This document shows positions 1 through 64,000 of a stretch of 64,000 nucleotides of DNA, in pieces. The notes beneath the pieces are model-generated. The model had not been told where the DNA came from. It did not search any database and saw only the letters and a program-made list of their open reading frames with translations. Location of the stretch: the NCBI GenBank assembly GCA_003194525.1, contig NBIV01000165.1, positions 97,903-161,902 on the forward strand, given 5' to 3'. A program made the position numbers and the translations under genes. Each line of letters opens with the position of its first letter. Within the stretch, counting starts at the first letter, position 1. This DNA is from Gracilariopsis chorda (Eukaryota > Rhodophyta > Florideophyceae > Gracilariales > Gracilariaceae).

Positions 1-1
1 A

Positions 2-1177
2 ACCTACGCGTACAATACGCAGGTACACCGGACTACCGGAGTTTCGCCATTCGAGTTAGTTCTATCTAGAACACCCCAGCCTGTGGCGCTGGAACCCCAA
101 GCTACCTTGGACAATTTCCCATCTGTGGGTTGCTACTGCCAGGAGTGGAAGCAATGGCTTACTAAACTGGTCTCCGCAGCGCGGAAGTCTATGGAACGCG
201 CGCAAGCCGCGTACAAACGGGATTTCGACGCTCGTTTACGAGATAATGCTCCCTGCATACGGGCTAATACCTACGTCTTTATACGTAAGGAATGTTATAA
301 CCCGGAACGGGAGAAGCGTCACAAGCGTTCGCCTGTGGCGGATGGACCGTTTAGAGTGGTATCCGTTAACTCCGACACTGTCGTAGTGGAAATGGGCAAG
401 ACAAACGAGCGGATTTCTCGCATTCGTGTTGTACCTTGCCCTCTTCGCTCGTCTGAGGTCGTCTTGGAAACAGGGAAACCCATCTCTACAGACTCAGCAA
501 CGCCGGAAACCCCGGGACTAAATAGACCGACTACTCTACCACACCTTACTTGGGGCCTCTCAGATTTACCGAATTTGTCGGAACCCCCGGCTCGGCCGGA
601 TCGTTCAGGTCCAAGCGGACCTTTCTCTACTCCTAACACTACCGCCCCTTTGGCGCGAATTTGCACCCGCCATGCGGAATATCCTACTATTACTCCCCTT
701 GCTCCGTCTAAGGGGGAGGGGACCTATCGCCATGCTAGAAATTCATTACCGTCGCAACGGGATTTGAGCCCTGAAACACGGAAGGTCGATGAAGCCTCGC
801 AATCCCCCACACAGGGTTCCGGAACGACGCAGTTACAGCGTATGATACGGGAGAGAGGACCGACATCGCAGTCCGTACCACTTAAACAGGGCAATTCCCT
901 GAATCAGGATAGCGATATCGTTTCGCAGACCGCTCACCAGGGTGTAGTCGCAGAACCGTCGTCGACGGAATTTCCCGCCAAAACGGATTCCTCCGCACCG
1001 TCCACACCGCTGATAACAGGCAACGAACGCCTTGGAAAACCAGCAACGCAGGAAAGTGAAAAGACCCTCTTGAGGGAGGAAGGCAGGAATGCACACCTTG
1101 CAACTCAAGTCCCTGTCTCTACAGCCCCGGACTTGAGAACCGTTCATAACGGAATGTTGTTCGAACTTCCGAGATAG
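2..1177 (+). CDS. Ty3/gypsy chromovirus polyprotein, integrase C-terminal part (partial)
   Basis: This is the 3' part of a Ty3/gypsy pol gene. The frame is already open at base 2, so the gene begins outside the window. The first residues include the hallmark motif TTGVSPFELV from the end of the integrase catalytic core. About 100 residues later, GPFRVV marks the post-core region that precedes the chromodomain. The remainder is a Pro/Ser/Thr-rich linker with little recognisable structure, ending at a stop at 1177. Integrase inserts the retrotransposon cDNA into chromatin. A chromodomain is found downstream at 1729-2085 in another frame, so the polyprotein appears broken between the two. The family assignment is firm; whether this copy is active is doubtful. 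Confidence 0.85.
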   Translation, partial: TYAYNTQVHRTTGVSPFELVLSRTPQPVALEPQATLDNFPSVGCYCQEWKQWLTKLVSAARKSMERAQAAYKRDFDARLRDNAPCIRANTYVFIRKECYNPEREKRHKRSPVADGPFRVVSVNSDTVVVEMGKTNERISRIRVVPCPLRSSEVVLETGKPISTDSATPETPGLNRPTTLPHLTWGLSDLPNLSEPPARPDRSGPSGPFSTPNTTAPLARICTRHAEYPTITPLAPSKGEGTYRHARNSLPSQRDLSPETRKVDEASQSPTQGSGTTQLQRMIRERGPTSQSVPLKQGNSLNQDSDIVSQTAHQGVVAEPSSTEFPAKTDSSAPSTPLITGNERLGKPATQESEKTLLREEGRNAHLATQVPVSTAPDLRTVHNGMLFELPR

Positions 1178-1728
1178 AAGGGCCAAAGTCTCCGCGCAAT
1201 CGCCATAATATACCGAGCGTCTCGGAAAAATCCGGCGTCGTTGCCAGGGTTAAACCGGTAGTCCCGGATGATGCACCTCTTGAGGAAGGCATCACACCTC
1301 AATTAGGGGCAAAGTCCCCGAACAAAGTGTCCACGGCGCCAGCTGTCCATGCCCTATCAGGGAGTTTGAAGCAACACACCGGAGCACCGGAAGTAACCGC
1401 CGGATACCTGGTGCCAACACAGCAGTGCACGGCTCAGCAGGACAGTGCAAGGCCCAAGCCAAGGGAGGCGGAGCGCAAGGAGACGGTTCAGAGCCACATG
1501 CCGTGGGAGTCACGTGAACGCACGGAGATTATGCGCCCTGCACCAATCACCGCGTGACGCGGAAAGCCCCACCAGGCAGTGACCTCCACAACTCCGCCAA
1601 AGCGGCAAGATGCCCACAAGCTCGCGTCTCGACCGGTCTACCGTCAACATGGGACGGAGGACCCCTGCAAACTAGCGGTATGACCCAATTACCGCGGTAC
1701 GCGGCAACCGTTCCACGAAGACACCCTC
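1178..1728 (+). pseudogene. Frame-broken linker between integrase tail and chromodomain
   Basis: No long frame covers this stretch. Shorter frames at 1327-1557 (same frame as the chromodomain) and 1554-1793 (third frame) overlap it, with Pro/Ala/Arg-rich composition like the linker upstream. The simplest reading is one polyprotein linker interrupted by small indels and a stop at 1555-1557. Short GC-rich palindromes of the CCTC-GAGG type punctuate it, for example at 1276-1285 and 1724-1735. Confidence 0.45.
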
Positions 1729-2085
1729 GTGAGGGATATTATTCCGCACTCTGCGCCGCATCCTCCGAACGAAGCCGGCACGTTGCATCCTGACGCACCC
1801 CTGAGGGGAAATTTCCCGTTCATCGGGCAACCCCTGACAAGCGAGGTCACCATCACACGGCATGGCCGACAGTTATACAAACAAGAGTTTGTGATTGACC
1901 GAATCGTCGGGCACACCTGGAATCAGGAAGGCATTCTAAGATACCGCGTCCGTTGGTACGAATATCACCCAAGCTGGGACACCATGGGACCCATCGAACA
2001 CCTCCCTCGTTCGAAGGTGGTCCAATATCACCGCAGCGCTGGTACCGCAAATCCAGCTACGCTGTGCAACTCCCAAGTGGGATAG
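1729..2085 (+). CDS. Chromodomain of the chromovirus integrase
   Basis: The frame contains a chromodomain at roughly residues 45-105. It shows FVIDRIVGHT, then RYRVRWYEY, then the WDTMGPIEHL segment and a closing helix. Chromodomains at the C terminus of Ty3/gypsy integrases (chromoviruses) bind modified histone tails and direct integration to particular chromatin. The start at 1729 is only the first start codon in this frame; the domain was probably part of the polyprotein that begins before the window. The stop at 2085 is followed by a purine-rich tract. Homology is clear. The frame break upstream suggests the copy is dead or needs recoding. Confidence 0.85.
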   Translation: MRDIIPHSAPHPPNEAGTLHPDAPLRGNFPFIGQPLTSEVTITRHGRQLYKQEFVIDRIVGHTWNQEGILRYRVRWYEYHPSWDTMGPIEHLPRSKVVQYHRSAGTANPATLCNSQVG

Positions 2086-2099
2086 AAACGCTGCGAAGC

Positions 2100-2170
2100 C
2101 GGGGAAGGTAGGAAAGAAGGAGTACACCCCCTTTTGTATGGACTCCGTCAAGGAAAGGAATGAAAGAGAA
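2100..2170 (+). other. Purine-rich tracts downstream of the chromovirus pol (polypurine-tract-like)
   Basis: Two nearly pure A/G runs lie just after the chromodomain stop, at about 2101-2122 and 2150-2170. LTR retrotransposons prime plus-strand DNA from a polypurine tract directly upstream of the 3' LTR, so either could be that tract. No TG...CA-bounded LTR could be identified after them, which keeps the call tentative. Confidence 0.25.
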
Positions 2171-2272
2171 TTCGCCTTTCTAAACGGGAAAGTTTACTCA
2201 GGAGCCTAGTGCTCCTGTGTGATGCTAAGCTACGTTACTGGCTAAGCCAGGAAAAGAGACCAGGATACTGGA

Positions 2273-4228
2273 TTAGAGGTTCGAACCCTTCCCATCGTCT
2301 GGGACGTGACCACCCGCAAGGCGGTAAGCCAAGGCATCCGCCATCGCGGTGACGTCACCCGAAACCTCGGCAGCGCTTAGACCCGCTCCACGGAGGAAGC
2401 GGGCAATGATATCGCTTTCATTGACTGTACCCCCGCTGGGGAGTGAAGGCCCGGCGCTCGCCGTCGGAGGATTGGGAACCCGAGGCACCTCCTTGTCGGA
2501 TTCGTCTACGACCATGTCGGCAACGTCTATTTCCATGTCCCCCGGCTCTTCGGGTTCATTATCTACCATCGGATAATCCCCGCTATACGCGTGGTAGTAA
2601 TCGTCGGAATCGACATACCCAATCGGATGGTCGTCTGGCACGTGCCGCGGTCCGTCGCGGAGTTCCCTCCCCTCCTCGGAGGAAATCTCTCGGAACTCCC
2701 AGGGATCGAAGTAGATGAAATACCCCGCAAGGGCGGTGTTTCTACCAAGACCGGGACCACCGGTACCGCCACCGCTGCCGTCAGGCCGACCGCTCTGTTC
2801 CAGCGGAACCTCGCACCAGTCAATACTGTCGATCAAACCAAGTAATTGGAGTACTTCGTCATTATTGGCAATACCCCCAAGGGGGACGCTGATGTCCAGA
2901 TTGCGAATAGCGGCCCGCACAAGCGGTTGGATGAACCAAAGTCGATACTGGTCATAAACCTCAGCAAGGATATACGCCGCAGTGCGGGCAGCCCACTCGG
3001 TTACGATTACCCACCAAAGCCCCGACCGGGGATCCTGAATCAAAAAGGAACTGAGGTAGGTGAGTGCTGGCGGGAGTTGAACGTAGCAACCCCTGCAGGC
3101 TTCAAGGAACCTCCACCACTCGGGGAGGGCGACATACCGACCGTGTCGGTGAGGCGGAGCAATCAATTCAATCTCCAAGTTTAGGTACGGGACAAAGTAC
3201 CCGAATCCGGATCGCCAGCGCCGTTCATAACGGATGAAGTTTTGGAGGAAGTTGGATCAGAACTGCCGGGAAAGGTACCGGAATTCAGCCCGAAGTATCG
3301 GTCGTTCCCAACACAGGGCTTCTTGCCGCGCAGCAGGAAATTTCCTCCTCGCGAGGGTTTCGAGGATGGCCAGGCGTTCACCGTAACCGATTTCACCGCG
3401 CGTGCGGAATAGGCTGACATCGAAGCCAAAGCCGGTAGGCACCGGGAAATCGAAAGGCAACCGGCTCTGCCGTTGATATGCAATCCGCACCAGCGCTACA
3501 TGAGCCGCAATTGCGGATTCTCCCGAGTTTCTTCGGATATGGTGCACCGGGATGGCGATTTGATGCCAACAGTCCCACGAAGAGGTGATGAGGCTGGGTA
3601 GATCCCCGGGCAAAGCACCGGAACCATCCGCGTAGGCCGTAACTAAATCCTCGTTGAGGGCAGCGATGGGATGGAACCACGGCGCAAGCCGGAGCCGAGA
3701 GGCGTGACTCCAATTAATCGGATCTAACCCTACAAGGGCGTTATAAGAAGACAAAGTCGCCGCCAGGATCAGTCCAGAGGGAGCCACCGCTGGTGGAAGT
3801 TGGAACCCATGCTGGGAATCTGCGCCAATGTTGGCCGGCTGGGCCGGAGTTCGCCTCCCTTGTGGCAAGGGTACCGACCGGAAACCGGTTCTGAAGTTCC
3901 CGACTGGAGTCGGTCTTGGAGGCTGCTTGTTGTTGTTGTTCATATTCCCCTTCGAAAGGGCGTGATTTGACTGAGTTGAGCAGGAAGAGGAGGAGCGTGC
4001 ACTTGTGGAAGGCTGGTTTGCTGCTTTTCCAGGAGGTTGCTTCTCTGAGGCAGAGGCTTCACCCGGGGAGCCCGAGAGGTTGGGACTTTTATTACCCATT
4101 TTCCGCTGGGATTCGCCCGCGTTTGCGGTTGCTTTCCCGACTAAGGAGGGGGATATGAAGTGCAACGCCCTCAGAGAGGGTTTCTTGGTACTTGGTTGAT
4201 TTCCCGAATGTTTCGGTAATGATGTCAT
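2273..4228 (-). pseudogene. Unknown antisense gene beside the chromovirus, one internal TGA
   Basis: Read on the minus strand, an open frame runs from the ATG at 4228-4226 down to the TGA at 3259-3257. It continues without another stop, in the same frame, to 2273. Together the two parts make about 650 codons from the ATG, or about 683 if an upstream TTG at 4321 is the start. The N-terminal 120 residues are Ser/Pro/Lys/Asn-rich and look disordered. The middle is a folded-looking Trp- and Arg-rich segment (positions around 3260-3770 and 2750-3180). The C-terminal third is acidic, rich in Asp/Glu/Pro/Gly. I do not recognise the family. It lies immediately 3' of pol in antisense, the position where some plant Ty3/gypsy elements carry extra antisense genes. 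It may therefore be an accessory gene of the element. The single TGA may be a mutation; alternatively the two halves may be separate genes. Confidence 0.55.
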
Positions 4229-4321
4229 TGCATGAACTACAACCACTAATAGTGAATTTGACACGTGGGACACGGAAGAGTCAATTGGCGGTTGGCCCCA
4301 GTAGTGGGCATGAACCACCAA

Positions 4322-4966
4322 AGTGGAGGAATTTGGTTAATTCTATTTATTTTTTTACACCTATTTCTGGGATGGTTAGTACTCAGTGCGCCGGCGGATT
4401 GCCGTTGCACCAGAAAGCCTTCCCCAACAAGGGAACCCAACCTGGGGAATTGGCTCTAGACCTCACCGCCTTCGCGTATTCTCTACTCCTTTTTGGAAGG
4501 AAGCACCGTCGCATACGGGAAGTCTAACCTTGCCTATCTAAAAGACCCGAGTATTCGGATTGTTATTCCAGCTTTCTTGGTGTTCGCCTTGTATAAGGTT
4601 TATTTACCGGCACTGCCGTTAGTCTTCGTCACGACACTCGTGACTCAGCTCGCCCTTTTTTTCCTTTACAGGGTGGGTTTCCCGCTACCCACAGCTCCTG
4701 TTCGCGCGTGCCACTAACGTGGAAACCTCACCTCTCTAGAGGACGACCACCCCCATACACTGCTCCTGCGGATACCCGATTCTTGCCTCAACCTCCCTGC
4801 GCAAGTCGCGACGGGTGGCCTCGGCCTTACAACCCGACATAGTCGTGCCACTCCTGGGAGGGCTCTACCCAGCTGGGCTCATCTCTAACGAGAAAAGATC
4901 CCAAACCTCTTTTGGTGCACTGCCGCTTCCGGACTTTGCACTACATTCCTGGTGTATGCAAGTTTA
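4322..4966. other. No gene seen; possible LTR or untranslated region of the chromovirus
   Basis: Only short frames are present. The stretch is moderately GC-rich and contains small palindromes such as 4731-4742. It could hold the 3' LTR of the chromovirus, but no second copy is in the window to prove it. Confidence 0.3.
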
Positions 4967-5338
4967 TCAAACTTGTCTTTCAGACTGTCCAATGTTTTTG
5001 GAGGCCTTCCGTTTGTCTCCGCCTAGCGTTTGAACGACTTCAGCTACCACTGCCCAGTAATTCCTACCCAAGGGTTTTACGTCTGTCACTAAGTCCAACA
5101 GATACTCCACATCATTACAGCTATAGTAAAGGCTTCCTTTTCGAGAACGTTTTCCGGTCTCACAGATTTCCTCCACTTCGCCCATTATTTCTTGTAATCT
5201 GTGAACGTTATAACAGTAAAAAGTTAGCTGTCTCAGATTCGGAAAAGAAAAGAATACTGCGTATGCTTCTGAGCATGTTGACGGAGAGAGAAGTCTTGAA
5301 CAAAACTCCATGGTTTCCCTAGCGCACAAATCATGCAA
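4967..5338 (-). CDS. SANT/MADF-like DNA-binding domain protein, fragment
   Basis: A 123-residue frame contains, near its C-terminal half, the pattern YLLDLVTDVKPLGRNYWAVV. A helix ending in Leu-Leu-Asp, then Pro-Leu-Gly, then a Trp and Val-Ala is typical of a Myb/SANT- or MADF-like helix-turn-helix domain (the type called DUF6818). Such proteins often belong to transposon-encoded DNA-binding proteins or multigene families in oomycetes and algae. The N-terminal half is Cys-rich and unlike a known domain. The fragment is too short to be complete. No partner transposase is adjacent; the closest such gene is the mariner relic 1.2 kb away on the other strand. Confidence 0.4.
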   Translation of the reverse strand: MHDLCARETMEFCSRLLSPSTCSEAYAVFFSFPNLRQLTFYCYNVHRLQEIMGEVEEICETGKRSRKGSLYYSCNDVEYLLDLVTDVKPLGRNYWAVVAEVVQTLGGDKRKASKNIGQSERQV

Positions 5339-6514
5339 CTTCGATTAAGGAATAGCCATTTGTACACTAGGTGGATTCGCGTACTGATCTTTTCTGACAG
5401 CCGTACGAGGCCAACATTTGGCAAGGACGTCTCCAAGTCTCTCAAGTCTCATTGTGTCCGTTTTTGGAAAGCCCCATTGAAGAGATGCAAAGCAGGGCCA
5501 AAAGTTTCAAGAAATCACGTTTTGATTTTATGTTTTGACCCACAATTGCTTCGATACACCAACGTCCGCCGGCGGAGCGGCAATTTGGTTGGCTTGTGTT
5601 TTATCTATGTTTGAAAGGCCTTTGCTGTTGAAACAATCAGTTCGCTCACGTCGTCAAAGTTTGTGATAGACCTCTTGACGCTTGTATTTTGAATATCAGC
5701 CTTGCACAATTTGCAAATCCAACCCTGTGTCCTCTCATACTGAGATATGGTTGCGAATCCACACAAAAACGATAAGGGCGACTTGCTTCTGAAAGGGGCT
5801 GCCCCCGATTCGACTCCACGCTTTCGAAAACAAAACAGACCGATTGTATTTGGAACACAGCTTAAAAGACCCACACGGTAATAATCGAAGGATGAAACTC
5901 TTGTTGAAGAAAAAGATCTTGATTTTAGAAAGGGTCAGGAGAAATCCAGGGCTTGTAAGGAAAACTGCTACTGTAAGAATGGCAATTCTCCCGATATTCA
6001 CTGCCACAAATCCAACTTTGCACCGGAGTGGCGCCAAAACGTGCCACCCACTGCATGGTGTACCTTCTCTTAAATCACTTACAGTCGAATTCGTAGCCTT
6101 GCAGTGAAGTAAGTAAAGTTGTTGTAACCAACAGATTCTGTTGCACAGAGTATCACCGCCGATGCTGGAACCTTTGGTACAGAGATACAGTGCGCGCAAC
6201 GGCTTTAGGCACACCATGCAACAAGTCTTTATTGTCAAATTGAGCATGCAGCAGCAGCACAAAGCTGTGGTTGCACGTTGAAAATTAGCCTACTAACAAC
6301 AGTTGTAGTCACTTTTCCCCATAGAAACCATCTAGGGTTATGATATCAAAAAAACATGTCATGAAATTCCTCTAAACACGCGAAATAGTATTATATGACA
6401 CATGTTATGAAAAAGGCGTAACTTCCTCAGAATTCAAATCTCTTGCCTCATAATCCTTAGTACCTGTTACTGCCAGTATTTTACTTCACTCCTATGTCCT
6501 TCGTAGCTCCAAAA
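5339..6514. other. Intergenic; small cysteine-rich coding-like patch near 5919-6060
   Basis: No convincing gene. On the plus strand around 5919-6060 one frame reads a Cys-rich patch (ACKENCYCKNGN followed by further Cys and His). It resembles a metal-binding knot but is too short to classify. Overlapping minus-strand frames of up to 175 codons are low complexity and probably not real. Confidence 0.2.
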
Positions 6515-7519
6515 ATGGCAAGAGGTAAGTACTTGACCCAATACGAAAAAGGGCAAATATCTGCACTCTGCCATTAAGGAATGTCTCTCCGACAGATAGT
6601 AGATCATGTCCAGCACTCCATAGGAGCTGTACGCAGCTTTCTCAGTTCGAAAATCCGGCATAAACCCCCTTTTATTGCGAAGGAACTCTGAAAAATCTTT
6701 CTGCAGCAAAATAGCGCTCTTCTACGCGAAGCGCGAAAAGGAAATGCCAGTGCTTCTGAGCTCAAAAAACCTTAATCTGCAGATATCCGTGTGCCACGTA
6801 CAGCAGCTACTCGAATAGGATGAGAATCTGAAATATTCCAAGATGAAGCAGGGCCCAAAGAAAACGAAAGCTCATAAAGTTGCACGTACTCAATGGGCCC
6901 GGCGCAATATTTTGAAAGGAGAATATTTTTGGAACAAAGTTGTTTTCTCAGATGAGAAGAAGTTCAACTTAGATGACTCTGATGGATTGTCATAATATTG
7001 GCATGATTTAAAACCGGAACCGAGACGCTTGTCTTACGATGTCGGAGGACACAATTTGGTCAAGTTTTTGGGGAGCTATAACATTCTACGGGGTGGGTGA
7101 GTTGAATTTTTTTGACTGGCACTCAGGATTCTAGGAATTATTGTAAGACTTTGGAGCTTGGCTTACTACCGTAAACTACAGAACTTTTTGGACCAATGTC
7201 AACCTGGATCTTCCAACAAGATAATGATACAATTCATCGCTCTAATTATACGCAAAACTGGCTACATGGACACCAAGTTTGTATTTTACCATTGCTGGCT
7301 AAGTCTCCAGACCTAAATATTATAAAAATGGTTTGTGGACTACTGGGTAGGAAGATGTACGCCAACGGAAAGCAGTTCGACAATGTTGAGGATTTGAAGG
7401 AGTCCATTGTCACTGTTTGGCGCAGTTTGACGGCACATTACACGCAAAAGCTCTTTCAATCTATTCCCAAACGTCTCTTGGCTGTGATGGACAAACGTGG
7501 CAGTGCTACAGAGTACTGA
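6515..7519 (+). pseudogene. Tc1/mariner transposase, degenerate
   Basis: A DDE transposase of the IS630/Tc1/mariner superfamily, which cuts and pastes its element at TA sites. Translation from the ATG at 6515 starts MARGKYLTQYEKGQI, a typical N-terminal helix-turn-helix, but meets a stop after 20 codons and several more before 7100. The C-terminal part is open from 7196. It has FQQDNDTIHRS (second catalytic Asp) and SPDLNIIK, where the third catalytic acidic residue of the SPDLNPIE-type motif has become Lys. The frame ends at 7519. Total length of about 335 codons matches the family. No terminal inverted repeats were found by eye. The gene is clearly inactive. Confidence 0.85.
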
Positions 7520-8868
7520 ACAAATATAGACTTAGGGTTTTATTATGTGTGTTGTGGGCGCCATCACGAGACGGTGACGCAGGGGGCCGAAAAGTTGTAA
7601 TAATAAAAGCCAAAAGGGTGCTCTTCGTAGCTAAAAGCCCCAAAACAAGTTGAAAACAGTGGGATCAAAAGAACTAAACCCACTCGATGAAATAAAACAA
7701 CACTAGGGAGAGCAAGAGGCTCAATCCCCAAATAAAACTTCTTAACTTCTTTGTTGAAACGGCGCGCAACCCAAGAATTATGTCAAGGATCACTAAGGGT
7801 CAGACCCTCGGCTTCCGGTCAGACACTCCGGATGTGAAGTGGATTCTGCAGCCTACCTACCTCTGCACTAACCAGAAGCAGGCGCATACAATCCTTACAG
7901 GGCTTCCCGAGGAGAGCTACTAACAGCGGGATATGCTTTCACTCTATACCCAAGCTGGCCCTTTGCAGGAAAGGTTGCACGGCACGTCGCCTGCGGATAG
8001 CTTCCCGTCAAGTACTTCCGTCCGGAAATCACCAGGTCTTTCGACCGACACCGTTATCCGAGCAAAGCTCCGGTGGGGCTCACAGACGACAGAAAAACCT
8101 TTGGTACACACTACCCGTCTCCAGTCCATGCCTAAGGCGCTTCAACCGGTCTTAGCGACGGTACGTCCGCACCCTATTGGACAACTAGCGGCACACGCCT
8201 CACTAGAAGCCCTTTACCCAGTGGCGAACGCCTCACTGGTTGTTGATGATAGTTGAAGTGGCTGAAGGTTGATAGGGGGTGAGGCTTAGATGTTGGTCGA
8301 TTGTTGAGGTGAGTTCAGACCGAAGTTCGAAGTTCAGAACCTCTTTTTATAGTGTTTAGAGGCACTACAAACGAGCTAAATACGCATATCTACTTGCTTG
8401 TTACTCATGTTTGCGTCTAGGTTACTCCATTGGCTTCTAGAGACCTCTGGAGCTGCACACCAACCAATAATAAAGCGACAATTTGCGCCAGCATCACTAA
8501 AATACTGTAGTCTTTGCTGGGCCAACAAAGCGTGCAATGTGCTAGACACTACTAGAACATTCTACACGTGTGTTCCAGCAATGTCTGGCACATTCTGCAA
8601 CATTAGCGACCGACATGTGTCATATACTGTTTCGCGTGCCTAAAGATGTTTCGCGGCATGATTTGCACCTGTGGTCCGAATGATACGGAACTGGTGCAAA
8701 CAGTTCTATAGATTATGTTTGACACCCTTGTTTTGTGTGTGCAAACATCATTTGTGCCATGCTTGCAGACGCAGAACACTTCTTTTGTCAGTTGGGTGCG
8801 TGTGCTTAAAGGAGTGGCGCGCACTATATGTTGAACGTTAGCGTTACTGAGCGTGGCCAAGACCGACC
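7520..8868. other. Non-coding; possible LTR/UTR relic
   Basis: No gene is seen. The segment 7770-8260 is GC-rich with small inverted repeats. A TATA-like TTTTTATAG occurs near 8343-8351. The texture recalls an LTR or untranslated leader, but no direct-repeat partner was found in the window. Confidence 0.25.
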
Positions 8869-9622
8869 ATGAATGTTATACAAAATGCGGAGTTGTTCTT
8901 GTTCGCCGACAATGGTCCTGAGTTCAAGCATACATCGGTAGTGTGTGAGGATGGTGACGATTATTTTGTCGCTTTCATGAAATGCCGACTCCTTACCAAA
9001 TCAACTAATGAAGTCAAGTGATCTGAAAGGATTCCAACTGTCCTCTGAAGATGTATTCCCCTGCATTGATGACGTTGCATTGACAAAGGCGCAGTGCTTA
9101 TTTTCTGGAGCGTGCTACGTGAAGATTCCAAGTCTGTTGGCTTGTCAGCCGAAGAAAAACAATCATGTAAAGAAACTGCTGCTCCAAGAAGCTCGCATTT
9201 TGGAGAAACTTAAGGGATATCAGCATCCCAACCTTGTGGCGTATCATGGCTACATTGAACGGAACAAGCAACTGCGGGGCCTTTGTCTCGAGATGTGCTT
9301 TGAAACTCTCTATGAAAGATTAAGGCGACTAGGTACGCAATTTGACATAGATAACTGCTTAAAGGGAATCCAGCGGGGGCTCGAATTCATTCATTGCTTA
9401 GGATATGCCCACAATGATATCAATCCCGCGAACATCATGTTCAGAAAAGACAGCACTCCAGTCATCATTGACTTCGACTCGTGTACACTAATTGGCCAAG
9501 AGCTGGGAGAGAAAGGGGGGACAATGATGTTCTCGGACGAAAACGCGACTCATTCATCAGCGGATAACGACTGGTACAGCTTTCGTTTATTGAGGAACTT
9601 TATAGATGATCAAATGAAGTAG
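8869..9622 (+). CDS. Short protein-kinase-like protein with divergent catalytic motifs (frame break near the start)
   Basis: The main frame from the ATG at 9008 encodes 204 residues with a protein kinase fold. It has VKIP (candidate ATP-binding Lys, near residue 39), QEARILEKL (alpha-C Glu), a catalytic loop HNDINPANIM (near residue 140) and IIDFDSC where most kinases have DFG. After this it ends quickly with SADNDWYSF. This compact form, lacking the usual C-lobe, resembles a family of short small-molecule-like or atypical kinases common in fungi and related microbes, so it may be nearly full length. A separate 50-codon frame starting at 8869 overlaps the start in another phase and may be the original N terminus, shifted by a small indel near 8980-9005. 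The gene converges with the minus-strand gene that ends at 9600. Confidence 0.6.
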
Positions 9623-10776
9623 AAACGCTGCGACTGCGCAGTGACTTCTGCCTCGCTTTTCGACATTTCTTAGTCGCAGTATGGTTACGCAGTGTAGCTT
9701 CGCAAGCAAACGGGCCTTGCCCACAATGTACGCAAGTGCTGCATGCGTTCAAGGCATAGGCACTGTGGGGCCCCAACTTAACAAAAGCATTGCATTCACC
9801 ACAGGGATAAACTATCGCCGCGTTGCGCTCGAGAAACTGTAAATTGACGAGCTTATGATCGTCTGCGCGGAAGAGTTCACCATTGCGATCCAGTCGAAGG
9901 TTCCCTTCGTCCACCACAACTAGCGACTCGCGGCGCGGAAGTGTATGTGCGACAACATCCACGGTAAAGCTGCTTCCCGAGATCGACTGTCGAATATCGC
10001 GAAACTCTTGCGTCCAACTCTCTCCTGCTCAGGGTCCTGCTATACGCGCTCTGGAACGCATCCCTCGTAGTCTCGTCATCCGTAAGCACCAACACAAGCC
10101 TCGCAAACTCGTTCAGTGAGAAGCTTGGAACGCCATCGGGCTCTTCCGGGTTGGCTGTGAGCGGAAATCCACACTTCTCGGCCTTCTGATAGTTTGTACT
10201 AAACTTCATCACGGGAGCTCGGTCAGTTCGGTGTAACATATTAATAAACGCGGCTACTTCTGGCAGTCTGGAAAGCGTCGCGCGACTTTCTTTTGCATCC
10301 TTTTCCCACTCTTCGAATCGACTGAGGTGTTCGTTTGTAGATACGCAATCTCTGATGCTTATGTCATCGAATGATTTCATGTGAAAGTGAGTCACAATAT
10401 TGGAGACGAACTGCGCTTGTGATATGTTGCTCGTACGTAGCTTAAACTGCTTGCAAATTAGGCGCAACTGGTGGAAATGCGTCATGCGATCTAGCTCTCG
10501 AAATAGAGGATCGTTGCATGGGGAACTTGTTACTTCCGATGAAAATGGCAAGCCGGCGGCGGTTGGCTCATCTGTTGTGCTAGTAGTGGTTTTGGCACGC
10601 TTGGGAGCAACACGGTCGCCATCGTCTTGTTCAGAACGGGAGTGTTTGCGCGGGCTACGTCGCAGAAAAGTTGGGGGATGCTGGTGGTCGCTCGTCACGT
10701 GAAAGACTTGGTTGTACTCAGAGGAGAGTAAAAAGAAACCAAAGGGGCCGATGTGTCTTGCTGCGTCGATACGCAA
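9600..10776 (-). pseudogene. Unknown family, LNEFA-motif protein, frameshifted
   Basis: Two minus-strand frames (10776-9877 and 9962-9600) join into one protein if a frameshift near 9960 is bridged. The N-terminal third is Ser/Arg-rich with basic clusters suggesting nuclear localisation. The middle is helical and contains FSLNEFARL followed by an acidic LTDDE stretch. The C terminus is Cys/His-rich (PCGECNAF, then CSTCVHCG, then an H-x4-KC element), probably a zinc-binding fold. The same LNEFA segment occurs in another relic at 45289-46450, so this is a dispersed family in this genome. I cannot name its function; a transposon-associated role is plausible. The start is uncertain because only TTG occurs at 10776. 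Confidence 0.45.
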
Positions 10777-11549
10777 GATTTAATGCGGTATAATCCTGTC
10801 TTGTGCAGGAAAACAGCGCCGTGCGTTGCTCTAATATCCGCAAATGTGCGGAGAATTGGAGGCGGTATTGGGCGGTCCATAAAGCTACATGATTGGAGAA
10901 CATGAACAATATCCGGTAATCCTGGATCGCCTTCGTGTGCAGAACAAAGATGTTTTGCATAGCGACGACAGCAGTCGATGAGGACCACGGCCAATGACTG
11001 AATGCGGAACGTGAATCACGGCTTACGGGTCGAGACAAAGATGTGAATCATGACGAGTCGTCTAAACGATAGGAACAAGGGGAACACTAGGAAAGGTTTG
11101 TTCGCAGCTTCTTAAGTCGTTCGGTGCGCACCTCTTTCTACTTTGTGATGTCGAATCACTGCAACCGTCATCTACAATGTGTGGGTTTGCTACAGGAACC
11201 CGCCGCGATGGCAGCAAGTACCACTACAAGTATTACGATTGCTAATCGAAGACGTGCAAATACTCAGATGCATACGACCCTGATTATAAGGATGACGAAG
11301 ACTGTTTGGTGAGTGTTTCAATCTTTTTCTTTTAATGCGCTTTACTAACTTCTACCGCTATGTGCTACTTGTGTCGTGGAGTGGATGGTTTGGAGCGTGT
11401 GTGAAGGAGCGTTGTGGTGATTGGGTTTTTAGTGTGAAGAACCGGTCACTTCGTGGCGCAAGGACCAATAAGTAAAGTTGTTAGTGATAATACTTAATCA
11501 ACAGTCGTCCCCGCCGCAGCCGCGACCGCCACTACACGTCGCGTGCATC
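10777..11549. other. Intergenic
   Basis: Overlapping minus-strand frames at 10695-11038 may be an upstream extension of the preceding unknown gene, but they are in other phases. On the plus strand near 11180-11300 a Tyr/Asp/Lys-rich reading occurs, broken by a stop. Nothing can be named. Confidence 0.2.
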
Positions 11550-12388
11550 ATGTCGTCGCCATCCTCCGACGCGCTGGTGCACTACCTGTCCATCGCGCGA
11601 CTGGCGTCGGCCGAAAGCGCGCGCAGATCTGCGTTGAAGCCACAGAAGATCCCAATCTGTACGTATTCAGCGAGTTGCTGTGCCTGCCGTGAATCCAAGC
11701 GCTTCACAACAACGGCAGCTGGGACAAGTTCTTTCAACTACTGCGTCTGTTCGCACACGGTACCGTGTAAGACTACCATCAAAACCGCGCCATCTTCCCG
11801 CCGCTGTCCGAGGCGCACATGACCAAGCTGTGCACGCTCACGTTGGTGTCGCTGGCGTACGGAGACAGCGAGTTGCAGTACGCGCAGCTGCGTGAGGCGT
11901 CGGCCGTTAGTACCATTCGGCAGGTGGAGGACGTGGTGATTGACGCCGTGTACGCCGGTTTACTTCGCGCGAGGATGAATCAACAGGCGGGCACGGTGGA
12001 GGTGTCGGCGGTAGAAGGGCGCGACGTGGTCATTCTGGACGGCATTGAGCCGATGGTGAACTCGCTCAACGGCTTCCTGAACAGAGCCGGGCAAGTGGTG
12101 TCGGAAATCGATTCCAAGATCGAGTTCATTGCCACCGACACCAACAGGGCAAAGGAACAGAAGCAAAGCGCAGCGGTCGAGCTACACGCCGTGCATTCGC
12201 AGATACGCGCTGAAAGTTCGCGCAATGTCAAACGTACGCGACTGAGAAATAAGAAGTCCGATGTACCGGCTGAGGAAGATGTGCTTCACTTTTATCGCAG
12301 AGATACACGTTCGATGAGAGCAAGAAGGTGCCCTCTTCCTCTGACAGATGTTTCTCCGGCCGTGCGGTTTGTCTCGCACGCTGAGTAG
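11550..12388 (+). pseudogene. CSN7: COP9 signalosome subunit 7 (CSN7), PCI domain, degenerate
   Basis: CSN7 is a PCI-domain scaffold subunit of the COP9 signalosome, which removes NEDD8 from cullin ubiquitin ligases. The reading starts at the ATG at 11550. From 11636 the frame reads EATEDPNLYVFSELL, the canonical CSN7 opening. It continues through a FFQLLRLFAHGTV segment, FPPLSEAHMTKL, LTLVSLAYGD and the winged-helix segment IRQVEDVVIDAVYAGLLRA. A helical tail follows with conserved spacing. One frameshift (about 11620), a TGA at 11690 and a TAA at 11768 interrupt it; the 3' half from 11819 is open to 12388. Conserved domain order with breaks argues for a recent pseudogene or duplicate. The last 50 codons probably run past the true end. 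It converges with the metaxin relic on the other strand. Confidence 0.75.
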
Positions 12389-12617
12389 CACTACGTCTCC
12401 TCTGTTGCACAATATGTTCGGCGTCCAATTCACCCACGATGCGTTCGACGTGTCTTGCAAAGTAGTTTTGTTGCACGCGCGCGAAAAATGAGACGAGATT
12501 GCTGTACTTTGCGACCTGCGCCCGCAGTTCAGTGCACGGTAACGGTACGTATAGCACGGTGGCCAGAGAACCAAACACAATGGCATCCAATACAGATGGT
12601 GCGTCGCCGTAAAAAGA
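12228..12617 (-). pseudogene. Metaxin-like GST_C fragment
   Basis: Reading leftward from 12617, the sequence FYGDAPSVLDAIVFGSLATV followed by LPCTELRAQV and YSNLVSFFARVQQNYF is diagnostic of the C-terminal GST-like domain of metaxin/FAXC proteins. Metaxins work in protein import at the mitochondrial outer membrane with SAM50. A stop lies directly upstream in this frame (12618-12620) and no N-terminal thioredoxin-like half was found, so only the 3' part survives. The tail below 12400 is low complexity. The fragment overlaps the 3' end of the CSN7 relic in antisense, as in a tail-to-tail gene pair of a compact genome. Confidence 0.65.
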
Positions 12618-12681
12618 TCAAAGTGAAAAAGTTTTTGGAAAAGTTTTAAGGTTTTGATAAAGTTATAGAGTCATTAATATT

Positions 12682-12697
12682 GACCTCATATGAGGTC
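12682..12697. repeat. Perfect 16-bp palindrome
   Basis: GACCTCATATGAGGTC is identical to its reverse complement. It lies upstream of the metaxin fragment in an AT-rich spacer. It could be a protein-binding site for a dimer or chance; no gene start sits directly beside it. Confidence 0.5.
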
Positions 12698-12884
12698 GGT
12701 GGTCAGATAGACACTAGAGCTTGCAAACGACCCAATCGCCAAGCCTAGCTGTGCCAAAGCGGCTGCTGCGACAGCCGCGGACGCCCCAGCTGCTACAGCT
12801 TGAGTCATATTTATTCCTGCTGATATAGGTCTACTGATATGAGAAAGAACTTGGGAGCAATAGCTTTACTGCAGGTCATTGAAA

Positions 12885-13037
12885 ATGTCTGAGAAACAGA
12901 AGCCAGCTAAGATATCTCTTATACCCGGCAATTTGGAAAACGTCTCTCCACCTTCCTGCATTAACGGCATCAAGGCGCTCACCTGGTATACAGATGATCA
13001 TTGCCAAATCGTTGCGTGGGAGGAGTCTGCGCTCTAG
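12885..13037 (+). CDS. Small 50-residue reading frame of unknown function
   Basis: ATG at 12885, stop TAG at 13035-13037. The translation begins MSEKQKPAKISLIPGN and contains a single Trp-Tyr and two Cys. It has ordinary amino-acid composition, no signal peptide and no membrane segment. It ends just before the 36-bp tandem repeat. No homology is recognised, so it may be a spurious frame. Confidence 0.2.
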   Translation: MSEKQKPAKISLIPGNLENVSPPSCINGIKALTWYTDDHCQIVAWEESAL

Positions 13038-13049
13038 ATTCAGGTAGAG

Positions 13050-13190
13050 ATGCCAGCTGTGTTGCAGTTGGCATGCTCAATGTGCATGCCAACTGTAACA
13101 CAGATGGCATGCTCAATGTGCATGCCAACTGTAACGCAGTTGGCATGCCCAATGTGCATGCCAACTGTAACACAGATGGCATCAACAACA
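13050..13190 (+). repeat. 36-bp tandem repeat, about 3.8 copies, with internal dyad
   Basis: Units start at 13050, 13086, 13122 and 13158. The last is cut short. Each contains ATGCCAACTGT and, 5-8 bases later, ACAGTTGGCAT or a near match, so every unit can form a hairpin. The repeats differ at a few bases and keep a frame because 36 is divisible by three, which creates spurious open frames on both strands. Confidence 0.9.
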
Positions 13191-13911
13191 CCAACTGTGT
13201 ACATTGAAAGTTTGACTCAAACGTTGAATATAGCTACACAGTTGGTGGGATAAACTGAACTTTCAAACCCAACAATACCTTTACGTTGACATCTGTATTC
13301 CGAGGCTCTGGACTGTCAGCGGTCGAGAATTCATTTTCGCACCACAAAAAAATCTTCGAGTTGTTTATGTGCACGTGTATTCCCGTTCTTTAATCCCTGT
13401 TTGTACGAATACCATAGCACTACGTAAAGGTTTAACCCTTTGCTGTTGGTGCGAGTTCGTTTTTTTAATCCTGACTCGCGGCTACAACAAGAACGGTATG
13501 GCTGGTTTTGATATGGACACGCATTGAGGCCCAACTGCGTGCGCGAAGCGTTTTTGGTGGTGTAGAGTTACATGTGTATGCCCTATTCATTAGAGTCGAA
13601 GTACTGAGCCACCTCAGCACACATCGACACGTCCGATACCACTACTGATGACCTGTCTGGAAAAAGCCGGGAAATAAGGGAGGCTCTCTTTCTACATACG
13701 ATTCGCTACGAGTTTGTCTGACAACTGTAGGCTAGACGCACAGACCTGCAATCCTGATAAATCATAAAGCGTCTGCGTCCTGTCTGTCCGCGAGACAGAA
13801 GAGGGAAGAATCTCTGCGCACAGCAACTACGGCGTGAGACCCCGGTCCAACGAGCTTCAAGTTTGAAGAAGATCTGCCGTCTACTGCATATCTTCCAGTA
13901 CCGCAGCAAAA
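13191..13911. other. Intergenic, 5' flank of the orphan gene
   Basis: No coding sequence is recognised. The region just before 13912 is C/T-rich in places. It presumably holds the promoter and leader of the gene that starts there. Confidence 0.3.
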
Positions 13912-15330
13912 ATGGAGAGGCTTAAGACGGAGATGCACCGAGCGATTAGCGCTTACTCCGAACAAGCCATAACCAGATATGAGCGGTCTTTGATGCCTAT
14001 GGGACAAAGGAAACAGGTTGAAGCAAGAAGCAGGCTGGAGAATCTCGTTGCCTCTCTGGCACGATTAGATCAAGATCCTTCCGGTGCTTCTGTTGAGAAG
14101 GCTAGGGATGAGCTCAACTATTCCAGAGGAATTACCTGGGCTATGCAATGCATGACCGCACCTGCACGCCATATCGAAATTAAGGACGTAAGCAAGAGTC
14201 GTTTTCTCGACAACTTGCATAGAGAAGCCACGGCGTTCGATGGTCTTGACTTAAGTGAGATGTCCGATGCGAGAGTGTCGTATTTGATGGCAATCGCGAC
14301 ACTTGTGGATACGGCGGCCGAAGTTTTTGGAGGAAACGAATACGGCAGTTGCTTATTTTCACAATCGAATCGCCACAAAACTGTGCGAATGCCACTTTCC
14401 GTTCTGGAAGAAGCCGGTTGTAAGTACGTACTGGCCAGCGGCATAGCATTCATAAAGCGAGGGGACGTATACTTGGAAATCGAGAGTGTTCGCGACTTGG
14501 GTAGCATGAAGGAAATTCATCTGAGTGGGAGAGAATTCCAGTCCTCAGATAGAGCGGAAATGGAGTATGAGGTGCAGTTGGAGAAGGGCATTGAATACTT
14601 GGTGATGGGAACCATGACTCCGAAAGCATTCATGGAGCACTGCCATTTTCGAAAGGATGTGGATTTCGAGAACTATGAACCATTCCCGTTACGGCAAAAG
14701 AAGAGAATAAGGAAGTGGATTGAATCGGAGGGAGGGGGCTTGTTAGTTGAAGCGACAAAATTACGATACCATCTTCGCAGAATCATTGTCAAATGCAAAT
14801 GGCTTCATATGGAGAATGGAACATTGGTAACTACCGAGTACGATGCTCAGCTTACGAGACGGTCCGATGTGAACATCTCAACTGCGCCGGGCATTGTGCT
14901 CGGCGGGTCTGAGAGCTGGAAAGCAGGTGAGACCAGGGAGGTAGGTACTGCATACCTTATGCGCAGCTTACGTAACGCCTCCGAACTTTCCGGTCCCAAA
15001 GCCGACATGGCAGCTAGTCTTGCTGCTCACACGTTCATTATGATCAACAACTATTTTCGGGTTTCCAGTGGACCTGTTCTGAATGATCGCGCATGCCTAT
15101 TCCACCACAGGAGCAAGAACGGGGTGCGGGTGTACGACCCCAGATGGCTCTCGGCGGTATTGGCTGGGTGGCAGGCAGTTCCGCTGACGAATGCGGTCTT
15201 GGATCCGAACGGAGACGAATTCGAACTTGTGGAGGTGCAAAGCGCCAACGGTATTGCTCACGCGGAGCGTGGCAATTATAATCGTATAGAATGTGCAGGG
15301 CCCTTGACGAACATGACCAAGGTCTATTGA
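13912..15330 (+). CDS. Intact 472-residue protein of unknown family
   Basis: This is one of very few long frames here with a proper ATG (13912, context AAAATGG) and no internal break. The protein is soluble-looking. The N-terminal 110 residues are helical and charged, with possible coiled coil (Glu/Arg/Leu spacing). A middle alpha/beta segment of about 170 residues follows. Further on come a basic patch RQKKRIRKW (near residue 265) and a YHLRRIIVKCKW segment. The C-terminal 130 residues contain many hydrophobic strands and end NMTKVY. No signal peptide, membrane helix or known catalytic motif is visible. It lies between a tandem-repeat region and element B with no neighbour in an operon-like arrangement. 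It might be a host orphan gene, or cargo or a structural gene of an unrecognised element. I cannot name it. Confidence 0.75.
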   Translation: MERLKTEMHRAISAYSEQAITRYERSLMPMGQRKQVEARSRLENLVASLARLDQDPSGASVEKARDELNYSRGITWAMQCMTAPARHIEIKDVSKSRFLDNLHREATAFDGLDLSEMSDARVSYLMAIATLVDTAAEVFGGNEYGSCLFSQSNRHKTVRMPLSVLEEAGCKYVLASGIAFIKRGDVYLEIESVRDLGSMKEIHLSGREFQSSDRAEMEYEVQLEKGIEYLVMGTMTPKAFMEHCHFRKDVDFENYEPFPLRQKKRIRKWIESEGGGLLVEATKLRYHLRRIIVKCKWLHMENGTLVTTEYDAQLTRRSDVNISTAPGIVLGGSESWKAGETREVGTAYLMRSLRNASELSGPKADMAASLAAHTFIMINNYFRVSSGPVLNDRACLFHHRSKNGVRVYDPRWLSAVLAGWQAVPLTNAVLDPNGDEFELVEVQSANGIAHAERGNYNRIECAGPLTNMTKVY

Positions 15331-16453
15331 GTTCCCTATTTTATTGCGATGGAGGCCAAGCAAAGGGTTAAGGGTTACGTCACTCACAACAAAACATGCG
15401 CCTACAGGTCACTCTTACCCAATGAACCTTGCACATAGCCTAACACAGTAGCCAGTGTGCATGGGTGGCAGGCTGGCGGAATTCTGGTATAGTGCTCTTC
15501 AGGGGATCGAAATACAGTAAAGACAATCAATAGTGACCTTCTGAGAACTCGGGAATGCCATATTGTACCTCATCCACAAAGAATTTGCCTCCAAGAACTA
15601 CGAAAATGTGACTGCCATCTGTCTTAACGATATCTGGCCCTCAAACTCTTACATCTTCTTCTTATTCTTCTTCTTCATGAGCGCACATTGTCTATTTGCG
15701 ACGCTGTGTAACACAGACGTACCTGTAGGGCCACGGAGCTCAGCCAAAGACAGACTACAAGCTCTGTCTCCGACGTTAGTGTCCCGTAATGTAGTGTCAG
15801 GATCTTCTAGATGTATCGATTGTAGCCATTAGACTCTATTAAAGGAGATGAAGTCTGGCGTTCTCTCCTCAGAACCAGCCAGACATTCCATCGTGCCGCC
15901 TCATTGTTACACGCTGTGGTAGAACTTATTATAATTTCTTCTCAATCCCTCAACAACTAAGATTAACCGCTACCTACTCCTCGTGACCGAGAGTTCTCTC
16001 TACCCCGTTGCACCAGTTTTAGCTTCCGACTCAAAATATTGTTGATGGCTGTTGCTTTCTCCCACCCTGCAGCAGCCCTGTTACGCTCACCAACTGGTAT
16101 TCTAAGACGTGGTAGAAAGGTGCAAGATGTCTGCGGGGAGACCCGAATGTATAATTCACTTCGTTCTGGCGCGCTTTGCCTCCTCCAGACTTTGCTCCGC
16201 TAATCCTTTCTCAACACAAGAGAACGCCAGCTAAGGGATACAAAACGACTGGGCGGATTCCATGCGCCTCGTTTGCGCCACCTAAAAGATCTGGTGATAT
16301 CTTAACCTCCCTTTTCTCTTTACCCTTGGCGATAAAGGGCAGAAAGATGGGGTTGGGGCCCGTGTGTGCTGTAGATCTCATCGTAAGATAAAAACCCGGT
16401 AAAACCATTCAGATCCTTGTACAGGCGATTTTTTGCTTTCTAAAATTCCTGTT
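15331..16453. other. Intergenic, nothing recognised
   Basis: Short frames only. A T/C-rich run occurs near 15648-15676. No repeat, RNA gene or transposon end was identified before the target duplication at 16454. Confidence 0.4.
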
Positions 16454-16462
16454 CACCGTTGC
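16454..16462 (+). repeat. Left 9-bp target-site duplication of element B
   Basis: CACCGTTGC here is repeated exactly at 30781-30789, the two outer flanks of the inverted termini CAAGAGCCGAAT. Nine-base duplications are the signature of Mutator-like transposition. Confidence 0.8.
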
Positions 16463-16514
16463 CAAGAGCCGAATCGACACGACGTAGCTGACGTAGGACC
16501 TGCAGCCAATCCGG

Positions 16515-16760
16515 GGAAAGGGCTAAACTACACGATGTAGATAGTGTAGGCGAGTCAGCGCGCATTTGCACCAATAAAAAGAGAGAGTCAGCGGGCACGT
16601 GCCACGGCGAGCTGCACAAGTGCCCGTGCCACTTCAAATCTTACTGTAGCCAATAATACGCCCCTAATTTGAATTTCAACCAGTAGATCCGCAGAGTCAG
16701 AGCATTCCCTCTATCCCTGCTCTCTCCGGCCGCCAAGTCAGCACAACGTAAATGAGATGT
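16515..16760 (+). repeat. Left terminal inverted repeat of element A
   Basis: Matches the reverse complement of 24376-24623 at roughly nine bases in ten. It contains GGGCACGTGCC, a palindrome with a CACGTG core, and a second copy-like GTGCCCGTGCC about 25 bases on. These two are conserved in all three copies of the repeat, including copy C, so they may bind the transposase or a host factor. A TATA-like CAATAAAAAGAG lies between the tip and that palindrome and might serve as promoter for the inward gene. Confidence 0.85.
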
Positions 16761-17064
16761 AGATGCAGTCGAGGTTACCGCGCGGCGTCGTCAAATTGTG
16801 TGGGAATGACAGATACGTCAGGTACTACGTCCTCCTTCACATCTTCGACGACCCTTTCAAAGACTGCTGACTCTCTCTATGTCCTAATCTCCTTCCCGGA
16901 CCGCTCTCGTGTACTGTTCTATTGCTTTGAGCAATGGAGCAAAAAAAGGGTCTGATTACGTAGATATTCTCCCGGAACATGAACTTTATGAAACCTTTAC
17001 GTCGTTCTGGGAGGATCTTGAAAAGCGTACGCAAATGCGCATCAGTGATGGCTCTGCGAGTTAG

Positions 17065-18480
17065 GAAGTCCTTTTTGCGGTTGTGAAGGACCATGTAGCC
17101 AGAATCTTGATCGCAGAAGGCAAAGAAACATCACCGGTTTCTTTGCTATACAGTTCAAAACCTGATTCGGAAATGTGTAGCGATTTGATCTCAACAGCTG
17201 TTTTGAACATGGTAACTTCTGTTGGTGTGGCTTTTGCCTCATGTTCTATTGGAGTGATGCTGACAAGGCTATCGAAGTCATTCAAGGGAAAGAAGGGAAA
17301 CATACCGGAAGAGGATTTGGAAGTGTTCAAGAAGTGGTTTACCTTTAAAGGTAATGGTGATACAGAGATAAACACGGTTTTAGTCCCATTGAACATGTCT
17401 AACAGCCATTGGGGTGTTTTGGTAGGGAAGAAAATTGTCAATGCGGCGCGAGGAACGCAACGATGGACGGTTTGGTTTGGAGGCAGTCTTGGAATGTCTG
17501 TTGATCGAAGGATTCTGAGACTGTTCTCTTTCTTGTTTCCCTTTTGCCTCACAGGAGATGAAGCGCTACGTGCGGTGATATCGGAGCGGAACTACATGCT
17601 ACAGGTAAAAGGGTTTAAGCGACAAAAGGACTCGCACAGCTGTGGTTGCTATGTTGTTTCCCTTTTCACCATGTTCAGTGTGGACCACGGCTGTATCCCG
17701 AAGCGAACCTACGCCTCTGGGTACAGCCGAGCATTGACTGAGAGGATTCGATGGATGTCCATTAGAATCCGGATTCTACACATACTCATGGCGAAGGAGT
17801 TCTATCAAACCGACATTGTTACTGAAATAATGGTCGTACGGCTCCGGTCAGAGCATCGTTTAGAACTCCTTCGCATGAGGAAGGAAGGTAAACAACGGCA
17901 GCGTACGAAACGAAGCGTGGAGCGGAGCATTGGGATGCAGACTGGAAAGGAAGAAGCTGGAACGGAAGAGGGAACGGATGTGAATACAGTTCTGGGAGAA
18001 CGAAAAGTAGGAGAAGGAAAGGTCGTGGATGTTTTCAACGACCCCTGTAGAGAGACGAATCTTCAGCCAATGCCGTTGGGTACGCGCGACTCTGAGGCGC
18101 GTGCTATACGGAAAAGCCAGCGAGCAAAGCGTGTTCATGAGCTGAACCAAAGTTCCGTTCAGAGCAGTGGGATGTGTCTACCCCTGAAGATTCGCATGAA
18201 GCGACGAGTGCAGTTTTCTGATTCTGTTCCGGTTGTAGCGGACATTGTGAACACATTGATTGAGATATGTGTATCACAGCGCTCCGAGATGGTGCACAAA
18301 GCGCTAGGTGAGAAAACTGGAAGACGTTCTGAAGTTAGTGGAGTATCAGGTGTAGAACAGGAGCAGAAAAGGATTCAGACTGGAGAAGGTAGTGAAGTAG
18401 ACATGGAAATTGACGGAAATTCACCAGCAAAGACGATCAGTTGGACACAGGCACAGGTAGAAGTTGAAGCTGAAGAATGA
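17065..18480 (+). pseudogene. Element A, Ulp1/SENP-type cysteine protease region of a protease-transposase gene
   Basis: The frame is open from 17065 (stop TAG at 17062-17064); the first candidate start is GTG at 17083. It encodes a C48 (Ulp1/SENP) protease, the fold that removes SUMO or similar modifiers. Visible features counted from 17083: SNSHWGVLV with catalytic His at residue 109; WFGGSLG, where catalytic Asp is expected, with Gly at residue 134; and DSHSCGCYVVSL with catalytic Cys at residue 187. Copies B and C have GDSL at the Asp position, so A lost it by one base change (GAC to GGC at 17482-17484). A long Lys/Arg/Glu-rich tail follows. The frame ends at TGA 18478-18480, then resumes in phase into the transposase. 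Coding-like sequence in the same phase also extends upstream to about 16890, so the real start is probably lost. Confidence 0.75.
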
Positions 18481-21400
18481 GCGAAGGATACCGCGGCGCC
18501 TTCCGAGCTGAAGGCAGAAACTGAAAAACATATTGAAGAGAAGAAGCAGGCTTCTGAGAATGGTGGTCAAGCTCAAGAGCTCAATGAAGAGCTGGCAGCC
18601 TGTTCTGACGCTCAGATACAGGAGAAGCCGCACATGGAGCTACCATCAATGACTATGTGTGAAGGACGCACTACGAAGACCGGGTCATGCACTGAGGATC
18701 AGGCAGACGTCCAAGAGACATTTGAAAACAATGGAAGGCGTTTATGGGTTGATGTGAAACTTGAGGACGGTGGTGAATGTAAGACAGAACTTGCGATGTC
18801 AAACGAGAGGCTTGTCTCAGCTCTGAAAGGTTTAAAGGAGGTCTTTGACCTCCCTGCACTGGTTGCCTACATCGCTAAGAACTTTGGCTACCTTTATGGT
18901 GTACAATACTTCTCAGTGTTGCAGACGAGGAAGTCGAGGTCGTCCGCGCTGCTCACCGGAAAATTGCGGTGTCTGCGGCACAAGTCGCAGTGCCGCTCCA
19001 ACATTCGGGCAAAGTTCTATCCCATGGAGAGATGTTGGGTAATTGAACAGGACCTGATACACACGCACACCCCCCAACAACTTCCATGCCCCGATGATGT
19101 TGTAAGAAGGAGATTTGAGGGCATTCGCTCCTCTTTAGCCTCCGGTCTACAAGAATGGGAAGAGCACATACGGAAAAATGGAGAATATGTACGTCTGTCA
19201 TGCATATTTCGAACCATATCCCCCTTCCAGGGAGCCGAGTTCTACAACAGCTCATCATGCTACCTCCTAGAGCATTCACATGGTCCTTTATCTCAAAGCG
19301 ATGCAGAAACAGGAAGCGAAGACGATATTGCGTATGGCGACTCCAGTGGGCCTGAGGACTTTTATCCCTTCTATTGCGTGTTGCATAGCACGAAATGCCC
19401 TGAGAGGGGAGGTGTTTTTGATGGCCATGCTTCGCAAAGAGCAGTTCACGAACCCAAACCCGAGCTTTGGAAGCAACACTCCTCGGTTTCACAGGAAGGA
19501 GGTAGGCCGTTTTCCAATCTACCGAAGAGGCCGCAGCAAGGACCTATCTCAGGGGAAGGCATCGGGAAAGGTTGCGTAAACGATGTAAAATGCTCGGATG
19601 GACTTCTGGATAATGCGTGTAACGTCTAGAGTGGCGTAAGAGGCGATTTTGGCATTAGCTCTTTTGAAGCTGACCCCCTTGCTGCTTCTCCGAACTCCTC
19701 AACACAAACAGTGGACGCGAAATGCGAGCGTGCACGCCACAGCGCTGTGGGCGCCGAATTAGGCTAAAAAATGAGTGAGGAGAGTGAAACTCTCAACGCA
19801 AACGTTGCATATGCGCAGCAGGTTTCAGATGAGCAATCCGTTGAACGGGAGGAGGCGCTGCTCATTGATCGATTCTTAGATGACGAAGAGGAGGTTCCTT
19901 CATGCTTCTTCGAAGACTCTGATGGTGGCATCCTGAATGAAGAATAATCGGAATCGAAGGAGAAGGATGGCCTTGGAGAGAAGGACGAAAACTACTGGAC
20001 AGAAGATGGTGATGAAGAACTGGGCACGGAATCCGTACAGAACACGATACCGAATGAGAGAATTGAGGAGTGTTTTAAAGCAGCAGTCTTAGCCTATCTG
20101 GAAACCCTTCCTCTCAATGCTCCTGGTGTCACGGTTCTGAAGGAAGTTCAATTTATCGCGGACTGCTTCGGGTACAGCTTATTCGTAAGGACTTCTATAT
20201 ACTTTGGAGAACGAAAGCGATCTCCGGATAAGGCAAAGTCTCCCAAGAGTCGTGGTGCTGAACGTGGGAATAGAAGGGTGCTGAAGAAGGGAATCTTGAA
20301 GTGCGATCAATACAATAACAAGATGACGCGATGCCTCTTCTCGATAACGATTAAGACGGAGGATTCTGGGCAGGAGGAAGATGGTGGAATGATCTACGTG
20401 GCTAATTTAAATGGTTGTGAATATGGACATGGTCCCTCTGGGAGCTTTGGTATTAGACATCTCAAGCCGCAAATGCGTTCTGAAGCGATACATATGACGA
20501 ACGATTTGCATATGAGCTTTAGAGATACCATACGATACCTGGAAGACAAGTACAATCAAAAGATAAATCCGGTATCGGCGAGGAAGAAGTTGAGGTATGC
20601 TTCCTCCACAAGCAATCCCCGCGATTTGGAATGTGTAAGGTTGTGTGATCTGCTCTTTTCGTTGAGCCAGGAGGATGCAGGGAATAAGGGATTCTTCGCT
20701 GCGGATGATTCGGGTAGGATGAATTACGCTTGTTGGTCGTTTCGAGAGTGGATGGAAGACTACCAGAAGTTCGGCATTGTTCCGGGGGTATCTATTGATT
20801 GTAAAGCCATAGCCAATAGATACGGTTTCCCTCTGGTCACCATTGATGGAAGAGCCAATGATGGTCATGTGTTGACATTTTTCATGGGGTATATGTGCTC
20901 CGAAACAGAAGAGGACTTCGTACGAATTCTGTCCTACTTCAAGTCTATAGTCGCCGTCTCAGCGGCGATGGTAGTGATGGACCAGAACACTGCGTGTATA
21001 AATGCAGCTGAGAAGGTGTTCAATTCGTCCTATATAAGCCTCGACGAATGGCATCTGAACGAGAATCAGAAGAAGAATGTGGCCAATTGGTGTAGAAAGA
21101 TTGGTAAGATGGAGTGGATGCACGATATGAAGAAAGACCTGTTCAACCTCAGAAAGTCATATACGTCGGAAACGTTTTTCGAAAGGAGAAGAATGCTAGA
21201 ATCCAAGTACTTTGATGCTTTTGACGATCGTCTCCCTGTGTGGTATAAGTACTTGTACCACTATAAGCCGCATATGCTGGTGTCTTGCTTCCGAAACGCG
21301 GCTATACCTACCCGTTACATGTTCCAAGGAACTGGCTACACCGAATCTTCTAACTCTGCATACAAGAAGATAATTATATCGAAGAAGATTCCCTTGTGCA

Positions 21401-22704
21401 AGGTTCCTTTGGAGGTTCGGCGTATATCCCAAGAACGGGCTGATACCCGGAACTTGGAGCTTGTAAGAACGTTATCTTCTCAAAGTGGGAGATATCGGAA
21501 GACAAGAGAGCTTGAGCACTTTCTACCTGTAGAAGTTGTAGACAGCCTGGTGGCTGAGTACACGAACTACGCCTTGGCGCACTTCGTAGATTTGAGCTTT
21601 AAGCCCTCGAAGAACTACATTCTTTCCAGCACAGACGTTGTGGATTATTCACAGGAAGCGTGGCCGGAAGCGATCAGAAACCTGGAAAGTAGTTCAACCC
21701 CAGCAATGGGACCTGTAGCTCGCTTTAAGTTGAAATGGGGAAGCCATCTGAGTCAGAGCCGGAATGCGTCGGTGGATGAAGAGCGCTCATCACAGGAGAC
21801 CGTTGTGCAATTCTCAAAAAGGTATACGGGGTCGGGGGATGACGTTAAGGCAGAGTTTATTGGTGTCTGTTCCTGTGGGCAGCCCTGGTCCGTTGGTTTT
21901 GCTTGTCGTCACATGGTTCGATGTGCTGTGGTTTATCAGAAAGAACGTCTGCGGTTCCCTGAACTACGAAACATACTAGGATACTTCATACCTCTTGAAG
22001 CGCTTTTCTCTACATACTGGAGAAAAGATACTTTGGCCATGACAGTCCCATACTTGGCGAAACTCAGGTCAGAGACCCGATACTTCAACAACGAGGAGAT
22101 GGATTACCGACTACGCCGTTTTGATGAGTCGACGGAGAAAGAGTTTATCCCCATTGACTCAGATATACTTAGAACCAGTAGAGAAGACTCGGAAGTAGAT
22201 GGGTACAATACGTACATGGAAGGAAAAAACCTCTACGATGCTTTACATCGACAAGCTACTGTAATTGGACGTGTTGCGGTGAGTGGAGTTCTACGCCTTT
22301 TAAGGGATGCCATCGCGGACATTCAGCAAGGAAAAGCGACACACTTCGAAGCTAGAGGTACCTTTAAAACAAGGCTGGCTTCATTAACAGAACACGCGGA
22401 AGAAACAGAGAACACTGTCACTTTACTGCATCCATCGTCTTCTACAAAAAATTTCAGTTCATCACGGATCCGTCCGCCAAACAATGGACGCCACAGAGCA
22501 CAACGGAGAAAGAAAAGCTCCTTGGAGCGCACGAGAAAGCGAGCGAGGACAAGCCCACATTCATCCCAGGAATTGTCTCAGAAAGACTGTCACCCACCTT
22601 CAACATCCTCAGAACCAGCTGTGACACCCTCAACTTCTATAGCCCAAGACGTGCAAGACAAAGCACTTCGAATTATGTCAAAGTCTCTCGGACACATCCA
22701 CTAG
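18481..22704 (+). pseudogene. Element A, MULE transposase (FAR1-like fingers, DDE core, SWIM finger)
   Basis: All segments share the phase of the upstream protease. Stops at 19627-19629, 19765-19767 and 19945-19947 break it; 19948-22704 is open. Order: a Cys/His finger-like domain (LRCLRHKSQC to HTHTP, about 18955-19075); an acidic spacer; a second FAR1-like finger (KKGILKCDQY to GCEYGHGP, about 20280-20430); the MULE catalytic core with Asp in VSIDCKAIANRYG (20797-20799), Asp in VVMDQNTA (20980-20982) and Glu in GYTESSNS (21343-21345); and a SWIM zinc finger, Cys-x-Cys then Cys-x-His (codons 21868, 21874, 21904, 21910). A basic Ser-rich tail ends at 22704. The catalytic triad is intact but the stops make this copy defective. 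The transposase would cut and join the terminal repeats of the A family. Confidence 0.88.
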
Positions 22705-22992
22705 CTGTATCATTGACCACAGGCGTTTGATCCCTTTCCTTCTTTCATAATTTCTTTGAGCTCTTTCTGTTCTTCATGAAAGCCTTGAGGTCTTGCTTCT
22801 TTCGCCTTCTGCTTCACATCAATTCTTTATTCAACTTCTAGATATCGTCGCGTATTCTAAAACCGCGTCCAAGAACGCGTGAACAGTCTTTCTTGCATCT
22901 GAGAACCCCGAAATGGAAGCCCAGTTGGAATTGTTCCATGCACCTCGATCACTGAAGAGCCAACCTATCTTTGAAAAGACTAAACAATAGTA
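22705..22992. other. Convergent intergenic spacer in element A
   Basis: About 290 bases between the transposase stop and the end of the antisense acidic gene. T/C-rich, without coding potential; it probably carries the two 3' ends. Confidence 0.5.
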
Positions 22993-24375
22993 TCACCTGA
23001 ACTCATGAACAGCAATCGGAGATGCAGTTTCTTTCGACTTAATTTCAACTGTCCCCAACAGTACTTCAGGTCCATGCTGGTTCACGTCGGACTCGTCAAT
23101 CCCAGTTACACAACTCGAATCTCTTGTTATAGCTTCAGTCGTTGCACTGTCCACACGCACGTTTTCTGTGAGCATTCCTTCTGCGACCACAATGGGAGAC
23201 TGCTCTGAGTCGACCTGTTGAATGTCACCTAATTCCTCAACGACTGCTTGACCGTATACCTTATCCGGATCGACAACATCTTCATAGTCTTCTTCAATAT
23301 CAGAATGAGCGTCAAGGTCTGCGGGTCTCCCTTCCGCAGTTAAGTGAAGCTCCTCCACTTCGTCCCGAACATCGAACTCAACAGGCGCTTGTCCGCTCAG
23401 GCCCTCATTTTCCTCATCAGCTTCGTCGTACTCATCAACATCCTCTCCTACGACATTGAGAGTAACAAAAGCCAGTACAGGTGGCTCTGCTTCAAATTCC
23501 TCGTCGCCACCATACTCTTCCCTTGTGGCATCAACTTCTTCAATGTACTCCTCGTCTGCACCATCCTCAGCACCTCCTCCGTCAACAACAGCCGCATCTA
23601 CATCAACCTCGAGTCTGGGAATTGATTCTTGTCCCTGCTCTTGCGATGTGTCCACATCTTCGGTAGGCATTCCACCATCTTGCCCTTTAGCTTCGCCCTC
23701 GACATCGAAAGCAGTCGCTTCCGGTTCAACTACGCGCTATTGGCCAGTCCCAGAGCTCTCGTCGTCTTCTCCTTCGGCCTTTTCGAGTTCTGCGGCCAAA
23801 TCCGGCGTGTGTGCAGCACGATCTAGCGGTTTATCAGTGTCTTCATCCGCGTTCTCTTGCAAGCCCTCGGTTGTGCCTTCTAGGGTTTCCAAATTAGATT
23901 CCCTATACTTCGCTGTTAAGTCGAGCAAGCCTGGCTTGTCCCCAGACGTTGTAGCCACATCTTCAGACCCATCCTTAGAGATGGAAGCTGAAAAGAATCC
24001 ACGGGTTGTCTCAGTGACGTCCTTGTTGGCGATTTCTTGAACCCTGACGTCGCTGGTCTCGGGAATCGCTATCTGCTCCCCGACTTTGTGGAGCTCAGTT
24101 TCCACTGGATTCTCTGTACTGCAGCCATCATCCACCTGCGTTGCGATCACCACGGCTTCCTCCGCAACAGGTTCGATGGTCCCTAGATCCAAATTGTGCT
24201 CTCGAGGCTCATCTTCGGTAATTGGGTAGGCGTCATCCCCAGCTTTGTCCACTGGGTCCTGGGCCGTTGTGTCGTCTGCAACGCCAATAATACCCACCGC
24301 ACGATCACGATTCCCTAATCCTCTTCTTCCTCGGCTACGCTCACCCGTTTGCACAAAGATGGCGCCAAATGGCAT
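22993..24375 (-). pseudogene. Element A, antisense acidic protein, one internal TAG
   Basis: A minus-strand frame runs from the ATG at 24375 to a TAG at 23737-23739 and then continues in the same phase to 22993, about 460 codons in all. Composition is extremely acidic (Asp/Glu with Val, Ala, Gly, Thr) with very few Lys or aromatic residues and no predicted fold. The N-terminal 30 residues, MPFGAIFVQTGERSRGRRGL, are basic and hydrophobic and differ from the rest. The ATG lies just inside the right terminal repeat, so the repeat may act as its promoter. Element B shows no equivalent, and copy C is truncated before this part. A role as a DNA mimic, chromatin or anti-silencing partner would be speculation. 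The in-phase continuation after the TAG supports one original gene. Confidence 0.6.
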
Positions 24376-24623
24376 TTATCTCATTTACGTTGTGATGACT
24401 TGGCCGCCGGACAGAGCAGGGATAGAGGGAATGCTCTGACTCTGCGGATGTACTGGTTGAAATTCAAAATAGGGGCGTATTATTGGCTACAGTAAGATCT
24501 GAAGTGGCACGGGCACTTGTGCAGCTCGCCGTGGCACGTGCCCGCTGACTCTCTCTTTTTATTGGTGCAAATGCGCGCTGACTCGCCTACACTATCTACG
24601 TCATGTAGTTTAGCCCTTTCTCG
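24376..24623 (-). repeat. Right terminal inverted repeat of element A
   Basis: Reverse complement of 16515-16760 with scattered differences. Same GGCACGTGCCC palindrome and TTTTTATTGG box. The outer flank CCAGTCCGT is the second target duplication. Confidence 0.85.
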
Positions 24624-24632
24624 CCAGTCCGT

Positions 24633-24755
24633 TAGTGGGGTCCAAAATGTGTGACTCAGCTTTTGGGGGCATATGGGCACAGAGGGCACCGTGTAATGCA
24701 CAGTCTATGCTAGAGTGGGGTTCAAGATCTGCTGACTTGTAGCTCAACGACTGGT
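24633..24755 (+). repeat. Inner part of the left terminal repeat of element B
   Basis: GGGGTCCAAAATGTGTGACT and about 100 further bases match the reverse complement of about 30605-30720. Separated from its outer 52 bases (16463-16514) by the insertion of element A. Confidence 0.8.
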
Positions 24756-25072
24756 CACATTGATGGCGTAAAACATGTCAAGCTCTCATCTCGACGAAGT
24801 CAACAGCACGCCGATTTCAAAACGACGTCAATGGCTGCCGTCATCGCTTCTTTCTGGTATCGCGTCTTTCCGTTTTTGCTATCCCTCCTGTCTTCTTTTA
24901 TTCTATCACCCCCCGATATTCTTGTAATTCTTTCTCTTTGCAACCATTGTGTCTTATGTTAGCCTTTTATTATGTTCTGCAAAGCTTGTGATCTTACTCT
25001 TATCAATGGTTCTTGATTTAGGTACGTTTTATATGCGAATTCATGATTATGAAGCATGACAATTTCTAACGC

Positions 25073-26596
25073 GTGATATATTGTAATACAGATGAATCAT
25101 GCTCTTTACTTGATGACCGTGTCTTGAACACTATCCTATCTTTCGATGATAACCCCCATGCCTCAAAGTTGTGCCGACATTTTTACTCAAACTTCGCTTT
25201 GAACACTGGCATGAACGTAACGGATTCTTTACATCGTTGTTATATCGTCCACAGCAATATTTATCGAATCATGAAGGCTGAAATGTCTTACGACATCCCC
25301 ATCTCAGCGGTTTACAGCTCTCTTCTAAAGTCACAAATGTGGTCTGATCTTATAAACGCCGCTTTGATGGACATAAAGCTGAAACCTAGTGTTTGTACTT
25401 GTTCAGATAGCGTGGGTGCATCGCTATATAATTACTACCGGCGTTTGGAAAAGAATGATAAAAGTCACGCTGACTTTCTTAACGAAATGAGAAATGACTT
25501 CTTGAAAAACTTCACTGGCGATGATAGCACGATTCATACAGTTGTAATTTCTGTATATATTAGTAGAAAACACTGGGTAGCTTTTGTTGGAAAACAATAT
25601 ATTGGATCTTCTCGTGCGCGAAGAGAAAAGCCAACGGTGTTGTTTGGAGATAGTTTGCGCTTCGCTGTTCCGAATGAGTGTATGAAGATCTTCAAAGAGG
25701 TATTCGAATATTCCATATTGGATGGGGAGGGCATTGCTGCTGTGTCCAAGAGAAACTACATATTGGACAATTTAGGATACAAGCTTCAAAGAGACGTTTA
25801 TAGCTGTGGTTGCTATGTGATATCCCTTGCAACTGAATTTGCTGCTGAACGGGGATTCGCTCCGAAACAAACGTACAGAAGCATTTCTAATAGAAATCTC
25901 ACTCATCGGTATCGCTGGGTCGCATTGAAGAATAGAATACTACAGGTATTCTTGGCTTCTATCTTTTATGAAGTTGTTGCTGTGAGTGAAACCCAAATTT
26001 CTTCGTATAGAGCTCATCACCATGATCAATATTTTAATCTGAGGGAGGAAGGTCGAACTCGTCTGAAGAAGATTCGATATTCACTTTTACGACGCTCGGA
26101 CTTCTTGCCTCCTGTGCGTGTAAAGATGCTTCATAAATTGAGCTACGCCAGTGAGCGTGTGGATCATGGGAAGGATCAAAAGGAGAATAAGGTCACTGAT
26201 GATGACACTTGGAGCCCTGCGGAAGAGGGAAAGTATGCAGGAGAATCTGAAGTAAAGCATGTTGGGGAAGACAGTGCTGCAGAGGAAGGGCAGCATAAAG
26301 AGATGGAGCGCGATAGAGAAAGTGGCATCAATGAAGTTCAGTATGTTGCTGATATCAAGGATACTACTGCTCTCCTTATAAAGCGACAGCATGTAAAGGA
26401 TATCAAAGAAGAGGTACGGAGAAGGATTGAGTATGAGAACTCTAATAAGCCACCAATGCCTCGGAGAATGTCAGAGACAAAGGTACGATTTAGAGTACCG
26501 AAAGAACTCAGAAGTGCGCCGTTCGAGGTGAAAGAGATCATGAATGAAATCATGGAGGGAGTGTTTAAAATGTCTCTAGGGGGTATTCTTCGCTGA
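25073..26596 (+). pseudogene. Element B, Ulp1/SENP-type cysteine protease region
   Basis: An uninterrupted 507-codon stretch with the C48 protease triad intact: His in SRKHWVAF (residue 167), Asp in LFGDSLRF (193) and Cys in VYSCGCYVISL (245). Between them lie the expected spacing and a hydrophobic core. The C-terminal 200 residues are Lys/Glu-rich with an RRMSETKVRFRVP segment equivalent to the tail in element A. The frame ends with TGA at 26594-26596 but coding sequence goes on in the same phase into the transposase. Although the annotated start is ATA-type at 25073, ATGs occur slightly inside. Protein identity to the A copy is low outside the motifs, so B belongs to a separate, older lineage of the same element type. 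Confidence 0.75.
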
Positions 26597-29500
26597 GATC
26601 CTATTCAAAAGCGTTTTAAATATGTCGGGGAGGTGGGGGATATGATCCAACTTGTCTATACTATCAATCGAAAGAAAGGGTTCGCATACGGTCTTCATTA
26701 TAGGCGCTACATTCAGAAATCAGTGAAGAAAGACCCAAGGCGAGCCCGTATCCTGACTGCAAGATTTCGTTGTTTGCGGGACAAAGTTTGTCCTTCAAGT
26801 ATAGTGCTGTCATTGTGGAGCATAACATCTGTGAGATGGAATACCGTCGTAAACTTCAGTCATTCCCACGAACCGCTGTATGAAAATGTAGAGACAAAGG
26901 TAAAGCGTTGTTTCGCGATGAAGTAGAAGCTGTTGAATTACTTTCAGGGTTTTCGAACGAAAGTAAGAGGGCATGGACATGAACATTGGGATTCCCTTGA
27001 CGAGAAATGCTTCCCCTTCGCTCCGGTTGTCGGTAGTGTGAACGGCACCACTGTCTTTCGTGACGAGAGCACGGTTCGTCAGAACTGCATCCTCATCTCA
27101 GGAAAGCATCCTCAATCGATTTATGCCCATGTACCACCCCCAATATAAATCCATGACCACAATCTCCTTAAGATGGAACATGTTTCCATCGGGACTTAGA
27201 AACCAAAACCCATACTGCGTCCCATGTCACGAACCACTGTCAGGGAAATGCAGAAAGTTGACGGGGATGGTGAACAGAAGTTTACAGATCACGGAGATAT
27301 AAATTTATCGCAGATAAAGTAATATGGCGTCAAAAATGCATACATTGACGTCAGTAACGTCAGTGACGTTGCCAATAGAAATGAAAAATCGTTTCATGAC
27401 AATTTTTGCGACGAAAAACACGAGACACCTTCACAGATAAAGCCGTTCTTGGAGTTCGACAGCGTCGAAAGGAGCAAAGTTCTTAGCATTATTTCCAGAG
27501 TTCAGGCAGAAGAAGCCGATCATATGATCGAAGATATGAATAACGGTGAGTACGTTGACGGCTCTGAGCTCATTGAACAGTTTATGTCAATGGACGAAGA
27601 CGAGGACGTCCCCTACGATTTGTTGGCCATCCCAAACGATGAGAAGGCCAGCTTCAATGAAACTGTCGTTCACACTGGCAATGATAGTGGAGACGCCGTC
27701 AACGCCAGCTCTTCCGATGAGGAGCTGTCTGCTGTAAGAGAGGAAGCCAACGAAGAATTGGATGTAAACGAGGTTTTCAAGGCGGCTGTCATCGCGTATT
27801 TTCGAAGTGTGCATATGAATGCACCCGGGCTGGATGTTGTTCAGGAAGTAAGGTATATTTCTGAATATCTGGGATTCAGTCTTAAATGCCGGACATCTAT
27901 CTTTGTCGGCAACAAACCCATGGAGGTTGATTGTAGCAGTGGGACCGTCGTTGAAAATCGTGTGTTGAAAAAATGCATATTGAAATGCCATCAACGACAT
28001 GAGAAGCAGCTTTGCGACTTTTCCTTGACGATTAACACGCTCAGCCCTCAGCGGAAAGAGGATGGTAGATGCTACGTAGCTGAGTTCCAAAATCCGACGC
28101 ACAATCACTCTCCTGCAAAAGATAATGGAGGGATTAGGCATCTATCTCCAAAGATGCGGTCAGAAGCCGTGCACATTGTGAATTACTTGCATATGAACCT
28201 CGTGGACACCGTTCGATATCTGTCCAATCAGTATGGGGTCCCTATCAACTTTCGTTCTGTCAGTCAAATCGTAGGCTACAACAAGTCTTTTGCAAATCCA
28301 AAGGATTTAGAGTGCACCAAACTTCTAGAGAGACTCAGTTCTCTTCATGAGGTGGACCCGCAGAACAAATTCTCCTTTACGTGCGATGCACAAGGTCGGA
28401 TGACCTCCGCTTGCTGGGCTTTAAAAGAATGGATTGAAGATTATAAAAGGTTTGGGGTGGTCCCAGGGATATCGGTTGATTGTAAAGCAATTGCCAATCG
28501 TTACAGCTTTCCTCTGTTTACGATAAACGGAAGGGCTCATGATGGCTTTACGCTTATATACTTCATGGAGTTCATGGCTGGGGAAACGAAGGAGGACTTT
28601 GTGCACATGTTAACACGTTTCAGGTCCATGATACCCATCTCCCCTTCACTTATTTGTATGGATCAAAGTACTGCCTGAATTGCAGCCACTGAAAGAGTGT
28701 TTGGCACATCATTCATCTGCTTAGATGAGCGGCATCTAAGAAAAATCAGATGAAGAACGTCATCTCTTGGTGTGCAACCATCCGCAGTCCGCAGTGGTGT
28801 GATGATATATCTCGGGATCTCTTCAATCTGCGGAGGTCTCGCACACTTCGCATTTTCACCAACCGGCGTACTGAGTTCCAAAGAAGATACTTTGCAGGCT
28901 TTACTGAGACACTACCTTCTTGGTATGATTATCTATACATCAACCATTTACAGCTTCTAGTAGCTCGCTTCAGAATTGCGGCAATTCCACGTCTCTACCT
29001 TTTTCAGGGTACAGGATACACAGAATCTTCAAACGCTGTTTATCGAGCATATGTGCTGTCAAAAAGGGTTTAATTCTCCAATATTCCTCTACAAATGAAA
29101 TCGATAACGACCAAGAGAGCAGCCCAACGAAACGAAGCTCGTTTGCGCGCTCTTTCTCCAGTTAGCTCGCGCTCAATATCTACAAGAGATTGTCAGATAC
29201 TACTTCCACCGGAGGTACTTGACGAAATGATTGTGGGGTATACAAGTTCTGGCCTTCGCATGTTCAAAGAGATGAGTGTCGTGAAGGCCAAAAACTATTT
29301 GGTCTGCAATGCCTCAGTTCTTTGTCCAGCAGAGGTGGAATGGTCCGAGCTCAGCCTTGAAGAAGAAGTTTCTATTAGTGCTGTGGCCTTTTTTGAGCTC
29401 AGTTGGAGCTTGCACTTACTCAAAAAAGTGCAACACCCTCCACCTTCTGCAGAAAGACGTTTAAAAGTTCTTTTTGCAAGACGTGAAATAGATGACGAAG

Positions 29501-30303
29501 ATGGTGGGGATAGTGAACTTCTTGTCAGATGCGACTGTCAGAAATCCCCATCTATGGGCTTCCCGTGTCGACACATAATGAGATGTGCCACGGTGTACGG
29601 AGAAATATCTGAACGACAACCGGACGTTAAAGAAGTCTTAGATGAAAACATGGAGCTCCACGCCCTGTTTGATGACTATTGGAAGGTAGATTCGAACTAA
29701 TTTGATTACTTCAACATATTTGTACTTCGAAAACAAGCTTCGGTTCTCGATATGATGAGAATGAAAGAAAGGATGGACACAGAAGATGTAGAAAGCGGCG
29801 AAACATACGAGGATATCGATCAGTTTCTAAAACAACCTTCAGAGAGAGAAGTACGCACATGCGGGAAGTGGTCTGATTCTCAAGGGCTATTTGACCAAAT
29901 CAAACGAGTGACCTCCGGTCTCGGTCCATATGCCGAAAATCATTTCCAGCAAGTGCTTCGAGCGGCCATTTAGAATTACAACGAAGGAAAACTTCTACCT
30001 CCCACAAGCTTCAAGACATATGAACATTGTAACAATCCTGAATAAGACTTTGGAGGTATAGAATGGGCAAATGGGCGTATTCCCGTAATCAAAACTCCAA
30101 ACAAGGCTAATGTACGGATAGTGAAGCGTAAGAAAAGCTTCACGGAACGGTTCACTGCAAAGACAAAGCGCGTAACTAATGGCGATGATGTTAACGATCA
30201 CTCGCAAAGGCAATCTTCCAGAGCCACAGAACCATCGAGGACAGAAATCAATGAAGCAGTAGAAAAAGCTATGCACATCTTCGAAAAGCACGAAAGAGGT
30301 TAG
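26597..30303 (+). pseudogene. Element B, MULE transposase, multiple stops and one frameshift
   Basis: Same domain order as element A. A Cys/His finger-like domain (about 26690-26880) and an acidic linker come first. Then a FAR1-like finger (CILKCHQRH to NPTHNHSP), the core with Asp in ISVDCKAIANRY and Asp in ICMDQSTA, Glu in GYTESSNA, and a SWIM finger (RCDCQKS to FPCRHIMRC, about 29530-29585). Phase 2 carries 26597-28740 despite stops at 26924, 27146, 27197, 27320 and 28676. A 2-base loss near 28740 moves the remainder to phase 1, with stops at 29698 and 29971, ending at 30303 with a basic tail. Functional motifs are still readable, so decay is moderate. It would have mobilised elements with the B-type termini. 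Confidence 0.85.
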
Positions 30304-30599
30304 GAGGTAAGTAAAACATTGCTACAGATACAACAAATGCTGATTGATCTTACCAACAAAGTTGAACGAAATACTTACAACGAAATAGAACTTTTAACTG
30401 GGTGTGATGTGCGCTTCCCACCAGATGAGAGAGTAGAGTCGGCGCCGTCAATAAACGAAAAGCATCGGAAAGAGCGACAGGGACAGGGAGACAAGCAACA
30501 TAGACGCGATGAGGATAGATTTTTGAATAGTATAGTGCGCGCCATTCCAATTCTCTTCGACGATGCGGGGACTTCTTGCTCAGTGAGTGGAGTATCTGT

Positions 30600-30780
30600 A
30601 TCCCAGTCATCGAGCTACAAGTCAGCAGATCTTGAACCCCAAGCTATCATAGGCTGTGCATTACACGGTGCTCAATGTGCCCATATGCCCCTAAAAGCTG
30701 AGTCACACATTTTGGACCCCACTACCGGATTGGCTGCAGGTCCTACGTCAGCTACGTCATTTCAATTCGGCTCTTGTCGT
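30600..30780 (-). repeat. Right terminal inverted repeat of element B
   Basis: Reverse complement of 16463-16514 joined to 24633-24755. Differences are few, mainly transitions. It ends at 30780 and is followed by the target duplication. Confidence 0.8.
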
Positions 30781-30789
30781 CACCGTTGC
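30781..30789 (+). repeat. Right 9-bp target-site duplication of element B
   Basis: CACCGTTGC, identical to 16454-16462. Confidence 0.8.
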
Positions 30790-30836
30790 AGACCCACCGC
30801 GATCCCGCCAGAGTTTCCGTGGGAACCTCCATGATC

Positions 30837-33243
30837 CTAAAGTACTTGGATTCTAGCTCCCCTCTTTTCGAAAAATGTTTCGGACGTATATGAATTTCTG
30901 AGGTGAAACAGGTCTTTCTTCATATTGTGCATCCAATCCATCTTTCCAATCTTTCTACACCAATTGGCCACATTCTTCTTCTGATTCTCGTTCAGATGCC
31001 ATTCTTCGAGGCTTATATAGGACGAATTGAACCACTTCTGAGCTGCTTTTATACATGCAGTGTTCTGGTCCATCACTAACATCGCCGGTGAGAGGGCGAC
31101 TATGGACTTGAGGTAGGACAGACTTCGTACGAAGTCCTCTTCCGTCTCGGAGCACATGTACCCCATGAAAAATGTCAACACATGACCATCATTGGCTCTT
31201 CCATTAACATGACCAGAGGGAAACCGTATCTGTTGGCTATGACTTTACAATCAATAGATACCCCCGGAACAATGCCGAACTTCTGGTAGTCTTCCATCCA
31301 CTCTCGAAACAACCAACAAGCGCACTTCATCCTACCCGAATCATCGGCAGCAAAGTATCCTTTATTCCCTTCATCCTCCTTGCTCAACGAAAAGAGCAGG
31401 TCACACAACCTTACACACACCAAATCGCAGGCAGTGCTTGTGGAGGAAGCGTACCTCAACTTCTTTCTTGCCCATACCAGATTTGTAATTTGATTGTACT
31501 TTTATTCCAGGTATCGTATCGTATCTCTAAAGCTCATGTGCAAATCGCTCGTCATATGTATCGCTTCAGAAGGCATTTTCGGCTTGAGATGTCTAACACC
31601 AAAGCTCTCGGAAGGACCATGTTCATGTTTACAACCATTTAACCTAGCCACGTAGATCATTCCACCATCTTCCTCCTGCCCAGAATCCTCCGTCTTAATC
31701 GTTATCGAGAAGAGGCATCGCCTCATCTTGTTATTGTATTGATCGCACTTCAACATACCCTTCTTCAGCACCCTTCTATTCCCACGTTCAGCACCACGAC
31801 TCTTCGGAGACTTTGTCTTACCTGGAGATTGCTTTCGTTCTGCAACGTATATAGAAGTCCTTACGAATAAGGTGTACCCGAAGCAGTCCCCGGTAAATTG
31901 AACTTTCTTCAGAACTGTGAAACCAGGAGCATTGAGAGGAAGTGTTTCCAGATAGGCTAACACAGCTGCTTTAAAACACTCCTCCATTTTCTCATTCGGT
32001 ATCGTGTTCTGTACGGATTCCGTGCCCAGTTCTTCATCACCATCTTCTGTCCAGTACTTTTCATTCTCCTCTCCAAGGCCATCCTTCTCCCTTGATTCCG
32101 ATTCTTTTTCATTCAGGATGCTACCATCAGAGTCTTCGAAGAAGCATGAGGGAACCTCCTCTTCGTCATCTAAGAATCGGTCAGTGAGCAACGCCTCATT
32201 TTCTTCAACAGATTGCTCATCTGAAACCTGCTGCTCATATGCAACGTTTGTGTTGAGAGTTTCAATCTCCTCACTCATTTTGGAGCCTAGCTTGGCACTC
32301 ACAGCTCTTTGGGGTGCACGCTCGCATTTGGCTTTCATTGTTTTTGTGGAGGAGTTTGGAGAAGCAGCAGGGGGGTCAGCTTCAAAAGGGAAAATGCCCA
32401 GATCGCCTATTACGCCACTGTCGACGTTAAACGCGTTATCCAGAAGTTCATCCGAGCATTTTACACCGTTTACGCCATCTTTCCCGATGCCTTCCCCTGA
32501 GATAGGTCCTTGATGCGGCCTGTTCGGTAGATTGGACACCGGCCTACCTCTTTCCTGTGAAACCGAGAATTGTTGCTTCCAAAGCTCCGGTTTGGGTTCC
32601 TGCACTGCTCTTTGCGAAGCATGGCAATCAAATACACCTCCCTTTTCAGGTCAGTTCGTGCTATGCAACACGCAATAGATAGGAAAAAAGTCTTCAGCAC
32701 CACTGGAGTCGACATACGCTATATCGTCTTTGCTACCTGTTTTTGCATCGCTTTGAGATAAAGGTCACGTAAATGTTCTAGGATGTAGCATGATGAGCTG
32801 TTGTAAAACTCTACTCACTGAAAGGGAGGTATGGGTCCAAACATGCATGACAGACATATATATTCTCCATTTTTCCGTATGTGCTATTCCCATTCTTGTA
32901 GACGGGAGGCTAAAGAGGAGCGAATGCCATCAAACCTACTTCTCACAACACCATCGGGGCATGGCAGTTGTTGAGGGATGTGCGGGTGTATCAGGTCCTG
33001 GTCAATTACACGACATCTCGCCATGGGATAGAACCTTGCCCTAGTATTGGAGCAGTACTGCAAATTGTGCCACAAAAACAGCAATTTTCCGGTAAACTTC
33101 TCACACTACCTTGACTTCTTCGTCTGCAATAGTGAGAAGTATTGTACACCCTAGAGGTAGCCAAAGTTCTTCGCGATGTAGGCAAACAGTGCAGAGAGGT
33201 CAAAGAGCTCCTCTAAACCTTTCAGAGCTGAGACAAGTCTCTA
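30837..33243 (-). pseudogene. Copy C, MULE transposase N-terminal half
   Basis: From a TAG at 33241-33243 (GAG in element A) downward, phase 0 and then phase 1 carry the finger region, acidic spacer, FAR1-like finger and the first catalytic Asp segment (VSIDCKVIANRYG). The frame 32605-31502 is open where element A has three stops. This shows that the acidic spacer between the two fingers is real coding sequence. Small indels near 32700 and between 31502 and 31175 break it. The second catalytic Asp (LVMDQNTACIKAA) is still present in the last frame (31181-30837). Confidence 0.8.
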
Positions 33244-34858
33244 GTTTGACATCGCAAATTCTGTCTTACATTCACCACCGTCCTGACGTTTAACATCAAC
33301 CCCTGAACGCTTTCTATTGTTTTCAAATCTCTCTTGGAAGTCTGCCTGAACCTCAGTGCATGAGCCGGTTTTCGTAGTTCGTCCCTCAGAGATATTCATT
33401 GATTGTAGCTCCATGTACGGCTTCTCGTGCACCTGAGCATCAGAACAGGCTGCCATCTCTTCACTTAGCTCCTGAGATTCCCCAAAACTCTCCAAAGCCT
33501 CCTTCTTTCCTTCATTATGTTGTTCAGTTTGTGCTTTCAGCTTGGAAGGCGCCGAGGTACCCTTCCCTCTTTCTTCAGCTTCTAATTCTACCTGTGCCTG
33601 TGTCCGACTGATCGTCTTTGCTGGTGAATCTACGTTATATTCTATCTCTACTACACAACCTTCTCCATTCAGAATCTCTTTCTGCTCCTCTTCTACACCT
33701 GATACTTCAGAAACTCTAGAATCACTTCCGGCTTTCTCATCACGCGCTTTACACACCACCTCCGAGTGCTATGATACACCTCTCTCAATCAATGTGTTGA
33801 GAATTTCCGCTACAATCGGAGTAGAATCAGAAAACTGCACTCGTCACTGCATGCGAATCTTCAGGGGTAGACACATCCCACTGCCCTGAACAGAACTTTG
33901 GTTCAGCTCATGAACACGCTTTGTTCGCTGGCTTTTCCGTATAGCACGCGCCTCAGAGTGGCGCGTACCCAAGGGCATCGGCTGAAGATTCGTCTCTCTA
34001 CAGTGGTCGTTGAACACATTCACGAGCTTTCTTTCTCCTGCTTCCCGTTCTCCCAGAACTGTATTCACATCTTTTTCCTCTTTCTTTCCAGCTTCTTTCT
34101 TTCCAGTCTGCTTCCCAATGTACCGCTCCACGCTTCGTTCCCTACGCTGCCGTTGTTTACATTCCTCCGTCATGCAAAGGAGTTCTATACGATGCTCCCA
34201 CCGGAACCGTACGCCCATTGTTTCAGTAGCGATGTCGGTTTGAAAGAACTCCTTCGCCATCATTATGTGTAGAATCCGGATTCTACTCGACATCCATCGA
34301 ATCCTCTCAGTTAACGCCCGGCTGTACCCATAGGCATAGGTTCGCTTCGGAATACAGCCGTGGTCCGCACTGAACAGGTTGAAAAGGGAAACCACATAGC
34401 AACCACAGCTGGGCGAATCCCTTTGTGGCTTAAATCCTTTTACCTGTTACATGTAGTTCCTCTCCGATATCACCGCACGTAGCGCTTCATCCCCTGTGAG
34501 GCAAAAGGAAAATAAGAAAGAGCACAGTTTCAGAATCCTTCCATCAACAGACATTCCAAGACTGTCTCCAAACCAAACCGTCCATCGTTGGGTTCCTCGC
34601 GCCGCAGTGACTACTTTCTTCCCTACCAAAACATCCCAATGGCTGTTGGACATGCTCAAAAGGACTACAACGGTGTTTATCTCTGCGCCTCCATTACTTT
34701 TAAAGGTAAACCACTTCTTGAACACTTCCAAATCCTCTTCCGGTATGTTTTCCTCCTTTCCCTTGAATGAATCCGATAGTCTTGTCAGCATTACTTCAAT
34801 AGAACATGAGGCAAATGCCATACCAACAAAAGGTACTATGTTGAATACAACTGTTTAG
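33244..34858 (-). pseudogene. Copy C, Ulp1-type protease with in-frame linker to the transposase
   Basis: The protease motifs are SNSHWDVLV (His), WFGDSLG (Asp present, unlike element A) and SCGCYVVSL (Cys). Stops occur at 34447-34449, 33844-33846 and 33769-33771, all in one phase. From 33759 to 33244 the phase is fully open and passes through the protease tail, the point where element A has TGA (here AGA at 33568-33570), and the start of the transposase region (KPYMELQSM). The 50-codon linker has the same length as in element A and similar residues. This is the key evidence that protease and transposase were one protein. Confidence 0.8.
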
Positions 34859-35565
34859 ATCAAATAGCTACACATTTCCAAATCAGGTCTTGAACTATGT
34901 CCCAAAGAAACCGGTGATGTTTCTTTGGCTTCTGCGATCAGGATTATAGCTACATCGTTCTTCACAACCGCAACAAGTACTTTGTACCTCGCAGTGCCAT
35001 CGCTGATGCGCATTTACGGATGCTTTTCAAGATTCTCCCAGAACAACGTAAAGTTTTCATATGGTTCATGTTCTTGGAGAATATCTACGTAATCAGACAC
35101 TTTTCTTTGCTCTATTGCTCTAGGCAAAAGAACAATAAACGACAGCGGTCAGGGAAGAAGATCAGGAACTATAGAGAGTCAGCAGCCTTTGAACGGGTCG
35201 TCGAAGATGTGTAGGGGGACGTAGTACCCGACGTATCCCTCACTCCCACACATTTCGACGACGCCGCGCAGTAAACTTGACTTCATCTACATCGCGTTTA
35301 CGTTTTGCTGACTTGGCGGCCTGAGAGAGCAGGGATAGAGGGAATGTTCTGACTCTGCGAATCTACTGGTGAAATCCAAACTAGGGGCATATTATTGGCT
35401 ACAGTAGGATCTCAAGGGGCACGGGCACATTTACAGCTTACCATGGCACGTGCCCGCTGACACACTCTTTATATTGTTAGAAATGCGCGCTGACTCGCGT
35501 AAACTATCACGTCGTGTAGTTTAGCCCTTTCCCGCAAATCAGGTGACACCATCGATCGAGCACAC

Positions 35566-37017
35566 TTGATCTTCAAATGTCCAAATCCTCACTGCAAGGA
35601 AAAAAACCCCACCTGCAATGTCAGAGAAACAAACGACTTAAAAATCCTGCTCGACACCTGTAAGCGTGCCAGGCTGATGGCGATGAAGAAACCTTACTTC
35701 AAATGTACCGAAGAACACTTAAACATCGCACTATGCATCCAGAGCAAGGTTCATTTCCCTCTTTCTTTCGTAAGGTTAGGCCAAAAAAGAGGGCGTTGCA
35801 TGATTGCATTCGACTGGTGGTTTTTAACAACATGCCTCTAACCACCGTTGAAAACCAAAACATCAGAGACTTTTGAAACATACCGTGCGAGTTTCTCGCC
35901 AAGCGGTGCGCAACGTAGTCTTGAAGCTTACGTAACTCGTTGAAAAACGAATCTCCAGCGAAGTGAAACAGTCCAGACGATGATCTATTCTCAACGATGG
36001 TGGGAGCCGTTGAGATGTTCATTGTATTGGAGTCTATGCGTCCTAGACCGTACATTCTACCCAGGCACAAACTGGAGCATGCTCTCGTGATTCAGGTCAT
36101 CTCGCCCTTCTTTGTTGTTCCCCCATGGCAAACGTAGAGCTGTCTGATGGGACTGAGGATGATATAAACCTAGCACTCGAAGAAGCTGCCGCGTTTTGTG
36201 CCGAAGCACACGTTGAACATATAAGGTCTATGTTTCAGTTTTATGAAATTAGTGTTCTTTCGTGGGCTGTTTGCCAAGTTGCGGATAACTGCAATGTTAA
36301 TAATAAGGTGGCGAAGCATCTTCAACTTCCACATGTGGCATGCAAAAGTTATTTGTTGAACCTTGAAGTTAATTACATGGTACGAATGACATCAGATCTG
36401 GAAAATAATTTAGCTTCAGTGCACGATACCATGACGCAGTGCAAGCAACGTTTGCGAAACGCTGCGTTGCTGCCAAACGTTATAGATTTGCGTCCGGTGC
36501 TGCACAATCAAACGAAATTGTCTGGTAAATTGTACATGTTCGAGCACTTCTTACGCTCTCGGGATGAAATTATCGAAGTTAGTCAATATGACAGATCTCA
36601 GTTGGTCGTCAACAGCAGACAAGCATTCAAAGGAAAGGTACAAAGAAACTGGAAACAACTTTGGCAAATTGATTTCACAACGAAATAGTTACAAACGAGG
36701 AAACTCTCTCTTACACATTGTCAAAATGCGTTGGATCTGCTGTGCTAAGATGTACAAGCCTGTTTCAATGATTATTACTGTCCATTTTTCTTTACTTTCT
36801 TAAGAACAAGTACATATCCAACGCGGCGAACATTTTGCTCCATCGGTTGTTTGAAAGTGGCGTTTGCAAGATTCAAGACAATCCAGTGGCTGCGATGAAT
36901 CAGCCAGAAAAGGTTGCCTGTGAACGACTTTTTCTACCGGTTGAAGGATCTGATTATGACACTGAAATGATTACTGAGAGTCGTTCTGACTGTACGGATC
37001 GTCTTTATCGTCGATAG
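35566..37017 (+). pseudogene. hAT-like transposase relic
   Basis: The start resembles a BED-type zinc finger (FKCPNPHCKEKNPTCN, then a His/Cys-poor, degraded remainder). Further on the frame 36125-36688 includes VCQVADNCNVNNKVAKHLQL followed by PHVACKSYLLNLEVN. This is the hAT signature in which Asp-Asn-Cys carries a catalytic Asp and Cys-x-Ser-His-x-Leu-Asn precedes the insertion domain (here His has become Tyr). A DLRPVLHNQTK segment matches the usual ...R..TRW motif, also decayed. A fragment at 36835-37017 may be the C-terminal dimerisation region. Several frames are needed, so it is dead. Confidence 0.65.
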
Positions 37018-38303
37018 CGTCGCAATATCATTGCTGATGCTTGTTACACGAACTGGTATTTTATCGTAGGTTCTGTTGCTGAAGTTGAGCGGCTTTGGTA
37101 AGTTGCAGATAAGATTCTAACCAATAATCGCATGCGAACAACACTGCAGCTGTTCGAGGCAATAGATGTTCTTAGAGTGAATGTAAGGTCGTGGAATATA
37201 CACACAGTTCGAGAGGCATGCGCTTTGTCATTGAATGAAAGTGCAAGTATACACTGAATAGGATTGCAATTCGATTTGTTTTTGTGATGATAGATTGCAA
37301 TCGTATTGTGTTCGTGAAGGAGATTGCAATCCCAATTGTGATTGCTTTGACTAATAGCGATCTTCAACCCATCGGATTGTTTAAATGCCTGCTAACAGCG
37401 CCTTGCTCTCCTTTTTAATGTCACCGACAAGCAGTGGAGCAGTGCGGAAGCTGTGACAGCTCAAGAAAGGACGTAAGTCACCGCCGCTGCGCAACTCACT
37501 GAGCTCGTATGCGCCAAACAGCGATGGAGCGTTGCTCTAGAGATAGCACGGAATGTGGAAACAGTAGTCGAAGTTGTTGAGCGAAATGGCATGAGGGTAG
37601 GGGAGGAGCATGGTTGGGAAAGGACCACCAAGACAACCTTTATTACGGTGCTGGGCGGATGTTGTGGTGAAGATGGTGGTTTGGTTGTGGACCGTGGAAA
37701 TTTGGTGCTAGCATGTGAGCGGTAGTGAAGCCGATTGAGAGGAAATCATACTTTGACGTTGCCTTGGATGAAGCAAATATGCGGCAGCACTGATGGACGA
37801 GGTCGAAGAGTTGCAGCTGGCCCTCTTGTGTGCGTCACATCTTCTTTGGATAGGGAGGCGATAGAATGGCATAGACACTGAGTTCATGTGCTCGTTTTCC
37901 ACACAGAAGCTTTGATGTTTTTCGTGAACATGGGAGCGCACGGCCCCGTAAGCATGGTGGCGCGTGTTGTTTGTGTGCTTATCCTTTCGCAGATACCAAG
38001 GGTACAAAGGCAAAGGGTGAGCAATCGCTACTTGCATGGGATCATCCCGATGGCGCGAGCAGGTGCGTGGCATGCGTCAAACGATACCGTTCAGAATAGC
38101 TTAAATTTGGAAAAAGGTCAAAGTTGGAAACTCTCATCGTAGGCCCCGGATCTTTGAGCCAGAATCTTTAATTCCTATTCTGATAACTCGATAACATTCC
38201 TCTCAATGAGGGCCGTTCTGAACAAGGCTGTTCCGACGCCTGATCACCCAATCGTTTCCGCTGATTTGTCAGTTCCTTAAGTTCTTGACACGTGCCTGCT
38301 TGA
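37018..38303. other. Intergenic, nothing recognised
   Basis: A short reiteration of GATTGCAAT occurs near 37261-37330 (at least four copies of TTGCAATC/GATTGCAA). Otherwise no element end, gene or RNA could be supported. Confidence 0.35.
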
Positions 38304-38689
38304 CCCAGTCCTTGTGAATGGATGCATGCTGGCCACCAGATGGAACATAGTTTACAGCCCAATCGTTCCAACTGTAGGAAGTAAACAAATTACCTCGCTG
38401 ATCTGCCCTTCTCGTAATGACGGGGAAGACAGACAATGAAAATGCAAACAGCTAAATAGTAGCATTGCCTGCGGTTATCGAAAACAGCGTGAGCGCAACA
38501 AGCGTATCGTTAATAGTATCGGGGACAAGCGGCAGACAGCGCCCCTCGACGCCAAAACCGACACTAGTAGTAGACTATCTTCACCATTTTTCACTCGACC
38601 ATAAACAAACTTCACAACTGTCTAGCGCACCGACCTCTTCACTCCATTAACATACCTCCATAGCACTTACGCCTTAAGAGCGCTTTGCG

Positions 38690-39480
38690 CCGCAGGCCCC
38701 TACCCCCAGCACCTGTAATAGTAATCTCTCCCACTTTCCTCCCGCAGTTCGTGTGGGGGTTGTCGCACCGCCCAGAAACCGCCGCTTGCGCACCCTCCGT
38801 ATTTTTCCGCGCCGCCCAAATCCCTTCCCACCTGTACAGCTTCTGCGGTTGTCCGTTCCGCCTGCCTTCTACCCCTGGAAATAACTTTTGGTTGCCGCTA
38901 TGCCCCACAACACCTGCGCACTGCTTGGCTGCCCACCTACCACTTCTCCTCCTACGAAATACCTGGTTAACACGCCGCCGCCGCCCCCTCTCCCCTCCCG
39001 TGCACAATACCTGGTGCCACGCGGCCACCCACTCACCCACTACTTGTCTGGCAGGCCACCACCTCCCCTGCACAATACTTGGTTGGTTTGCCACCGCTTC
39101 TCCCGCACAATACTCAGTGAGCATGCCCCCGCCTCTCCCGCACATGATTTGGTTGCCACGCCTCCTTTTATCCCCACATACTTTTAGGTGGCCGCACCAC
39201 TAGCCCTCCCTCTTCCAGCACACTACTTACTTGCTGCGCCGGCGCCATCCCAGCACACGTCTTGGTTGCCGCGCTGCCGCACCCCCCAGCTCTTTGCACA
39301 ATACCTGGTTGCTGTTGGCGCGGCCCCCCCGCAAACATACTATTTGAAAGCTGTGCTGTCGCTACCGCGCCCCCCTTCTCGCACACATACTACTTGGTGC
39401 CGTGCTGTCGCCGCTGCCCCCCTCTCGTGCCGCATACCTTAGTTGGTTGCTGCGCCGTACCCCCCTACCCCGTATCTGGC
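38690..39480. repeat. Degenerate C/T-rich minisatellite
   Basis: The motif CACAATACTTGGTTG or close variants recurs roughly every 40-65 bases (for example near 39005, 39080, 39105, 39300), with C-rich spacers of CCGCC and CCTCTCCCG. It produces open frames on both strands that are low complexity and not genes. Confidence 0.7.
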
Positions 39481-40305
39481 GTTTCGTTAGAGCGTGCGCA
39501 ATAGAGGCTTTCTCAAAGCCACCGTGTCGTTAAAAACCCCTCGCCACTCTCTTGCGGTCTGGACTTATCACCTGAAGCTTCTCATAGCGACTCATTGCAG
39601 GTCCTGCACGCTCCACATAACTGCCTTCAACCTTAGACCACAAGTACAAACGGTGAACTGAGACGTATAAAATCCTGAAATCGTCCTCGCAATATCACTA
39701 CCCTGAGAAGAAAGTTGAATATAGGACGAGCTACTTTGTAAGTCCTGAATACGGCCTTCACCACTATTACCCCTTTGCTAAGTTAGCACTTGGCTGAGCT
39801 AATGTTCGCAAGCCGAATACCGATTGGGAATCGACTGGGGACTTGAACTAAGCCTGCAGGTAGCGCACTTGCCGTATAACTGGCTCAGCTAGGGTTAGTG
39901 TTGCTGATCGTACTGAAACAGGGTTTCTCGTCATTTGGCCCGCACCTTAGTGAAGAAAAGGACATTTTACGGAGAACGGTCGCCGCACAAGGAGCCGTAA
40001 GGAAGTAGAAGAGATCAACTGGTGAACATATATCAAGCCGTTAGTAACCTCTCCTGGACATTCCGTAAGTTACACGCACCCTCGTCCTCGATTGCGCAGG
40101 CCTTGGACAGGCCGCTGAAATTGCATCTCATCGACAGAGTCTCACTTGGAGCTAGAGTTCTGACCTTAAGGGAACGCGATGTAGCATATCCTGCCAGTAG
40201 ACCAGGTTAAGAAAAAATCGCAAAAGCATCTCTCGACCATTAGGGGACTGGTGAAGACTTTCATTTGCCAGTCTCCCTTAGTCTCGCTTCGAGTGTTACT
40301 CTGCG

Positions 40306-40845
40306 ATGGACTCCGAGATTTGCCAAGAAAGTAAATGTTTAACTCGTCTAATAGGGGGCGCCGATTGTTACATTTGGGGCATATACATTAGGGACCTCAT
40401 GCACTCCCTGCCATCATTATTCGTGCTGTCAGAACCTCGCCCAACTGAGGATTCCGCTGCAGCTCGACAGAGAAGGGACGAAACCGATCGCAAGGCAAGA
40501 TCAGTCATCGTCCAAATCCTTGACACGCAACCGATCGTTGCAGTCTCGGAACTACTCGAACCAAAACACTGCTCTGCTTTGGATGTACGGACTAAACAGT
40601 AATCTACATATTAGAAGGACAATATACAGGCCAAACTAAACCTCCGCCAAAAGCTAAGCACCTTGACGTTCAAGGATGGCGAAGACATATACAGACATTT
40701 GCTCGAGCGGGAGACAACCTACTTGGAACTCGCTAGACTGGGTGAACCACTCACGGACAAGGAGCGAACCGCGACTCTGCTTTGCACCTTGCCAGACTCA
40801 TTAATGGCAATCAAACTGCTGGCGGACGCGACCGACATGGAATAA
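40306..40845 (+). pseudogene. Copia gag remnant
   Basis: Two frames (40306-40602 and 40663-40845) show the copia gag (UBN2-type) pattern. First comes a W-x-Y-like opening with ARSVIVQILD. Then a helical segment with LLERETTYLELARLGEPLTD and LLCTLPDSL, matching the usual M...L...G..I.D......LL..LP.S order. A stop at 40602 and indels interrupt it. Confidence 0.55.
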
Positions 40846-41229
40846 GATCAAGTAGTTGCGCTTGTACGATCCGAAATGGACCGAAGTATACACCGGGCTT
40901 CTACATCTACGGAAGACTATAGAGACCACGAAAGATGGCATTAACCCCTACCCCGCTGCGAAGAAGTCTACAAACCGACGCAAGCAGCGTCCAAAAGCGC
41001 ACAAGAAGGGAGTTGTATGTTGAAATTGTGGACGCATTCGTTAAATCAGGGCCGAGTGTCGGCGCCAGGAGAACATCAAAGAAGAACATATCAACAGACA
41101 AAGTACCAGTAATAAACATAACAAATGGGAAGGACGTAACAACAATCGAGCTTGGGACTCTAACAATTTTACTGACGCCCAAAACCAAGGGCGACCAAAC
41201 GCTAACCACAACCATGGCAACAGAAACAG

Positions 41230-41700
41230 GAAGCAAGACCGCGGATTCATAGCATTAGATAACGCCAGTCTCCATCAGGACAGCGTAAACCCAACATGGT
41301 CTGACTCTACAGCAAGTCATATTTTCATGAAGGACAAATCGATGTTCTGGGAATATCACCAAAGAGCTACACAAACATTGCACACTTGCAACAATCAGGC
41401 AGAGATCGTAGTTTGTGGAAGAAGAAAGCTTCCCTTTGGAATCGGACTTATGTTACCGGCCAAATATACCCGCACCTTGGACTCTAACTTGGTATCCTTA
41501 TCCGTCCTGGCGACAAACCTCGAGGTACAATTCTCAAACGACTTCATAATCGGAGACCGCACAAGTCATACACCACTCCACTCCGAGGGACGGGCTCTAT
41601 CTCCTCGCGAACCCCGTACCACAACCGCAGGTACAAGCCGCAGCACACGCACGTCGCTACAGATCCAAGGATTGGCAAGAGAAACTTGAACACCCTGGTA
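41230..41700 (+). pseudogene. Copia protease remnant
   Basis: Near 41299 the reading WSDSTASHIF corresponds to the copia protease active site D-S/T-G/A with following Ser-His. About 60 codons later LPAKYTRTLDSNLVSLSVLA corresponds to the conserved VP.....NLLS motif. The acidic catalytic position is retained but neighbouring glycine positions have changed. Confidence 0.5.
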
Positions 41701-41711
41701 GATATAAACTA

Positions 41712-42641
41712 TTGAGATGCACTCATTTGTGTCAAGGCGAGCCCAAACTCTCTGGAGACGAAGTCAACAACGTCATATGCACTCCGTTAATTGACGGCGG
41801 TACCAAGCGTGCTCCACTCCGGCAATCAAACTCCGCAGTGCAGAGAATTTTAGAGTTAACGCACACCGATCTCACCGGCCCCATTTACCCAAAGTCTTTA
41901 CAAATATCGAAATATATGCAATTCCTCATTGATGACAACATGAGGGCAAGCTCAATATACTTTCTAAGTAAGAAGACACAATTCTTCGAATCTGTCCGAC
42001 GCTACAAGGCTCGTGCGGAAACTGAACTACCTCCCAAACTAATGTACCGCGCTCGCTTTGAATGGGCAGGTGAGAATAGGTCAGACGACTTCGTCTCATA
42101 CTCGATGGAAAATGGTATAATAATAGACTTCACCCCATCGTACGCACACCAATCGAAGTTCGTAGAAGAGAAAGCCATCTAAGACTTGTGGAAGGTGGAT
42201 AGAACATTCCTGTTTGCCTTCATGCTACAGCATGAACTATGAGAGCAAGCCATCTCTCATGCAAACTAGTTAAAAAATCGTGTACCAAAACATGGCGCAG
42301 GAATGAAGTTTCCTTACACATTATGGTTCGGACGAAAACTGGACTTCAGAAACTTATCGAAATTCGGGCAAGAATGCTATGCCTTCATATACAGGGCTGA
42401 AGCCGTCGCGAATAAGAAGCTCGTACCACGCACTACTCCTGAATACTCCTTGGGGATGCAGAGCCCGTGGACACTGTATACGATATACATCCCATTTATG
42501 GGAAAATTAATAAAAGGCCGAGAGGCAGTTTGTAAGGTTATCAAAGAGTCCCTTCCTTCAATCCAAGACCTTATGGACTTCTTGTCTCTGATAAGACAAG
42601 AACCCGAGAAAACCTGGTTGAAGATGATGAAGATCATCTAG
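41712..42641 (+). pseudogene. Copia integrase remnant
   Basis: ILELTHTDLTGPI holds the first catalytic Asp, and FLIDDNMRAS the following strand. Further on are FEWAGEN and GIIIDFTPSYAHQS, matching the ...R.DNG.E and ...H..S.PYTPQQNG region, with the final Glu in KFVEEKAI. The 42303 frame continues with FPYTLWFGRKLDFRNLSKFG, the typical ..P.E.W.G.KP....L..FG segment after the core. The pieces lie in different frames. Confidence 0.6.
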
Positions 42642-43420
42642 ATGCATCCCTTGCTTATTGTCTTGTCGCTCAGTCACGCTCCAAAGACATTGGGGATAAT
42701 GACAGAGTTTCCAAGAGCTTCTAAGAAGCCAGAGTGATGCCCGGATGGTTGTAAGCCATCGACAGAGAGTATGATGCGTTTTTAGAAAGAGGAACTTCGA
42801 AGCTGATTGAAAAAAAAGGCATGAAATTTTTGCAATTCCTATGAAGGGTTTAAGCAAAAGTATTAAGCTGTGGCCCTCTGCGCATTCTTCCAAACGCAAG
42901 TTGCGTAGCACGGGGCAACTTACAGTGTCCGTACCTGGATTACGACCCAGACAACTTGTACGCCCCAGTTGCCCGTCTTGAAACCATTCATCTTATGTTG
43001 GCAAACCCCGGAGCTCAAGGCCTAGTACTGGAGACCATAAATATTAGCAGTGCATACTTGTACGGGGATGTAGACGAGTCTCTAATCATGGAACAACCCG
43101 AACACTCTTCTGGATAATCATTTGTTCCTGGCAAGTTATGTTTGCTTTTAAATTCAATAAACGGCGCAAAGCATGCCGGAAAAATATGAGGATCTCTCAT
43201 GCCCAAGGAACTACCGCGCTTGGGATTCACGCAGTCGAGCACAGACCGCCAGCTATGTATGTACAAGTGTAACAACGGAAATTTGACTGTCGTAGTGGTC
43301 GTTTATGACTTACGGACATCTTGTAACTCTCGGTCTCTCGTAGACGAAGTCAAGTCAGAGATGCAGAATCCTTTTAAGGTTGATGTTCTTGGCGAGGCAA
43401 ACCTTTCTGTGTGATTCGAT
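42640..43420 (+). pseudogene. Copia reverse transcriptase remnant
   Basis: Near 42955-43090 the plus strand reads YAPVARLETIHLMLA, then INISSAYLYGDVDESLIMEQ. These are the copia RT motifs in which the Asp of DV..AFLNG has become Asn. Later QLCMYKCNN and VVVYDLRTSC replace the DDLLI box. The polymerase is inactive. Confidence 0.6.
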
Positions 43421-43589
43421 ACAATGAGTGTCTAGAACGGATAAAAGGTACAACTAAGACGATATATTGACAAGATACTGCTAGAAAATGATCCTGCCAA
43501 CTCCAACAATGCTCAAACTCCATTGCCGTCACAATTCCACCCCACAGCTCGTCAAGAGGAAGAACGGCGTGTTTAATCTGGAGTACATG

Positions 43590-44320
43590 GCCGTTCCCGA
43601 AATCTGGTGGGAATTTTGATGTATTTGGCAGTCTGATCGAGGAAAACAAACACGTTTGCCGCTTCAATGCCGAACAGGCAGGTCCATGACCCACCCAGGA
43701 GGCATTTCGGGCTTGCAAGAAGAGTACTGAGATACTCGAAGGCTACAAAGGTTCTTTGCTTGTTCTGTCCTGCCAATAATACAGCAAGAATGGAGGCGTA
43801 ATTTGACGGAGATTGGGCTGGTTGTTGTGACACAAGAAAATCTACAACTGGATTATTAATAAAATTGAACGAAGCACCTGTAATGTCGACAAAAAAAGGA
43901 GGAACTCTTGTTGCGCTGTCGTCTGGAGAGCCAGAATAAATTGCACTGTCGTATTGTTGAAGACTAGTGACGTGGCTGCACAGAATCGTCTGGGAACTAC
44001 GCAACGAAACAGTCCTGGAAGATGAAACTCAAATGTACCCCATCACCATAGCAACGGAGAGTTCGACTGCTTTGTCGATCGTGAAGAATCAAAAGGTCTC
44101 GGAAAGGAACAAGTATATTGCTCTAAAATATCACCACATGAAAGAGCTGCTGGAGGCCTACTTAATTGACGTAAATTCAATAACGACTGATGTGCAAACT
44201 GCCGTCATATTTACTGAGCCTATTATCTTCGATACGCTCATAAGATTGGCGTTACTTGTGGGTCGACGTAAAAGCATTGAAATTTGTAAGTATCATCTGA
44301 ATACATTGATCTCTAACTAA
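43590..44320 (+). pseudogene. Copia RT tail and RNase H remnant
   Basis: The reading shows VGILMYLAV, RRVLRYSKATK, DGDWAGCCDTRKSTTG, GGTLVALSSGEPE and TWLHRIVWEL in order. An open frame (43967-44320) follows, with ESSTALSIVKNQKVSERNKY and ALKYHHMKELLE. This is the standard copia C-terminal series (..DADWAG....RRST.G.., ALSS.EAE, KYH..RE). Frame 43573-44004 on the other strand is its shadow. Confidence 0.65.
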
Positions 44321-44690
44321 CCTCGTTTCTCTTCTATCAATTTTATTTTGGAAAAAGATTTATATGTTTTCTTGTAATAAGTGTTGTATATATTAAGAGT
44401 ACCATTCCTTTTCTTAGACTACGGATTCTTCCTATAAGGTTTTGATGTGGTATAGGTTTTTAGAGGTGGTCACTAAGCTTCATATTCAAGGAATACTTTA
44501 GTCACAATCTTTGCTAAATGGCTTGCTTGCCAGGGATGGTGTGAATAGAGCCGGGCTGGCCACCAGTTGGAATGCGGTTTACAGCATACTCGTTCCAACT
44601 GGAGGCCGTAAATAAATGGCCTCACTGATATGCCCTCTCTGTACAGACGGGGAAGATAGACAGTGAGAAAGCAAACAGCTACAGTTCTGA

Positions 44691-45288
44691 GCATGCTCGA
44701 CCAAACTGTAATGACGTTACATGACCCATGACCTAATTTGACAAGCTGGCATGCTCTGACTGCCCAAGGTCAAAACTAAGGACGCTTGTGTTTTACTTAA
44801 TTCCTCTTGACACCAGCCCTGCAGTTCTTGCAGCGCACGTAACGCTCCTCTTGCACCCCCTTGTATTCTGCATCACTGCGCCGAAATATACATAAGCATG
44901 GAAAAGCGTGCTTTACCGATATCCATCACAATAGCATGTCTGATTTGATTCAAGCTTTACTTCCGTGCTGCAGCCCTCGTAAAAATCCGTTCTGTTCCAT
45001 TCCAAAAGACTCTGTCCCGCATAGTATCATCCAATCGAACCCAGTTCATCTTCTGCCAACTACCACTCTAAGTAATGCCAGGACACCAGACTGACAGTTG
45101 TTTCCAAGAGTACTCCAACACTACAAGACTACGAAGACTGTATACGTATATTAAATTTCAAAACACGCAGAATTTGTGAGCTTACAACAATCAAAAAGGG
45201 CTCTAGTGTAGCCACAAAAGCAAGACGGACATTATTGCACGCGTCCTTTTTTGCTAACTGAAAGCTTCAAAAAGAGGAATCTGCAGCA
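44691..45288. other. Intergenic
   Basis: No gene or repeat was recognised. Confidence 0.4.
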
Positions 45289-46450
45289 TTGGATTTCGAA
45301 AAGCGAAATCGCACAGGGTTTTCTATCACGAGTAAATGCAGCAATTGCGCGAGATCAGGAGTACAAGCAGCTGCCATCAGTTCAATCGGTGCTGGATGCA
45401 GTCCCGGAGAGAGAGCGGCAATTATGAAAAAAATGGCTCGCCGAGAAGACGTTAGAAGGAATAATGCGTATGAAAACTTCGGAAAATAGGCCCAAAATGG
45501 CAAAAACGTGACGGATGAAGCAACTAATCATGCATTCAATTTGAATGAATTTGCTCAAATTTGTGTACTGCTTCGCGACGATGAGCGAGCACGCTCTAAA
45601 TCGTCTACCGCGACTGGCCCAGAGCTATCACGAAAGCAGCTAGTCACCAGGTTTGCAAGGATTTTCTTTTTAAGTGGTTGACCATCCATTCAACGATGCA
45701 AATGTGGACAGTAAGGAAAAATTTTGTGGTCGAATTGATGATGTAAACTACAAGCGCCCAGTTTGTTTTCCGACTGCTGCGGTTCTAAAGAACCAGTTTA
45801 ACCGCGGTTACCAGTTTAAGAGCGTTAAACTCTTTTATACATTTTTCCAGGAGCAATGGTCCGCATGTGAACAGAACGACTGTTCTTAGATTCCAGATTT
45901 CCTATAAGACACAGGTAATAGAGATCTGACTGCTGATTCTAAACGATTTTATGCTCTTTTTACAGTCTGCAGGCTAAAAACGAAAGATGAAGATACAAAA
46001 ATACTGCAGTTGACGAGTGAGCTAATCGATGAAGTTCATACAGGGTGCGGGTAAGGCATAACAATTGGTTGAGAGCGCGAGGAATCCAGCGGAAAGCTTA
46101 AGTGACGAACACAAATTGATAGTGGCGATTTACGATCAGAAATTGGTAATCTTTCGAGGGGTCTGGACGGTCTTGGATCTGCTTCGGAGTCTCGAACAAG
46201 ACTTTTGCTGGATCAAATGATGTACGAGAGATCGAAGAGCGAAGTAGATAGGAATGACGAGAATACGAATCTCAAACGACTGGAGAACCAAAAACAAATG
46301 ATGGAGCTTCTGGAGCATAGGGCCATGCAATAAGATCAAGCGCAGAAGACGAACAACCAAATCTTTATAGAGAATGCACGTAAAGCACTCGAGAACATAA
46401 AGAAACAGTTCCAAATATTTTCGAAAGCACCTGAGCCATAGTCGATGAAC
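45289..46450 (+). pseudogene. Unknown family, LNEFA-motif relic
   Basis: One frame runs from 45289 through a TAG at 45487-45489 to 45680. It reads NLNEFAQICVLLRDDER followed by ELSRKQLV, comparable to LNEFARLVLVLTDDE and LSRRELD in the minus-strand relic at 9600-10776. After a frameshift, 45674-45889 contains FNDANV, FCGRIDDV and a Leu/Phe-rich pattern. The remainder to about 46450 gives only broken helical readings. The other relic has a Cys/His-rich end that is not seen here. Function unknown; both may stem from a transposon-encoded DNA-binding protein. Confidence 0.4.
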
Positions 46451-46897
46451 ATTTAGTAAGAAGGCCTTCAAAGTTTTCTCTCACTATCCTCATCCTACAG
46501 AATCTTGGAGTGGCTCATGGACCCAGATGGTGGTGAGATTTCTTTGTTAAATGCCTGGCGTAATCTTACTCATCAAAATTGCAGATGCGCTCAGCGCCGG
46601 GTGGAGGTGGGCCACAATCTTTATCTTAGTGCTGTACGAAGCAAAGTTTTTGAGCTATTACGATAGGATGGAAACCAATGCCGTGAATTAAAGACAAAAG
46701 TAAGGGGTGTGACTGCTACATTCATAGTTGATGCGGTTCATGCCCCTTAAATAGGCAAGAGCCGCCGTGCAAGTGGCAGCAGAAAATCAGTTAATACGCT
46801 TCTCGAAAATGTGTCTACTTTCCCACCAACGCTCCGAATTAACAAATCATGTTGTATTCCCTGACGTGTCCATTCTATCACAAACGTTGTCCATTTT

Positions 46898-49800
46898 TTA
46901 CTCATCCTCGTATTCATTTTCTTCCCACTGCTCTCCAACCCGTGCCAAAGCAGCCTCCATGCCCTTTCCAATTCCGACAATGATATCAAGAGATGAGCAG
47001 TTGGTGGATGAGGTCTCAGCACTGTCTACTTTGAACAAGTCTAGCAAATCTTCTGTGTTCATGGATTGCAAAGTGGAGTTTTCTCGATTCACAACAGCAT
47101 TTGCGATAGGCGTCTTGAAATTCTGGATACCCATAATCTTCTCCGCCAATACTCCGCCAGTAATCAGCCTATGTACATTAACGGTTCGCGTTTGACCCAA
47201 TCTGTGTGCCCGATCTATTGCTTGAAGATATTTCCTGGGATTCCAATGTTTCTCAAAGAAGATAACTGTATTGGCTTTCGTCAGGTTCAGTCCGAGACCG
47301 CCAACATGATTTGTGAGCAAAAGGCAGCCGTTTGGACGGTGGGCATTGTATATAGTGACAATAATCTGTCTCGTTGTGGCTTCAACAGTACCGTTGAGTC
47401 TAGTATAGGTCACACTGGACATGTGCACGCCAAAGAGGTCTTTCTCAAAAATATCCAGCATTTGCTTGAGCTGAGGAAAGTTGAGAACTTGAGGTCCTCC
47501 AGAGACGGTAATCGTCGTTTCATCTAGGCCAATCCCATACTCCTGTAGAATATTTCTTAGCCCACTTAGCTTTGTACTCGATTCTATATCATGAATTGGT
47601 CGGCCTCGGCGATGCAGAGCGTCATAAACCGAATGATACTCAGGACGGTTGTGAGAAAGAACAAGCTTTGGATGACTGCATAGACGAAGAAGATATGATA
47701 GTGCTTGGAACACGTGACTTTTGGATTCCTTCTGCTCATCTTTTGGTTTTGAGTTTGACTTGATCTCTGAGTTGATGGAGGCATCTGCTGCAAAGTTCTC
47801 TTACAGTCGCAACTGAATTGGTGTCATATTGCAGTAATAGTTCTACATAATTTTCAGCGGTATTTCTGACAATAAGTCATCCTTCAACCGTCGTAGAAGA
47901 AACGGTAAGACTTGCCTGTAAAGAAATTCTTTTGCTTTCATACTCTTCTTCTGATCTGCCTCGCTACATTTGCCTTCTCTTGCAAACATTATCCGTTTTA
48001 CATATATGTTCTTGAAGCTCTTCGCACTACAGAAAAAACAGGGTATGAGGAAATCGAACATGGGACAAAGCTCGATCACCGAATTCGGGATAGGCATTAC
48101 TGTTAGTATCAATCTGAGATTTGAGGACGCTTCGCACTGCCTTGGATGCCTTGGTTTTTGCATTCTTGCTGACATGGCTTTCGTCAAGAACGACGTAATT
48201 TCAGCGGATGTGCTCCAAATATCGAAGATTGTTGCTCGTAATTTCAAAGCTTTTAACTACTAAAGATGCATCACTAGGGGCCGTTACTACGCTTCAGCTT
48301 CGTATGCGTTCCAGTGCTTTAGGACGACCAGCATAATGAATGACGCTTTGTAAAACATGGCCGAAAAATCTGTTCGCTTTTTGTACCCAGTGAGCCATGA
48401 TTGTGCTCAGGCAATCGACTAGGGATGGGAACCCTCTATTTCTTCATTTATGTAGCTTAGTTGCCGGTGAGTATTCAAAGTGTCATAAGAGTCTTTTCAA
48501 GCTCCATATCATCGCACAGAGCACCATGCAAGCTCTATGTATTAAGGAAGGGTAGCCAGTCGAGGCAATCTAGCTCATGTTTTCGCATTCGTATATCATC
48601 ACTAGTAGACACAGGCATTTCATAAGGTCGGCGACTTTCGCTGCCCAATAATTGTCGTAGAAAGCTCCGAGGCTCTTCTCATTATCGAGAAATTGACTAA
48701 CTCATCATGGGATCATCTGTAGTGCCTTCTTCCAAAGCCATGAAACTTATTAAGTTTCAAAACAAACATGCAGTTGGTTTTCGAGTGATTTTGTGTTCAT
48801 CAACTATGCTAATCATTATTGGAACTATTAGACACTCTGAGGAAGGAATCATGTTGGTAACAAGGCAGTGAACAACCACTCGTAGCGCCTATGCTGCACT
48901 TTGACGAGCAAAACTGTCAGCGCTCTTGTTTTGCATTATCCCCGATAGTAATCAAACAAGTTCTGACACTATTATCTGCAATCTATGCCCTGACATAGCG
49001 GAAAAAACATCGGCTAGATGGAGCAGTGCGTGGTAACATAATCCTCCTGTGGCATCGCATATATTCTGATAATCGGGAAAACCAGGTCAATGATTGTTAG
49101 ATGAAGGTCTCTACTGGCATGAAAAACGACTGCGAGTAGTACTTTTAAAGCATCTACGACTTCCTGACACTGTTCCTTGGGTGGGCATGCACTCAGAAGA
49201 CCAGTTCTTTCACTCCATAATGAGGTCAAAAGTGAAAACAAACGCCCATTGAAATGCACACAGAACGCACGAAATGCATTTAATGCTCCCCGCTTCAAAA
49301 GTGGTCCCGGTGAAAACTTGCATATGGCGCATGAAGCCATGTATGCCATAATCTTCTCATCTTTTGTTTATTGTTCCGCTGTCAGGTATTTGATCAGGTT
49401 TTTGGTCACTAAATCAATGGTTTTCTTCACATCACATGCAGATAGAAACAGATTTAGTATTGCGATTAAGTCTGGGAAATAAGTCTGGACATGTCTATTC
49501 TAACCCTTCCGCTACGCAGCCATCAACGACTTTATAAAGTGGCCACGTTTAGGAGGCAGCGGAATACCGCTAGCTACAACAAAGGCTGTAACGGCCCATA
49601 CAGATGTGGAAATGGTCAGATCCTCCTCGTGGCTTTCCAGATAAGTAACCGACTGACTCAGTCGCATTTGGAGAGCTGAGAGAGACTCAGAGTTTGTCTC
49701 TGCATCCCACAATCCTTCAATTCTGTGTAGATCGCCTTCCAGGTGTTCCCCGAGTTCAAATCATTCATGTCTATCCAAACTGCGTCAGGCTTGAAAGCAG

Positions 49801-50838
49801 CATGAGCAGTATTGGATTTTCTAAAATAGCGCTTAACCTCTTGACAGTTATCCTTACGCTTGAAAATGTCATTCCCAAAGGCGTTCAGATTAATCAGAAT
49901 AACGTCTAATAGCGCCTCCGTATCCAAGAACAGAAGACCCTCTGACTTATCCAGTTCTGCGAGCATAGTATTCCCATTTGGTGACAAAAGCGTCCTTGTA
50001 AGTGTAGCTACTTCGTCTGGAAGTACATACGAAGCATGCTTGGATTCCAGCTCCCATACTTCACATATCTGACAAGCGAGATGTCTAGCCCTGGAAAACT
50101 CACTCCATAGATACTTCTCGAAGACCGACTGATGAGATAGCTTATCGGATGGGCTCCTTTCAGCTAAGGACTGGATCGGTGCAGCAACTTTCTGATGTAT
50201 TAAAGAGAAATCATAAGGCACTTCAGCAATGGGAGGAAAGTCCGAATAGTGAAAGTTTTGAGTAATAAGGCTTTGGTTCCCTTCGCAGCATTCAGTTTTG
50301 CAGCTCTTTGGCCACTGCTGCCTTCCTCCGCTTTGCCATTGCATGAATCCTACCTTTGATTTGGTGGCTATCAAGGCCTCAAGGTGTTTCCGTTCTCGAC
50401 TCTTGAGAGGCCGCATGCATGTACGGATCTAACATGAGAGTGAGGCTTTGTAACAAAACACAAAAGGATGAAGGACTCCCGCTGAAACTTTCTAACATGC
50501 AATCCCAGATATTGACTGAAGTAGTCAATATATCAACTTTAGTTTCAAGCAGCACATTGCGGAAGAGGCGCATGTACAGCCCTGCCGATAGTGTCTGAAT
50601 CCATTTCAGAAGCTCCTTGTCAGCAAAAGCTCCGGTTACAATTTGAAGCAGGTTGACTGCATCTCTTCTCACATGTCTTGAACTGTGATGTAGAAAAGAT
50701 CACAGGCGCGGAATAAGTTCTCTCATCTCTCGTGATATCTCGTCCGGTGAAGAGTGATATTACTACACATTCATACCATCTCCAGTGCCGTCGTTGTCTG
50801 AGTCTGATAGATCCATTATCTGCCGTGGCTGTAAACAT
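46898..50838 (-). pseudogene. MOT1: Mot1/BTAF1 (TBP-removing SNF2 ATPase), degenerate, C-terminal two thirds
   Basis: Mot1/BTAF1 uses HEAT repeats to hold TATA-binding protein and a SNF2 motor to strip it from DNA. From high to low coordinates, HEAT-like pieces come first (50672-50379, 50416-49658, 49349-49014, the last with GALNAFRAFCVHF). The motor begins near 48600: LHGALCDDMELEKT at about 48490-48530, VVLDESHVSKN near 48185, and RQVLPFLLRRLKDDL (about 47890-47930). The C-terminal frame 47713-46898 holds KLSGLRNILQEYGIG, LLLTNHVGGLGLNLTKA, QAIDRAHRLGQTRTVNVHRL, EKIMGIQNFK and STEDLLDLF-like ends typical of Mot1 rather than other SNF2 proteins. Many stops and frameshifts occur, and the Walker A glycines are lost. 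Clearly dead; a functional copy must exist elsewhere. Confidence 0.85.
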
Positions 50839-50949
50839 AGATATTTGTATCAGTTGGGATCTGGAAGGCTTTCGAGTTTGGTAAAGAACCGAAGAAAACT
50901 ACTGGTTGACGCACGTATGTCATCTAGGTCGAGTAGTGTTTCCTATAAT

Positions 50950-51745
50950 ATTGCGACAAGATGAGGAACTTGATCCAAAAGATAGCTCGCAAATCTTGAT
51001 GCAACTGGAAGTAGAGCTCATTACGCAACCCCACGCATATCGTCATCCCAGTCTCGTAGTCCATCTACTATGTTCCCAAACGGGAGAAGAGACAGAGTGC
51101 GATTGTACCCGTGTCAGCAGTCTGCACTTCGTCCGAGTGTAACGAGGCTGCAGGCAAAACTGGCAACCACGCAGTTTCAAACATCAACCGAGCAAGATGA
51201 AAACTTGTTGCAGGATGGTATGCATAATCCTGGGCCGGGTGGCGATTCTTCGCGAAAAGATATTTGGTCTGAGCTATGAGTCTGTCACTCTCGTCTTCGA
51301 TCTGCTTTGCTCTTTGCGCTGGGTCCGTGGTACTGGAAGCATCTTTGAGAGCTTTGGAATCTCCATCTATGTAGTTGTTCTTCGTCGAAGTAAGATGAAT
51401 CTCTGTGGTGGTGACTTGATGTTATAGGTTGCTCATAAACACTGGATCAAGACCTTCTCGATTTTTGACGTCGGCGTTGTTCTCTAAGGATTTTTCTTTG
51501 GTTATCTTGTTCTTGATTGTGTCATTATGCACATCCGCATGTAACATGATAGTGAAGTAAGCAAACACATACGCCGCATCAACGTTAGCAAATATGGTGG
51601 GATCGCATTCACAGTACCGTGATGCAAACTTTTCCATAATATGATCGATCTTCTGAGCCTCATGAGGAAGTCTGATTACACTGAGATGCAGTCAGAGAGC
51701 ATTTTCGAAGTTCCTAGCCGTTAAAAGGTGCAAAGCCATGTAGAA
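50950..51745 (-). pseudogene. Sec7-domain ARF guanine-nucleotide exchange factor, fragment
   Basis: Reading leftward, about 51720-51640 gives RLPHEAQKIDHIMEKFASRY and 51637-51422 continues with FANVDAAYVFAYFTIMLHAD. The first is the Sec7 loop that follows the catalytic-Glu region; the second is the conserved hydrophobic-groove helix. A stop follows VFMSNL. In another frame, ARLMFETAWLPVLPA and LRNELYF-type readings match the post-Sec7 region of BIG/GNOM-type large ARF-GEFs, down to about 50950. An in-frame TGA lies before RLPHEAQ. These factors activate ARF GTPases at the Golgi. Only a central fragment remains, on the same strand and directly upstream of the Mot1 relic. Confidence 0.7.
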
Positions 51746-51752
51746 ATGCACT

Positions 51753-53009
51753 CTAGCTGGTAGCGCTGTCCGCTCCAAGGTGCAGTGGCGAGGAGTATGG
51801 GAGGAGAGTGGCGGGTATCGTGGAATGTGCCCTGAGTAGCCGTGTGAGCGTTACCTGGCCATAACGCTTTGCGATGTCTTGAACCGAAAGGTGGTTGTTA
51901 TTCCTATGCCGATTGGCTACCGCATATGTCTGGAGTGATTTGTTACTTGTCTTGCGGAGCTTGATGGTTCTATGGCTGGTGCATCTGGTCGGCGAATGAG
52001 TGGCGGAGTTGGCTAGGAGATCTGTGTTGATAGGAGGCATGGAGAGCATGTCACGAATGAGGTGTGTTGGATGCGCACCGCTGTCTAGGTTGAGCGTACC
52101 ATGAGTTTGGGTTTCAACGTTCAAAGCTACGTCTATTTGGTTTGGCGGAGGTGGAAGGGGCAGTGAAGGTGAGGGGATTTGGGAGGGGATAGGAGCACTG
52201 GATATGCTTGGGGTTGAGTCTGGGGGTAGTGAAGACCAGCGTGTGCGAAGTGCGCCTCGGGTTTGGGGATGCGGAATTAAGGGTGGTTAGGGTCCCGACT
52301 CTGCGTGTCCGTGTGGTTGCACTTGCGTCCGAGTGCCTTGGGAGCAAATTTGATGATACGGGATCCCACGTCCGATGAATTGATGACATTGATATGGTTT
52401 ACGGGTTGGGTAGGATGATAGCGGGGCACCGTAGTCCCCGGTGGTTCGGTGTGGCGCAGGGGTGGTGTGTGGACCAGTGTGTGTGGGGCGATAGAGACCA
52501 GCCAGTGATTTGTAGACTCGATTGAAGCTCTTTATTGTCTTTGGTTTGTTTGCTAGCATGGGGCTAAGGATGGGGGTGAAGCTCGGGGTGCTTTTTAGGC
52601 CGAGTAGGATGAAATCTACCGTCGTTTCTTCATCTTCGATACCTGGGTATTTGGCTGCTACCATTCGCTGACGGAGGTTTATGAGTTCCGTGAGATAGGA
52701 GTCGATAGTGGACTCGCTGGTGTACTGGATGCTTTCGGATTCGGTCTTCAAGAAATGATGATCCTCTTTAGTGGACTAATTGATGTGTTGAATAATTCTG
52801 GTGATGGGATCATGAGGTGTTGGTTCTTCTCCCGGGACGAGCAGTAGTCCAAGATTTGCAATAGGTTCACTTCCGAATACAGCTGCGAGTAGGCGATTTT
52901 GGCGGTTGTGGAAGGATATGCACGCTTGGGGGTCAGTGGAGGGGGGGTTTCGTTGAGATGTGGGAGGGCATCGATTATGGCGGAATATGTTTTCATGGCT
53001 AGGTATCAT
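51753..53009 (-). pseudogene. Copia gag-protease fragment (second copia family)
   Basis: A 154-codon frame (52751-52287) begins SESTIDSYLTELINLRQRMV and continues to FILLGLKSTP, the copia gag helical core. Upstream frames (53009-52776) give its N-terminal part, with PSTDPQACISFHNRQ. Downstream frame 52124-51753 contains LNLDSGAHPTHLI, the protease active site Asp-Ser-Gly with Ala-His, and NHLSVQDIAKRYG, equivalent to the NLLSVSQ motif. At least two frameshifts separate the pieces. Integrase and reverse transcriptase are missing: the sequence changes to the Sec7 relic at about 51750. It is a different family from the element at 38-44 kb. Confidence 0.65.
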
Positions 53010-53680
53010 AGGCCATAGTTGGCGGTGTCAAGATCGGGTAATTTGGGTATTTTGTCTCTTTTCATGGCTGTGGTGGATGTGAGGCGGTGTTGGGTGGTGT
53101 CTTTGGGTACGTGGGTGTCGTTGCGCTTGAGTATGGCGTTGGTGTATGGGGTTTGTATGTTATGGTTTTGGCGAAGTTCGTGGCCCAGGCGCCTTGCTTG
53201 ACGGGATGTTGTGGGTTCCTTGATGGGGTTGGGGGGAAGGGTAATTTTGTACAGCTAGCGTTTCCCCATAACCTGTGAGTGAGAGGCACTGGCTCATGAC
53301 TTTACTTCGTCATTGTCGTTTTACGACTTATATACCGATATTCTGCTGTAATGGTGTTTGACAAACCCAGGCTGAAATATGCCCGTCTAGACATGAGACT
53401 GTGAGAAAGTCAGGGGAGCGTAAACAATTGATTTTCGCGGGAGGTAAAAGAAAGCAAACACAGGTACCCTCCGCGCTCTTTCTTATACCATGCATCCCCA
53501 GAGAACCCACACCACCGCTAACCCACACACCTGCGCTATAGCTTGTGAGACGGCTAATGACGCAGTTTCATCCCCTCTCACACCACAAGTTCCTTTCATT
53601 CAGCCTGCCACCCCTACTAAACAATGCTCTCCTAACAGCAGAGGCTGCTGTTGTAGTTTTGCATGCCCACTTCTCCTCTT
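53010..53680. other. Intergenic, flank of the copia fragment
   Basis: G/T-rich plus strand without genes; may include leader or LTR of the truncated copia element. Confidence 0.3.
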
Positions 53681-54394
53681 CTGAGGCTGCTGGCATCCCC
53701 ATGGGGACGGATGAACGCCGTAAGAATAGCGGTCGTAGTTCTACATACACCACTACTGAGGACTTTACTATTGTGCGTCAAGTTGCGGCAGCTAAGGCAC
53801 ATTGCACTTTACGGCCAAACCAGAGCCCTGTAGGAGATTATTGCTGATCGCTGCAACGATAACCCCGAAATGACGTGTAAGCTCAAGTGGAAGCAGTGGC
53901 AAGACCCCTTTGATCGTTTACAGGAATCATTCGATAGGGAAGACGGTTTACCTCATTTAGTCTCGAAAATAGGGGGTACTGAGTTGAGTGAGCTCAATGA
54001 GCTACTATCACAGATGCGTGTAGCCAACAATGACTTGAAGAAGGAGAAACAGGCGAAGAAGGAGAATGTCGCAAAAGAGGAAGAAGAGAAGGAGAGAATC
54101 GGGAAATATCTTTTTGCAGCGTCGTTATCTAGAACGAACAAGCTTTCCGCCGTTTACAGGAGCAACGAAGAAGGCTCCGGGAGTGACTCAGGTGGTATTC
54201 CAAAGGATTGCAACAAGCGCAAAAAGGTGCGAGGTGGAGGTATAGGTGGGGAGTTCGCAGCGTTTGGTGAGTCTCTCAAAGCGTCTGACATGGCACGGGT
54301 TGCCTTGGAGCGTGAGCGGTTGCAACTAGAGCGGCACAAGTTCGATGTGGAGAATTGGGAGCACTACAGGGATCGGGAGGAATGTCGTTTGTAG
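53680..54394 (+). pseudogene. Myb/SANT-like DNA-binding protein, probable Harbinger partner, frameshifted
   Basis: Two frames overlap with a shift near 53815. The first gives TTEDFTIVRQVAAAKAH. The second gives a stretch with NDNPEMTCKLKWKQWQDPFD, then RLQESFDREDGLPHLVSKIG and a Glu/Lys-rich coiled coil. It ends ERERLQLERHKFDVENWEHY, a C-terminal helix common in trihelix/Myb-like partners of PIF/Harbinger transposons. Such proteins bind the element ends and import the transposase. A PIF-type transposase fragment lies 0.4 kb downstream in opposite orientation, which supports the pairing. Confidence 0.6.
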
Positions 54395-54776
54395 GGAAAA
54401 GAGAACAGTGAACTGGGGCATAAAAAGCTGCAGGATTTATCAGGCGCTTTCCAAGCGCAACAGAAGTCACGAGAATCGTGTGTCAAGGCGTAATTCGAGC
54501 TTTGAGAGTACCAAAGTTGATCCCCAACCCTTAGATCGTCTCCTCATTGCAATAATGCTCTCTTTTCTGTGTGTATGCTAAGATACGACTCAATTGATGG
54601 CAGGTGGCAATTGAAATACTGCGATATGTAGTTCGGATAAACACAGTTCCGTCAGTTGCTGAGAAACATGCAGCACAAAAACAACAACCCGATACGACTC
54701 TCCAGTAGCTTCATCTTTCGCTTGAAATCTATAATAGTAAAGTGCATTTTCACCTCTTTAAATATCCTCCCCACCG
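54395..54776. other. Spacer between the Myb-like gene and the PIF transposase
   Basis: No coding sequence recognised; convergent 3' ends of the two Harbinger-type genes. Confidence 0.35.
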
Positions 54777-55266
54777 TTATACTTGTCGACGACACGGCCT
54801 TGTTGAAGGTGCTCTACGCATGCGTCTGCGAGGAACCTGGAAACGGCACCTCGAGGTACCAACGCCTATTGTACCCGGAGTCACCATACACACAATACCT
54901 CGAACGAACAATCTGTAGCACTGATGGCAGTACGTCTTCGAGCTCACTGCGCATGTACAGTGTCCAGTCATCACGCCTACATTCAATAGGGCCACATGCG
55001 TGTAGTATCAAACCGTCAGGCGTGCTGACAGCTTGATATTTCAAGGCGTGCTTTCGTTTGTGGCCATTGTACACTACACGTTGGCGCTTGTTCCCCTTCG
55101 GTCTTGCTATTCCAATTACGGTACCATCAATAAAGCCAACACAGTTAGTTATTCCCTGCGACGTCTTGTGAATAGCAGCTGCGTAACAGGTCTTGGGGTC
55201 TTCACGTCTCATAGTAGTGTTGCATGTAAGTGTGGGTTTGTGCTTGGTTTTGAGGGGTGTCGGCAA
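54777..55266 (-). pseudogene. PIF/Harbinger (DDE_Tnp_4) transposase fragment
   Basis: The minus-strand frame 55266-54814 contains ITNCVGFIDGTVIGIARPKG, in which FIDGT carries the first catalytic Asp. It also has YNGHKRKHALKYQAVSTPDG, GPIECRRDDW and YCVYGDSGYNRR with the second catalytic Asp. These are the textbook PIF/Harbinger motifs in their normal order. The N-terminal helix-turn-helix and the C-terminal Glu region are missing or in other frames, so it is a fragment. Its 5' end runs into the AAGCGCTTGG satellite. Confidence 0.85.
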
Positions 55267-56200
55267 GCGCTTGGTTTTGACGCAAAACCTTGAAAGAGTG
55301 GTGGAATCGCTGTATGTACGTTTTTCATGCCTTCAGTGGATGACGAAGCGCTGTGCGCCGGTTATGAAACAAACGCTTGAGCTCAAAAAACCTGGCTAAA
55401 TATTATAGAATGCTTGGTTCGGCTAAAAACCAAGCGCATACATCAAAAAATTAGGGTTTGACATCGCCGTTTGCGCTTGGTTTTAGGCATACATGGCACG
55501 TGCCGCGTGCATGTCGTGTAAGTAGCGTAGTTGAGCGCATATTTAAAGGTTTAGTGCGCCAATACAGGGTGCCCCAGCGCTTGGTTTTAGCCATGATTCG
55601 TCAGAGCCATGTAGGGAGGTCCTGAAAGTCCGCGCGCGCGCATATGTGCGTGTTGGAGGCTTTGGAAGGATGGTTTCTGAGCTGGTTTGGCAAGGTTTGG
55701 TCGCATGCTGCATGCGCTTGGTTTTAGCCAGCTTTTCGCAGACCAAGCGCGTGGGATGTTTTTTGGCTCATTCGTAGAATGTGGGAAAGCGCTTGGTTTT
55801 GGACTGCCTTGCAGAAACCATGCAACACGTCAATATTTTGCACATTGTACAAATGTACGAAAGCGCTTGGTTTTGGACACATTTGCCCAAAGCAAACATT
55901 TCGGGCATTTTTACGCACATTGTGCAAATGATCGAAAGCGCTTGGTTTTGGGCACATTCACGCAACCTAGCAATGCGGGGGTTTTATAGCACATTGTAGA
56001 AATATGCGAAAGCGCTTGGTTTTAGGCCGTTTAGGTGAGAGACCAAGCAAAGCGTGGATTTTGTTGCACATTGTACAAGACTGCAAAAGCGCTTGGTTTT
56101 TGCAACATTTGCTAAAACCATGCAATGCAGGCATGTTAACGCATATTGTACAAAAGGCGAAAGCGCTTGGTTTGAAGAGATTTGTGGAAACCAAGGAATG
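55267..56200 (+). repeat. Satellite of about 75 bp with an AAGCGCTTGGTTTT core
   Basis: Cores start at 55787, 55861, 55936, 56010, 56087 and 56161, a spacing of 74-77. Looser copies occur at about 55712, 55575, 55479 and 55268. Between cores are GCACATTGTACAAA-type segments. Inverted AACCAAGCGC copies also occur (about 55424 and 55742). AGCGCT in the core is itself palindromic. Frames on both strands across it are artefacts. Confidence 0.85.
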
Positions 56201-56299
56201 GGTTTTTTAAATGTCTGACAAATGTTTAGGGGTTTGTAGTACTGGTCATATTTGGCCAAACGAAGCGTTGCAGGCATGTTTACGCACATGGAACAAATG

Positions 56300-57330
56300 A
56301 GAGGAAGCAGGCTTTTATTAGGGAGCCTCCGAGAAAGAATGAAGAGCCTTGATATTAAAAATTAGGGGTTTCAAATCTAGCGGTTTATACTTTGGTGTTC
56401 TTAGCATGAAGAAAGGTTTTATGTTATTGTAAGAACCTCCATATTAACTTTTAGGGTTATTAAATGTAAGGGTGTTTACGGGAATATATTAGCATTAGGA
56501 AATGTTATATATTATTGTATTCCCTTCATATGGCAATGTTAGGAGGTTTTAGTTGTTTTAGGTGCAGTTGGAGAAAAACAGGAGAGGTACAAAATTTTTG
56601 TATGGAGGTACCGTGGGGGTGTTAAAACTGATAAGAATGTTTTCCGTATTAGGGGTTTTAGGGAGCAGGGATGTCGTTTTAAAGGATTAGCGCTACAGGG
56701 TGTGAGGGTTGTATATTTGTTCGCTCGGCAAGGTTTTAGCCGCTTCCGTCCTGGTAAGCTGCACTTTTGATGATTATGGATTTGTCAGAGTATTAAAGGT
56801 TGGAATTTGAATAATGAAAATTGCAAGATGTAAAAAATCGTGTATATGGCGTAGTTCTCTAGACGTAGAAATATGTGATTAGAACGTCTTAGGGGTTTTT
56901 GTAAACGTTATTTTTCGTTTTAGTGTGTTTTGGTGATCTGTGTTCCGTGGAGGGGAGTGTGAATGTTTTTAAAAAGATTGTGACTGGCCGTACACTTAAG
57001 AAATGCAAGTTCTACTGAATTTTTGTATTTAGGGGTTTTGTTTTAGGGGCGTTTTTGCGATCGGGTCTAGGCGTTTTCTAGGGGTTGTATTGGTATTAGG
57101 GGTTTTACTTCTAGACACTTTGGGGGGTTGCACTTAGATTCCTAGGTTTTACTTTATTAGTGTTTTAAGGAGTTTTAGGGGTTGCAGAATGTTAACAGAA
57201 ACAGAATTTTCTTGCATATCATGTGCTGTTGTGAAGGGTTTTTTTTTGGACTTTAGGGGGTCGGCGTTTTGTGCGGCAGAAGTGTGCAGCGGTATGCAGA
57301 GCACGTTTTGTGTTAGGGGTTTTTAATTGG
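56300..57330 (+). repeat. AT-rich tract with dispersed TTAGGGG(TTTT) telomere-like motifs
   Basis: At least a dozen plus-strand copies of TTAGGG or TTAGGGGTTTT occur (for example about 56364, 56451, 56649, 57029, 57097, 57175, 57313). They are scattered rather than tandem and all on one strand. Very few frames are open. The texture suggests subtelomeric DNA or a degenerate interstitial telomere, next to a telomere-linked-helicase-like gene. Related motifs recur at 63672-63712. Confidence 0.6.
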
Positions 57331-57487
57331 AATGGTTTGTTGTGCACCGCTGTAGGCGGTGTTCATTAGGTAATAGTGCTGTGGTAAGTTTAAAAGATAG
57401 TGGCGTGGCTATGCGAATAGCGAGCTCGGAGACTTTGGGGTGTTTTAGGGTCTCTCGACCTCCGCGGCAATGAACGTCAGGAAGTTT

Positions 57488-57593
57488 TCCTGTCATACAT
57501 GAACGTAGTGGTCGCTCGACCACTGCACCAAAAAAGAAGTAATATTTTTGGAGGGTAGTGGTCGAGCGACCACCCTGTGAATGTACGACAGGA
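57488..57593. repeat. Inverted repeat, about 41-base arms with 23-base AT-rich loop
   Basis: Arms 57488-57529 and 57553-57593 are imperfect reverse complements. The core GTGGTCGCTCGACCACT is perfect over 17 bases. TCCTGTC and GACAGGA pair at the base. It sits about 190 bases beyond the 3' end of the RecQ-like gene and could act as a terminator or be a small foldback element. Confidence 0.75.
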
Positions 57594-57785
57594 CTTTTTC
57601 CTGTCGTACATGCATAATACAGATAAGAATACAGTACAAGGAAGCGGAAGGTGTTTTTCGTTTTGGTTGCACATGCGCGTTTCTCACCGTGTGAGGATGT
57701 GTGGGGAGTTTTTATACGTAACGAATAGAAACATGTGAAGCTTATGGCCACAAATTTATTGTTATGATCATGGTGTCACGAAAAG

Positions 57786-60700
57786 CTATACAAGATCAGT
57801 TGTAGATTTGTACCAGGTGATGAGGCGTATAAGGTTGGGAACGGCCCTGGGGTCTGTTGTCGTCAACCAGGAGTGGAAAAGTTGGTCTTGTTGCTGTGCT
57901 TTAGCGGATTCGGATGTACTGCTCGTAGAAATATTGTTGAACTGAGAGTTGCGTTCTTCGTCAAAGAGGTTGAGTGCAATGGTGTTGCGCATGTCTGGGT
58001 CTTTGCGCCAGAGAAGCCATGCAATCTGGCGCAGTGGGATAAACTCACATGCCCGAGTACCATATGTTTTGGGATCTGAATGGGTCTTGAGTCTCTTGCA
58101 GTATCCCATATGGCACTTGTAGCAGGTCTTGGGTGGGTTCTTGTTGTGTGGGCACTCAACCGCGTCGTGGGAGTCCGAGAAGCATCGATAGCATCGAATG
58201 GATGCATAGGAGCATACATGGTTTTCCTTGGTTACGGGAGTTTGAGCTTGGATAAGACACGGAACGCATAAAGAGTGGAGACGGCGTGCTATCTCCTGAA
58301 TGTGGCGCACAATACGAGCGGGGGGAATGGAGTTGATGCGATAAAAAAAGGAAGCGGAAATGTTATACTGAAGCGGGCTGGTGTGCCGCTCTGAAGAAGA
58401 GAAAGAAGTGATGAAGGGCGGCGAAGACGAGAGGAGGTTGTTGTTTAGGCGTTTGACTGAATTTGCGGCTGCAGACGCCGAAGGGAGTCGTTGTAGCGAT
58501 GGGGGAGAACCATTGTATGGCGGCATCTGAAGGTTTGAGCTTGGCTCCGGGAGGATGAAGGGAGACATGTCAAGATAGGCGGTACCTGTGGAGGCTATAG
58601 GTGTCTGATTTGGAGGGGAGGGTGTGGGTTTTGCATGCTGTGACGTTGTTTTTAGGGTAGAAGGGTTTTGGGTAGGTGCGGTTGGAAACGGGTTGGAAGT
58701 TGCGGAGTTTTTTCGCAAATGTCACAGTTCACAGCGGCTTCGGTGAATAACCAAACGCCTGGTTTGGTTCCATCAATGTGGGCGTAAAGGGCGTTACGGC
58801 GGCACACGAGCGTCAGTTCTATCCACGTCTTCACTTGGTTCCAGCGGTCTGTCGCAGGCGAGTAGACATAAGAACGGGCGACGTCGTTGGGGTTTTGGTT
58901 GTTTGTAGAGCAAAGAAGATCTTGTATCATTTTGAAGTACGGCTTTGAGTACATGGTGATGCAGCGCACATTTCGGCCGTCACGACCCGCTCTGCCGGCC
59001 TGCTGGGCAAGGTCGGCTAGGCTGGCACATCCTCCAAGCATTAGCACTAGCCGAACGTTTGGAGTGTCGAGTCCTGTTCCAAAGGCGGAAGTGCAAGTCA
59101 TGAAGATAATTCTTTGGGTTACGGTGGCGGATGGCGGAACGGAGAAGCGATGGAGCCAGTCGTCGTGTCTTTTATCCTTTTCGTGGTCGGATAAGCCGGC
59201 ATGATAGAAGAGGCAAATGAAAGATGTGGAAGGGAACTGGTGAGATAATGTTCCTTGTACGTATTGTTGAATGACGCGGTGTAGTTGTTCTGTAGTTGAG
59301 CGTGTGAGTGTGAATAGGATGATGCGGACCAAGGATTCAGTACTTGCGGTGAGCAATGTTGAGACTTGTTGTTGGAAGTACGGGACGCCCGTCTGAAGCA
59401 GATGTTGGAACAAGCTTTGATAGGTACCTTCGGCAGTACGAATTCGAGGGGCTTTTACGCTAGGGGAAGCGTCGTACACGGAGAAGTGGATATTGATACG
59501 GGCTGTGGAAGTGGTATACAGGTAAGCTGTTGGTATTGAGAGCTGTGATAGCAGGAGTGGACGATCGCGGGGCGGCACGGTGGCACTGAGCAGTACACGG
59601 GGTATATGGGGGGTTACCATGGAAAGCGCATTGTGGATGTGTGCAAGGGATGGGCGAAAGTGTTGCCATAACAGAAATAAATGCACTTCATCCACACGAT
59701 GCAGGCCAGTTTATGTTTGTGCAACAAACGTTGAAGCAGGGAGTTGAAAGAGGCGGAGTCAAGCACTTCGACTGACAATATATAGACATCCGCAAATGTT
59801 TCTGTGCCGCCATTGGTGTGCGGGGATGTGCTGCTCTGAAGCTGAAAGGCTGCCGCACGTTGTTCGTACTCCATAAGGAGGGCTTTGAGAGGAACGATAA
59901 TGATGGAGGAATATGAGCTCTTCTCCATGTAAATCGGGAGCAGTACAGACAATGTTTTTCCGGAGGCGGTGGGAGTGAGCATAGGCATGTTTCCCCGCTT
60001 TTCAAACACGGTCACCGTAACGGTAAAAATGCGTAGGTGATTTAAACAATGAGGAGCCATTGGCAAGCATTTGCAGGAGTGCGTTGAGGAACTTGCCGAA
60101 TCTGTGTTCGTAATTGAGCGGTGGGGGTGTATGGAGCGATGCACCACCTCTTGGGAGCTCGGATGGGGTTGGGCGGCTGTGGATTAAGGAGGATGAGCGG
60201 GCCAGGGGTGCAAACACGTCGTTGGGCGGTTTGGTAGGGCGGGGCAGAGGTGAAATTGGTTGTGATGCGGGAGTGGGGCGTTTGGCGGGAGGGGTGGTGC
60301 TCTGTTGTTGAGGAGTGTCACGGGAAGAGCGCTTCTTTGCGGCGTGTTTGCTCAAATTGAGTAGTGAGTGCCATTTGGTGGACCATTCTTTGTACTTGCT
60401 GAGTTCGGTGTGTCGCATTCCACTGACGTCGTGTGGGGTGCGTGCGTACATGAGCTCCGCAGTGTGTGCCATGTGCCCAGCTTGATTGTGCGCGGTGGAG
60501 ATGAATTCTTCCAGGATGGCCTTGGAGAGCCTGTTTTCAATGTCGTTTGCGGCGGTGGAGGAAATGAGAGCGGTGATTCATACTGTCTAGTTGCGGTAGA
60601 CGGCAAAGGTGAGTTTAAACCCAGCGTCGAACAGAGTGGAGCTGATGATTCGGCGAATGTTTCGAGCGTCCAGGGGCATGCCGTGCGTTGAGAACAACAT

Positions 60701-62990
60701 ACGCCAGTGTGCCTGTTTATGGGTTTCGCCATGTATAGCCGAAATGAACCAGGTTTCGAGCGGGCGAACGAGCGTCAGGTAAGTGAGAAGGATTTCAGCT
60801 GTCTTTGGATCTGGGAAGCGTGGAATTGGGCGAGCGCCTCCTTTAGCGTTTTGAGTTTTGAGGTAACGCGTGATGAGAACGGGTTGAGAGTCGAGAAGTA
60901 TGAGGCAGCGTTGGTGGAAAAAATCGTTGGGCAGACGATACGACTCAATCTCGGTTCCGCGAGCTGGGGAGCCGGAGGCAAAGTGGAGAACGACGAGGAG
61001 CCGCTCCTGGACTTTTTGTGCGCATGCGAGCCAGCGGGTGAGAGCAGATGTGTAGAAGTGGATACCAGCAATAAGAACTGTGGGGGTATCGTTGGGTGGT
61101 GAGGAGGGAGCTTGGAGCGAATGGTGCGATGTGTTTCCGCATGGGTTCTTTAGGCATTGCAGTACATACGGCAAGCAGGTGTGTAGAAAAGAGCCATTGT
61201 GCGGGTGTTGGAGGAAGGAGAAGCGAGGGTTTTTGTTTGATGGTTGGTCTTTTAGTGCGTGGATGTGGCTTGTGAATGCAGGTGGGAAGGGAGATCCCAA
61301 TAGCAGATTATCAATGATGATGTCTTCAATTTCGGCATGGAGCTTTTTGACGATAGAACCGAGCGCGGGCAGACCCAAGTGAATGTCGCGAACGATGCCG
61401 CAGTGCGGGTGCATATCGCAGTCCACGAATGATATGTTGATGCTTTCTTCAGTGGCGATGTTCATAGCAAAGCTGAAAGTGTTGCGGATGAAAGAAAAAG
61501 CATTGTTTGATTGCACGTCAACCGACAATTCCACTTGCTGCATCTCGGAAGTAAGCTGATGAGGGGTTTTTCGTTGCTGCTTGGTGAGTTTATGCACGTG
61601 ATGGATAGCGCATGCTGCGACCCCGTATTGGAGAGCGGTGAGCAGATGGGTGAGCTCGTCGGCACTAGCATAGCGGTAGCGCTCGTCGTGTTGGTTGATG
61701 GCATCTTCGGTGTTGTGAACCAGCACAGAAGTGGCCGCAATGAAGTTGCGCACAGTGAGTGTATGCGTAGATGCATACGGGGGGAGCGTCTGCAGAAGCT
61801 GGGCAGTGAGCGCGCTGTGTAGGAATTTAGGTTTTAGGTTAACGCTGTGGAGGTAGGCCGTAGTGTTTTGCGCTTGTGAAACCAGGTTGACGTCATGTTC
61901 GTGGCCTTTTTTTGTGAATAGCAAGAGACGGGCAATATCAGAGGCGTAGCGTTTGATCGTGTCCTGCAAGATGCTGCGGAAGTTGCTGTTGGAGCGTTGG
62001 TTGACCTTTTGGAGAAAAAATGGCGGAATGGAGCACATGAGAAATGGAACTTTGGTGAGGTACATGAAAACATCGTTGGCCATAGCAGCCATTGCATCGA
62101 TGTCGCTTGCACATGTTGGATTTGTGAGTATGGTTGCGTCCTTGAGGCTGACAGAAACAGACTGGAGTATGATGTCTAGCTTGATACACGCAATGAAGAA
62201 GTTGGGTTTTTGTTGTGCTTGTGGTTACAGATGCAGATGATTGGTTTGGATATGTCAGGTGCTTAAGCTTTTGAAGAAGTTGTTCACTGCTTCTTCGGTT
62301 TTGTGTTCCGGTTGCAGTATTTGTCGGTGTGTGGAGTTTGTGTTCGGGTTGGGGGGTTGCATGGGCTGTGGCAGTATCGGTGCCGGGGGTTGGGACTGGA
62401 GGTTTTGGGGTAGAAGGGGTTGCTGCAGAGTGTTGACCGTTTGGATAGGCAGTTGAAGGTGTTTGCTTATGGTTCCAACGGGGGAGGCGGAGCTCACCGC
62501 AAACAGCAGACGGCGAGGGCCGCCGAATATGGTTTGCACTTTTACGGTGCTTCGCTTCGATGTTTGTTCTATTAGCCAAGAAACCGAATGCGCGTGATTG
62601 GAATGTGGGATTTTGATGTGCTCATGGAGACGCTGAAGGTCAATGTAGCAGGAGGTGCACTGCGCGCAGCGGTAGCCGTTCAATATTTGCAGCCCGACTA
62701 GTGGACGCAGAACAGCCACGTTTTGGCTCGGCGCTTCCGGATCATACGAATTCCATAGCGGGGGGAGGTTGTTCTGCTTAATCATTTCGGTTCTGCGGGA
62801 CCAAATGATGTCGGATGCTTTGCGAGCCTCTTCCTGGGGGAGGAAGTGCGCCTTTCGGAGATGATAGCGCACGGCACGTCGCGAGGGGATGCCAGATTAG
62901 CAGTTGAGGCACAGGACGAAGAAGCCGATGGAGTGAATGGCAAGGGTGATAACGGTGTCGAGCGGGTTGGTGAAGGAGGGAGATGCATTT
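57786..62990 (-). pseudogene. Telomere-linked-helicase-like gene: C2H2 fingers, tyrosine-recombinase-like region, RecQ helicase, zinc knuckle
   Basis: Reading leftward, one phase (phase 1) carries most of about 5.2 kb. Finger 1 is FVLCLNC to RYHLRKAHF and finger 2 GYRCAQC to HEHIKIPH (62990-62600). A long helical region (62092-60587) ends with GSPARGTEI, ITRYLKTQ and FAVYRN. After two stops come AGHMAHTAELMY, then a Pro/Ser linker. The RecQ motor follows: TASGKT (Walker A), VDEVHLF (Walker B), LLSATVPP, FGTGLDTPNV and QQAGRAGRDGRN. A Cys-rich tail (CYRCFSDSHDAVEC, CYKCHMGYC) ends at 57786. Breaks: TAA in finger 1, TGA 62255, stops near 62226, 60587 and 60581, frameshifts near 60010 and 59697, and one at a run of six A near 58715. 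The layout resembles fungal subtelomeric RecQ helicases. The recombinase assignment is inferred from spaced Arg, Lys, Arg, His and Tyr. Confidence 0.75.
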
Positions 62991-64000
62991 CGTTCTCCAT
63001 CCGCGATCTGCCCGCCTGATGTTGAGATTATGGCGGTAGCGTTGGGGTTGGGACTGTTGGATTGTGGTGTGTTCGCGTTTGGAGCCGGACCAGGCTGGAT
63101 ATAAATCCAGTCCTATGGAGTGGTTGTGCAAAGTGAGGTTGTCCATATTGGTATGCTCGCAGAAGGGAAGGAGATAAAAAGAAAGGCAGAGCGAGAGATA
63201 GAGATGGGTTTTGGCGTGCAGTTGAGTTGTAGACGTTTTTGGGGGTAGGGGGAGAGATGGGAAGGGGTTTATTAGGGGCTGGTTGGTGGGCTTTTTGTAG
63301 TGATGATTGTGAGGGGGGGCTTGCGCAAAGGCGCCGCAATGTGGGTTTTTTTGGCGCGCTCATACAGCGTCGGAAGTATGAGCTCGCATAGGCTATGGGA
63401 CTAATACTCGTCAAACATGTAAACCATGAGGTGCAGAGGGAAACCGGGGCTGGCGCCGCTGGAGATATGTAGGCGTTCGTTTTGGTTCACACATGACGTC
63501 ATACACAACCTGTAATTGGGTTTTTGGTAAGGTGGGAGGTGTGCTGTGTGTGGGGGTGATACACATGCCCATGCGCACAGTGGGAATGAGCCGGTGCACA
63601 CCACAAAACGGCAGAGGATTACGTAATACGTTCTTACGCACATGCAAAGGAGCAGGTTTGAGGAATTTGTTTTAGGAGTTTTCACCCTTAGAGAGAGGGT
63701 GTTTAGGGGTTTTTATTGTGTTTTGTAGAAGTCGAAGATGGTGTCTGGGGCAAAGGGGTTACCAAGATTATTGGTCCAATCGTAAGAAGTACCGTAGTCG
63801 ATGAAGAGTTCCTCTCCGCGTGCTATACGGCGGGTAGCTCTGATTGTTATCAGAGTGTAAGGCTCGAGGTGCTTACGTGTTTTAAGCGCAGATTATCGCA
63901 GAACGATCAGCGTAGACATTGGCCGTTCTTTTGGGTTTGAAACCATCACGAACGGGCTGCGCGTCAGGATCCAACAGGAGGTACCTTGGGTCATTGATGA
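62991..64000. other. 5' flank of the RecQ-like gene, no gene recognised
   Basis: Frames on the minus strand (63414-63028, 63146-62778) may include untranslated leader or an out-of-phase N terminus of the RecQ-like gene. At 63670-63715 CCCTTAGAGAGAGGGTG and TTTAGGGGTTTTTA recall the telomere-like motifs at 56-57 kb. The last 250 bases give no identifiable product. Confidence 0.3.

What the first reader, a model, noticed from the sequence alone, without database searches (positions are those of the whole stretch)
17065..34858. Ulp1-type protease fused in frame to a Mutator transposase in three element copies
Seen: in elements A, B and C the protease lies upstream of the MULE transposase in the same phase. 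In C the phase is fully open from the protease tail into the transposase (33759-33244), with AGA at 33568-33570 where A has TGA at 18478-18480. The linker has equal length in A and C and keeps its amino-acid character. Known: plant Kaonashi-type MULEs carry ULP1-like genes, usually described as captured genes. Inference: the ancestral element made one protein of about 1,800 residues. It combined a SUMO/ubiquitin-like protease with a transposase and might cleave itself or remove SUMO from silencing factors at its insertion sites.
Basis: partly seen in the sequence, partly recalled or inferred. Interest (0 to 1): 0.88.

Follow-up and report, generated by a model that had tools for sequence, protein, structure and literature searches.

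The report
Protease fused to red-algal Mutator transposase
In a red alga, several families of a "jumping gene" encode one giant protein that joins the DNA-cutting transposase to a SUMO-protease-like enzyme, and both halves have been kept by natural selection, which suggests that the protease helps the element to move or to escape silencing.

Summary
The window's three copies are broken, but the rest of the genome settles the question. Two unbroken copies of the same element (1914 codons) run in one frame through a C48/Ulp1-like protease, a Cys/His module, a MULE DDE transposase and a SWIM-like motif. Three divergent families (1702, 1738, 1789 codons) share the layout. Most elements read have long TIRs and 9-bp target-site duplications. 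Nuclear phycobilisome-linker genes, some on the same contigs, mark the host as a red alga. In two family comparisons the protease is under purifying selection like that on the transposase (dN/dS 0.23-0.24 against 0.18). Protease and transposase share one branching order in six lineages, so the fusion is old and was inherited as a unit. A true captured gene fragment lies elsewhere in the element, antisense and in some copies only. Ulp1 domains in Mutator elements are already in print for plants and animals, so this is a new variant of a known kind. The likeliest role is a deconjugating enzyme tethered to the transposase; self-cleavage is less likely. Activity, fold and transcript are untested, and one open copy has lost the catalytic Cys.

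The parts
16514..24622 (+). Element A: full-length TIR-MULE of the 1914-codon family, gene broken by 5 in-frame stops
   Evidence: 98% DNA identity to L011 over 16514-18030 and 18059-23789; terminal repeats 16516-16758 and 24378-24620, 97%
16505..16513 (.). Left copy of A's 9-bp target-site duplication (right copy 24623-24631, one mismatch)
17065..18480 (+). A: open stretch with the C48/Ulp1-like protease and first part of the linker, ended by the TGA at 18478-18480; the motif FGDS of intact copies reads FGGS here (catalytic Asp lost)
   Evidence: C48 18.0 bits, below the 20.7 cut-off; motif
18880..19179 (+). A: Cys/His module in the linker (C..C..HxH); coordinates carried over from residues 641-740 of the intact protein
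   Evidence: invariant C, C, H, H in 5 of 5 lineages; no Pfam match
20812..21066 (+). A: MULE DDE transposase domain
   Evidence: PF10551 31.5 bits, cut-off 27.6
22993..24375 (-). A: antisense 3' cargo, captured gene fragment (two open stretches, 247 and 212 aa)
   Evidence: 93.6% DNA identity to a place on contig C65 over 942 nt
16463..30776 (+). Element B, interrupted by A in its left terminal repeat
   Evidence: terminal repeats 92% over 175 nt when the flanks of A are set side by side; flanking TCACCGTTGC repeat read by eye
25181..26077 (+). B: C48-like protease, catalytic motifs HW, FGDS and QRDVYSCG present
   Evidence: 34% to the A-family protease; motifs
26597..26926 (+). B: Cys/His module of the linker
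27569..30288 (+). B: transposase in two frames (27569-28738 and 28702-30288)
   Evidence: MULE 18.1 bits, below cut-off
30839..35533 (-). Element C: A-family relic, 5' end at 35533, cut at the 3' side; protease and linker 35118-32773, transposase pieces 32764-31205 and 31223-30861
   Evidence: about 89% DNA identity to L011

Best explanation
The three window copies are relics of red-algal TIR-MULE transposons whose single long gene encodes a fused protein: N-terminal C48/Ulp1-like cysteine protease, linker with a Cys/His module, a second Cys/His module, MULE DDE transposase, SWIM-like motif, basic tail. SHOWN: the frame is unbroken in several copies, four families read share the layout, the protease is conserved under purifying selection in the two comparisons that could test it, and protease and transposase were inherited together. 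INFERRED: the Cys/His modules and SWIM motif bind the element's own ends (general knowledge of MULE transposases), so the protease is carried to the element as part of the transposase. There it removes SUMO or another ubiquitin-like protein from chromatin-silencing proteins, repair factors or the transposase itself, which eases transposition or expression.
For: Unbroken 1914-codon frames in L010 and L011, 1702 in L036, 1738 in L037, 1789 in L035. C48 and MULE both over their Pfam cut-offs in P0001. Chance of open linkers of these lengths 2e-15 to 8e-9 by base composition. dN/dS protease 0.23 (0.16-0.34) and 0.24 (0.17-0.33), transposase 0.18. Identity matrices of the two domains correlate at 0.988, best of 720 permutations, same unrooted tree. 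His, Asp, Gln, Cys motifs kept in most copies; weak hits to RickCE, yeast Ulp1, XopD; host C48 gene matches at 28%, E 9e-8 in a four-sequence search. A SUMO-like gene is in the genome. No Gly-Gly position is shared by all linkers. SUMO conjugation supports transposon repression in other eukaryotes (PMC9406493, passages).
Against: The only fully open C190-family copy found has Tyr for the catalytic Cys; L041 has Ser, C276 has Glu and window A has Gly at catalytic positions. C48 scores are modest: 18.2 and 19.9 bits in P0005 and P0004, no match in P0003. 51 of 111 MULE hits had no upstream protease hit within 6 kb in these capped searches. Within the A family the intervals are wide (protease 0.27-1.13 against L020). 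The fold could not be modelled. No expression, substrate or activity data exist; SUMO as the substrate is inferred.
Confidence: 0.55

Rival explanations
1. The protease acts in cis: it cleaves the fused protein in the linker and releases a free transposase, so the fusion is a precursor (polyprotein).
For: Long, weakly constrained linkers (dN/dS 0.59-0.81 in two comparisons) could hold a cleavage site; C48 relatives such as adenain process polyproteins (recalled, no call).
Against: Only one alignment column has Gly-Gly in two of four families and none in more; C48 proteases mostly cut after Gly-Gly-like ends (recalled). Other site types were not tested.
Confidence: 0.12
2. The domain has lost or is losing catalysis and now binds a ubiquitin-like protein or serves as structure.
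For: Cys to Tyr in the only fully open C190-family copy; other catalytic-site changes in broken copies.
Against: Its siblings C181 and C83 keep Cys; the open copies of the A, C33 and C63 families keep all motifs.
Confidence: 0.1
3. Two proteins are made from the open frame, by an internal start, promoter or splicing, and the open linker is incidental.
For: No RNA was seen; a separate transposase with its own start cannot be excluded from DNA.
Against: Linkers of 275-600 codons stay open in four divergent families, chance 2e-15 to 8e-9 each, and hold a conserved Cys/His module.
Confidence: 0.13
4. The protease is a captured host gene fragment, a passenger, as usually stated for plant MULEs.
For: MULEs capture genes often, and these elements do carry a captured fragment at their 3' side.
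Against: Purifying selection and co-inheritance; best identity of the element proteases to the four strong host C48 genes is about 26-30% over partial stretches; sense and in frame in four families.
Confidence: 0.05

Closest known systems
Rhodophyte MULEs 'MULE-Cc', groups 36 and 38 of Dupeyron et al. 2019 (PMC6446971; passages)
   Same: Red-algal hosts, one ORF, SWIM, terminal repeats of 192-640 bp, 9-bp duplication for one group
   Different: No protease is mentioned (ulp, C48, peptidase, protease: 0 occurrences in the main text); 'various inserts, potentially host derived' for one group. Their sequences could not be compared.
Mutator elements with Ulp1 domains in hydra, lancelet, maize, rice, melon (cited in PMC2836005; passages)
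   Same: C48/Ulp1 domain in a Mutator element; the paper aligns Ulp1 domains of 'Mutator TPases'
   Different: Order, frame and selection not seen by me; no red alga named in that list
Kaonashi (KI) MULEs of Arabidopsis and ULP-carrying grapevine MULEs (PMC2528002 section 10, PMC13317346 section 11)
   Same: Ulp1-like protease inside Mutator-like elements
   Different: Plants: non-TIR (KI) with reverse orientation, or downstream of the transposase ORF in either orientation, scattered across the tree. Here TIR elements, protease N-terminal, same frame, co-inherited
Ginger1 transposons and CACTA-ULP proteins (PMC2836005, PMC2528002)
   Same: Ulp1 (or OTU) protease fused to a DDE-type transposase in one protein
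   Different: Other transposase superfamilies; in Ginger1 the protease is C-terminal

Membership tests
Mutator-like elements (TIR-MULE) | MULE DDE transposase domain | tested here: met
   PF10551 34.2, 46.8, 40.7 and 30.6 bits in P0001, P0003, P0004, P0005 (cut-off 27.6); D, D, E and DxWH positions invariant, their naming as catalytic is recalled
Mutator-like elements (TIR-MULE) | Long terminal inverted repeats | tested here: met
   225-346 bp at 96-100% in L010, L011, L012, L015, L018, L035, L037, L021; L036 only 77% over 176 bp
Mutator-like elements (TIR-MULE) | 9-bp target-site duplication | tested here: met
   Exact in L010, L012, L018, L035, L037 (10-bp match in three) and L009, L011, L015; one mismatch in window A and L021; none found in L036
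Mutator-like elements (TIR-MULE) | SWIM zinc finger | tested here: inconclusive
   Over the cut-off in P0005 only (22.5 vs 19.6), below in P0003, not listed in P0001 and P0004; CxC...CxH invariant in 5 of 5 rows
Peptidase family C48 (Ulp1/SENP) | Catalytic His, Asp, Gln, Cys in order | tested here: met
   Present in open copies of A, C33 and C63 families; Cys replaced by Tyr in the open C190 copy, kept in its siblings
Peptidase family C48 (Ulp1/SENP) | Score over the curated profile cut-off | tested here: met
   P0001 22.0 bits vs 20.7; P0004 19.9 and P0005 18.2 below, P0003 not listed; the domain alone matches (E up to 1) in 6 of 7 sequences
Peptidase family C48 (Ulp1/SENP) | Ulp1 fold and protease activity on a ubiquitin-like protein | not testable with these tools
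   Structure prediction was off; activity needs the bench
Kaonashi (KI) MULE | No terminal inverted repeats; ULP gene in reverse orientation to mudrA (as given in PMC2528002) | tested here: not met
   Terminal repeats present; protease on the same strand and in the same frame
Pack-MULE / transduplicated gene fragment | Close match to a donor gene in the host | tested here: not met
   Protease: 26-30% to four host C48 genes. For the 3' antisense cargo the feature is met: 93.6-94.7% DNA identity to C65
Rhodophyte MULE-Cc (Dupeyron groups 36/38) | Falls in those clades in a transposase tree | not testable with these tools
   Their sequences are not held; only TIR length, duplication, ORF number and SWIM could be set side by side

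The most novel reading that the evidence does not exclude
A lineage of red-algal Mutator transposons carries its own sequence-targeted deSUMOylase (or deconjugase of a related modifier) as an integral part of the transposase: an ancient built-in anti-silencing or repair-steering enzyme that stays attached to the element's ends.
Probability: 0.38. Interest if true: 0.8.

Novelty: new variant of a known kind. Interest (0 to 1): 0.62.

Why it matters
Ulp1 domains recur in Mutator, CACTA and Ginger transposons, and a 2026 review calls the function in the Mutator (KIU) case unknown (PMC13317346 section 11). Many plant cases could be stray captures. Here the protease is fused, old, co-inherited and conserved about as strongly as the transposase in the comparisons made, beside a true captured fragment that serves as an internal contrast. 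That turns the question whether a SUMO protease serves a transposon into a direct test on natural unbroken copies.

Tried and rejected
Captured-gene reading: rejected for the protease, accepted for the 3' antisense cargo. Self-cleavage at Gly-Gly: looked for, not found; other sites not tested. SUMO-interaction-like motifs: a loose pattern gave 1 in P0003, 2 in P0005, none in P0001 and P0004; not used. The two Cys/His modules as a duplication: profile comparison probability 2%, E 0.024, not supported; neither module matched a relevant Pfam family. A protease-less autonomous family: three of 23 near-full-length transposase hits without a protease hit were read; one is a truncated C63-family copy, two are 47-50% relatives with no protease upstream, undecided. 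Relatives outside this genome: none confirmed in viral contigs (16 pattern stretches) or prokaryote genomes (33); no eukaryote collection was at hand. 18S identification of the host failed. The first domain tree used a wrong frame for window B and was replaced.

Rows dropped before counts: the dN/dS table left out pairs with under 300 codons or with protein identity under 0.45 or over 0.995; bootstraps were run on 5 chosen pairs.

Literature limits: ten paper searches listed no report of a C48-MULE fusion in red algae; most listed papers were seen only as listings. Seen as passages: PMC2836005, PMC6446971, PMC9569675, PMC9406493, PMC5735166; whole sections: PMC2528002 section 10, PMC13317346 section 11. 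In PMC10398659 the terms gave nothing. van Leeuwen 2007 and Hoen 2006 were not held and are known only through citing passages. Repbase was not searchable.

Full report
WHAT IS THERE. The window (G000:C165:97903-161902) holds three Mutator-like elements. Element A (16514-24622, +) is a full-length copy with terminal repeats, inserted into the left terminal repeat of element B (16463-30776, +); its 9-bp duplication now differs at one base. Element C (35533-30839, -) is an A-family relic of about 89% DNA identity, cut at its 3' side. All three genes are broken: A has 5 internal stops in one unshifted frame; B has 5 stops from 25181 to 28675 and then a frameshift; C has 10 stops in 35118-32773 and then frameshifts. 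Its claim for C is true for the linker only: the open stretch ends before the first Cys/His module, and C's DDE domain now lies in another phase.

UNBROKEN COPIES. The broken copies cannot show what the element makes, so I looked in the rest of the genome. Two A-family copies (C206, C14) have a 1914-codon frame without a stop, 99.5% identical in DNA. A third (C12) is open for 1887 codons. Three further families have one open frame each: 1789 codons (C190), 1702 (C63; also C384 by its table row) and 1738 (C33; also C41 by its table row). Protein identity to the A family is 28, 33 and 39%. All four align from protease to tail.

DOMAINS. In P0001 residues 108-252 match Peptidase_C48 at 22.0 bits (cut-off 20.7) and residues 1285-1369 match MULE at 34.2 (27.6), in one protein. 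The other families score 18.2 and 19.9 for C48, both below the cut-off, or are not listed (P0003). The window's own A protease scores 18.0. The domain alone matches C48 in 6 of 7 sequences at E up to 1. A profile of the seven finds six PDB sequences at E up to 1: RickCE (0.011), yeast Ulp1 (0.09), XopD (0.15 and 0.24), a ULP-protease-domain entry (0.17) and, unrelated, cysteine synthase (0.88); His, Asp, Gln and Cys align in the two best. A host C48 gene (C44) matches the A-family protease at 28% (E 9e-8, a four-sequence search). Each piece is modest; together they agree. The fold could not be modelled. Between protease and transposase the linker holds a Cys/His module (C..C..HxH), invariant at those residues in all five lineages compared. 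A second module with a similar pattern precedes the DDE domain; profile comparison does not support common origin (probability 2%, E 0.024).

ONE UNIT, INHERITED TOGETHER. Of 111 MULE hits in the genome 60 have a protease hit upstream on the same strand within 6 kb; three other neighbour pairs were flagged, two of them between the window's own elements and one on C248 (same strand, downstream). In 37 of 60 the phase agrees, 9 and 14 in the other two. With a 446-residue transposase query the figures are 55 of 96 hits and 40 of 63 near-full-length hits, with three other pairs flagged (two in the window, one on C159). These searches score only the best candidates, so absence is weak evidence. Three of the 23 near-full hits without a protease were read: one truncated C63-family copy and two 47-50% relatives with no protease upstream. 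Across six lineages (A family, C190, C63, C33, C244, window B) pairwise identities of protease and transposase correlate at 0.988, the best of all 720 label permutations, and the unrooted trees are the same. The fusion is older than these families.

SELECTION. Nei-Gojobori dN/dS with bootstrap over codons. C33 family against C244: protease 0.23 (0.16-0.34), transposase 0.18 (0.12-0.26), linkers 0.69 (0.43-1.13) and 0.59 (0.39-0.91), Cys/His module 0.65 (0.32-1.48). C63 family against C59: protease 0.24 (0.17-0.33), Cys/His module 0.26 (0.14-0.45), linkers 0.81 (0.55-1.18) and 0.60 (0.37-0.91). C63 family against C295: transposase 0.18 (0.14-0.22). Two A-family comparisons with relics are higher and noisy: protease 0.49 (0.27-1.13) and 0.39 (0.21-0.73), transposase 0.38 (0.24-0.64) and 0.83 (0.59-1.25). 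The partner copies carry stops themselves. So the protease is conserved about as strongly as the transposase, while the linker is a loosely constrained but coding spacer; linkers this long would stay open by chance with odds of 2e-15 to 8e-9. Against a universal need for activity: the only fully open C190-family copy found has Tyr for the catalytic Cys while its siblings C181 and C83 have Cys; changes at catalytic positions also occur in window A, C276 and C144.

RECENT MOVEMENT AND AN INTERNAL CONTRAST. Six A-family insertions have different, exact 9-bp duplications (C206, C52, C240; C14, C369, C12), and the terminal repeats are 98.7-100% alike in the five of these copies where most of both lay in the fetched stretch. 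The C63 copy gave no duplication and only 77% terminal repeats. Between the transposase stop and the right terminal repeat, the A-family copies read carry one of two unrelated antisense stretches. One of them (window A, C14, C12 and others) is 92% identical in protein to a piece that one search places in a 2072-codon frame on C65, and 93.6-94.7% in DNA; the 1.1 kb fetched there was not open throughout in a forward frame, so the donor gene's exact limits are not known. This is what an ordinary captured fragment looks like. The protease differs: 5', sense, in frame, in four families, and far from the host C48 genes.

HOST. Seven PBS_linker_poly (phycobilisome linker) hits, four on contigs that also carry these elements (C12, C427, C144, C60), place the genome among red algae. 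The species is not established. A SUMO-like gene is present on C15.

HOW IT MOST LIKELY WORKS. The transposase brings the protease to the element's ends. There it may strip SUMO or a related modifier from silencing proteins, from repair factors or from the transposase. SUMO conjugation supports heterochromatin from yeast to mammals and transposon repression in Drosophila (PMC9406493, passages of section 4.10); whether this holds in red algae is unknown. The Ginger authors suggested that Ulp1 and OTU domains act on repair factors during transposition (PMC2836005, passages). Self-cleavage is possible, but no Gly-Gly position is shared by all families.

KNOWN OR NEW. Ulp1 domains in Mutator elements are in print for hydra, lancelet, Arabidopsis, maize, rice and melon, in grapevine downstream of the transposase in either orientation, and fused to CACTA and Ginger1 transposases. 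Red-algal MULEs with one ORF, SWIM and long terminal repeats are in print without mention of a protease in the main text. Ten searches listed no report of this fusion in red algae, but Repbase and two key papers were out of reach. I therefore file it as a new variant of a known kind.

Noticed in passing
window 22993-24375 (-); L011:8187-8927 (-); G000:C65:122899-123597: Antisense 3' cargo of window A and other A-family copies: an acidic 247-aa open frame, no Pfam match, 92% identical in protein to a piece of a longer frame on C65; a captured gene fragment.
   Followed up: partly
L010:8339-8836 (-); G000:C218:86798-115879: A second, unrelated antisense cargo (166-189 aa) in L010, L012, L015 and L018; 61 hits in the genome, with four 72% relatives in long open frames (700 and 1639 codons) repeated on C218.
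   Followed up: partly
L035 (G000:C190), protease motif: The longest open copy of its family has Tyr in place of the catalytic Cys, while siblings on C181 and C83 keep Cys.
   Followed up: yes
window 58652-59710 (-) and 46898-47800 (-): Two open frames with helicase C-terminal domains (40.6 and 60.3 bits); the first lies near an unassigned 545-codon frame at 60587-62224 (-).
   Followed up: no
L050 (G000:C3) and L051 (G000:C96): Transposase relatives at 47-50% to the C63 family without a protease upstream; truncated copies or protease-less relatives.
   Followed up: partly
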